From the NCBI GenBank assembly GCA_016193465.1, contig JACPSE010000091.1, positions 1 to 36,585 of the forward strand: a DNA stretch of 36,585 nt. Direction: 5' to 3'. Within the stretch, counting starts at the first letter, position 1. Every line of letters starts with the position of its first letter. The notes below the pieces were generated by a model. It did no database searches. It was not told the origin of the DNA and was given only the letters and a program-made list of their open reading frames with translations. Position numbers and translations under genes: made by a program. Below are positions 1 to 36,585 of this stretch, in pieces. This DNA is from Deltaproteobacteria bacterium (lineage in GTDB: Bacteria > Desulfobacterota > Binatia > UBA9968).

Positions 1-1101
1 AACATGTTCAAAAAGGTGGCTGCCGATTTTGTCAAGGCCGAGGCGCCCCCGCATGTCGTCACCCAGTGGTACCGTAACAAGACGACTTTCCTGCCCGATC
101 TATACCGCAAGGCGGCCGGTCTGGGATGGTTAGGCATGGTGATCCCTGAGCAGTACGGCGGCGCTTCCGCTTCTTTCACCGACTGTGCCGTGGTGTTCGA
201 AGAACTGGGCCGCGGGCCGCTTCCCGGCCCCTTTTTCTCCTCCGGCGTGCTCAGTGCGCTGATGGTTTTGGAAGGCGCTTCCGAGGCACAGAAAAAATCC
301 TTGCTCCCCTCGATATCCAGCGGTCAATCCATCGTCGTCGTCGCGATCACAGATAAGGGAGCGCACTGGGGACCTGAGTCGGTTGAGACGCGACTCACCA
401 AAACCAGCGGCGGCTTCGTGCTTGACGGCACAAAGCGCTTCGTGTACGACGCGGAAGGCGCAACCAGCTTCATCTCAGCCGCGCGAACGGAGAATGGCGA
501 GATAGCGCTCGCCCTGGTGGATCGAAAGAGCCCGGGAGTATCAATCACGCCCAAGGTTGGCTTCATGGTGTCGGTTGCCGAGGTGCGGTTTGATAAGGTG
601 CAGGTGCCGGCCGCTAACATGTTAGGTGAGGCCGGTTCGGGCTGGCGGATTCTCGATGGTGCTCTGGAAAAGGCGCTCCCCATCCTGTGCGCGTACCAGG
701 TCGGGGCGTGCCAGGAGATCTTTGACTTCACCGCCGAATATACCCGAACCCGGGTGGTTTTCGGCCAGCCGATTGGCCGCTTTCAACGCGTGCAAGACCA
801 TTATGTGGACTTGTCGGTTCACCTTGACGCAGCCCGCTGGGTGACTTACGAGACGCTGTGGAAGCTCGATTCAGGCCTGCCGGCCGCGGCGAGCGCGCAT
901 GAGGCGAAGGCAGTGGCAGCCGAGGCATACTACCAGGTCTGCAACTTCGCGCACATGGTCTTCGCCGGACCGGGCACAGATTACGGCCATCCCTTGATGG
1001 CCCACAGCGTCCTGGCTCACACGCTGTACCAGTACTTGGGCACGCCGTTGCACCACAAGCGTAGGATGATGGATGTCTTGTACCCGAGAGCGAACAGGTA
1101 G
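1..1101 (+). CDS. Acyl-CoA dehydrogenase family protein (5' end cut by window)
   Basis: FAD-dependent alpha,beta-dehydrogenation of an acyl-CoA thioester is the expected reaction. The visible 365 residues (from an ATG at 4) cover the N-terminal helical domain (GWLGMVIPEQYGG), the middle beta domain with the FAD/substrate loop, and the C-terminal helical domain with the family signature RVVFGQPIGRFQRVQDHYVD. The frame is open to base 1, and the protein begins inside the first helix of the family, about 10-20 residues short, so the true start is probably upstream. The C-terminal segment keeps the GxGxxxxHPL pattern of the family. Substrate cannot be read from sequence. It is followed after 20 bp by an aldo/keto reductase on the same strand. 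Family assignment is firm, specificity unknown. Confidence 0.88.
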   Translation, partial: NMFKKVAADFVKAEAPPHVVTQWYRNKTTFLPDLYRKAAGLGWLGMVIPEQYGGASASFTDCAVVFEELGRGPLPGPFFSSGVLSALMVLEGASEAQKKSLLPSISSGQSIVVVAITDKGAHWGPESVETRLTKTSGGFVLDGTKRFVYDAEGATSFISAARTENGEIALALVDRKSPGVSITPKVGFMVSVAEVRFDKVQVPAANMLGEAGSGWRILDGALEKALPILCAYQVGACQEIFDFTAEYTRTRVVFGQPIGRFQRVQDHYVDLSVHLDAARWVTYETLWKLDSGLPAAASAHEAKAVAAEAYYQVCNFAHMVFAGPGTDYGHPLMAHSVLAHTLYQYLGTPLHHKRRMMDVLYPRANR

Positions 1102-1121
1102 CCAGTGAAGGTGACTTCATC

Positions 1122-2042
1122 ATGCAACTGAGTCGTCGCGAACTGCTCAAAGCTGGAATCGCAGCGGGGGCCTCGATCTTCCTGCCCTCTGCCGGCCTGC
1201 TCGCGCAGGCGGTCCCATTGATTCAACGCAAAATTCCGTCGACTGGTGAAAGCCTGCCGATCATCGGCCTCGGAACGGCGCGCCGGTACGAGGCAATCAC
1301 CACCGAAGCCGAGCGCGCTCCACTGAGGGAGACCTTGCGCCGGTTCAAGGCGCTGGGGGGCAGGGTCATCGACAGTTCGCCGACCTACGGCGTTGCCGAG
1401 AGGGTGGTAGGCGATCTCGTGGCCGAGCTCAAGATCCGTGATTCGCTGTTCATCGCCACCAAGGTGAGCACGCGCGGCCGGGAGGCAGGCCTCGAGCAAC
1501 TCGAGCAGTCGTTCAAGCGATTGCAGATGCAGAAGATCGATCTCATCGCCGTGCACAACCTGCGCGACACCCAGATACAGCTCGGTACGCTCCGCGAGTG
1601 GAAGCAGGCGGGTCGCATCCGCTACCTCGGGATCACGACGTCTTCAGAGAAGCAGTACCGGGAGTTCGGGCAGACGATGAAGGCCGAGGCGCTGGATTTC
1701 ATCCAGGTGGACTACGCGCTCGACAACCGGGAAGCCGACAAGCGGATTCTGCCCCTGGCAGCCGATCGCGGGATGGCGGTGATGATCAACCTTCCGTTCG
1801 GTCGAGGCCGGCTCTTTAACGCGGTCCAGGGCCAGAAGCTGCCGCAGTGGGCGAGCGATTTCGACTGCAAGACGTGGGCCCAGTTCTTTCTCAAGTACAT
1901 TGTGTCGCATCCGGCCGTCACGTGCGCCGTGCCCGGCATGGCGAAGGCGGAGTACGTGGCGGACAATCTGGAAGCCGCCCGGGGCCGGCTGCCGGACCTC
2001 GCCATGCGCCGCCGCATGGAGAGCTTCATCGACGGGCTGTAG
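1122..2042 (+). CDS. Aldo/keto reductase with Tat-type signal peptide
   Basis: NAD(P)-dependent carbonyl reductase or dehydrogenase of the AKR TIM-barrel family, 306 aa. The N-terminus (SRRELLKAG followed by a hydrophobic stretch and AQA) is a twin-arginine signal, so the enzyme is probably exported. After it come the barrel start IIGLGTARRYE and the AKR tetrad elements: Asp/Tyr in VIDSSPTYG, Lys in FIATKVS and His in LIAVHN. An AAGGTGA ribosome-binding site lies just upstream of the ATG at 1122. It sits 20 bp after the acyl-CoA dehydrogenase and 9 bp before the transporter gene, suggesting one transcript. AKRs are usually cytosolic, so the Tat signal is the uncommon feature. The substrate is not predictable. 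Confidence 0.88.
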   Translation: MQLSRRELLKAGIAAGASIFLPSAGLLAQAVPLIQRKIPSTGESLPIIGLGTARRYEAITTEAERAPLRETLRRFKALGGRVIDSSPTYGVAERVVGDLVAELKIRDSLFIATKVSTRGREAGLEQLEQSFKRLQMQKIDLIAVHNLRDTQIQLGTLREWKQAGRIRYLGITTSSEKQYREFGQTMKAEALDFIQVDYALDNREADKRILPLAADRGMAVMINLPFGRGRLFNAVQGQKLPQWASDFDCKTWAQFFLKYIVSHPAVTCAVPGMAKAEYVADNLEAARGRLPDLAMRRRMESFIDGL

Positions 2043-2051
2043 GCCACGGTC

Positions 2052-3374
2052 GTGGACGCAGATGGCGTGGCGCACCGGCTGCTCCGCCGAGTGATCGAGG
2101 TGCGGTCTGACGAGGCGCGGGTGCTCGGCTGGTCATGGCTGTATATCTTCTCCGTGCTATCCTCTTATTATATCATTCGCCCCATCCGCGACGAGATGGG
2201 GATCGCCGGAGGCGTCGAAAACCTGCCGTGGCTTTTCACCGGGACCCTCGTCGGCATGATGGTCGCGAATCCGCCGTTCGCGGCGCTCGTCAGGAAGCTG
2301 CCGCGCGCGCGCTTCATTTCCGTCGCCTACCGCTTTTTCATAGCCAACCTGCTGTTGTTCTTCCTCTTGCTCAAAGTGGCGACCCCGGAGCAGAGCATCT
2401 GGGTCGGCCGCATCTTCTTTATCTGGACCTCTGTCTTTAACCTGTTCGTGGTCTCCGTGTTCTGGGCCTTGATGGTCGATGTCTTCGACTCCGAGCAGGG
2501 GAAGCGGCTCTTTGGCTTTATTGCGGCCGGGGCGACGCTTGGGAGCATCCTCGGATCGAGCCTGACGGCTACGCTTGCGCGCCAGGTGAGCTCGACCTAC
2601 CTGCTACTCGGGTCGGTTGTCCTGCTTGAGGTCGCGGTATTCAGCGTCCGGCGTCTGTCCCGTCTTTCGGAAGGTCTGCTCCTGACGCCGGGAGCGCGCT
2701 CCGATGAGGCCCCGATCGGGGGAAAAGTGCTCTCGGGGATGACCCACGCCTTCAAATCGGCCTACCTTCTAAACATCAGTATCTACATGCTGCTGTACAC
2801 GATCACTTCCACCTTCCTCTACTTCGAGCAGGCCGCTATCGTCAACCGCAGCTTCGCCGATCGCGCGGCGCGCACCGCGTTCTTTGCCGAGGTCGACCTA
2901 CTGGTCAACGTCCTCACGCTGGCAACCCAACTTTTCCTGACGGAGCGTATTCTCCGGCTCCTTGGCATGGCGCTGACACTGACGGTGCTTCCGGCCCTCA
3001 GCGTGTTGGGCTTCGTCACGCTTGGTCTGGCGCCGACGGTAGCGATCATTGTCACGTTCCAGGTCCTACGGCGGTCGGGCAATTTTGCCGTCGCGCGGCC
3101 GACGCGCGAGGTGCTGTTTACGGTTATTCCGCGCGAGGATAAGTACAAGGCGAAGAGCTTCATCGATACCGTCATCTATCGAAGCGGCGATCAGATTGGC
3201 GCCTGGTCGTATGCGCTGTTGTCTTTCCTGGGATTGGGAATGACCGGGATCGCGTTCGTGGCCGTCCCGATCTCCGCCGCGTGGCTGCTGAATGGCCTGT
3301 GGCTGGGCCGGAAGCAGGAAGCGATGGCGGCGTCCACGGCGGAGTCCGATGCGCCGATTTCCACAATCCGTTAA
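2052..3374 (+). CDS. NTP/NDP exchange transporter-like / MFS-type membrane protein
   Basis: Polytopic membrane protein of 440 aa with about 11-12 hydrophobic segments (for example SWLYIFSVLSSYYIIRPIRDE, LLLFFLLLKVA and WLLNGLWLG). The opening YYIIRPIRDEMGI and the charged loop TREVLFTVIPREDKYKAKSFID are typical of the bacterial ATP/ADP-translocase-like (Npt1/Npt2) branch of MFS-related transporters. The only start that keeps the whole frame is GTG at 2052, 9 bp after the aldo/keto reductase stop; no strong Shine-Dalgarno is visible. Free-living bacteria carry many such homologues whose cargo is unknown, so nucleotide exchange should not be assumed. Confidence 0.72.
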   Translation: MDADGVAHRLLRRVIEVRSDEARVLGWSWLYIFSVLSSYYIIRPIRDEMGIAGGVENLPWLFTGTLVGMMVANPPFAALVRKLPRARFISVAYRFFIANLLLFFLLLKVATPEQSIWVGRIFFIWTSVFNLFVVSVFWALMVDVFDSEQGKRLFGFIAAGATLGSILGSSLTATLARQVSSTYLLLGSVVLLEVAVFSVRRLSRLSEGLLLTPGARSDEAPIGGKVLSGMTHAFKSAYLLNISIYMLLYTITSTFLYFEQAAIVNRSFADRAARTAFFAEVDLLVNVLTLATQLFLTERILRLLGMALTLTVLPALSVLGFVTLGLAPTVAIIVTFQVLRRSGNFAVARPTREVLFTVIPREDKYKAKSFIDTVIYRSGDQIGAWSYALLSFLGLGMTGIAFVAVPISAAWLLNGLWLGRKQEAMAASTAESDAPISTIR

Positions 3375-3411
3375 CTGTCGCCTCATGCCTGTTGCCTTCA
3401 GTTCTCTTGGA

Positions 3412-4575
3412 ATGTTTTCTCGACGCACCAATTGGGACCGTCAACGTAACCGGCTCGCTGAGCTGCTGGAGGCCCGACGCGAAGAGGGCAGGCCGGTCTA
3501 TGACCTCACCCTTGCCAACCCGACAGAGCTCGGGATCGAGTACCCGGCGGGTGAGCTCCTCTCCGCACTCTCGAACCCCCAGGCGCTGCGCTACCAGCCT
3601 GACCCGAAGGGTCTTCTTTCGGGGCGCGAAGCCGTTTGCCAGTACTACCGAGAGAAGGGTATCCGTGTTGACCCGTCCCGCATCTTCCTCACCGCCGGCA
3701 CCAGCGAAGCGTACTCGCTCATCTTCAAACTCCTTTGCAACGCGGGTGAAAGCGTCGTCGTTCCCAAGCCATCGTATCCCCTCCTCGATTATCTCGCCCA
3801 AGTCAGTGACGTAAACCTCGGGCGCTACCATCTCCACTACGACCACGAGTGGCACCTCAACGTAGACCACGAGAGCGCGAAAGGAGCGAAAGCCATTGTG
3901 GTTGTGAATCCTCACAACCCAACCGGTGCCTTTCTCAAGAGGCGGGAACATCGGGACATCGTGAGGATCGCGCAAGAGAACCGTCTGGCCCTGATTGCCG
4001 ATGAGGTGTTCATTGATTATCCGCTGGTGGAGGACGACAGACGGTTTGGATCAACGGCAGGAGACGCCGAAGCGCTTACGTTCACGCTCAACGGTCTCTC
4101 CAAGCTGGCAGGACTGCCGCAAATGAAGCTGGGATGGATTGTGCTGGCTGGTCCGCCGTCTCTGGTGACCGAGGCTATGGAGAGACTCGAGATTCTATGC
4201 GACACCTTCCTGTCGGTGAACTCGCCGGTGCAGTTGGCGCTGCCGGAATTGATGCGGACGGCCGGGCGCGTTCGTTCGCAGATCCTTCAGCGGGTGAAGT
4301 CGAACTGCGAGACATTGCGGAAGGCAACGCTTGACTCTCCCTGCTCCGTGCTCAACGTTGAAGGGGGATGGTATGCTATTCTGCGCGTCCCGCAAATCAG
4401 GAGCGACGAGGAATGGGCGATCCAGTTGCTCGAGCAAACCGGCGTCTATCTTTTCCCTGGGTACTTCTTTGATTTCGTCGGACACAAATACTTGGTCGTG
4501 AGCTTATTGCCCGACGAACAGACATTTACCTATTCCGTCCACAGCCTGGTCAGTATCATCGAACAGAGTCGCTAA
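3412..4575 (+). CDS. Pyridoxal-phosphate-dependent class I/II aminotransferase
   Basis: PLP-dependent aminotransferase of fold type I, 387 aa from the ATG at 3412. Visible elements are the PLP-phosphate/substrate region LTAGTSEAYSLIFKLL, the Asn motif NPHNPTGAF, Asp in IADEVFIDY, and the Schiff-base lysine in LNGLSKLAGLPQMKLGWI. The frame is open back to 3292, which would overlap the transporter gene by 83 bp. I chose ATG 3412 (MFSRRTNWD) because family members typically start just there; ATG 3385 is the alternative. It follows the transporter by 37 bp on the same strand. Substrate is unknown; homologues are usually labelled alanine/aspartate-type aminotransferases. Confidence 0.85.
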   Translation: MFSRRTNWDRQRNRLAELLEARREEGRPVYDLTLANPTELGIEYPAGELLSALSNPQALRYQPDPKGLLSGREAVCQYYREKGIRVDPSRIFLTAGTSEAYSLIFKLLCNAGESVVVPKPSYPLLDYLAQVSDVNLGRYHLHYDHEWHLNVDHESAKGAKAIVVVNPHNPTGAFLKRREHRDIVRIAQENRLALIADEVFIDYPLVEDDRRFGSTAGDAEALTFTLNGLSKLAGLPQMKLGWIVLAGPPSLVTEAMERLEILCDTFLSVNSPVQLALPELMRTAGRVRSQILQRVKSNCETLRKATLDSPCSVLNVEGGWYAILRVPQIRSDEEWAIQLLEQTGVYLFPGYFFDFVGHKYLVVSLLPDEQTFTYSVHSLVSIIEQSR

Positions 4576-4604
4576 ACCAGCATGATTCACGACCACGGGC
4601 CACG

Positions 4605-4645
4605 TTTTTTTAACCCTTTGCCTACTGCCTGCTGCCTGACTTCTG
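4605..4645. repeat. Short interspersed repeat (TTAACCCTTT family) with 7-bp tandem units
   Basis: A T-run followed by AACCCTTT shares the 13-mer tttttaacccttt with positions 9351-9363 inside recD2. It continues as three near-identical 7-mers TGCCTAC, TGCCTGC, TGCCTGA at 4619-4639. The related complementary sequence appears at the 3' end of cofG. It lies 30 bp after the aminotransferase stop and could act as a weak terminator or be a scattered palindromic-repeat remnant. Confidence 0.45.
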
Positions 4646-4646
4646 C

Positions 4647-4871
4647 ATGTCCCCTTCGTTGAAATTCGGTATCTCAAGGCGTATGCCTGGAGCAGTTTGG
4701 GTGGGCATTTGGACTACCTGGGGAGAAGGTCTTGAAGCGATATACGAGGAGGCGCTTGACCATAGAGAGCAGCTTGTGTTATTGCGCCTCCTACGCGTCC
4801 GGGCTTTTGGGGAGCTGGTCGCGGAGGATTTTGCAAGGTTTTTTCAACATCCTGTAAAGGAACAACACTGA
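4647..4871 (+). CDS. Doubtful small ORF, hypothetical
   Basis: The only open frame in the 317-bp gap between the aminotransferase and the [2Fe-2S] protein, 74 aa. I recognise no family. It begins directly after a short interspersed repeat and has no good ribosome-binding site. Its middle part (EAIYEEALDHREQLVLLRLL) could form a helix. Spacing of 21 bp to the next gene on the same strand is its only support. It may well be non-coding. Confidence 0.18.
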   Translation: MSPSLKFGISRRMPGAVWVGIWTTWGEGLEAIYEEALDHREQLVLLRLLRVRAFGELVAEDFARFFQHPVKEQH

Positions 4872-4892
4872 GGGGTTTGAAGGGAGAAAGAT

Positions 4893-5264
4893 ATGCTAGC
4901 TTTTCGTCACCATGTTTTTGTGTGCACTAACCGCAGGCCTGACGATAACGACTGCTGCGCCGCCAAAGGGTCCGAGCAGGTACTCGAAAAATTTCGCGCC
5001 GAGGTCCGATCCCGTAATCTCCAGGGAGAGGTCCAGGTTACACCTTGCGGCTCCATCGGAACCTGCGGCCACGGACCCAACTTAGTTATTTATCCGGATG
5101 GGACCTGGTATTCCAGGGTGAGTGTGAATGATGTCGCGGAGATCGTGGAGCAACACCTGATTGGAGGCAAGCTGGTCGAGCGGCTCGCTTGGCTGGACAG
5201 GGACCTCCTGCGCCAAACGATTGCCGAGCACCGAGCGAAAGCCCAGGGCCGAAAGGGCGCCTAG
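4893..5264 (+). CDS. Thioredoxin-like [2Fe-2S] ferredoxin domain protein
   Basis: Small 123-aa electron carrier of the thioredoxin-fold [2Fe-2S] family, the fold of NuoE and of cobalamin-cluster ferredoxins. The start HHVFVCTN with Cys11, a second cysteine pair Cys21/Cys22, and CGSIGTCGHGP (Cys52, Cys58) supply the four cluster ligands. NLVIYPDGTWYSRV is the typical following strand. The ribosome-binding site AAGGGAG precedes the ATG at 4893. The redox partner is not encoded next to it; neighbours are a hypothetical ORF upstream and a phosphoesterase 93 bp downstream. Confidence 0.85.
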   Translation: MLAFRHHVFVCTNRRPDDNDCCAAKGSEQVLEKFRAEVRSRNLQGEVQVTPCGSIGTCGHGPNLVIYPDGTWYSRVSVNDVAEIVEQHLIGGKLVERLAWLDRDLLRQTIAEHRAKAQGRKGA

Positions 5265-5290
5265 CCCCCGGGGTCAAGCTAAAGGAAGAG

Positions 5291-5307
5291 TGTTGAAAAA
5301 CCCTTAA
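5291..5307. repeat. 17-bp repeat shared with the end of the 20.7-kb MITE-like element
   Basis: tgttgaaaaacccttaa occurs here and again at 20718-20734, where it forms the terminal inverted repeat of a long palindromic element. Here only the end is recognisable, so it is probably a solo or deleted copy in the gap between the [2Fe-2S] protein and the phosphoesterase. Confidence 0.5.
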
Positions 5308-5357
5308 GCCTCAGGAAGAGAGGCGTTATTCTCGGATAGTTTCCCGTACAAAGGAGC

Positions 5358-6077
5358 ATGGCTTCGCACCACGAAGTGGTCCTGGTTCACAGTTCGGACT
5401 TGCATCTAAGCGCCGCGCCCATCTTGGGCTCGTCCCGTCCCTCCGATCCGTTGTCAGTTCTCCGCAAGGTTCTGCTGGCTGCTACGGCGGCGCGCGCAGA
5501 TCTCCTGGTCCTGGCCGGGGACACCTTCGAGCACAATCGCCAACCGTCTGCGTTTATTGATCGCGCCGGGCGAACCATGGGCGAGTTCGGCGCGCCGATC
5601 GTGATTCTGCCCGGCAACCACGATCCGCTGACACCCGACTCGGTCTATCGGCGTTCCGAGCTGGCGGCCACATCGAACGTGTGTGTACTCGGCCTTACCG
5701 TTGAGGAAGCGGTGGCTTTGCCCGGGCTCGGGCTCGAGGTCTGGGGCAGGGCACACCGAGACTACTCGGATATGGCGCCGCTGTCGAGGCCACGTTCGCG
5801 TTCGACGCGTTGGCAGCTCGCTACCGCGCACGGCCACTATGTCGAAGGAGCGGAGGAGCCGGGCCGCCTTCTCGGCTCCTGGCTGATCCGCCGTGAAGAG
5901 CTCATCGCGACCGGCGCTGATTATGTCGCCTTGGGACATTGGAATCGCGCGGCGCGTGTCGGCGACCAGCAGATCAACGCCTACTATTCCGGCTCCCCAG
6001 ATTACGCCGGCACGGTCAACGTCGTTCGGCTGCGGCGCGACGGCACGGTCGAAGTGACACGAGCCCCTTTGCAATAA
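5358..6077 (+). CDS. Metallophosphoesterase (SbcD/Mre11-like calcineurin fold)
   Basis: Dimetal phosphoesterase of 239 aa. Metal-binding motifs appear in the expected order: Asp14-x-His16 in HSSDLHLS, GD in LVLAGDTFEHN, GNHD in ILPGNHDPLT, HGH in ATAHGHYVEG, and a final GHW in YVALGHWNRAARV. Order and spacing resemble the nuclease domain of SbcD/Mre11-type proteins, but the C-terminal capping and DNA-binding parts are missing and no SbcC-like ATPase is adjacent. DNA exonuclease activity is therefore only one option. AAAGGAG precedes the ATG at 5358. It starts 93 bp after the [2Fe-2S] gene. Confidence 0.82.
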   Translation: MASHHEVVLVHSSDLHLSAAPILGSSRPSDPLSVLRKVLLAATAARADLLVLAGDTFEHNRQPSAFIDRAGRTMGEFGAPIVILPGNHDPLTPDSVYRRSELAATSNVCVLGLTVEEAVALPGLGLEVWGRAHRDYSDMAPLSRPRSRSTRWQLATAHGHYVEGAEEPGRLLGSWLIRREELIATGADYVALGHWNRAARVGDQQINAYYSGSPDYAGTVNVVRLRRDGTVEVTRAPLQ

Positions 6078-6094
6078 ACAGGTTGTTCCCCCAG

Positions 6095-6113
6095 AGGGAA
6101 ATGGGCTTTCCCT
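6095..6113 (+). terminator. Possible weak terminator hairpin after the phosphoesterase gene
   Basis: AGGGAAA-tgggc-TTTCCCT forms a perfect 7-bp stem 18 bp after the phosphoesterase stop codon, followed by a mixed A/T tract rather than a clean U-run. The position suits a terminator; the tail makes it weak. Confidence 0.35.
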
Positions 6114-6142
6114 AAAAGTTTTGAGTCTTTGATGTTGAGTTT

Positions 6143-6313
6143 TTAGGTAAGTAACTCACAATTCAAAATTTTCCAAAGCCGTGAGATGTCGGAGAGTAAG
6201 CCCAAAAAGCTCTCTCGACCCTGGTCCTCCAAAAAAATGTCCCGGCGGGAAAGGCCACGGTTCATGACATGGTAGTAGGCCCCTGGGTACTCGATGCGCA
6301 GTGGACGAGCCAT
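6143..6313 (-). pseudogene. Truncated REP-associated tyrosine transposase (RAYT/Y1 family) remnant
   Basis: Reading the minus strand from an ATG at 6313 gives 56 codons to a TAA at 6143. The product starts MARPLRIEYPGAYYHVMNRG and continues RRDIFLEDQGRESFLGLL. This is the unmistakable N-terminus of the RAYT / IS200-like Y1 transposase family. Full-length members have roughly 200-300 aa. This copy ends before the HUH-type His motif (NHYH) and the catalytic Tyr, so it cannot be active. It occupies most of the 340-bp gap between the phosphoesterase and the VKOR gene. RAYTs normally move REP palindromes, and hairpin-forming repeats are common in this window. Confidence 0.75.
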
Positions 6314-6417
6314 GAAGCCCGTCTAGTCGATATTCATGGGTGTGTCAAGAGCCAAGAGCGGATTTGGGCTACCCCATTCCCGCTATTCCCGTGCTGCAAA
6401 AGCGATTCGTGAAGTGG

Positions 6418-6825
6418 TTAGCCGCCCGTCACGGTCAGGATAAAAATCGCCAGGATCGCCGCCGCAGAGGTGAGACACCAGTTACAAATCCCCTTAAGAA
6501 TAAGAAACTGGACGTAGGTGAGATAGAGTGAGACCAGAGTGCCGATGAAGGAGAGAAAGGCTACAGTGAACGATGTCAGCTTGGGCCAAGGCTCCAACCC
6601 CAGATGGCGAAGCGAAGTCATCACGAATATGAAAAGGAAAAGCCAGAAGCCGATAGCGCTGTTGTGCACTCCTAGCAGGCGGGAGTAAGGACTGCGAATG
6701 ACCCGGTCGCAGTCCCGGGTCCAGCAGGCCACCGGCCGGTTCGATCTCTGGCTGCGCCAGACATAACCACTGACCGCAAGCCCCAGCAGACTGAGCAGGT
6801 AGAACCACAAGCTCGGAGAGGCCAT
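6418..6825 (-). CDS. Vitamin K epoxide reductase (VKOR) family protein
   Basis: Membrane thiol-disulfide oxidoreductase of 135 aa. Bacterial VKORs pass electrons from DsbA-like thiol oxidases to quinone. Four hydrophobic helices are visible. The loop cysteine pair is Cys34/Cys39 (ACWTRDC) and the active-site CxxC is CNWC at 114-117 in the last helix; the loop serine region is SRLLGVHNSAIGFW. There is no fused thioredoxin domain and no DsbA partner nearby. It ends 12 bp upstream of the minus-strand start region of nothing else; the CBS-domain protein gene lies 12 bp upstream of it on the same strand, suggesting co-transcription. Confidence 0.85.
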   Translation of the reverse strand: MASPSLWFYLLSLLGLAVSGYVWRSQRSNRPVACWTRDCDRVIRSPYSRLLGVHNSAIGFWLFLFIFVMTSLRHLGLEPWPKLTSFTVAFLSFIGTLVSLYLTYVQFLILKGICNWCLTSAAAILAIFILTVTGG

Positions 6826-6837
6826 CGCATAGCCTTC

Positions 6838-8151
6838 CTAGGTTTTCTTCGCCTCTTCGAGTTTGACCTTGACGATTTTTCGTCCTTCCATGTCCACGAT
6901 GGTCAGCCGATAAGTGTCATGTTCGACTCTCTCGCCGCCGCGGGGAATACGCCTTAATTTGGCCAGGACGAAGCCGGCGAGCGTGAGGTACTCCGGTGAT
7001 TCCTCAAAAGGGAGCCCGTAGTCCGACTTGAGGTCTTTGAGCAGCGCGGAGCCCTGAATGACCATAGAACCGTCTGGAAGTCGCTCCACCGGCCCGTGCT
7101 CCTCACGATCGTACTCGTCGCGGATCTCGCCGACAATCTCTTCTAACAGATCCTCCAGCGTGGCCAGCCCTTCCACTTCGCCGAACTCATTCACCACTAT
7201 GGCCATAGCGATCCTTCTTCTCTGGAGCTCCTTGAGGAGCTGGCTGATGGGCAAGGAGCTGGGGACGAAGAAAGGCGTCTGAAGGTGGTCGCGCACACGA
7301 AAATCTCCCTTGTCCAGCACGGCGCGAAAGATATCCTTGTTGTAAAGGACGCCGATGATCTGGTCCATCTCCCCTTCATAGACCGGGATACGCGAGAAAC
7401 CGCTTTCGACGAAACTTTTTTGAATCTCGTCGGGAGGCGCGCTGACATCAACGGCATGGATTTCGGTTCTGGGCACCATGACAGCCTTTACCGGCGTGTC
7501 AACGAATTCAAAAACGCTATGGATCAGCTCCTTCTCGGTTTCATTAAAGATGCCCTTCGCGGCCCCTTCGCGGATCAGCGACTTCACTTCCTCCTCAGAC
7601 ACGAAGCTTGCTCCCCCGGCGTTCTTGCCGCCAAAAAACCAGAGGACAGCGTTGCTTGAGGCGGTGAGAATTTTCACCAGAAAGGAGGTGAGATGAGAGA
7701 AAGAGTCAATAGGACGAGCCACCAGGAGCGCGATCCTATCCGAGAAACGCAGGGCAAGGGACTTGGGAACAAGCTCGCCCACCACAAGCGAGAGATAGGC
7801 GATGGGAAGCACGACCAATGTTATGGCGATCGATTCCCCCCAACTGGTTGCCAAAGGGAAGGGTAGGGATTCAATCTGAGGCTTCAGAAACTGAATGGCG
7901 GCAGCGCCGCCGATCGCGGAGGCGAGGGTTCCCACTACGGTGACACCGATCTGAACGGTGGCGAGGAAGCGGTCGGGGTCGTCCTTCAACCGGGCGACAG
8001 CGGCCGCCGAACGCACCCCTTTTTCCACCAGGGACTCGATCCGGGTTTTGCGAGTGGCAATGATGGCTATCTCGGAGGCGGAAAAAAAGCCATTCGCCAG
8101 GATAAGGCAAAAGATCAAGACTATCTCAAACCAAAAGCTTTCGATGAACAT
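6838..8151 (-). CDS. CNNM/CorC_HlyC family membrane protein (DUF21-CBS-CorC_HlyC)
   Basis: Putative cation (Mg2+/Co2+) transport or efflux protein, often mislabelled hemolysin, 437 aa. The DUF21 membrane domain occupies about residues 1-190 (NGFFSASEIAIIATRKTRIE, LVVGELVPKSLALR). A CBS-domain pair spans about 205-330 (VMVPRTEIHAVD, GFSRIPVYEG, IVVNEFGEVEGLATLEDLLEE). A C-terminal CorC_HlyC domain follows from about 350 (GSALLKDL to the end). Length and order match the family exactly. It is divergent from recD2 across a 217-bp gap and lies 12 bp upstream of the VKOR gene. Confidence 0.92.
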   Translation of the reverse strand: MFIESFWFEIVLIFCLILANGFFSASEIAIIATRKTRIESLVEKGVRSAAAVARLKDDPDRFLATVQIGVTVVGTLASAIGGAAAIQFLKPQIESLPFPLATSWGESIAITLVVLPIAYLSLVVGELVPKSLALRFSDRIALLVARPIDSFSHLTSFLVKILTASSNAVLWFFGGKNAGGASFVSEEEVKSLIREGAAKGIFNETEKELIHSVFEFVDTPVKAVMVPRTEIHAVDVSAPPDEIQKSFVESGFSRIPVYEGEMDQIIGVLYNKDIFRAVLDKGDFRVRDHLQTPFFVPSSLPISQLLKELQRRRIAMAIVVNEFGEVEGLATLEDLLEEIVGEIRDEYDREEHGPVERLPDGSMVIQGSALLKDLKSDYGLPFEESPEYLTLAGFVLAKLRRIPRGGERVEHDTYRLTIVDMEGRKIVKVKLEEAKKT

Positions 8152-8368
8152 AATGCCTCCTATAGTTGGCGGCTTTCCTAGGAGCAGGGCGCATGCGCAG
8201 AATGATAGCGGTCTTTTTCCCGCTCAACAAAGGCTCTTGACCAGGGTGGCTTCAGCGCTCGGAAGCGGCTCGGACATCTGCAAGAAATCTATTCCTGGCG
8301 GGAGAAAAAGGCAAGAGACCTTTTCTACCATCGCCTCTTTAGAGTAGGATCAGGCAGAAGGAGGACGC

Positions 8369-10564
8369 GTGACAGAGGAAAAAGGGGAGAGATCGACCTT
8401 ACAGGGGACCGTTACCAAGATTGTCTATCAGGACCCTCAGGGCCGCTACACAGTGGCCCGTTTGGAGGTGGATAGGTCTCAAACAGTTACCGTCGTAGGA
8501 GAGATCTATCCCGTTAGCGAAGGCGAAGAGATCAAGGTCGGCGGCCAATGGAGAGTCCATCCCCGTTATGGTCTTCAGTTCCAGGCGGAGTGGTGGGAAA
8601 AAGTGGAGCCGGCCACGCTGGAAGGGATTGAGAGGTATCTGGGCTCCGGTCTGATCAGGGGCATCGGACCTACTTACGCGCGGCGTCTTGTCTCGGCCTT
8701 CGGCCTCGATACCTTGCGGGTCCTCTCGGAGGAGCCCCAGCGCATTTTAGAAGTGCAGGGGATTGGCAAAATCCGCGCGCAGAGGATCCTGCATGCCTGG
8801 GAGGAGCAGAAGGGCATGCGGGATGTGATGGTCTTCCTGCAAGGCCATGGCGTGGGGAGCTCGCTGGCGCTCAGGATCTACCGCGCCTTCGGTGCAGAGA
8901 CGGTAGTGAAGGTGAAGGAGAATCCTTACTGTCTGGCACAGGAGATCTACGGAGTTGGCTTTGTCTTGGCGGATCGCATCGCCCGCTCTATGGGTATCGG
9001 CAGCGATTCTCCGCTGAGAGTTCAGGCAGGGCTGCTCCATGTGCTGAGAAAATTCTCTGACGAGGGTCACTGTTTTGTCCCCCAGGCTCTGGTAAAAAGC
9101 AACGCCAGCGCCCTTTTGGGCGTGGAAGCAGAGGCTACGGAAAGCGCCGTCAAGAAGCTCTCAAGGGAGGGCGAGATTGTTTTAGAAGAGGCTGGCGACG
9201 AAGGGGCGACCAGGGTTTATCCCCAAGAGCTCTACCATGCCGAAAGTCGGGTCGCCTCGGCCATCCGCAACCTCCTATCCACCCCCTCCGGTTTAAAGGA
9301 GAAAAGGTTTCAGGGTTTCAGGGATAAAGGGGAGCAGGCAATGGGACATCTTTTTAACCCTTTAACTCTTGAACCCTTAAACTCTTCAACCTTTGTGTTG
9401 GAGGAGGAGCAGCGCGAGGCGATACTGCAGGCGCTCCAGCGCAAGGTCTTGGTGATCACGGGCGGACCGGGCACAGGCAAGACGACCCTCCTGATCTCGC
9501 TTTTGGCCATCCTTCGCGCCTCCAGGGTCTCGTTTGCTTTGGCCGCTCCTACTGGAAGGGCCGCCAAGCGCATGAGTGAGATGGCAGGAGAAGAGGCCAA
9601 AACAATCCACCGCCTGCTCGAATACAGTCCGCGCGAGCGCAGGTTCCAGCGCGGGGAAAACAGTCCTGTGGACGCCGAGGTGGTGATTGTTGATGAGGCG
9701 TCGATGCTGGATCTCCCGCTTATGGATCACCTGCTGAGGGCGGTGGAGCCTCACAGCCATCTTGTTTTTCTGGGAGATGTCGATCAGCTCCCTTCCGTGG
9801 GACCGGGGAGCGTTCTTCGAGACCTGATTGGATCTGGAGTTGTGCCCGTTGTTGTTTTGCGGCGCATCTTTCGCCAGAGCCGGGAAAGCTTCATTGTCGT
9901 CAACGCGCATCGGATCCTTCAGGGGCAGCCCCTGCTGTTCGGCGATGACCGGGACAAGCGCGATTTTGTTTTTGTTCCCCGAGAAAACGAGGAAGAAATC
10001 CTGGAAACGGTTAAAACGTTAGTGAAAAAGGGATTGAGAGATAACGAGATTCAAGTGCTGACCCCGGTCCACCGAGGACTCTTGGGGACTGTCCATCTCA
10101 ATCGGGAGCTGCAGAAACTTGTGAACCCGAACGAAGAATGCATCGAGCGGGGAGAGATACTTTTCCGGCTCGGCGACAAGGTGATGCAGCTTCGGAATAA
10201 CTACGACAAGGCGGTGTTCAACGGCGACCTGGGAAGGATCGTGCGGATCGATAAAGACGGGGAGGAGCTGCAAGTCGATTTTGACGGCAGAGCAGTTCCT
10301 TACCCGTTCGACGAGCTCGATGAGCTGAGTCTCGCTTATGCCATTTCCATTCATAAGAGCCAGGGGAGCGAGTATCCAGCAGTCGTGGTCCCTCTCCACA
10401 CATCTCACTACGTCATGCTGCACCGCAGTATTCTCTACACCGCCGTCACGCGCGGCAAGGAGATGGTGATACTGGTCGGGAGCAAACGGGCGCTCTCCAT
10501 CGCCCTCAGAAACGTCCGCGTGGAGCGGAGGTACACCGGATTGAAAGAGAAGCTGATCACTTAG
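8369..10564 (+). CDS. recD2: RecD2-type ATP-dependent 5'-3' DNA helicase with repeat-encoded insertion
   Basis: SF1B helicase of 731 aa. An N-terminal OB-like domain (residues 1-80) precedes tandem helix-hairpin-helix motifs (IRGIGPTYARRLV, VQGIGKIRAQRIL). The ATPase follows: Walker A GGPGTGKT at about 365-372, APTGRAAKRM, Walker B VVIVDEASMLD, LGDVDQLPSVGPGSVL, and C-terminal AYAISIHKSQGSEYP and YTAVTRGKEMVI. There is no RecB or RecC nearby, fitting RecD2. The GTG start at 8369 is supported by AAGGAGG four bases upstream. Residues about 308-342, just before the ATPase domain, are encoded by an in-frame repeat sequence and look like an insertion relative to the family. Confidence 0.93.
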   Translation: MTEEKGERSTLQGTVTKIVYQDPQGRYTVARLEVDRSQTVTVVGEIYPVSEGEEIKVGGQWRVHPRYGLQFQAEWWEKVEPATLEGIERYLGSGLIRGIGPTYARRLVSAFGLDTLRVLSEEPQRILEVQGIGKIRAQRILHAWEEQKGMRDVMVFLQGHGVGSSLALRIYRAFGAETVVKVKENPYCLAQEIYGVGFVLADRIARSMGIGSDSPLRVQAGLLHVLRKFSDEGHCFVPQALVKSNASALLGVEAEATESAVKKLSREGEIVLEEAGDEGATRVYPQELYHAESRVASAIRNLLSTPSGLKEKRFQGFRDKGEQAMGHLFNPLTLEPLNSSTFVLEEEQREAILQALQRKVLVITGGPGTGKTTLLISLLAILRASRVSFALAAPTGRAAKRMSEMAGEEAKTIHRLLEYSPRERRFQRGENSPVDAEVVIVDEASMLDLPLMDHLLRAVEPHSHLVFLGDVDQLPSVGPGSVLRDLIGSGVVPVVVLRRIFRQSRESFIVVNAHRILQGQPLLFGDDRDKRDFVFVPRENEEEILETVKTLVKKGLRDNEIQVLTPVHRGLLGTVHLNRELQKLVNPNEECIERGEILFRLGDKVMQLRNNYDKAVFNGDLGRIVRIDKDGEELQVDFDGRAVPYPFDELDELSLAYAISIHKSQGSEYPAVVVPLHTSHYVMLHRSILYTAVTRGKEMVILVGSKRALSIALRNVRVERRYTGLKEKLIT
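9291..9395. repeat. Intragenic palindromic repeat element inside recD2
   Basis: Two arms face each other: a G/A-rich arm (9291-9334, containing aaaggtttcagggtttcagg) and a C/T-rich arm (9350-9395, containing ttaaccctttaactcttg). They are imperfect inverted copies. The reverse complement of the right arm shares ggttcaagagtt and aaagggttaa with the 3' end of cofG, and the arm shares tttttaacccttt with 4607-4619. The reading frame stays open through it. Confidence 0.6.
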
Positions 10565-10628
10565 GATGTCAAAGCCGGGCGGCAAGCAACTCTCCGCACG
10601 GAGTCCGATTCGTAATCTAAACTTTGGG

Positions 10629-10658
10629 TTGACAATATTGTCACAGCTATAATATAAT
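10629..10658 (+). promoter_or_regulatory. Promoter of the HTH-methyltransferase gene with palindromic operator
   Basis: A consensus -35 TTGACA (10629-10634) is separated by 18 bp from a consensus -10 TATAAT (10653-10658). A perfect 14-bp palindrome, TGACAATATTGTCA (10630-10643), covers the -35 box and the start of the spacer. This is where a repressor would block RNA polymerase. The downstream gene encodes its own XRE-type DNA-binding domain, so autoregulation is the natural reading, as in methyltransferases with N-terminal HTH domains (the M.SsoII/M.EcoRII type). The start codon ATG lies at 10665, only 6 bp after the -10, so the transcript is predicted to be leaderless. Confidence 0.75.
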
Positions 10659-10664
10659 TTGGCT

Positions 10665-11729
10665 ATGCGATTTGGCGAGCGGCTTCGAGAGTTGAGAAAA
10701 AAGAAAGGACTAGGGCTTAAAACCTTATCCAAAGCGGTCAGGGTCGATCATTCCTACCTCTCTAGAATTGAAGGGGGACACGTTCAGCCGTCTGAGCAGA
10801 TCATTCGCAGGCTCGCGCAAGCACTGGACCACGACGAGGCCGAGTTCATGGTCTTGGCCGACCGAATCCCGCCAACTTGGCGATCAGCAATCAAGAAAGC
10901 TCCTCATGAAGCCACATTTCTCATCCGTGAGTCTTTAGAGGAATATGGGATAGGCACTGTCGGCAAAAAAATCCGCTCAGATGGAGACAACGCAGCTGGT
11001 GTTCCGACTCGATCAGCGATTTCCGCCAAATCCAGGCGCAAGTCCCCTGATGGTATTTCTACCAATGATCTCCTTTTGAGTGCGCATCTAGGAACTAATG
11101 ATGAGTTGTTTCCCAAGATCCTGTCGTTGTATGTCGCTCCAGGCAGCACCGTAGCAGATGTTACATATGGCAAGGGGGTTTTCTGGAAGCAGGTGCCAAA
11201 GACTCTCTACCGTGTCGTAGCAACTGATATCGAGACTGGGATTGACTGCAGGTCGTTACCCTACGAAGATGCCTCAGTCAACTGCGTAGTTCTAGATCCT
11301 CCCTATATGCATACACCAGGTGGGACGGCTCATGTAGGGCACCAGAACTATGAGAACTACTACAAGAATAACAGCGCAAGGAATGGCTCTGACAAAAAGT
11401 ACCACGAGGCTGTTCTGGACGTGTACTTCACAGCTGGCAGTGAGGCCTGGCGGGTCTTAAAAAGCGAAGGTATTTTCATTGTTAAGTGCGCTGATGAGGT
11501 TTGCGCGAATCAGCAGCGACTGACACATGTGGAACTCATTAACGAGTACACAAAGAAAGGCTTTGTTATGGAGGACCTTTTTGTTCTTGTTAGACAAAAT
11601 CGCCCAGGAGTGAGTCGGGTCATCAAACAGGTACACGCGCGCAAGAACCATTCATACTTTCTTGTGCTCCGCAAATCGTCTGGCAAAAGTAGGTGGCTAG
11701 GCCCGAGAAACTCATCGGCTGGCCGCTAG
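10665..11729 (+). CDS. XRE-type HTH fused to DPPY amino-DNA methyltransferase
   Basis: Probable N6-adenine or N4-cytosine DNA methyltransferase carrying its own regulator domain, 354 aa. Residues 1-65 form an XRE/Cro HTH ([39 protein letters not shown]). After a linker comes the SAM-binding motif I region [13 protein letters not shown] and the catalytic motif IV DPPY (Asp211-Tyr214) in [13 protein letters not shown], then [16 protein letters not shown]. The order motif I before IV with little room for a large recognition domain suggests a compact enzyme. The start is ATG 10665 rather than TTG 10659, because the -10 box ends at 10658. Its 3' end overlaps the convergent nuclease gene by 18 bp. 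Composition is visibly AT-richer than the flanking genes, suggesting acquisition. The target base and site are unknown; an RNA MTase is less likely given the nuclease partner. Confidence 0.78.
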
Positions 11730-12623
11730 CTCGTTAACTTCCTCAAAAAACTTAGCGAAAGCCTGAATCGGCATCGGCGGGTTTCCTTCGGTAAGTTCCG
11801 CGTACCGAGCGGGAATATCGAAGTAGTAGAACCGATGCATGGACGCGATGAAACGATAGTAGAGGACCCATTGCTTTGGAACGCAAATTTCCACGACTTC
11901 CCTGCGTTTGTGGTCCAACTTGGTTTCTGTGAGACAGACGAGGATGCCTTTGAACGAACCAAAGCCATGAACTCCGTCTAGCACTCTTTGGTGGGCGAAA
12001 ACTTGAATGACTCTCTCCCTGGTTGAGGTCTTTACGGGGACGTGAAATTTCGATTTGGCTGGGCCAAGATCAAAAATAAAATCGGTAGGAAGCGTGCTGG
12101 CCTCATCCTCAAGATGCAAAACCTCAACCTGCGTGCGTGGGTTTACACCGAAGGAGCGCGCGAACAAATGGCCGATCAAGCACTCGAAGAACGTTGCCGG
12201 GGTTTTTTGGTCCCTAGTCTTTAGCAAGTCTGAAGCGCAGCAGTAGGCTATAGCGATGGTGTAAAGAAGCCGGGAACGATCGGCTGGTGCCAGCTTAATC
12301 AATGCCCCCTCCACGAGGTGGTTAAGTTGACGCCGGATATTTGGGTTAAATAGTTCTTCGTTTACAGCACGGCTGAGCTTATCGCTTCCTTTGACCGTAA
12401 AGGAAAAGTACCTCTTCCCGTGCACCTTTGAAGCCAGCGGTACTTGCTTGCAGCTCGATAAAAAGTGAAGAGCATCTGATGTTAAATCCGTGAGCAGTTT
12501 TGCCACATTGGGAGCTTTCGCATCACTGCGAACCAATTCTTTGAGGCGCTCATAGCCTTCAGATAGGTTTGAGACAATTCGGACTGTTCGAGATCGGGCC
12601 ACCGAAAATCCCCAATGGGCCAT
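11712..12623 (-). CDS. Putative PD-(D/E)XK restriction endonuclease
   Basis: No named family recognised. From ATG 12623 the product has 303 aa (TTG 12629 is an alternative nearer a GGAAGG). The C-terminal half has a plausible PD-(D/E)XK core: Glu147 in a helix ([15 protein letters not shown]), Asp181 in PTDFIFDLG, and Lys198 in [17 protein letters not shown], with a following strand and helix (HQRVLDG). The N-terminal half is helical and may contact DNA. Genetic context is the best evidence: it converges on, and overlaps by 18 bp, a DNA methyltransferase gene, the classic arrangement of a type II restriction-modification pair. In the core the usual acidic residue before Lys is Val/Pro, so the catalytic set may be permuted or degenerate. 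Confidence 0.6.
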
Positions 12624-12681
12624 CACCAACGAGCTTTAAGGCCTTCCGATAGCTGATGGTTGCCTGGTAAGTCCTGCGGAG

Positions 12682-12709
12682 GTTATCTGATGACAGACCA
12701 TGATGTCAA
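12682..12709 (-). promoter_or_regulatory. Putative nuclease-gene promoter with inverted repeat over -35
   Basis: On the minus strand TTGACA (12709-12704) is followed after 16 bp by GATAAC (12687-12682). The half-sites TGACA and TGTCA, found 4 bp apart in the methyltransferase operator, recur here in the same orientation around the -35 but 8 bp apart (12691-12708). A TGTCGACA palindrome lies just upstream at 12718-12725. The leader to the nuclease start would be about 50-60 nt. Confidence 0.4.
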
Positions 12710-12764
12710 CGATGCGATGTCGACACGGGTAGGACAGGAATCCCGCCGACGCGTCGCTTTGGAG

Positions 12765-13403
12765 TCATGACATGGCGTGGGAAATCCGCTTAGCAATTTC
12801 CATAGCAGCGGCAATTCGAATGACCTTCACCGAGTTCAAACCCTTAACGCGGAGAAAATCTCCCATATCCTTGCCGAAAAGCCCTAGGAACGAATCGAAC
12901 CTAGCGAGCAGGTCTTTTGCAATGACCTTCGGCGGGCGGCCGCGGATTCCTGAGCCGATAATCTCTGCGAGCAGATCTGCGTCGCTAGGTCCGTCGGGTT
13001 GCGGTTCAGGTTGAGGGGGAGGTCGTAAGGAAGTAAACAGGTCCTCTTCGGTTTTGGGAGCGATCTTTGGCGGTCTATTGATTTTGTAGAGCCGTCGGCC
13101 AAGTTCGATAGCTGCTAGAATACGCGCTGCCTTTGTGCGGCCTAGCCCAGGGATTTTCGCCAGGTCGTCAATTGTTGCTCCCCGGTGGATGCCGTAAAGC
13201 CCCACGTACTCGTCGAGGATTGCGTTCGCGATGGTAAGGGCAGGCCGCCCCGCAACCCCTGAACCGATTAAGATTGCCAGCAACTCATCCTGTTTCAGTG
13301 CATGGGAGCCTAACTCAATCAGTTTTCCACCGGGATGGTGCCAAGTTTGCGGCCTTTCTGCGGGCTGTTCTGATGGTGAGCTGAGAATGCTTTGTCGAGC
13401 CAC
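12765..13403 (-). CDS. Tandem RadC N-terminal (UPF0758 HhH) protein lacking the JAMM domain
   Basis: 212-aa protein composed of two copies of the RadC N-terminal module. Copy 1 (about 31-104) reads LKQDELLAILIGSGVAGRPA then IPGLGRTKAARILAAIELGRRL. Copy 2 (about 138-207) reads SDADLLAEIIGSGIRGRPP then VKGLNSVKVIRIAAAMEIAKRI. A Pro-rich linker (PPPQPEPQP) joins them. The HhH core of copy 1 is canonical; in copy 2 the GLG is GLN. The metallopeptidase (MPN/JAMM, HxH) half of true RadC is absent, and the stop codon is intact with no remnant downstream. It starts with GTG at 13403 and is 135 bp upstream of the nuclease gene on the same strand. The role is unknown; DNA-structure binding as an accessory to the adjacent restriction-modification genes is an inference. 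Confidence 0.75.
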   Translation of the reverse strand: MARQSILSSPSEQPAERPQTWHHPGGKLIELGSHALKQDELLAILIGSGVAGRPALTIANAILDEYVGLYGIHRGATIDDLAKIPGLGRTKAARILAAIELGRRLYKINRPPKIAPKTEEDLFTSLRPPPQPEPQPDGPSDADLLAEIIGSGIRGRPPKVIAKDLLARFDSFLGLFGKDMGDFLRVKGLNSVKVIRIAAAMEIAKRISHAMS

Positions 13404-13409
13404 GGCCTT

Positions 13410-13438
13410 ATATTATCTGCGGTTTATCCAAAGGGCAA
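13410..13438 (-). promoter_or_regulatory. Promoter of the tandem RadC-N gene
   Basis: Minus-strand TTGCCC (13438-13433), 17-bp spacer, TAATAT (13415-13410). The GTG start codon at 13403 begins 7 bp after the -10, at the expected transcription start, and no Shine-Dalgarno is possible. The transcript would be leaderless, like that of the methyltransferase. Confidence 0.5.
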
Positions 13439-13470
13439 GATTTATTTAAAGAATCAAGACGGTAAAATTT

Positions 13471-14181
13471 CTAAAGAGCATTAAACAGTTGACCAAGTCC
13501 TTTTGGACGCTCACTGACACCCAGCCTTTTCAAAGCAGCCCACAGGGCAGCTTGATTGCTGGTGACCACAGGCTTTTTGAGATCCCGCTCCAGCTCTTCG
13601 ATCACCTCGATCATAGTCGTATTCGTGCAGCTCAAGAGATAACCATCGGCCTCGGAGCGGGCGTTTTGAACTGTGATCTCTTTCCAGCGCTCGGGCGTGA
13701 CGTTGATATAGTCATTGCCGCCGGGAAGTCCCAGCCCAAGATCGTAAATTACCTCAAAGCCGGCCTCGCGTAGAAATTGAACCTCCTGTTGGTTCGTTTT
13801 CTCGACATAAGGGCTGATGAGGACGATCCTTTTGAGGCGAAGCAGCTTCAGGGCCTCCGTGATCGCCTGGCCGGTCGTGACCACGGCACAACCGCTCGCC
13901 TTTTGGATCACATCGAGTACGTCCGCCTCGCCCTTAAGCCCCTCTTCCATGGAGCTTGCCGTGCAGTTGAAGACGATGACTCCAGGGTTAGTGTCAGAAA
14001 GAGCTGCGGCGGCCTCGGCGATAGACTCTTTAAGTTCGCTGAGCGGCTTATGCCACTTGCCCGTCATGCGCAGCCGTGTGGTGTGAACTCCTATACCGGG
14101 AGGAGCATACTTCTGAAATTGCGGTTCTGCCAGGCGATTACCGGAGGGAATGATGAGGCCAATGCGAGCTTGACTATTCAT
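13471..14181 (-). CDS. Asp/Glu racemase superfamily protein (maleate isomerase / arylmalonate decarboxylase-like)
   Basis: 236-aa enzyme of the two-cysteine racemase fold. Cys73 in VFNCTASSMEEG and Cys185 in LLSCTNTTM are the two catalytic positions. Both are present, which fits maleate cis-trans isomerase or racemase chemistry better than arylmalonate decarboxylase, which keeps only the second cysteine. The N-terminus ARIGLIIPSGNRLAEPQF is typical of the maleate isomerase branch. Its ATG overlaps the stop codon of the upstream amidohydrolase (ATGA, 14178-14181), so the two are translated together, probably in one catabolic step series for a dicarboxylate or aromatic breakdown product. The substrate is not fixed by sequence. 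Confidence 0.8.
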   Translation of the reverse strand: MNSQARIGLIIPSGNRLAEPQFQKYAPPGIGVHTTRLRMTGKWHKPLSELKESIAEAAAALSDTNPGVIVFNCTASSMEEGLKGEADVLDVIQKASGCAVVTTGQAITEALKLLRLKRIVLISPYVEKTNQQEVQFLREAGFEVIYDLGLGLPGGNDYINVTPERWKEITVQNARSEADGYLLSCTNTTMIEVIEELERDLKKPVVTSNQAALWAALKRLGVSERPKGLGQLFNAL

Positions 14182-15275
14182 AGCCCACGCGGAGAACTCA
14201 GGTTGTAAAGCCTTTCGGCGTTTCTGTACAACACTGCGGCCTTGTCTTCGGCTGTCAGCTCTTCGCTTTCCAGGATCTCGCTGATCTCCTTTTTGCAGAA
14301 CTCGTTATTCACCTCATGGGGAAAATCGGAAGAGTAAACAAAAGGGCTATTACCTACTCTGCTGATGGCATGGGCAATATCAGGCTCGCTTCCCTCGCAG
14401 CCCACGAAAATCCGGCCTTCCCGGATGTGCCGCTGGATGTATTCGCTGACTCTTTCCCCTTGGTTGAGTCTGAAGAATTCGCCTCTAAGGTCGTGCTGGA
14501 TGTGGGTCTCGTAGGAGCGATCGAATCTTTCCAGGCACATGAGGAGCCAGGCCACGCCGCCCTCCATAAAGCCGAGCCTGACATTCGGGAACTTGTCGCA
14601 AATACCGTTGAAGATGATGCCGGCAAAAGAGATCATCTGCCCAAAAGGATGGCCCAGGGCATGCACCGGCGCATAGGGACTCATGTCATCCAGGCCCAGG
14701 TTCTCGTGGGCCCCTCCATGGATACCAATGCAGCAGCCGAGCCTATTGGCCTCTTCGTAGATGGGCCAGTAACGTTTGTGGCCCAGATGGGACTGGATAC
14801 CCGTCGAAGGAAGCATCGCGCCGCACATGCCCAGCTCTTTTACGGCCCTTCTCAGCTCCCTGACGGCTGCGTCGGGCTCTTGCAGGGGAATCAGGGCCAT
14901 GCCCTTAAAGCGGGGACTGCGTTGAAGATAAGTCTGGTAAAGCCAGTCGTTGTATGCCCGGGCGAGGTCGATGGCCCAATCGCGGCTTACGATCTTGCCG
15001 AACGAGAGGCCGCCCGTGGTGTAAAGGACGGAGCTCTCTATCCCCACATCTTTTAAGAACTCCAGCCAGTCATCGGGACCCGCTCGGCGAAATGCGCCTG
15101 GGGGAAAATCGTGGAGGTTCGCCGAATGGAGGTGATCGAGCGGCGGAAAGGGATCGAAAAAGGTATGGGTCTGGTACTTGTCCCGGTAAGGTCTCGGCAT
15201 AAGCTCAACGATAGCCTTCGGATCTTCAACGACATGCCCGTCACCGTCGATAATGATTTGAGGATTGATGGCCAT
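14178..15275 (-). CDS. Amidohydrolase family 2 protein (ACMSD-like TIM barrel)
   Basis: 365-aa metal-dependent hydrolase or decarboxylase. The N-terminal metal-site strand is IIDGDGHVVEDP (Asp-x-His variant). The barrel His lies in CIGIHGGAHENLG, a further conserved segment is FPNVRLGFMEGGVAWL, and the C-terminal Asp is in YSSDFPHEVNN, matching the amidohydrolase_2 / aminocarboxymuconate-semialdehyde decarboxylase-like family. Members act on C-C bonds of carboxylated aromatics or on lactone/amide bonds. It is translationally coupled to the racemase-fold gene. A stretch of 347 bp without a firm gene separates it from the divergent cofG. Confidence 0.85.
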   Translation of the reverse strand: MAINPQIIIDGDGHVVEDPKAIVELMPRPYRDKYQTHTFFDPFPPLDHLHSANLHDFPPGAFRRAGPDDWLEFLKDVGIESSVLYTTGGLSFGKIVSRDWAIDLARAYNDWLYQTYLQRSPRFKGMALIPLQEPDAAVRELRRAVKELGMCGAMLPSTGIQSHLGHKRYWPIYEEANRLGCCIGIHGGAHENLGLDDMSPYAPVHALGHPFGQMISFAGIIFNGICDKFPNVRLGFMEGGVAWLLMCLERFDRSYETHIQHDLRGEFFRLNQGERVSEYIQRHIREGRIFVGCEGSEPDIAHAISRVGNSPFVYSSDFPHEVNNEFCKKEISEILESEELTAEDKAAVLYRNAERLYNLSSPRGL

Positions 15276-15339
15276 TAAAACCCCCCCCTTTAGCCGAATA
15301 AGGCACCAACCGGTGCCAGCTTGTCAAGGCTTCTTGCCT

Positions 15340-15468
15340 TTACCGTCCCGCTGGTAGCAGGGAGAAATCCAAGAGCTTCTGAGGATTGAGGTCAAAAGGC
15401 ACAGGCCGCTCTTGGCGGAGCAAAACAAGTGCGAGAAGGATCACGGTGGAAATATTCTTTCGCTTCAT
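15340..15468 (-). CDS. Possible small membrane or signal-peptide ORF
   Basis: In the 347-bp gap between the amidohydrolase and cofG a 42-aa frame runs from ATG 15468 to TAA 15340, with GAGGT about 8 bp before the start. The product begins MKRKNISTVILLALVLL, a basic start plus a hydrophobic stretch, then a polar tail (RPVPFDLNPQK). It resembles a truncated exported protein or a signal peptide remnant. No family recognised, and coding status is uncertain. The rest of the gap shows no gene or clear promoter. Confidence 0.25.
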   Translation of the reverse strand: MKRKNISTVILLALVLLRQERPVPFDLNPQKLLDFSLLPAGR

Positions 15469-15622
15469 GCCTTACCTCGTGAGGGCCTTTAGGGAGTCGA
15501 CAAAAACAAACGGATGATACATCAAAACGTCCTGGGCCATCAAATAGTCGCGCCGTGGGGATCTTGAGGCCCTTTTGGCCGGGCGGTTGACCCTCGGTGT
15601 CTTATAAGCTATTCATGCACAG

Positions 15623-16852
15623 ATGAATGTGGGCGCGGTTCTCAAGGGCTGTGTTGCCGGAAAAACGCTCTCCAGACGCGGGGCCATTGCTCTTTCATCG
15701 GCTCAGGGGGAAGAACTCGCGCGCCTCCTTGCGGCTGCCTCAGACTTGCGCGACCGCCACAAAGGCAAGACCATAACCTTCTCACCCAAGCTCTTTATTC
15801 CGCTCACCAACTTGTGCCGGGATTTCTGCGGCTATTGCACCTTTCGCAAGGCCCCGGACGAGCCGGACGCTAATACGATGACGTTGGACGAGGTTCTCCA
15901 GGTCGCGCATCAGGGAAAGCGCCTTGGCTGCACAGAGGTCCTCTTCAGTCTGGGCGATAAGCCTGAGGCGATCTATCCTGAAATGAGACAATTTCTCGAT
16001 CAGTTGGGGCTTCGACGCACGCTCGACTATCTCTACAACGCCTGCAAGCTGGTTCTGGAGGAAACCGGATTACTCCCCCACTCAAACCCAGGGCTGATGG
16101 GGAAGAAGGATTTGGAAAGGCTTAAAGCAGTGAATATCAGTCTCGGTCTCATGCTGGAGAATGTCAGCGAGCGCCTCATGCTGCCGTCCGGTCCCCATTT
16201 TGATGCGCCGGATAAGAAGCCTTCGCTCCGCTTAAAGACCATCGAAGAGGCGGGGAAGCTAGGCATCCCCTTTACGACCGGAATCCTCATAGGCATCGGC
16301 GAAAACTGGGAAGAGAGGATTGACTCTCTCCTGGCCATTCGCGAGCTGCATGAGCGCTACGGCCACATCCAAGAGGTCATCATTCAAAATTTTCGCGCCA
16401 AAGCTGAGATCCCCATGCGCGATCATCCGGAGCCGTCGGTTGACGAGATGCTCAAGACTATCGCCCTGGCGCGCCTCATCCTGGGCGGCGATATGAATAT
16501 CCAGGCCCCGCCGAATCTGGCGCCGGAGAGTTATCCGCTCTATCTTCATGCGGGGATTAATGATTGGGGTGGAGTCTCTCCCCTGACACCCGATTACATA
16601 AATCCCGAAGCCCCATGGCCAGCGCTAATGATCTTAAGCCAAAAGACAGCCGAGGCTGGCTTCAGACTCAAGCCCCGGCTTGCCGTCTATCCTGAGTTTG
16701 TTCACCAAGGCGGCAAATTTATTCCAGCCTCCCTTTTCCCCTATGTGGAGCGGTTATGCGGCGAGGACGGGTTACTTAAGAACGATTTTCTCCGCAGGCT
16801 GGTGACCTTTCAAAGGCCAGAAGGTTTAAAGGTTCAAGAGTTGCAGGGTTAA
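15623..16852 (+). CDS. cofG: 7,8-didemethyl-8-hydroxy-5-deazariboflavin (FO) synthase subunit CofG
   Basis: Radical SAM enzyme that, with CofH, builds the FO chromophore of coenzyme F420. The cluster motif is CRDFCGYC (Cys65, Cys69, Cys72) in IPLTNLCRDFCGYCTFRKAP. Further CofG segments are TEVLFSLGDKPE, LGLMLENVSERLM, TTGILIGIGENWEER, QNFRAKAEIPM and INDWGGVSPLTPDYINPEAPWP. It is 409 aa from ATG 15623. The last dozen residues (from about RPEGLKVQELQG) and the stop codon are encoded by a short interspersed repeat, so the natural C-terminus has been replaced or extended. First gene of the F420 operon; cofH is not in the window. Confidence 0.93.
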   Translation: MNVGAVLKGCVAGKTLSRRGAIALSSAQGEELARLLAAASDLRDRHKGKTITFSPKLFIPLTNLCRDFCGYCTFRKAPDEPDANTMTLDEVLQVAHQGKRLGCTEVLFSLGDKPEAIYPEMRQFLDQLGLRRTLDYLYNACKLVLEETGLLPHSNPGLMGKKDLERLKAVNISLGLMLENVSERLMLPSGPHFDAPDKKPSLRLKTIEEAGKLGIPFTTGILIGIGENWEERIDSLLAIRELHERYGHIQEVIIQNFRAKAEIPMRDHPEPSVDEMLKTIALARLILGGDMNIQAPPNLAPESYPLYLHAGINDWGGVSPLTPDYINPEAPWPALMILSQKTAEAGFRLKPRLAVYPEFVHQGGKFIPASLFPYVERLCGEDGLLKNDFLRRLVTFQRPEGLKVQELQG

Positions 16853-16914
16853 AGGGTTAACGAGCACGATGAAAAGTTCAAATGACAAAGGGTTGAAGGA
16901 ATTAAGGGTTGATG
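16822..16914. repeat. Interspersed repeat at the cofG/cofD junction
   Basis: aaggtttaaaggttcaagag and the following ttgcagggttaaagggttaa cross the cofG stop (16850-16852). Diverged copies (gggttgaagg, ttaagggttg) continue to the cofD start. It matches the reverse complement of the right arm of the recD2 insertion (ggttcaagagtt, aaagggttaa). Confidence 0.55.
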
Positions 16915-16915
16915 G

Positions 16916-17839
16916 ATGCTCGTAGTTCTCACAGGAGGAACAGGGGGCGCGAAGCTAGTTCAAGGCTTGAGCCTGGAGATTAATCCCGAAGATCTGGTCA
17001 TCGTCTGCAACACCGGCGATGACTTCGTCCTGCACGGCCTCCAAATATCTCCTGATCTGGATACGATCACTTACACCCTGGCCGGGATCGGTGACGCGGA
17101 GAGAGGATGGGGGATCAAAGACGATACCTTTGCGGCCTTGGAGATGTTGGGGAGATATGGAGGGGAGACCTGGTTTAAACTTGGGGATAGAGACCTCGCA
17201 ACTCATATCACCCGGTCGCGGCTTTTGCGCGAAGGGGTATCGCTTTCGGAGATCACCGACCGGATTCGCCGGGTGCTCGGCGTTAAGGCGACGATCATCC
17301 CGATGTCCGATGATAGGGTTGAGACCCGATTAGTAACAGCGGCAGGGGAGATCTCTTTTCAAGAATATTTCGTCAAGAGGCATTGGAAAGATGAAGTCAA
17401 AGAGGTCTCATTCGCCGGAGCGGAGAGGAGTCAGCCAGCCCCAGGCGTGCTCGATGCGATTCGGAGGGCCGAGGCCGTGATTGTTTGCCCGAGCAATCCG
17501 GTAACCAGCATCGCTCCTATTTTGGCCGTGCCGGGAATCAGAAAAGTCTTGCAAGCAACGCAGTCACCTGTAGTGGCTATAAGCCCCATCGTCCAGAGAC
17601 TGGCGCTGAGCGGCCCGGCGCACAGGTTGATGGCGGCTGCGGGCCATGAAGCTTCCGCTGCCGGCGTGGCAAAAGCCTACGCCGATTTTCTCGATACGAT
17701 AATAATCGCGCCTGAGGACAAGGATCTCAAAGAGAGAATCGAAGCGATGGGAGTTGAGACAGTGGTATCTTCGATCCGCATGGACTCGCTGGACGATAAA
17801 AGACGAGTCGCGCGCGAGGTGTTAGCCTCGTTGAAATAG
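16916..17839 (+). CDS. cofD: 2-phospho-L-lactate (or PEP) transferase CofD
   Basis: Transfers the phospholactyl or phosphoenolpyruvyl moiety from the CofC product to FO, giving (dehydro-)F420-0. 307 aa, normal length. Motifs include the N-terminal LTGGTGGAKLVQGL, the CNTGDDF segment, LQISPDLDTITYTLAG, WGIKDDTFAAL, WFKLGDRDLATH and VCPSNPVTSIAPIL. The ATG at 16916 follows an interspersed repeat that separates it from cofG by 63 bp. Cytosolic. Whether the donor is lactate- or PEP-derived cannot be told from sequence. Confidence 0.95.
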   Translation: MLVVLTGGTGGAKLVQGLSLEINPEDLVIVCNTGDDFVLHGLQISPDLDTITYTLAGIGDAERGWGIKDDTFAALEMLGRYGGETWFKLGDRDLATHITRSRLLREGVSLSEITDRIRRVLGVKATIIPMSDDRVETRLVTAAGEISFQEYFVKRHWKDEVKEVSFAGAERSQPAPGVLDAIRRAEAVIVCPSNPVTSIAPILAVPGIRKVLQATQSPVVAISPIVQRLALSGPAHRLMAAAGHEASAAGVAKAYADFLDTIIIAPEDKDLKERIEAMGVETVVSSIRMDSLDDKRRVAREVLASLK

Positions 17840-17850
17840 ATGTAACGAAG

Positions 17851-18600
17851 ATGAACGTTGCTGCGCTTATTCCTGCAAAGGGCTTTACCAACGCCAAGCA
17901 AAGGCTCTCTCCGCTCCTGGGTGTGGTGGAGCGGGAGCTCTTGGCGGAGGCGATGCTGCGCGATGTCCTGGGTCAGGTGGTTCTCACCCGGGGGTTAGAC
18001 GGGGTCTACGTAGTTACGGAGGATTCCAAAGTTTCCGAGATCGCCTCCTTCCTGGGGATCCATGTGATACGCGAAGAGAGTGAAAGAGGTGAGACCGAAG
18101 CAGTGGTCTTTGCCCTGTCAAAGATAAGCCAGGTCGGGATTCACAGCGTCCTCGTTATCCCCGGAGACATCCCCTTGGTCCGCTCAAGCGACATCGAGCT
18201 GCTCCTGGAGCAGATTTCTGGCCACGATAGAGATATCCCCTTTGCGCTCTTGACGCCATCGCATGACCGGATGGGAACCAACGCACTTTTGCTCTCTCCT
18301 CCTGGTGTGATTAAGCTCCGCTTCGGTTATGACAGCTTCTCTTACCATCTGGGTCAGGTTGAGGCGGCAGGGCTGCCACCAAGGGTCCTGGAGAATGAGA
18401 TGATCGCTCTCGATATTGACGAGCCCAAGGATCTGGAGCGTTTCATGGAGTTCGCGGCTCGTGTTCGTGGGTCGTGTTCGCCGGACGAGCACGATAACCG
18501 AGCACGAGCACGGATAGCTGCAGGCAATACCTACGAGAGGGCTTTTAAGATGGGGGTGTTCGGCGCGCTGGAGAACGCCAAGCGGTCGGGAAGATTATGA
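17851..18600 (+). CDS. cofC: 2-phospho-L-lactate / PEP guanylyltransferase CofC
   Basis: Activates 2-phospholactate or phosphoenolpyruvate with GTP for CofD. 249 aa. The nucleotidyltransferase start ALIPAKGFTNAKQRLSPLLG and later VIPGDIPLVRSSDIELLL and LDIDEPKDLERFM are diagnostic. The product is longer than usual at the C-terminus: residues about 203-219 are encoded by a palindromic repeat, and about 30 further residues (RIAAGNTYERAFKMG) follow. It starts 11 bp after cofD and overlaps cofE by 4 bp (ATGA), so all are one transcript. Confidence 0.93.
   Translation: MNVAALIPAKGFTNAKQRLSPLLGVVERELLAEAMLRDVLGQVVLTRGLDGVYVVTEDSKVSEIASFLGIHVIREESERGETEAVVFALSKISQVGIHSVLVIPGDIPLVRSSDIELLLEQISGHDRDIPFALLTPSHDRMGTNALLLSPPGVIKLRFGYDSFSYHLGQVEAAGLPPRVLENEMIALDIDEPKDLERFMEFAARVRGSCSPDEHDNRARARIAAGNTYERAFKMGVFGALENAKRSGRL
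18458..18508. repeat. Intragenic palindromic hairpin in cofC
   Basis: CTCGTGTTCG (18458-18467) pairs with CGAGCACGAG (18499-18508), ten pairs with one G-U. Inside it CGTGTTCG (18473-18480) pairs with CGAGCACG (18486-18493), eight pairs with one G-U around a 5-nt loop. The two-tier hairpin is translated in frame near the CofC C-terminus. The cgagcacgat motif recurs at 16861. Confidence 0.6.
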
Positions 18601-19361
18601 GGCGGCTCGAAGTCATAGGCCTCGAGAATCTGGGCGAGGTGCGGCGAGGCGACTCTATCGCCAGGCTCATCCTTAAGGGTTGTTCCCACAACAACGTGGC
18701 TCTGACCGAAGGAGATATCCTGGTGGTGGCTCATAAAATAGTTTCCAAGTCAGAGGGGCGGATCGTGCGTCTGGCTGAGATACAACCCTCGGCTCACGCC
18801 CTGGAACTATCCCGCGAGCTGAACGATAAGGATCCCCGGCTGCTGCAGATCATTTTGAGCGAGAGCCGACGCATTATTAGAAAGGGAGGCGGGACCATCA
18901 TCGTCGAGAGCCACCACGGTTTTGTCTGCGCCAACGCTGGCGTGGATCTATCCAATGTTGGTCTGGGCATGGTCGCGCTTTTGCCCCAGGATCCTGATCG
19001 CTCGGCAAGAGAGATCCGTGAAGAGATCCAGAAGCTCAGCGGCGTAGCTATAGGGGTGATTATCAGTGATAGTTTCGGTCGCCCCTGGCGCTTGGGCACG
19101 GTGGACGTGGCGGTCGGTGTATCGGGCCTTAAGCCATTGAAGGACGAGCGCGGGAGAAACGACCGCTACGGCTATGAACTTAAGGCCTCTGTGGCCGCGG
19201 TGGCTGATGAGCTGGCGGCGGCGGCGGAGCCGGTGATGGGGAAGAGAGGCGAGGTTCCGGTTGCAATCATTCGCGGCGACGGCGTAGAAATAAAAGAGGA
19301 GGATGGATCGGTGAAGGATCTCCTCCGTCCAGAAGCGGAGGATCTGTTTCGCCATTTCTGA
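18597..19361 (+). CDS. cofE: Coenzyme F420-0:L-glutamate ligase CofE
   Basis: Adds L-glutamate residues to F420-0 using GTP. 254 aa, matching the stand-alone archaeal-type CofE; the C-terminal FMN/nitroreductase domain of actinobacterial FbiB is absent. Motifs: GDILVVAHKIVSKSEGRIVRL, FVCANAGVDLSNVG, VIISDSFGRPWRLGTVDVAVG, and LKPLKDERGRNDRYGYEL. The ATG overlaps the cofC stop. If the pathway runs through dehydro-F420-0, a separate reductase would be needed and is not visible here. Confidence 0.95.
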   Translation: MRRLEVIGLENLGEVRRGDSIARLILKGCSHNNVALTEGDILVVAHKIVSKSEGRIVRLAEIQPSAHALELSRELNDKDPRLLQIILSESRRIIRKGGGTIIVESHHGFVCANAGVDLSNVGLGMVALLPQDPDRSAREIREEIQKLSGVAIGVIISDSFGRPWRLGTVDVAVGVSGLKPLKDERGRNDRYGYELKASVAAVADELAAAAEPVMGKRGEVPVAIIRGDGVEIKEEDGSVKDLLRPEAEDLFRHF

Positions 19362-19367
19362 GGTGCC

Positions 19368-20021
19368 ATGAAAAAAGAGATCAACATAGCGATTGTGGGA
19401 GGGACGGGAAATCTGGGCAGCGCCTTGGCGCTGCGCCTGCTTGCTCCCGGGGTCAAAGTCATCATCGGCTCGCGGGATAAGGAAAAGGCCAAAACAGTGG
19501 TCGAGTCTTTGAAGAAAATCCAGCCGAAAGGGAACCTCGAAGGGAAAACCAATCAGGAGGCGGTTAAAGAGGCCGGGTTTGTGGTAATTGCCGTTCCTTA
19601 CGAAGGCCATGCGACGACGGTCGCACAACTCAAAGGTCAACTCGCGGGCAAAACCGTTATCAATGCCGTGGTGCCGCTCAAAAAAGGAAAACCGTTTGTT
19701 CCGCCTGCCGGCTCCGCTCTGCTTGAGTCCCAGGGGATTTTAGGGGATGAGGCGCCGGTAATCGGGGCGCTGCACAATATCTCGGCAGTCGATTTGCAGT
19801 CTCCCGATGCTCCGCTAGGCGATGTGCTGGTCTGCGGCGACAACGATGGCGCGAAACAAAAAGTCATGGAGATCATTCACAGGATCGGGGCGCGGACTTT
19901 TGATGCCGGTCCGGCCGCCAATGGCTATGTCATCGAAGGGCTCACCGGAGTCTTGATCTATCTCAACCGGAAGTATAAATCCAGGCACGCCAGCGTGAAG
20001 GTCACAGGGATCGGGGACTAA
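19368..20021 (+). CDS. npdG: NADPH-dependent F420 reductase (F420H2:NADP oxidoreductase)
   Basis: Transfers hydride between NADP(H) and F420. 217 aa, usual length. Rossmann motif IAIVGGTGNLGSALALRL at the N-terminus, then the NADP phosphate-binding IIGSRDKEKAK, and VVIAVPYEGHATTV and INAVVPLKKGKP, which are characteristic of Npd/Fno proteins. A GAGGTG ribosome-binding site sits in the 6-bp gap after cofE. Location as the last gene of the cof operon supports supply of reduced F420 to F420-dependent enzymes elsewhere in the genome. Confidence 0.93.
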   Translation: MKKEINIAIVGGTGNLGSALALRLLAPGVKVIIGSRDKEKAKTVVESLKKIQPKGNLEGKTNQEAVKEAGFVVIAVPYEGHATTVAQLKGQLAGKTVINAVVPLKKGKPFVPPAGSALLESQGILGDEAPVIGALHNISAVDLQSPDAPLGDVLVCGDNDGAKQKVMEIIHRIGARTFDAGPAANGYVIEGLTGVLIYLNRKYKSRHASVKVTGIGD

Positions 20022-20141
20022 ACGGAGGGAGATCCTCTGGGGAGGAATCCAACATGCTCGAGCTCTGCGCCTTTGCTCTCTTTAAAAAATAGCTAACCCG
20101 GATCTAATTCAGAGTCCTCGAAGCTGACGGCTGATAGCTGA

Positions 20142-20669
20142 ATGCCTATTTATACCATCGGCCATTCCACCCGCACCATCAACGAGTTTATAAAGCTTCT
20201 CCGCCATTACGAGGTTGAGCTGCTGCTGGATGTGCGCACGGTGCCAAAGTCCCGGCATGTGCCCCACTTTAATGCCGAACTCTTGATGCGCTCCCTTGGA
20301 GAACAGGGGATTGAGTACTGCCATCTCAAGCAGCTTGGGGGATTGAGAAAACCTGCTAAGGACTCTTTGAACGCCGGATGGCGCAATCTGAGCTTTCGGG
20401 GCTTTGCCGATTACATGCAGACGGCTGAGTTTCGAAAGGCTCTGGCAGAGGCATTGCAGCTCGCTTCCGCAAAGAGAGCGGCACTCATGTGCGCCGAGGC
20501 CGTTCCTTGGCGCTGCCATCGCTCCCTGATTGCCGACGCCCTGGCTGCATTCCACGGGGCGGAAATTCGCCACATCCTCTCCGAGACGAAGCTGCAAAAG
20601 CACGAGATAACTCCCTTCGCCGTGGTTGAGAACAGGCGGCTTACCTATCCCCTTCCCCTCATCGTTTGA
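20142..20669 (+). CDS. DUF488 family protein
   Basis: 175-aa cytosolic protein of unknown function. Family landmarks are the start IYTIGHSTRTINEFIKLL, LLLDVRTVPKSRHVPHF, an aromatic/Arg-rich middle, and the C-terminal CAEAVPWRCHRSLIADAL with two conserved Cys and an Arg. No Shine-Dalgarno is visible before ATG 20142; the preceding bases gctgacggctgatagctga are a short duplicated-motif sequence. It is 120 bp after npdG and need not belong to the F420 operon. Confidence 0.85.
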   Translation: MPIYTIGHSTRTINEFIKLLRHYEVELLLDVRTVPKSRHVPHFNAELLMRSLGEQGIEYCHLKQLGGLRKPAKDSLNAGWRNLSFRGFADYMQTAEFRKALAEALQLASAKRAALMCAEAVPWRCHRSLIADALAAFHGAEIRHILSETKLQKHEITPFAVVENRRLTYPLPLIV

Positions 20670-20717
20670 ATTTTCTCCAGAAATGTCCTAGGAATTGAAG
20701 AGTAGATCTTAACAGGG

Positions 20718-21013
20718 TGTTGAAAAACCCTTAACTCAGGCCGGTCAAAAAGGTCCCAGATGCGAGGCGCGCGAGAAACCGACGAGCGCAGGCGTACTTG
20801 AGCAGTACGTCGGAGCGACTCCGTTCGGAGCGGGACGAAGTCCCGCGCGGTCGAGCGCCACTATCATAACCGCCGGCCTGGGAGGATCTCGAAGGGCCGA
20901 TGCGTCGAGCGAGGAGCATCAAGCGTGTCTTCCGTCGAGCGTAGCACAGGCCTATCGCATCGGACCTGAGAGAGACTCTCAGGCCGGCTGACGGCAGATG
21001 GGCCTTTTTCAAC
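20718..21013. mobile_element. MITE-like palindromic repeat element
   Basis: About 296 bp bounded by inverted GTTGAAAAA (20719-20727) and TTTTTCAAC (21005-21013). Inside are perfect hairpins: GTACT-tgagc-AGTAC (20794-20808), CTCCG-tt-CGGAG (20819-20830), GCGGGAC-gaa-GTCCCGC (20830-20846) and CCTGAGAG-aga-CTCTCAGG (20965-20983). A second internal sub-end, ggtcaaaaaggtcccagatg, follows the left terminus. A solo terminus is found at 5291-5307. It holds no plausible gene; the 93-aa minus-strand frame in it is an artefact of the palindromes. It fills nearly the whole 363-bp gap between DUF488 and the bicupin gene. Confidence 0.65.
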
Positions 21014-21032
21014 GGTCTCTTACGACATCTTC

Positions 21033-22124
21033 ATGGAAGAGCAGGGCATTCCTATTTATCGGGAAATCGGGGTGAGGAGAGTGCAGGATCTGCCCGTGAA
21101 GCCGTGGAAGCGAATGGGCGGAAACGGGACCTTTATCCAGCTCTTAGGCACCGAAGGTCTTTGGGGCTGCTATGTCGTCGAGGTACCGGGCGCAGGCGCA
21201 CTCAATGCCGAGCGACACCTCTACGAGGAACTTTACCTGGTTGTCGAGGGGCGGGGCTCCACCGAGGTCTGGGCGGAAGGAAATGGAAAAAAGCTTACCT
21301 TTGAGTGGCAGCGAGGCTCTCTCTTTTCTATCCCGATTAACGCCAATCACCGCATCGTGAATGCGACTCGGAGCCCGGCTTTGCTGCTGGCGGGGACGAC
21401 CGCTCCGAACGCGATGAACCTCTATTCCAATACGGATTTTATTTTTAACTGCTCCTATAACTTCAAAGACCGCTTCAACCCCACGGATGATTACTACAAG
21501 CCCAAAGACGAGATCGAGCCGGACCCGGTGCGGGGCCTTGCCATGCGCCAGACCAACATTATCCCGGACATTATTAATTGCGAGCTGCCGCTGGACAACC
21601 GCCGCTCGCCGGGCTACCGCAGGATCGAGCCCTACATGACCGGCAACAATTTCTATCTGTGGATCGGACAACATGAGAACGGTCGTTACTCCAAAGCCCA
21701 CGCCCACGGTTCCGCCGCTGTTTTGCTTTGCCTGACGGGCAAAGGCTACACCTATACCTGGCCTGCTACCCTGGGCCAGACACCCTGGAAGGATGGCAAA
21801 GGCGAGCTGGTCAAACGACAAGACTACGAGCCTGTCGGCATGGTCAGCGCCGCGCCCATGGGCGGCAACTGGTTCCACGCCCACTTCGGGACCAGCAAGG
21901 AGCCGCTGCGCTTGACTGCCTGGTTCGGACCCAACGCGCCCGGGCGCGAGCGGGGCCGCCCCGGAGAGCACGCGATCGACTACGGCGCCATCGATATCAA
22001 GGATGGCGGCACGGCCATTCCCTACTATGACGAAGACCCGTTTTTGCGTCGGGAGTACGAGGAGACGTTGAAGCAAGAAGGGGTTGTCTCCAGAATGGAA
22101 GAGGCGCTCTACCGCAAGCCTTGA
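21033..22124 (+). CDS. Bicupin domain protein
   Basis: 363-aa protein with two cupin barrels. Cupin 1 (about 45-125) has NAERHLYEELYLVVEGRGSTE and GSLFSIPINANHRIVN, giving His/Glu/His metal ligands. Cupin 2 (about 215-320) has YSKAHAHGSAAVLLCLTGKGY and GNWFHAHFGTS. Such bicupins include dioxygenases of the gentisate/oxalate type, but no specific family can be named. The ATG at 21033 has no Shine-Dalgarno and lies 20 bp from the end of the MITE-like element. It is followed after 36 bp by the eutA-like gene. Confidence 0.75.
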   Translation: MEEQGIPIYREIGVRRVQDLPVKPWKRMGGNGTFIQLLGTEGLWGCYVVEVPGAGALNAERHLYEELYLVVEGRGSTEVWAEGNGKKLTFEWQRGSLFSIPINANHRIVNATRSPALLLAGTTAPNAMNLYSNTDFIFNCSYNFKDRFNPTDDYYKPKDEIEPDPVRGLAMRQTNIIPDIINCELPLDNRRSPGYRRIEPYMTGNNFYLWIGQHENGRYSKAHAHGSAAVLLCLTGKGYTYTWPATLGQTPWKDGKGELVKRQDYEPVGMVSAAPMGGNWFHAHFGTSKEPLRLTAWFGPNAPGRERGRPGEHAIDYGAIDIKDGGTAIPYYDEDPFLRREYEETLKQEGVVSRMEEALYRKP

Positions 22125-22160
22125 TACCCAGCCGGGTTATCTTTCGCCAAAGGAACTTTT

Positions 22161-23654
22161 ATGGGGACAACATCCCGTCAGCTTGGTTTTACCAACGCCA
22201 ACCGCCACATCGTCGATGAAGACGAAATCAAACTTACCAGCGTCGGCGTCGATATCGGCTCCTCGACGTCGCACCTCGTCTTCTCCCGCCTTGAGATGCG
22301 GCAGGAGGGGACGCGTTACGTCATCGTGCGGCGCGAGATACTCAACGAATCTGAGATCCTACTCACGCCCTACCTGGACGATCTGACGATTGACGTCCAG
22401 ACATTGGGAAAGTTCATCAACCGCCAGTACGAGCGCGCCGGTTTGAAGCGCGAAGATGTTGACACAGGCGCGCTGATCCTGACGGGTGTAGCCGTTAGGC
22501 GCCGCAACGCGCGCGCCATTGGAGAGCTGTTCGCCAAGGAGGCTGGCCGCTTCGTCGCGGTAAGCGCGGGCGACGGCCTAGAGAGCACGATGGCTGCTCA
22601 CGGCTCAGGCGCCGTGGCCGAGTCTGCCAGGGCGGGCGGGATCTGCCTGAACATCGATATCGGGGGTGGAACGAGTAAGTTTGCCATCTGCACTAAGGGC
22701 AGGGTCCGGGAGGTGACGGCAATCGACGTCGGGGCGCGATTGATCGTGCTTGACGGAGACAGTAGGGTTACGCGGGTTGAGGAGGCTGGCCGCTTTTTCG
22801 GCGGGGCAGTAGGGCTGAATCCGACGGTCGGAGAGAAATTGGATGCCTCCAAGCTGCCTGCCATGGCCTCTTTAATGGCCGATAAGCTCTTTGATCTGGT
22901 GAGTCTCTCAACCCTTTCTCCAGAGACCAGCGGGCTGTTGCGTCTGCCGCCTTTGTCCTATCGGGGCAAGATTGACGCGATTACGTTTTCAGGGGGAGTC
23001 TCTGAGTTCATTTACGGTCATAACCCGGGAGACTTCGGAGATCTGGGGGCGTTGCTGGCAGAAGAAGTCAAGCGGAGAGTCGAACGTTTGGGCATCCCGG
23101 TAATCGAACCCGCCGCAAGGATCAGGGCAACGGTCATCGGCGCCTCGCAATACACCATTCAGGTGAGCGGGAGCACCATTTTCATCGCGCCTCTGGAGGC
23201 GGTGCCGGTGCGCAATGTGCCGGTTGTGGTCCCGGAGCTGCCGCTCGCCGGAGACGATATTGATCATCTGGCTGTAAGGAAGGCCTTAGAGATGGCTCTA
23301 TCGCGCCTGGATCTTACGGACGGAAAACGGCCCGTTGCCGTTGGCTTTCACTGGGAGGGCTCGGCAACTTTCGCGCGCCTGCAGGCCTTTTGCTCAGGCG
23401 TCAGAGACGGGCTTGAGAGGGTGCTCGGCAGAGGACACCCACTGATGCTGGTGAACGACGGCGATATCGGCGGCATTCTCGGTCTGCATTTCAAGGAGGA
23501 GATGGACTTTTCCAATCCGGTTATCTCCATTGACGGCATCTCGCTCAACGAGTTCGATTACATTGATATCGGCGCGTTGATCCCCTCATCGGGCGCCGTT
23601 CCGGTGGTCGTCAAGTCGCTCATCTTTCCCGCGTCAGCGCAGCCACCAGACTAA
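22161..23654 (+). CDS. Ethanolamine ammonia-lyase reactivase EutA-like protein
   Basis: 497-aa actin/Hsp70-fold ATPase of the EutA family. In ethanolamine users it exchanges damaged cobalamin on EutBC. ATPase elements are visible: phosphate-1 SVGVDIGSSTSHLVFS, phosphate-2 ICLNIDIGGGTSKFAI, adenosine-like TFSGGVSEFIYG. Further EutA segments are GVAVRRRNARAIGELFA and VVVPELPLAGDDIDHLA. Length is normal. EutB, EutC and other eut genes are absent from the window; instead it is paired with a bicupin gene 36 bp upstream. It may service another B12 enzyme or a distant EutBC. Confidence 0.85.
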   Translation: MGTTSRQLGFTNANRHIVDEDEIKLTSVGVDIGSSTSHLVFSRLEMRQEGTRYVIVRREILNESEILLTPYLDDLTIDVQTLGKFINRQYERAGLKREDVDTGALILTGVAVRRRNARAIGELFAKEAGRFVAVSAGDGLESTMAAHGSGAVAESARAGGICLNIDIGGGTSKFAICTKGRVREVTAIDVGARLIVLDGDSRVTRVEEAGRFFGGAVGLNPTVGEKLDASKLPAMASLMADKLFDLVSLSTLSPETSGLLRLPPLSYRGKIDAITFSGGVSEFIYGHNPGDFGDLGALLAEEVKRRVERLGIPVIEPAARIRATVIGASQYTIQVSGSTIFIAPLEAVPVRNVPVVVPELPLAGDDIDHLAVRKALEMALSRLDLTDGKRPVAVGFHWEGSATFARLQAFCSGVRDGLERVLGRGHPLMLVNDGDIGGILGLHFKEEMDFSNPVISIDGISLNEFDYIDIGALIPSSGAVPVVVKSLIFPASAQPPD

Positions 23655-23765
23655 TTTCTAACTCAGGACCTCTATACAAGAAGCCGCACAGTTAGAGTTC
23701 CACGCTTTCCGGTTGTGCCTATCTCACGATTTAATTCGCGGATCTCCTGCAATCTTTCTTTTGCG

Positions 23766-23800
23766 GAATTTAGAAAAAGAAGTCCATTTTTTCCTAATTC
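23766..23800 (+). terminator. AT-rich hairpin after eutA-like gene
   Basis: GAATT(t)AG(a)AAAA pairs with TTTTcCTAATTC across a short loop, with one bulge and one mismatch, about 110 bp after the eutA-like stop. It may end that transcript. The remaining 126 bp to the redox operon show no consensus promoter; a TAGTA/TACTA inverted repeat lies at about 23827-23844. Confidence 0.3.
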
Positions 23801-23926
23801 CTGGAAAATCTCCATAAGAAAACCTTAGTAGGTCGCCGTACTACCTTAAATCGCTGGCTTGGTATGTCTTTTGCGTCCTGTCGCGGTCAAACAACTCGTT
23901 TCCTCTTTTAACTCCTAGGCAGCCAA

Positions 23927-25864
23927 ATGGAGCTTACAGATCAGTTGGTGGAAACGCTGATCCAAGTCGAGGTTCCCAGCAACGGCTACCATAAAGGCCT
24001 GATTTCGTGTCAGGTTGCCTGTCCTGTGCACACGGACGCGCGCGGCTACGTACGCGCGATCGCTAACGGCGATTTCGAGCAAGCCTATCTCATCGCAAGA
24101 GGCCCCAACCCGTTTGCGTCGATCTGCGGAAGGATTTGCGGCGCGCCGTGCGAAACCTCGTGCCGCCGGGGAAAAATTCCTCGCACAGATGACGACGGAT
24201 CGTTTGTGACAATGGATCGGCCGATTGCGATCCGTGCCTTAAAGAGGTTCGTCTGTGAATCCTACGGCGCGGAGGCGCGACCCGCAGCAGAAATCCTGGA
24301 GGCTCTCCGGAGACATCTGCCAGCTGTTGCGGGCGACGGCGAAGAGATGGTGCTTTTACTTCGGGCGGCGGTTCAGGGAACTTTTATCCCTGCCAAGGGG
24401 GAGCAGGTCGCGATCATCGGTTCGGGTCCTGCCGGGCTTAGCGCGGCGCACGATCTGGCGCTACTCGGCTTCAAGCCGGTGGTGTTCGAACTGGAGCCGG
24501 TTGCAGCTGGAATGCTCGCGGTGGGCGTTCCGGAATACCGTCTTCCCCGCGAACTGATTCGACGAGAAGTTTCCGTGATCGAGGCCCTGGGCGCGGAAAT
24601 TCGCTGCAATACCAAAATTGGGCGCGATGTCTCGTTTCACTCTCTGCGAAATGAGTTCTCCGCCGTGATTATCGCCGTTGGCGCCAAGAGCCCGCGAGCT
24701 TTAGGTCTTCCAGGCGAACAAGGGCCGGGCATTTTCGGCGGCGTTGATTTTCTGCGATCGGTGGCGCTCGGTGAGCGTCTGCCGCTGGGATCGGACGTGA
24801 TCGTGATCGGCGGAGGAAACGTGGCCTATGACGTTGCCCGTACGGTAGTTCGCCAGGCAGCCTACGATGCCGCTCGAACGGCAGCCCGCCTGCCGGGAAC
24901 ACGGCGTGTTCGTCTGGTCTCACTCGAAACTCTGGAGGAGATGCCGGCTGACACCGCGGAGATCATCGAAGGAGACGAGGAGGGGATCGAGCGGGTATCG
25001 GGTTGGGGGCCCGTGGCCGTTCAGCGGGGGAATCAAGGAAATGTCGTGGGACTCGATATCAAGCGCTGCTTGCGCGTGTATGACGAGCAGCGTCGTTTTT
25101 CTCCTCAGTTCGAAGAGGGGGACCGGCAGACTCTACAGTGCGACACCGTTTTGATTGCGGCCGGCCAAGCGCCCGATCTTTCTTTTTTGGAGGAGGGCGG
25201 CGCCGATGTCGAGCAGTTTCGGCCGGGCTGGCCTAAGGTCGATTCGACGACACTCATGACCTCGGCCAAAGGGGTCTTTGTCGCAGGGGACCTCGCGCAT
25301 GGAACGCGGCTCTTGATCGACGCTGTGGCGTCTGGAAAAAAGGCGGCCCGCTCAGTCTACCAGTATGTAACTGGCCGGGCGCTCCATCCAGAGACGCTCA
25401 TGAGCTTTATTCGACTCGACCGCTACAAGCGTGAGCCCGGCTTTGAGCGGATTCGACGCATCGGGCTCCCCACATTAGGGCCCGAAGAAAGACTTAAAGA
25501 CCCCAAAGCGCTGGTGGAACAATGCCTCGGAAAAGAAGAAGCGGTGCGGGAAGCCTCGCGCTGCCTCGATTGCGGTGTGACACCCGTTTTCGATGGCAAT
25601 CGTTGCATCCTCTGTGGCGGGTGTGCCGACGTTTGCCCCACCCTTTGCTTGAAGATTGTTCCTCTCTCCTCTCTGAGCCAAATGGGGAACCTCGCCGAGC
25701 TTGTGGAATCTCACCTGGGTGAAAGCGCGGACTTGGAAAACAACTCGGCGATCCTAAAGGATGAGGAGCGCTGTATCCGCTGCGCGCTTTGCGTGGATCG
25801 CTGCCCTGCCGATGCCATTGCCATGGAACAAGTAACCTTCCAAACCGAGTGGAGGACAGTATGA
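23927..25864 (+). CDS. GltD-like FAD-dependent NAD(P) oxidoreductase with 2x[4Fe-4S] ferredoxin domain
   Basis: 645-aa soluble flavoprotein that probably exchanges electrons between NAD(P)H and a membrane complex. The N-terminal helical FeS domain has SCQVACPVHTDARGY and CGRICGAPCETSCRRGKI. Rossmann motif 1, VAIIGSGPAGLSAAHDLA (about residue 160), binds FAD. Rossmann motif 2, VIVIGGGNVAYDVARTVV (about 292), binds NAD(P). The C-terminus carries two [4Fe-4S] motifs, CILCGGCADVCP (about 560) and CIRCALCVDRCP (about 615). The stop overlaps the Rieske start (ATGA). In glutamate synthase this fold feeds GltB, but no GltB is present; fusion by operon to Rieske/cyt b points to an NAD(P)H-linked bc-type complex, as proposed for anammox bacteria. 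Confidence 0.88.
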   Translation: MELTDQLVETLIQVEVPSNGYHKGLISCQVACPVHTDARGYVRAIANGDFEQAYLIARGPNPFASICGRICGAPCETSCRRGKIPRTDDDGSFVTMDRPIAIRALKRFVCESYGAEARPAAEILEALRRHLPAVAGDGEEMVLLLRAAVQGTFIPAKGEQVAIIGSGPAGLSAAHDLALLGFKPVVFELEPVAAGMLAVGVPEYRLPRELIRREVSVIEALGAEIRCNTKIGRDVSFHSLRNEFSAVIIAVGAKSPRALGLPGEQGPGIFGGVDFLRSVALGERLPLGSDVIVIGGGNVAYDVARTVVRQAAYDAARTAARLPGTRRVRLVSLETLEEMPADTAEIIEGDEEGIERVSGWGPVAVQRGNQGNVVGLDIKRCLRVYDEQRRFSPQFEEGDRQTLQCDTVLIAAGQAPDLSFLEEGGADVEQFRPGWPKVDSTTLMTSAKGVFVAGDLAHGTRLLIDAVASGKKAARSVYQYVTGRALHPETLMSFIRLDRYKREPGFERIRRIGLPTLGPEERLKDPKALVEQCLGKEEAVREASRCLDCGVTPVFDGNRCILCGGCADVCPTLCLKIVPLSSLSQMGNLAELVESHLGESADLENNSAILKDEERCIRCALCVDRCPADAIAMEQVTFQTEWRTV

Positions 25865-26358
25865 CGACCGACGCCAAACCGACACAGACTAGCCGATCTC
25901 GGCTCGATCCGGAGGCGATGCCACGGAGGGATTTTCTTGGCCTGACCGCCTGGTGGTCTGCGGCCGCCACCCTCCTTTTCGGATTTCTTGGTGCGATGCG
26001 TCTGCCGAAAGCGGCTGTGCTCCCTTCGCCATCCAAAAAATTCAGGATCACGCTTCCCGCTTCCTTAGCTCCCGGGCAACCCTACCTACCGGCGGGTCGG
26101 TCTGTGGCCCTCTATAAGGAAGAAAGTCAAGTCTATGCGATCTCGCTCGTTTGCACTCATTTGGGTTGCATTGTCAAAGCGACCGACAGCGGTTTTGACT
26201 GTCCCTGCCATGGCTCAAAATTCGCAAAGGACGGCTCCGTATTGAAAGGGCCGGCGCCCAAAGCCTTGCCGTGGCGCGAGGTGAAGCATTTGAGCGGCGA
26301 CAATTTTTTCGTTGACGAGGGGAAGAGCGTCCCAGCGGGGACAACGGCGGGCGTATGA
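25861..26358 (+). CDS. Rieske [2Fe-2S] protein of a cytochrome bc complex
   Basis: 165 aa from ATG 25861, which overlaps the preceding stop. It carries a Tat-type/membrane anchor (PRRDFLGLTAWWSAAATLLF) and the two cluster motifs CTHLGC and CPCHGS, each supplying Cys and His ligands and the disulfide Cys. GSKFAKDGSVLKGPAPKALP is the usual following segment. It oxidises quinol at the Qo site of the cytochrome b encoded next (ATGA overlap at 26355). The frame is open back to 25789, but starting there would run deep into the flavoprotein gene. Confidence 0.95.
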   Translation: MTTDAKPTQTSRSRLDPEAMPRRDFLGLTAWWSAAATLLFGFLGAMRLPKAAVLPSPSKKFRITLPASLAPGQPYLPAGRSVALYKEESQVYAISLVCTHLGCIVKATDSGFDCPCHGSKFAKDGSVLKGPAPKALPWREVKHLSGDNFFVDEGKSVPAGTTAGV

Positions 26359-27923
26359 GTGATGTCGCGGAAAAACGGAGCGCAAGGGAGGAATCGGCGG
26401 TTGGCCGTTCCCTGGAAAACCTCAAGGCGGCTCCCCGCCGGTTTACCGAGACGGTGTTCCGTTCGGGAAGGCCTCATTCGGATCGGACTCGCTCGACCTT
26501 CGTCTTTGGCAATGTCTTTCTCCACCTGCACCCGGTCCGGACACACCGATGGAGCCTGCGCTGGTCGGCCACCTGGGGCTTGGGCATCGCGGCTATCTCC
26601 TGCTTCTTTGTTCTGCTGGTGACCGGCGTGCTTCTCATGTTTTATTACAAGCCGTACCCGGACGTTGCCTACCTTTCCATTAAAGATATCCATTTCGTCG
26701 TGCCCACGGGCCGCTTCATGCGGAACATCCACCGTTGGTCGGGCAATATAATGGTGGTGATCGTTCTCCTTCACATGGCCCGTGTCTTTTATACTGCGGC
26801 TTATCGCTCGCCGCGCGAATTTAACTGGGTGATCGGCATGGGGCTTTTGATGGCCACTCTCGGCCTTTCATTCACCGGATATCTTTTGCCGTGGGATCAG
26901 TTGGCCTATTGGGCGATCACCATCGGCGCTAACATCGCGCAGTCTCCTCGGGAGCTGACGGATGCGCTGGGGATAACAGAGTGGTTTGACGTGGGCGGGT
27001 TGCAAAAGTTGATCCTTTTGGGCGCCGAAGAGGTCGGAGAAGAGGCGCTCATCCGCTTCTATCTTTTTCACGTGATGATTCTGCCGTTGATTTTGGTGAT
27101 CCTGGTGACCGTTCACTTCTGGCGCATCCGTAAAGACGGCGGACTGGCGAGGCCCATTGACGCCGACAACCGGCTCGGACCTTCCTCGGGAGATGTGTAT
27201 CCGGTTTTTACGGAGGCCGCTCAAAAAACCTACAGCCTGGCTGCAGTTGTAAAAGGAAAAACGCCGATTGTGGGGCACGGACCCGAACAGACTATCCCTT
27301 CTATGCCTCATCTTTTGATTGGAGAGGCCGCGGTCTTCATGTTGACGATTGCCCTCTCCGTCATTCTTGCGATTTTTCTCGACGCCCCTTTGAAAGAGTT
27401 AGCGAACCCGGCAGTCCCCGAAAACCCCGCCAAAGCTCCGTGGTACTTCCTCGGGCTTCAAGAGCTGGTTTCCCACTCCGCCTTCATGGGAGGCATCGGA
27501 ATCCCGTTGATCGTGCTCATCGGTCTTGGCCTGATTCCTTACCTCGATCGAGAGACGGAGGGGAGCGGACTATGGTTCGGCGGGCTGGGGGGACGGTCGC
27601 TGGTTATCCGCTCGGCCATCTTCGGCCTTGCGGCCGTAGTGGCGGTCGAGGCGTTTGTAATTCGCTTCGGCTGGATTCGGCAATGGTGGCCCAACACACC
27701 CCAGATGATCATCACCTTTATCAATTCGGGAACGCTTCTTACCTTTCTCTACGCTACGTACTCCGTTTGGTGTCTTAGAAAGTACAACTCGACGCGGGCA
27801 GGCGCTCTCGCCCTATTCACCTGTTTTGTCTGCGGTTTCGTTGTGCTCACCGTAGTTGGAACGTACTTCCGCGGACCCAACTGGGATTTTTATTGGTCTC
27901 CATCGCAGTGGCCAGGGCACTAA
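26355..27923 (+). CDS. Cytochrome b (fused b6/subunit IV) of a bc-type complex
   Basis: 522-aa membrane protein binding two b hemes. Helix B ligands are His126 and His140 (13 residues between), helix D ligands His239 and His254 (14 between); the 14-residue spacing is the cytochrome b6 type. The subunit-IV-like half follows in the same chain. The Qo-site motif normally PEWY reads APWY (361-364) in NPAKAPWYFLGLQELV, so the Glu is absent, as in several deep-branching bc complexes. About eight to nine membrane helices plus a 60-residue soluble N-terminus. The gene is coupled to Rieske and lies 1 bp before the heptaheme cytochrome gene. Confidence 0.95.
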   Translation: MSDVAEKRSAREESAVGRSLENLKAAPRRFTETVFRSGRPHSDRTRSTFVFGNVFLHLHPVRTHRWSLRWSATWGLGIAAISCFFVLLVTGVLLMFYYKPYPDVAYLSIKDIHFVVPTGRFMRNIHRWSGNIMVVIVLLHMARVFYTAAYRSPREFNWVIGMGLLMATLGLSFTGYLLPWDQLAYWAITIGANIAQSPRELTDALGITEWFDVGGLQKLILLGAEEVGEEALIRFYLFHVMILPLILVILVTVHFWRIRKDGGLARPIDADNRLGPSSGDVYPVFTEAAQKTYSLAAVVKGKTPIVGHGPEQTIPSMPHLLIGEAAVFMLTIALSVILAIFLDAPLKELANPAVPENPAKAPWYFLGLQELVSHSAFMGGIGIPLIVLIGLGLIPYLDRETEGSGLWFGGLGGRSLVIRSAIFGLAAVVAVEAFVIRFGWIRQWWPNTPQMIITFINSGTLLTFLYATYSVWCLRKYNSTRAGALALFTCFVCGFVVLTVVGTYFRGPNWDFYWSPSQWPGH

Positions 27924-27924
27924 G

Positions 27925-29598
27925 ATGAAGGCGAACAAACATCTACTCCTTTGGTCGAGTCTCGCAGCGTTGGCCGTGCTTTTGTGGGCCGCGGTCCATG
28001 AGAACTTCTTTCGCGATTGGCGCGTCACTCAGCGGGAGATTCAGGCGCGGCTTCCCTCGTCTCAGGCCGATGCGTTTACCATTCAGCTCAAACAGATTGT
28101 CAGTCGCGAAGTCGGGGCAACGGATCGGTGTGTGAGCTGCCATGTCGGAATGGCGCCGGGTGAGAGCGGCATCGAGGGGGACCGGCTCTTCGGGCGCCAC
28201 CCCGACGTTGTCCACGATCCCGCCTCTTATGGTTGCACGGTCTGTCACGGCGGACAGGGGCGAGCGACCGAGACTGCGGACGCGCATGGCACGGTCCCTC
28301 ATTGGCCGGAACCGATGCTTTCCAAAGAGTACTTGTTTGCCGGCTGTGGAGGATGTCACACCCACTTAAGTGTCTCCAACCTCACGCAACTTGAAGAAGG
28401 GAGGGCCCGTTTCGAGCAAGCCGATTGCCTCGCTTGCCACAAATTGGACGGACGCGGCGGGACGCTTCGCCCGGGCGGAGCGGGAGGACAGGAGGGACCC
28501 GATCTCTCCCGCGTGGGTGCGTATGGATTTAAGGCGAACTGGTACGAGCACCATATCGAGCAAAAAAAGAAGGCGGCCTCCGGTCCGTGGATCTCCGCAT
28601 TTGGTGAGCTTTCCGCTTCGGAGCGTCTCGCGACCGACGAATACCTGCGCTCCCGTGTTGGCGCGCCCGGTTTATCGGAAGCCAAAGCCCTCTTTCATAC
28701 GCTGGGATGCCGTGGGTGCCACAAAGTCCGGGGTGTCGGCGGCGATGACGGCCCGGACCTGACCGCGGTTGGAAACAAAGATCCCGGACAAGTCAGTTTC
28801 GCCCAGGTGGAAGGCGAACGGACACTCGCGAATTGGTTCAAAAAGCATTTCCGTTCTCCTGCGACGGTGGTACACGGCTCTGCCATGCCCGAGTTGGGAC
28901 TGACAGAGCAACAGATCGATCAACTCACTTTTTACGTGTTGTCGCTTCGCCACCGGATTTATCCGGAAGCCCTTTGGCCGAAAGACCGGATTCGGGCGGA
29001 GCGTTTTGGAATGAGAGAATTCGCGACGGACGGTGCGACGCTCTATGGAACTTTCTGCGCGGCCTGCCACGGCGCGAAAGGCGAAGGAATGCGTTACCCG
29101 GGTTTCACTCCCTTCCCAGCCATCGGAAATCCTGATTTCCTTCGGTTGGTTTCGGACGATTTCTTAAGGGAGCAGATCAAGCGGGGTCGGCCCGGGCGGC
29201 GGATGCCGGCCTGGGGACAGCAAGAAGGAGGCTTACGCGACGAGGAGATCGGTCGGCTGGTGGCGTACGTTCGAAATCTTGGAGGCGCCGCTTATGAAGG
29301 AGATCCCAAGCCGCGTCGGTGGGTTCAGGGTGATGCGGCGGAAGGGGAGCGACTGTTTGCCAAAGCTTGCGGGGTGTGCCACGGGGAGCGCGGAGAAGGT
29401 CGAGAGGGGCCTCAGCTCAACAACCGGGTTTTTCTCGATCTCGCCGCTGACACTTATCTCTTCAAAACCATCCGAAACGGTCGCAAGGGAACCTCGATGG
29501 CCGGATTCGGAGGGGGTTCATCGGTGCGGGGGGCTATGACGGACGCGGAGATTTCATCAATTGTCGCGTTCCTGCGAACCTGGGAGGGAAAAAAATGA
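27925..29598 (+). CDS. Membrane-anchored heptaheme cytochrome c
   Basis: 557 aa from ATG 27925 (the upstream open frame to 27856 overlaps cyt b and is unlikely). An N-terminal anchor ([18 protein letters not shown]) precedes seven CxxCH heme motifs: CVSCH 69, CTVCH 104, CGGCH 141, CLACH 168, CRGCH 262, CAACH 378, CGVCH 482. The first three are crowded and lack monoheme domain spacing. The last four head separate cytochrome c domains, with likely axial Met in segments such as [15 protein letters not shown] and TSMAGFG. It replaces cytochrome c1 or f and could carry electrons between the bc complex and the molybdoenzyme encoded next (ATGA overlap). Confidence 0.93.
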
Positions 29599-32500
29599 AG
29601 AACATTAGCCGTCGTGAATTCCTGGAGTGGGTGGGAGTTGCGGGCTTTTCGACGTTTCTGGCCTCGGTGAGTGATGCCTGGGGCATCGGGGCGATTGAAA
29701 ATCCGTTGGCGGCCTACCCAAGCCGCGATTGGGAAAAGGTCTATCGCGATCTTTGGAAATCCGACTCGACCTTTACCTTTCTCTGCGCCCCCAACGATAC
29801 CCACAACTGCATCTTGAATGCCTACGTTCGTGACGGCGTGGTCACGCGGATCGGTCCGACCATGAAATACGGCGAGGCGACGGACCTCTACGGGTCGAAG
29901 GTCTCTCATCGGTGGGACCCTCGCGTCTGCCAAAAGGGACTGGCCCTCACCCGCCGCTTCTACGGCGACCGCCGGCTGCGCTATCCCATGGTGCGCAAGG
30001 GCTTTAAGGCCTGGGTTGAGAAAGGATTTCCTCGCGGCAAGGATGGCCGACCTCCGAAAGAATACTTCAACCGGGGCCGCGATGAGTGGCTGCGGATCAC
30101 GCACGAGCAAGCGGCGGATCTGGTCGCGGCAGCGTTAGTCAATATCGCCACGACTTACAACGGCGAGAAGGGGCAGAAACTGCTCTTGCGGCAAGGATAC
30201 GAAGAGGAGACCGTTCAGGCAACGAAAGGGGCTGGGACCCAGGTTCTTAAGTTCCGCGGCGGAATGCCTCTTCTGGGACTCACTCGAGTTTTCGGGTTGT
30301 ACCGCGTAGCCAATTCCATGGCCTTGCTCGATCACAAGCTGCGCGGGGTGAAACCCGAAGATGCTCTGGGAGGGCGGGGCTGGGACAATTACTCCTGGCA
30401 CACCGATCTTCCGCCGGGCCATCCCATGGTGACAGGCCAGCAGACCGTGGAGTTCGATCTCCACGCCGTGGAGCTGGCCCGCATGGTGGTGGTGTGGGGA
30501 ATGAATTGGGTGACCACGAAGATGCCGGATACGCACTGGCTGACAGAGGCCAGGATCAAAGGGACCAAGGTGGTGGTGATCGCCTGTGAATATTCCTCCA
30601 CCAGCATAAAAGCCGACGACGCCATTGTGGTTCGTCCCGGCACGACTCCCGCGCTCGCCCTGGGGCTTTGCAACGTCATTATGCGGGAAAAACTCTACGA
30701 TGGAGATTACGTCCGGCGCTTCACCGATCTCCCGCTCCTGGTTCGGGCCGACAGCCTGAAGCTCCTTCGGGCCGAGGAAGTCTTTGGCACCAAGCCGGCA
30801 CCGCTTAAAAACCAGACGAAGACCGTCGGCAAAGGGGACAAAGTGCCGCCCCCGGGCGCTCAAACCGACATCCTGATTCCGGAGGAGATGAGACAGGCCT
30901 GGGGAGATTTCGTCTGGTGGAATCGAAAAACATCCAAGCCCGAAGCGATCACGCGCGACCAGGTGGGAAAATTCTCTGCCGTGGCCGAGCCGCTTCTGGA
31001 GGGGTCCGTGGAGGTGACGCTCAAAGATGGAAAAAAGATCGCCTGTCGCCCGATCTTCGATGTGATCCTCCAATATGTGAAGCATTTCGATCCGAAGACA
31101 ACCGAAGAAATAACCTGGGCGCCCGCGCAAGCGGTTGAAAGTCTGGCGCGGGAGATCGCCAAGGCTCCGGGGACCACCCTGTTCGCGATCGGCATGGGCC
31201 CCAACCAATTTTTCAATAATGACAACAAAGACCGGACGCAATTTCTCCTTGCTGCGCTCACCGGCAACATCGGAAAACTGACTGGCAATATCGGCTCTTA
31301 CGCCGGGAACTACCGGGTGGCCATGTTCAACGGCGTTCCGCAATACATCGCCGAGAACCCATTTGATATCGAACCCGATGCTGCCAAGCCTTCGCGGCCG
31401 AGATTTTATTGGAAGGCCGAGTCGGCCCACTACTACAACCACGAGGATCATCCCCTGAAGATGGGCAAGACCATGATTACGGGAAAATCCCATATGCCGA
31501 CCCCGACCAAGTCGCTTTGGTTTGCCAACGCCAACTCGATTTTGGGAAACGTCAAGTGGCACTACAACACCGTCGTCAATGTCCTTCCCAAGATAGAGAT
31601 GATCGCAATGCAGGAGTGGTGGTGGTCGACCTCGTGCGAATGGGCCGATCTGGTCTTTGCGGTGGATAGTTGGGCCGAGCTCAAGTATCCCGACATGTGC
31701 TGCTCGGTCACCAACCCTTTTCTGACTGTTTTTCCCCGCACTCCCCTGGAGCGGCCGTTCGAGACCCGGGGAGACATTGAGTGCCTGGCGCTCGTAGGGG
31801 ACGCCCTCGCCAAACGAACAGGCGACTCGCGTTTCGCCGATATGTGGAAGTTTGTGAAAGAGGGCAAGGTGGAAGTTTATTTGCAACGGATCCTCGACCA
31901 TTCTTCGACTACGAAGGGTTACAAGTTCGCGGACTTGGAGGAAAAGGCGAAGAAGGGAATTCCTGCCCTCATGATGACCCGAACCAATCCGAAGTCGGTC
32001 GGCTATGAGCAGGTTTACGACTCCCGCCCGTGGTACACCAAGACGGGTCGTTTGGAGTTTTACCGGGAAGAGGATGAATTCATTGATGCCGGAGAAAACC
32101 TGCCGGTTCATCGCGAGCCAGTCGATTCCACCTTCTACGAACCCAACGTGATTGTGGCTCCACCGCATCCTTTCATAAAGGCCAGGGGACCCGAGAGCTA
32201 CGGAGTCAAAAGGAACGATCTCTCCAACGAAGTTCGCCAGGGACGAAATGTCGTCAAGACCTGGGAAGAAGCTAAAAAAACCGCCCATCCCCTCGCTAAA
32301 GACGGCTACAAGTTCGTCTTTCATACGCCGAAGTACCGGCATGGAGCGCATACCATGCCGATCGATACCGACATGGTGGCGATGCTGTTTGGTCCCTTCG
32401 GGGACATTTACCGCCATGACAAGCGCCAGCCCTCTGTCGCAGAGGCTTACGTCGATATCCATCCCGACGATGCCAAGTCGCTCGGGATCGATGACGGAGA

Positions 32501-33053
32501 CTACGTTTGGATCGATTCCGATCCCGAAGACCGCCCGTTCCGCGGCTGGAAAAAGAACGACAAAGATTACAAGTTCTCGCGGCTTCTTTGCCGCGCCCGT
32601 TACTATCCCGGCACGCCCAGAGGAATCACGCGCATGTGGTTCAATATGTACGGCGCCACTCCGGGATCGGTCGAAGGACATCAGTCACGGGAAGATGGGT
32701 TGGCCAAGAATCCGCGCAGCCCCTATCAGGCGATGTTCCGCTCCGGCTCGCATCAGTCGGCGACCCGAGGCTGGCTGAAGCCTACCTGGATGACCGATTC
32801 GCTGGTGCGTAAGAATCTGTTCGGCCATTCGGTGGATAAAGGCTTTCTCCCCGACGTCCATTGCCCGACGGGCGCGCCGCGCGAGGCGATCGTCAAGATC
32901 TCAAAGGCAGAGGCCGGCGGGCTTAACGGCAAGGGGCTGTGGCGTCCCGCAGCAATCGGGCTTCGGCCCAAATATGAGCGCAAGGGAATGAAGGACTACC
33001 TCGCGGGAAAATTCATTGTCGCCTCAAATTCTAAGAAAGGCGGGAAGAAATAA
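29595..33053 (+). CDS. NXR/NAR-type molybdopterin oxidoreductase catalytic subunit (type II DMSO reductase family)
   Basis: 1152-aa Mo-bisPGD enzyme with Tat signal ([10 protein letters not shown]), so periplasmic. Cluster FS0 ligands appear as Cys64-x3-Asp68-x3-Cys72 in CAPNDTHNC plus Cys112 in DPRVCQKG; Asp stands where NarG has Cys. The Mo ligand is predicted to be Asp271 in [13 protein letters not shown], the signature of the NarG/NxrA group. Length fits NxrA (about 1,150) better than cytoplasmic NarG (about 1,250). Candidate reactions: nitrite oxidation, nitrate reduction, or another oxyanion or hydrocarbon substrate. Translationally coupled to the cytochrome c gene before it and the FeS-subunit gene after it. 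Direction of catalysis is not readable from sequence. Confidence 0.88.
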
Positions 33054-34180
33054 TGGCACGCGTATACAATTGGCAAATCGGCCGTGAAATGCCCTACTGG
33101 TATCCGGAGCACCGGCCCAAACGACAGTTTGCAGCCGTCTTCGATACCAACAAATGCATCGCCTGTCAGACCTGCACGCTCGCCTGCAAAACCACCTGGA
33201 CGAGCGGCAAGGGCCAGGAGTACATGCTGTGGAATAACGTTGAGACTAAACCCTACGGCTTTTATCCGCTCGCATGGGATTTGAACCTTCTCGAAAAGCT
33301 CGGCGCGCAAAATTGGGAGGGCGAGCGTTATTCGGGGCGGACGATCTTTGAGGCGGCGCAACCGGGAGAGCGGGTCCTGGGCTGGCGACCTGAAGACATC
33401 GACTATGCCAATCCCAACGTCGGTGAAGATGACTGCGTGAACGGCGTGGAAAAGGGCGCCCACTTCAGCGGCGTGCACAAATCCTGGTTCTTTTACCTTG
33501 CCCGCATCTGTAACCATTGCACCTATCCGGCCTGCCTTGCTTCCTGCCCACGCGGCTCTATTTACAAAAGGCCTGAGGACGGCATCGTTCTGATCGACCA
33601 GGGGCGCTGCCGGGGATATCAGGAATGCGTCAAGGGGTGTCCTTACAAGAAGACGTTTTACAACACGATGACAGGGACATCCGAGAAATGCATCGCCTGT
33701 TTTCCCAAGATTGAGCTCGGAATGCAGCCCCAGTGCTTCGTAAACTGCATCGGCAAGATCCGCTTTGCGGGATGGATTTCCAAACCCGAGAACGCGAGAG
33801 CCGACAATCCGATCGATTTCTTGGTGCACGTAAAGAAGGTCGCGCTGCCGCTCTTTCCACAGTTCGGACTCGAGCCCAACGTCTATTACATCCCCCCCGT
33901 CAATGTGCCGCGGGAGTTTCTCCTTCAGATGTTCGGGCCGAACGTAGATGCAGCGATAGAAACCTACCAAAACGCCCCCCGAGACAAAGATCTTTCCGGC
34001 CTGCTAACGCTCTTTGGCTCGACAGAGTCCATGGTCTCGAAATGGAAGCGAGTCGAGGAGCAGGTGATGGGCTACGACGAGGGCGGCCGGGAAATCATCC
34101 GGGTTCCCCTCCGCGAGCCGACGCATATCCGGCAAGCGTTTGACGCCGCCCGGGGCGTTGCGAGGACAAACATTTCTTAA
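33053..34180 (+). CDS. NXR/NAR-type iron-sulfur beta subunit
   Basis: 375-aa electron-transfer subunit with four clusters. Motifs: [48 protein letters not shown] (Tyr in place of one Cys, giving the [3Fe-4S] site), and [11 protein letters not shown] with [24 protein letters not shown] and [16 protein letters not shown] are typical of NxrB/NarH. It has no signal peptide of its own and would be exported in complex with the Tat-signal alpha subunit. The ATG shares one base with the alpha stop (TAATG). Confidence 0.93.
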
Positions 34181-34191
34181 GGAGAACAGCT

Positions 34192-35055
34192 ATGAACGTT
34201 CGAAGTCTCGCTGTTGTGGCCACCGTAGTCTCTGCGGCGTTTGTCGGCTGTACAAAAACGGAGCCTCCGCTCTCCGACTCTGAGGTCAAGGCCGTGTTCG
34301 AAAAAACTCTTCCCTCCACGGTCGAGGATCGGATCTGGGAGCGCGTTCCGCTGCATCCGGCGAAGCTTCTGCTTCAGGACATGGTCGAACCCAGGTTGAC
34401 GCAAGGCTCGACCTCCTTTGTTCGCGTCCAGTCGGTCACGGACGGACAAAAAATTGCTTTTCGTCTGAGTTGGAGCGATTCAACGCTGGATGACCTGCCG
34501 GGACCCGGGCGGTTCGGGGACGCCGTCGCGCTTCAGATGCCCGCGGCGACTACCGCGGATGTTCCTGCTCCGCAAATGGGAGAGCAAGAAAGGCCGGTCG
34601 AGATCACCTACTGGTCGGCGATTTTTCAGGCTGTTGCAAACGGACGCAAAGACGATATTCACGCCATCTATCCTCGCGCCAAGGTCGATCACTACCCGTT
34701 CGAGGCGGCATCGCTTAAGCCGGGATCAGCCGCGCAACAGGAGATGGCCAAGCGCTACGCCCCGGCGCGCAGCCTGGAAAACCCGATGGCCGGCCCGCGC
34801 ACTAATCCCGTACAAGATCTGTTGGCCGAAGGTCCAGGGACGATTCGCCCGGCCGAAAAGAGCCTTTCGAACGGAGGCGGAAAATACTCCCAAGGTGGCT
34901 GGTCCGTGTTATTGGTCCGTCCCCTCCCGAACGGCGCGCAACCGGGAGGGCGTACCCAAGTCGCGTTTGCTGTTTGGGAGGGATCCCATCAGGAAGTCGG
35001 CTCCAGAAAGATGCGCACCGCCTGGATTCCGCTCTCGTTGGGAAGTGCCAAATGA
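34192..35055 (+). CDS. Heme-b gamma subunit lipoprotein (ethylbenzene dehydrogenase-related family)
   Basis: 287-aa periplasmic subunit. The lipobox VSAAFVGC marks a lipoprotein, tethering the complex to a membrane. The fold family binds one heme b with Met and Lys ligands in EbdC; the matching positions here are Met116 in GDAVALQMP and Lys273 in GSRKMRTAWIPL. It replaces the NarI membrane anchor of ordinary nitrate reductase, so electrons leave to, or come from, a periplasmic carrier such as the heptaheme cytochrome. AAGGAG precedes the ATG at 34192. The stop overlaps the chaperone start (ATGA). Confidence 0.85.
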   Translation: MNVRSLAVVATVVSAAFVGCTKTEPPLSDSEVKAVFEKTLPSTVEDRIWERVPLHPAKLLLQDMVEPRLTQGSTSFVRVQSVTDGQKIAFRLSWSDSTLDDLPGPGRFGDAVALQMPAATTADVPAPQMGEQERPVEITYWSAIFQAVANGRKDDIHAIYPRAKVDHYPFEAASLKPGSAAQQEMAKRYAPARSLENPMAGPRTNPVQDLLAEGPGTIRPAEKSLSNGGGKYSQGGWSVLLVRPLPNGAQPGGRTQVAFAVWEGSHQEVGSRKMRTAWIPLSLGSAK

Positions 35056-35615
35056 AAACGACGTCCAACTCCAAGACTGAGGAGCTGGTAGCGCAGGCCG
35101 CGGCATGGCGTGTGGCATCTCTTCTTCTGGAACGCCCGCGGCCGGAATGGCAAAGCGAGATTGTAAAACTCTGCTCCGAAGTGACCGATCGGAAACTTTC
35201 GGCGTGTGCCAAGGGGGCCGATCAGGGAACAGAAGAAGTCTATCACCGGCTTTTTGGTCCCGGGGCAACCGTATCCCCACGAGAGGTCAGTTATTGCGGG
35301 CTCGAAGACCCGGGCCGCCTAATGGCGGAACTGGCCTCTTTTTATGATGCGTTCTCGTTTCAGCCGCGCCGGGAAGAGCCCATTGACCATATCTCCGTGG
35401 AGGCCGGTTTCGTGGGCTACCTGTTCTTGAAAGAGGCTTACGCCGAAATGCGCGGGGATTCAGAATCTGCCGAGATCACGAAGAACGCGAGAGAACGCTT
35501 TACAGACGAGCATGTCGGACGGTGCGCGCGCGGGATGATTCAACGGCTGAGCGAGGGTCCGCCGTACCTCCGCAGCGTCCTTTTGTGGTTGGCTGAAAAA
35601 GGGAATCTTGCGTAG
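35052..35615 (+). CDS. TorD/NarJ-type molybdoenzyme chaperone
   Basis: 187 aa from ATG 35052, which overlaps the gamma-subunit stop; the frame is open back to 34974 but that start would overlap heavily. An all-helical cytosolic protein of the TorD/DmsD/NarJ family: [53 protein letters not shown], and [14 protein letters not shown]. It should hold the Tat-signal catalytic subunit until the Mo cofactor is inserted. Last gene of the eight-gene redox operon. Confidence 0.88.
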
Positions 35616-35644
35616 CTCACACATCGACAAACCATCATTTTTTC

Positions 35645-35670
35645 GCTACCATAAGCTTAAGTGAGGTAGC
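35645..35670 (+). promoter_or_regulatory. Hairpin overlapping the fumarase ribosome-binding site
   Basis: GCTACC (35645-35650) pairs with GGTAGC (35665-35670), enclosing a TAAGCTTA palindrome. The fumarase Shine-Dalgarno (GAGG, 35663-35666) is inside the right arm, 9-12 bases before the ATG. It could limit translation or just be a chance pairing. Confidence 0.3.
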
Positions 35671-35674
35671 AGCC

Positions 35675-36585
35675 ATGGCAACACCTGAATTCATATACCA
35701 GGATCCTTTTCCGCTGGAAAAAGATGATACGAGATATCGCCTCTTGACCAAGGATCATCTCTCAGTGACTCGCTTCGATGGCAAGGAAATGTTGAGAGTG
35801 GATTCGGAGGCCTTAACTCTGGTGGCTAACGCAGCGATGCGGGACGTATCCTTTCTGCTCCGGCCCGCGCATCTTGAAAAAGTGGCCGCGATTCTGAAGG
35901 ATCCGGAAGCCTCCGCCAACGACCGGAACGTTGCGCTGGCCATGCTCCGCAATGCGGATATCGCCTCCAAAGGGATCCTGCCCTTCTGTCAGGACACCGG
36001 CACTGCCACGATTGTTGGAAAGAAAGGGCAGCAGGTCTGGACCGGCGTCAGAGACGAAGAGTACCTTTCCAAGGGAGTCTACAAGACTTACACGGAAGAG
36101 AACCTGCGCTATTCCCAGACCGCGCCCGTGGATATGTTCAAGGAAGTGGATACGGGCACCAATCTTCCTGCCCAAATCGATTTATATGCGACTGACGGAA
36201 TGGAGTATCAGTTTCTCTTTGTGGCAAAGGGTGGTGGGTCGGCCAACAAGACTTCCCTCTACCAGGAAACCAAAGCCTTGCTCAATCCGACAAGTCTGGA
36301 GAAATTTCTTACGGAGAAGATGAAGACCCTTGGCACGGCTGCCTGCCCTCCTTACCATCTTGCTTTCGTTATCGGCGGAACTTCTGCCGAGGCCTGCTTG
36401 AAAACGGTCAAGCTGGCCACTACCGGCTATCTGGACCATCTTCCGACATCGGGAAACGCTCACGGACGCGCCTTCCGGGATCCGGAAACGGAAAAGAAGA
36501 TGCTTGAGGCGGCATATAAGTCCGGTTTTGGCGCGCAATTTGGCGGGAAGTATTTTGCCCTGGATGTGCGCGTGATCCGGTTGCC
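35675..36585 (+). CDS. Class I fumarate hydratase, two-domain type (3' end cut by window)
   Basis: Oxygen-sensitive [4Fe-4S] fumarase of the TCA cycle, fumarate to L-malate. The first 303 residues are visible and the frame is open to base 36585. Cys105 in [13 protein letters not shown] and Cys224 in [20 protein letters not shown] coincide in number with two cluster ligands of E. coli FumA, so this is the single-chain FumA/FumB form rather than a split alpha/beta enzyme. Other landmarks: [19 protein letters not shown] and [12 protein letters not shown]. It starts 59 bp after the chaperone gene and may be transcribed on its own. Confidence 0.93.

Follow-up and report, generated by a model that had tools for sequence, protein, structure and literature searches.

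Two Rieske/cytochrome b complexes of anammox bacteria, Kuste4569-74 and Kustd1480-85, contain an NAD(P) oxidoreductase and a multiheme cytochrome c, and quinol bifurcation has been proposed for both (PMC12954380). Models place a heme cN in the Kuenenia Rieske/b complexes, and for one of the anammox complexes no partner that would pay the energy cost has been proposed (PMC12954380). Kuenenia NXR catalyzes both directions, and the site of its catalytic subunit NXR-A comprises the FS0 cluster with three Cys and one Asp, a substrate Asn and a Mo-ligand Asp (PMC8387239). In haloarchaea, Rieske/cytochrome b and nitrate reductase genes reportedly share a cluster and antimycin A inhibits nitrate reduction (PMC4683180); the Nap cluster of Caldithrix abyssi also contains Rieske/cytochrome b genes (PMC5317091).

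The window analyzed here is a 36,585-nt stretch of contig JACPSE010000091.1 (assembly GCA_016193465.1) from a Deltaproteobacteria bacterium (GTDB Desulfobacterota; Binatia; UBA9968). It contains a plus-strand run of eight open reading frames at 23927-35615 with zero internal stops (Table 1). Neighboring genes overlap by 4 nt (ATGA type) at four of the seven junctions (flavoprotein/Rieske, Rieske/cytochrome b, cytochrome c/alpha and gamma/TorD) and by 1 nt at alpha/beta; the gaps elsewhere are 1 nt (cytochrome b to cytochrome c) and 11 nt (beta to gamma), which bears out an earlier note's reading of the eight genes as one operon. That note also proposed a dedicated bc-cytochrome c-molybdoenzyme assembly, and our analysis supports it: gene set, order, cofactor ligands, family placement and recurrence are established at the level of sequence, and the eight genes would code for one respiratory supercomplex, whose physical assembly we infer. 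Our main reading, to which we assign a probability of about 0.45, is a periplasmic supercomplex that oxidizes quinol and reduces nitrate, with bifurcation to NAD(P)+.

Table 1. The eight genes of the operon in 5' to 3' order, with window coordinates and basis of assignment.
Feature	Position	Strand	Basis
FNR, NAD(P)/FAD oxidoreductase (FeS flavoprotein), 645 aa	23927..25864	+	Pfam, PDB match, Cys conservation
Rieske [2Fe-2S] protein, 165 aa	25861..26358	+	Pfam Rieske, ligand motifs, PDB match
Cytochrome b, 522 aa	26355..27923	+	Pfam Cytochrome_B, His ligands, Qo motif
Heptaheme cytochrome c, 557 aa	27925..29598	+	7 CxxCH; Pfam Cytochrom_C
Alpha, NXR-type molybdopterin catalytic subunit, 1152 aa	29595..33053	+	Pfam Molybdopterin, PDB 7b04_B
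Beta, FeS subunit NarH/NxrB type, 375 aa	33053..34180	+	Pfam Fer4_11, PDB 7b04_A
Gamma, EB_dh heme-b subunit, 287 aa	34192..35055	+	Pfam EB_dh, PDB 7b04_C
TorD/NarJ-type chaperone, 187 aa	35052..35615	+	Pfam Nitrate_red_del

Alpha, which has a Tat-like N-terminus, matches Kuenenia NXR-A over its full length (residues 4-1141) with 886 bits. Its other PDB matches score 181 bits (4ydd, a type II enzyme that we take to be perchlorate reductase), 151 bits (ethylbenzene dehydrogenase, EBDH) and at most 126 bits (NarG chains). In an alignment of 100 rows, including seven duplicates, C64, N67, C72 and C112 are present in 99, D68 in 94 and D271 in all 100, and these six residues fit the active-site residues of NXR/NAR enzymes. 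Beta matches NXR-B (381 bits), and gamma scores 82 bits against EB_dh and 68 bits against its NXR counterpart, with conserved heme ligands M129 (24/24 rows) and K273 (23/23 rows with letters). The N-terminus of gamma carries a lipoprotein-type Cys; a script finds the lipobox in 18 of 24 rows, and a Cys after a hydrophobic stretch is visible by eye in all 24. The chaperone lies above the cut-off for Nitrate_red_del (34.5 bits) and below that for TIGR03482 (41.8 bits). No NarI family appears among the profile matches of the eight proteins, gamma belonging to EB_dh instead. This EB_dh fold would also suit an alpha whose substrate is chlorate, selenate, iodate or, as for ethylbenzene dehydrogenase, an organic molecule, but we consider such a substrate improbable, because NXR-A is by far the closest solved relative and Asn67, Asp68 and Asp271 match it; nitrate is the predicted substrate.

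In a tree of relatives retrieved with this protein and rooted at the midpoint, alpha clusters with Nitrotoga and anammox-MAG alphas, and the Nitrotoga NXR falls in a neighboring clade. Judged by its sequence, alpha is related to Kuenenia NXR-A along its whole length and belongs to a lineage that includes the NXR of Nitrotoga, a proven nitrite oxidizer, together with putative nitrate reductases and one characterized nitrate reductase (PMC6050957).

Both the heptaheme cytochrome c and the Rieske protein begin with a hydrophobic anchor. The cytochrome has exactly seven CxxCH motifs, at residues 69, 104, 141, 168, 262, 378 and 482, six of them invariant in 23/23 rows and the seventh in 22/23. Residues 362-494 match the QcrC cytochrome cc family with 62.5 bits (family cut-off, 200), and the fold likeness of these C-terminal hemes to QcrC is weak (E 2e-4; TM-score normalized by target 0.38). 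The Rieske ligand motifs CTHLGC and CPCHGS are invariant in 25/25 rows. This protein matches equally well the b6f Rieske 2zt9_D (54.2 bits) and 9rk4_A (53.9 bits), the latter being, as we take from its molecule name, a Kuenenia Rieske protein of PMC12954380. A Rieske potential above +300 mV characterizes the Kuenenia-type complex. In the second sphere of the protein here the potential-raising Ser is present and, two residues on, Phe mostly replaces Tyr; Kustd1480 likewise lacks one of the two second-sphere donors (PMC12954380).

Cytochrome b joins a b6-like N-terminal domain and a C-terminal part resembling subunit IV in one chain, and its matches to NCBIfam ExtP/ExtQ fall below cut-off. H126, H140, H239, H254 and the Qo motif APWY are invariant in 22/22 rows. 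The heme-cN Cys of b6 is missing throughout these rows, aligning with a residue, Gly75, that is Gly in all 22; two further loci have Phe (L029) or Tyr (L027) there. His57 occurs in 31/31 rows of this cytochrome b type versus 1/5 canonical b6-like rows. The Kuenenia-type complex has a five-helix subunit IV; for the whole cytochrome b here, hydropathy finds eight of nine expected membrane segments, and the helices of a poor AF2 model (pLDDT 54.9) are compatible with a 4+5 layout.

The flavoprotein is GltD/NfnB-like (Pfam Pyr_redox_2, with Fer4_20 at the N-terminus) and carries a C-terminal 2x[4Fe-4S] ferredoxin domain (Fer4). Sixteen Cys are invariant in 24/24 rows and C622 is kept in 23/24. No N-terminal hydrophobic segment was found, and the protein is presumably cytosolic. 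Its top PDB match is 9bov/9bp5 (269 bits), and 9bp5 (NfnABC) is also the fold match named for a Kuenenia NAD(P) reductase (PMC12954380). That NAD(P)+ serves as the low-potential acceptor through this protein is plausible at slightly less than even odds. On a Haloferax larsenii plasmid (pHl5678-2, L184), Rieske, cytochrome b, a small ORF, Mo-alpha, FeS-beta, EB_dh gamma and TorD genes form a run without an annotated flavoprotein. Together with the antimycin A inhibition of haloarchaeal nitrate reduction (PMC4683180), this run implies that a Q-cycle alone can suffice: both b-heme electrons would return to quinone, and the flavoprotein would only supply NAD(P)H electrons, either to the complex or to the quinone pool. 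We think ordinary Q-cycle nitrate respiration of this kind unlikely here, because 23 of the 24 clade loci (defined below) that have cytochrome b also have the flavoprotein (the contig of the 24th, L010, starts at the Rieske gene), because its FeS ligands are invariant, and because the authors of PMC12954380 argue for another organism, Kuenenia, that passing electrons from NAD(P)H to quinone would waste energy.

In the favored bifurcating scheme, quinol would be oxidized at the Qo site of cytochrome b, and one electron would pass to the Rieske center and on through the membrane-anchored heptaheme c, the heme b of lipoprotein gamma and FeS-beta to Mo-alpha, which would reduce nitrate to nitrite in the periplasm. 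The QcrC-like C-terminal hemes of the heptaheme c support this wiring. The second electron would travel via both b hemes and the FAD/FeS subunit on the cytosolic side to NAD(P)+, with nitrate reduction paying for the reduction of NAD(P)+. Bifurcation needs a low-potential quinol, though no MenD, MqnA/D, UbiG or UbiH in the operon's own genome scores over cut-off. The same genome gives no match for NirK or RuBisCO and only a weak one for Cytochrom_D1 (27.9 bits).

The comparison set comprises at least 79 named loci, 28 of which form a clade with alpha at least 63% identical. All four upstream genes are present in 23 of these 28, under six phylum-level labels, and the complete set of eight in 19, so the order is more than chance. 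It is not confined to this genome, as the earlier note had allowed it might be; as judged from gene content, the eight-gene set is common to many unrelated uncultured bacteria. Among the remaining five, the contig begins inside the operon in L010, L011, L020 and L021, and L028 is without the module, its alpha missing the first 202 residues. No upstream module was seen in the 51 less similar loci listed, 33 of which have 6.5 kb of upstream DNA.

The earlier note left direction open, with quinol-to-nitrate as one of two options, and the neighbors of related modules argue for the reductive direction, which we consider probable. NapA-like proteins adjoin modules L165, L166 and L168: for L166 and L168 the six top-scoring PDB entries are all Nap (182-225 bits), and L165 was assigned by NCBIfam. 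Cbb3-like subunits adjoin L118 and L119, NosZ (over cut-off) adjoins L120, and an AioA/iodate-reductase-like protein with two CCP_MauG proteins adjoins L167. It is not certain that all partners are reductases, because the NapA-like proteins match the formate dehydrogenase alpha profile at least as well (276-298 bits, with no score reaching a cut-off) and the AioA-like protein exceeds the arsenite oxidase cut-off, with arsenite oxidases as its best PDB matches. An arsenite oxidase would donate electrons, a point in favor of the reverse scheme: periplasmic nitrite oxidation would feed the heptaheme c and Rieske/b, and the proton motive force, with NAD(P)H as a possible low-potential partner, would lift electrons to quinone or NAD(P). 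The Nitrotoga enzyme in the alpha lineage (PMC6050957) and the reversibility of Kuenenia NXR (PMC8387239) speak for this scheme and count against nitrate reduction. We nevertheless judge it unlikely, given the NapA-like, cbb3-like and NosZ neighbors, the lack of RuBisCO in all 13 operon carriers searched (a count that covers the RuBisCO route of CO2 fixation alone), and the absence of the module from available DNA beside nine Nitrotoga/Gallionella alphas, where about 10 kb upstream exists for five (L050, L051, L053, L058 and L086) and at most 617 bases for L054-L057. From the kinship to NXR-A, the anammox-like module, the neighboring enzymes and the Haloferax run, we therefore favor the quinol-to-nitrate supercomplex.

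More tentatively, these modules may constitute a widespread family of modular respiratory bifurcases. Their Rieske/cytochrome b core, which lacks heme cN in many members, would be fitted with an NAD(P) arm on the cytosolic side and a wire of multiheme c, and would divide each quinol between NAD(P)+ and an exchangeable terminal reductase: a nitrate reductase (NXR-type or Nap-like), an iodate reductase, NosZ or a cbb3-like oxidase. If so, nitrate would pay here, which would hint at the kind of partner missing from anammox Kustd1480-85, and some bacteria would tie nitrate respiration directly to NAD(P)H formation through a Rieske/cytochrome b complex. Because the core recurs beside several other respiratory enzymes, bifurcation by such complexes becomes testable outside anammox. 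NXR-like alphas in Acidobacteriota, Planctomycetota and related MAGs merit an upstream check before their hosts are called nitrite oxidizers.

The earlier note called the module unusual and a candidate for an undescribed system. The second point stands in that neither a report of this operon or combination nor biochemistry for any member was found in the papers searched, although the alpha lineage itself is known; the parts have precedents in Haloferax, Caldithrix and anammox bacteria, and it is their combination that appears new within those papers. Haloferax shares the order Rieske, cytochrome b, alpha, beta, EB_dh gamma and TorD, but its small ORF separates cytochrome b from alpha, no flavoprotein or heptaheme c is annotated in the region shown, and its alpha belongs to a different type (27.3% identity across 50% of the query). 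The QcrC of the actinobacterial bcc-aa3 supercomplex resembles the C-terminal hemes of the heptaheme c, below cut-off and with a weak fold match, whereas the terminal enzyme here is a molybdoenzyme rather than an oxidase and the cytochrome c has more hemes, seven in all. Unlike NarGHI, the operon shows no NarI diheme membrane subunit among its profile matches. Alpha and beta are homologous over their full length, and gamma is homologous, to Kuenenia NXR-ABC (PDB 7b04) and the Nitrotoga/Hydrogenobacter NAR-NXR lineage, and alpha is about 41% identical to that of anammox locus L072. C64, N67, D68 and D271 correspond to the Kuenenia NXR site and the Met/Lys heme ligands of gamma are alike, but gamma here has a lipoprotein-type N-terminus and the operon adds the flavoprotein, Rieske, cytochrome b and heptaheme c. 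Compared with Kuste4569-74 and Kustd1480-85, cytochrome b and subunit IV are fused, the cytochrome c is heptaheme rather than hexa- or octaheme, the heme-cN Cys is missing and a terminal molybdoenzyme lies in the same operon. With both complexes, as described in PMC12954380, it shares an NAD(P) oxidoreductase, a Rieske protein with Ser and mostly Phe, a b6-like cytochrome b/subunit IV and a multiheme c.

All eight open reading frames described in the earlier note proved to be real. They are tightly packed, their seven junctions comprising four 4-nt overlaps, one 1-nt overlap, and gaps of 1 nt and 11 nt. The genome that contains them measures 4.5 Mb across 238 contigs, C87 being the window.

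Coordinates of the operon, its neighbors in the window, and features at other loci
Feature	Location	Positions	Direction	Remarks
Eight-gene operon	Window	23927-35615	forward	FNR, Rieske, cytochrome b, heptaheme c, alpha, beta, gamma, TorD
EutA-like reactivase	Window	22161-23654	same as operon	Pfam, 384 bits; 272-bp gap to operon
Class I fumarase-like ORF	Window, downstream of operon	starts 35675		truncated at the window's end
Coenzyme F420 genes CofG, CofD, CofC, CofE, NpdG	Window	15623-20021		in a run; each above an NCBIfam cut-off
Second NXR-like alpha (L126)	Window's genome, contig C10	5765-9274		cluster has gamma with two CxxCH, beta and TorD; no Rieske/b module found in the 20 kb covered
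NXR-like alpha (L108)	Natronococcus occultus SP4 plasmid 2	11908-15494		48.9%; two reading-frame pieces, absent from the (incomplete) gene table; beta and TorD annotated
FNR-Rieske-cytochrome b-pentaheme c, directly before Sec-type NosZ, then NosD (L120)	Ignavibacteriales MAG	2314-12171		on one contig with an NXR-like cluster
Rieske/b module, then two di-heme CCP_MauG proteins and AioA-like protein (L167)		733-8854		
Neurotransmitter-gated ion-channel-like protein (L171)	Adjoining a Rieske/b module	11212-12306		Neur_chan_LBD and membrane domain

In one scan of genome contigs, the best 80 of 112 stretches gave 79 distinct loci; the scan favors near relatives, since its search patterns were derived from the window's alpha, the NXR-type catalytic subunit. 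Among the matches listed, the nearest named alpha relatives belong to 'Deltaproteobacteria' MAGs (90-91% identity), a lineage within Binatia, and 28 loci, all titled MAG, encode an alpha at least 63% identical. The module of four upstream genes (the flavoprotein FNR, Rieske protein, cytochrome b and heptaheme cytochrome c) is present in 23 of these 28. The eight-gene order, which the earlier note had proposed seeking in other genomes, recurs in full in 19 of them. The contig start cuts the operon in L010, L011, L020 and L021, and L028 lacks both the module and the N-terminal 202 residues of alpha. The 23 listed module loci carry six phylum-level labels, namely Acidobacteriota, Planctomycetota, Verrucomicrobiota, Ca. 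Poribacteria, Ca. Hydrogenedentota (Abyssobacteria) and Myxococcota (here the database label on 'Deltaproteobacteria bacterium' records), with two loci unlabeled. We ruled out a single-genome feature or binning artifact, given that 23 named loci carry the upstream genes and that three of these sit on contigs of 192,898, 367,793 and 977,542 bases. None of the 51 listed loci at or below 60.8% identity shows the module upstream of alpha; in 33 of them the DNA extends 6.5 kb or more in that direction. At L062 (Ignavibacteriales, alpha 46%) the module lies downstream in another order and is followed by NosZ, and L080 carries a generic flavoprotein (33.6% identity) upstream. Matches of the BET and RSK profiles on overlapping frames are shadows of stop-to-stop ORFs and were excluded from the counts. 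We regard the operon as real, conserved and functionally suggestive.

Kuenenia NXR-A matches alpha across its full length (886 bits), and NXR is also the best match of both beta and gamma. Other PDB matches of alpha are 4ydd, labeled a type II DMSO reductase family enzyme and presumably perchlorate reductase (181 bits), ethylbenzene dehydrogenase (151 bits) and NarG chains. The scores to NarG chains, just 120-126 bits, together with the lack of NarI, rule out an ordinary NarGHI; a hydrocarbon or sterol hydroxylase, an idea raised by gamma, was rejected on the far closer match of alpha to NXR-A. Cys64, Asn67, Asp68, Cys72, Cys112 and Asp271 of alpha agree with the Kuenenia FS0 and Mo-site pattern given in the available text of PMC8387239, with Asp68 replaced by Cys in 5 of 100 aligned rows. 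Gamma retains its Met and Lys heme ligands. It is probably a lipoprotein, since inspection by eye shows a Cys following the hydrophobic N-terminus in every one of the 24 rows, 18 of which fit the lipobox pattern.

We built an alpha tree of 93 rows by a quick method (LG+G4, midpoint root), leaving out nine of 99 locus rows (duplicates L088-L094, fragments L078 and L098) and entering the haloarchaeal plasmid alpha L108 by its larger frame piece only. The window's alpha falls in a clade of 32 rows (SH-aLRT 100), of which 30 have the module and the others are the cut locus L011 and the module-less L028. Next to it are clades of enzymes from Thioploca, Bdellovibrionota and Gallionella/Nitrotoga, and the far side of the tree holds anammox-type enzymes, including L126 from the window's own genome. 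The Gallionella MAG STA_52 has three NXR-like alpha copies (L050, L051, L086), in the clade adjoining Nitrotoga NXR. According to the available text of PMC6050957, Nitrotoga NXR belongs to a sister clade of the Nitrospira and anammox NXRs, which also contains putative NARs and the characterized periplasmic NAR of Hydrogenobacter.

Within the module, cytochrome b has all four b-heme histidines and a Qo motif of APWY, versus PEWY in the canonical row L124. A Cys of cytochrome b6 is the heme-cN ligand in b6f; Gly75 occupies its column in the window's protein. Our alignment has 36 rows, 31 of the broader cytochrome b type and five of the canonical b6-like type; Cys fills this column in 5 of the former and 3 of the latter, and His57 is present in all 31 of the former and in one of the latter (L131). 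His57 might correspond to His43 of Kuste4571, where AF3 predicts an extra heme b. In the anammox Rieske/b loci L129 and L130 (genome G097), the N-terminus of cytochrome b is of the canonical b6-like kind, and the neighbors scanned include no NAD(P) subunit. The AF2 model of cytochrome b was too weak as a fold-search query. Rieske ligands and CHGS are kept in 25/25 rows; two positions past the Ser, 23 rows have Phe and the other 2 have Tyr. Sixteen flavoprotein cysteines are invariant (24/24 rows) and, judging from the sequence, would suffice for about four FeS clusters. Heptaheme c keeps six heme motifs in 23/23 rows and the seventh in 22/23. Its C-terminal part resembles QcrC, the cytochrome cc subunit of actinobacterial supercomplexes, at 62.5 bits (under the cut-off) and by Foldseek at E 2e-4, with a low TM-score and a model pLDDT of 75.7.

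In a cytochrome b tree of 36 rows hand-picked from the loci, the NXR-linked modules split: those of the window, L009, L014, L015, L024 and L025 group with NapA- and AioA-linked modules (100/100), and L027 and L029 with the c8 type (98/95). From this split we infer at least two events in which the module joined this alpha lineage or was swapped within it.

At L165, L166 and L168, a NapA-like protein adjoins a related module without this alpha, and L169 has an ORF matching that partner in size and place. The six best PDB matches of the L166 and L168 partners are periplasmic nitrate reductases (182-225 bits), the top formate-type entry scoring 173 and 187 bits. Nitrate is the likely substrate of the NapA-like partners, and just likely because the NCBIfam profile for formate dehydrogenase equals or outscores the one for NapA (276-298 versus 244-286 bits, all under cut-offs). 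The AioA-like protein of L167 exceeds the arsenite oxidase cut-off and its best PDB matches are arsenite oxidases (310 bits). Together with the two di-heme CCP_MauG proteins it has the arrangement reported for idrABP1P2, although Pfam gave no match for the putative small subunit; according to the available text of PMC8692401, aioA neighborhoods lack the peroxidase genes of that cluster. L167 may thus encode a bc module dedicated to an iodate reductase or an arsenite oxidase. Partners are CcoN- and CcoO-like at L118 and CcoN-like at L119, under NCBIfam cut-offs (cbb3-like CcoN 340-361 bits versus 583), with Pfam COX1 above cut-off at L118; at L120 the partner is NosZ (914 bits, above cut-off). 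A possible further module type, at L170, L173-L175 and L181-L183, comprises Rieske, a protein of ~420-440 aa, cytochrome b and mostly also pentaheme c; FNR was not found in the DNA stretches scanned, and at L170 and L173, where it was scanned, the ~420-440-aa protein matched no Pfam or other family. FNR is present at L171, L172, L179 and L180, next to proteins of 477-577 aa that gave no family in the two scanned.

Our main reading, at a probability of roughly 0.45, is a quinol-to-nitrate supercomplex with bifurcation to NAD(P)+. Quinol would be oxidized at Qo; the high-potential electron would pass from Rieske through heptaheme c, gamma heme b, the beta clusters and Mo to nitrate, and the low-potential electron from bP through bN and the flavoprotein to NAD(P)+. 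Most partners of related modules look like terminal reductases, and this guilt by association is the main ground on which we consider the reductive direction likely. Nitrite oxidation, with the complex running in the opposite direction, is unlikely. No RuBisCO was found in 13 genomes carrying the module, which speaks, not decisively, against Calvin-cycle NOB. Two partner types are ambiguous and upstream DNA is available for just 5 of 9 Nitrotoga/Gallionella loci; both points temper our confidence in the main reading and in the reductive direction. More tentatively, the modules could represent a widespread family of modular Rieske/b bifurcases with an NAD(P) arm and swappable terminal reductases. 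PF02239 exceeded its cut-off in 9 of the 13 carriers (maximum 67.5 bits with neighbors counted); we rejected NirS for these matches (18.6-38 bits per stretch) and took them for other propeller proteins.

Energetically, nitrate lies at ~+420 mV and ubiquinol at ~+90 mV. Menaquinol lies at ~-70 mV and NAD(P) at -320 mV (available text of PMC12954380). At these potentials, the bifurcation would have a favorable sum with menaquinol, not with ubiquinol. We searched quinone markers in 17 genomes, of which 15 carry a module like the window's and two (G063, G087) the NapA-linked one. MenD was above cut-off in 6/17 and strong MqnA/D-type matches occurred in 5/17, all five reached via named loci; G100 has both. 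None of MenD, MqnA/D, UbiG and UbiH was above cut-off in the window's genome, and neither MenD nor MqnA/D was found in G104. Neither MenD nor UbiG was above cut-off in G000, G006, G007, G008, G010 or G015; nor were MqnA/D-type matches in five of these six (G010 reached just 28 bits), nor UbiH in the five searched (G000, G006, G007, G010, G015). Quinone evidence is the weakest point of the bifurcation mechanism. We consider nitrate respiration by an ordinary Q-cycle unlikely.

The combination stays a candidate for an undescribed system, as the earlier note suggested, and we found no description of the eight-gene operon in the open-licence papers searched; its parts, and a run without flavoprotein or heptaheme c, are known. 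That run, in Haloferax larsenii, comprises Rieske, cytochrome b, a small ORF, Mo-alpha, FeS-beta, EB_dh and TorD. As far as the available texts of the sources go, one haloarchaeal gene cluster holds Rieske/cytochrome b and nitrate reductase, with inhibition by antimycin A (PMC4683180), the Caldithrix Nap cluster includes Rieske/cytochrome b genes (PMC5317091), and the title of Hein et al. 2017 connects clade II N2O respiration with a Rieske/cytochrome bc complex. Kuenenia has two complexes with NAD(P) oxidoreductases and Rieske potentials of +303 and +335 mV, for which quinol bifurcation to NAD(P)+ is the favored reading; for Kustd1480-85, the available text proposes no paying reaction so far (PMC12954380). 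In the literature searched, we likewise found no account of how widely the gene combination is spread among taxa, nor of a Rieske/b core with an NAD(P) subunit turning up next to a variety of respiratory enzymes.
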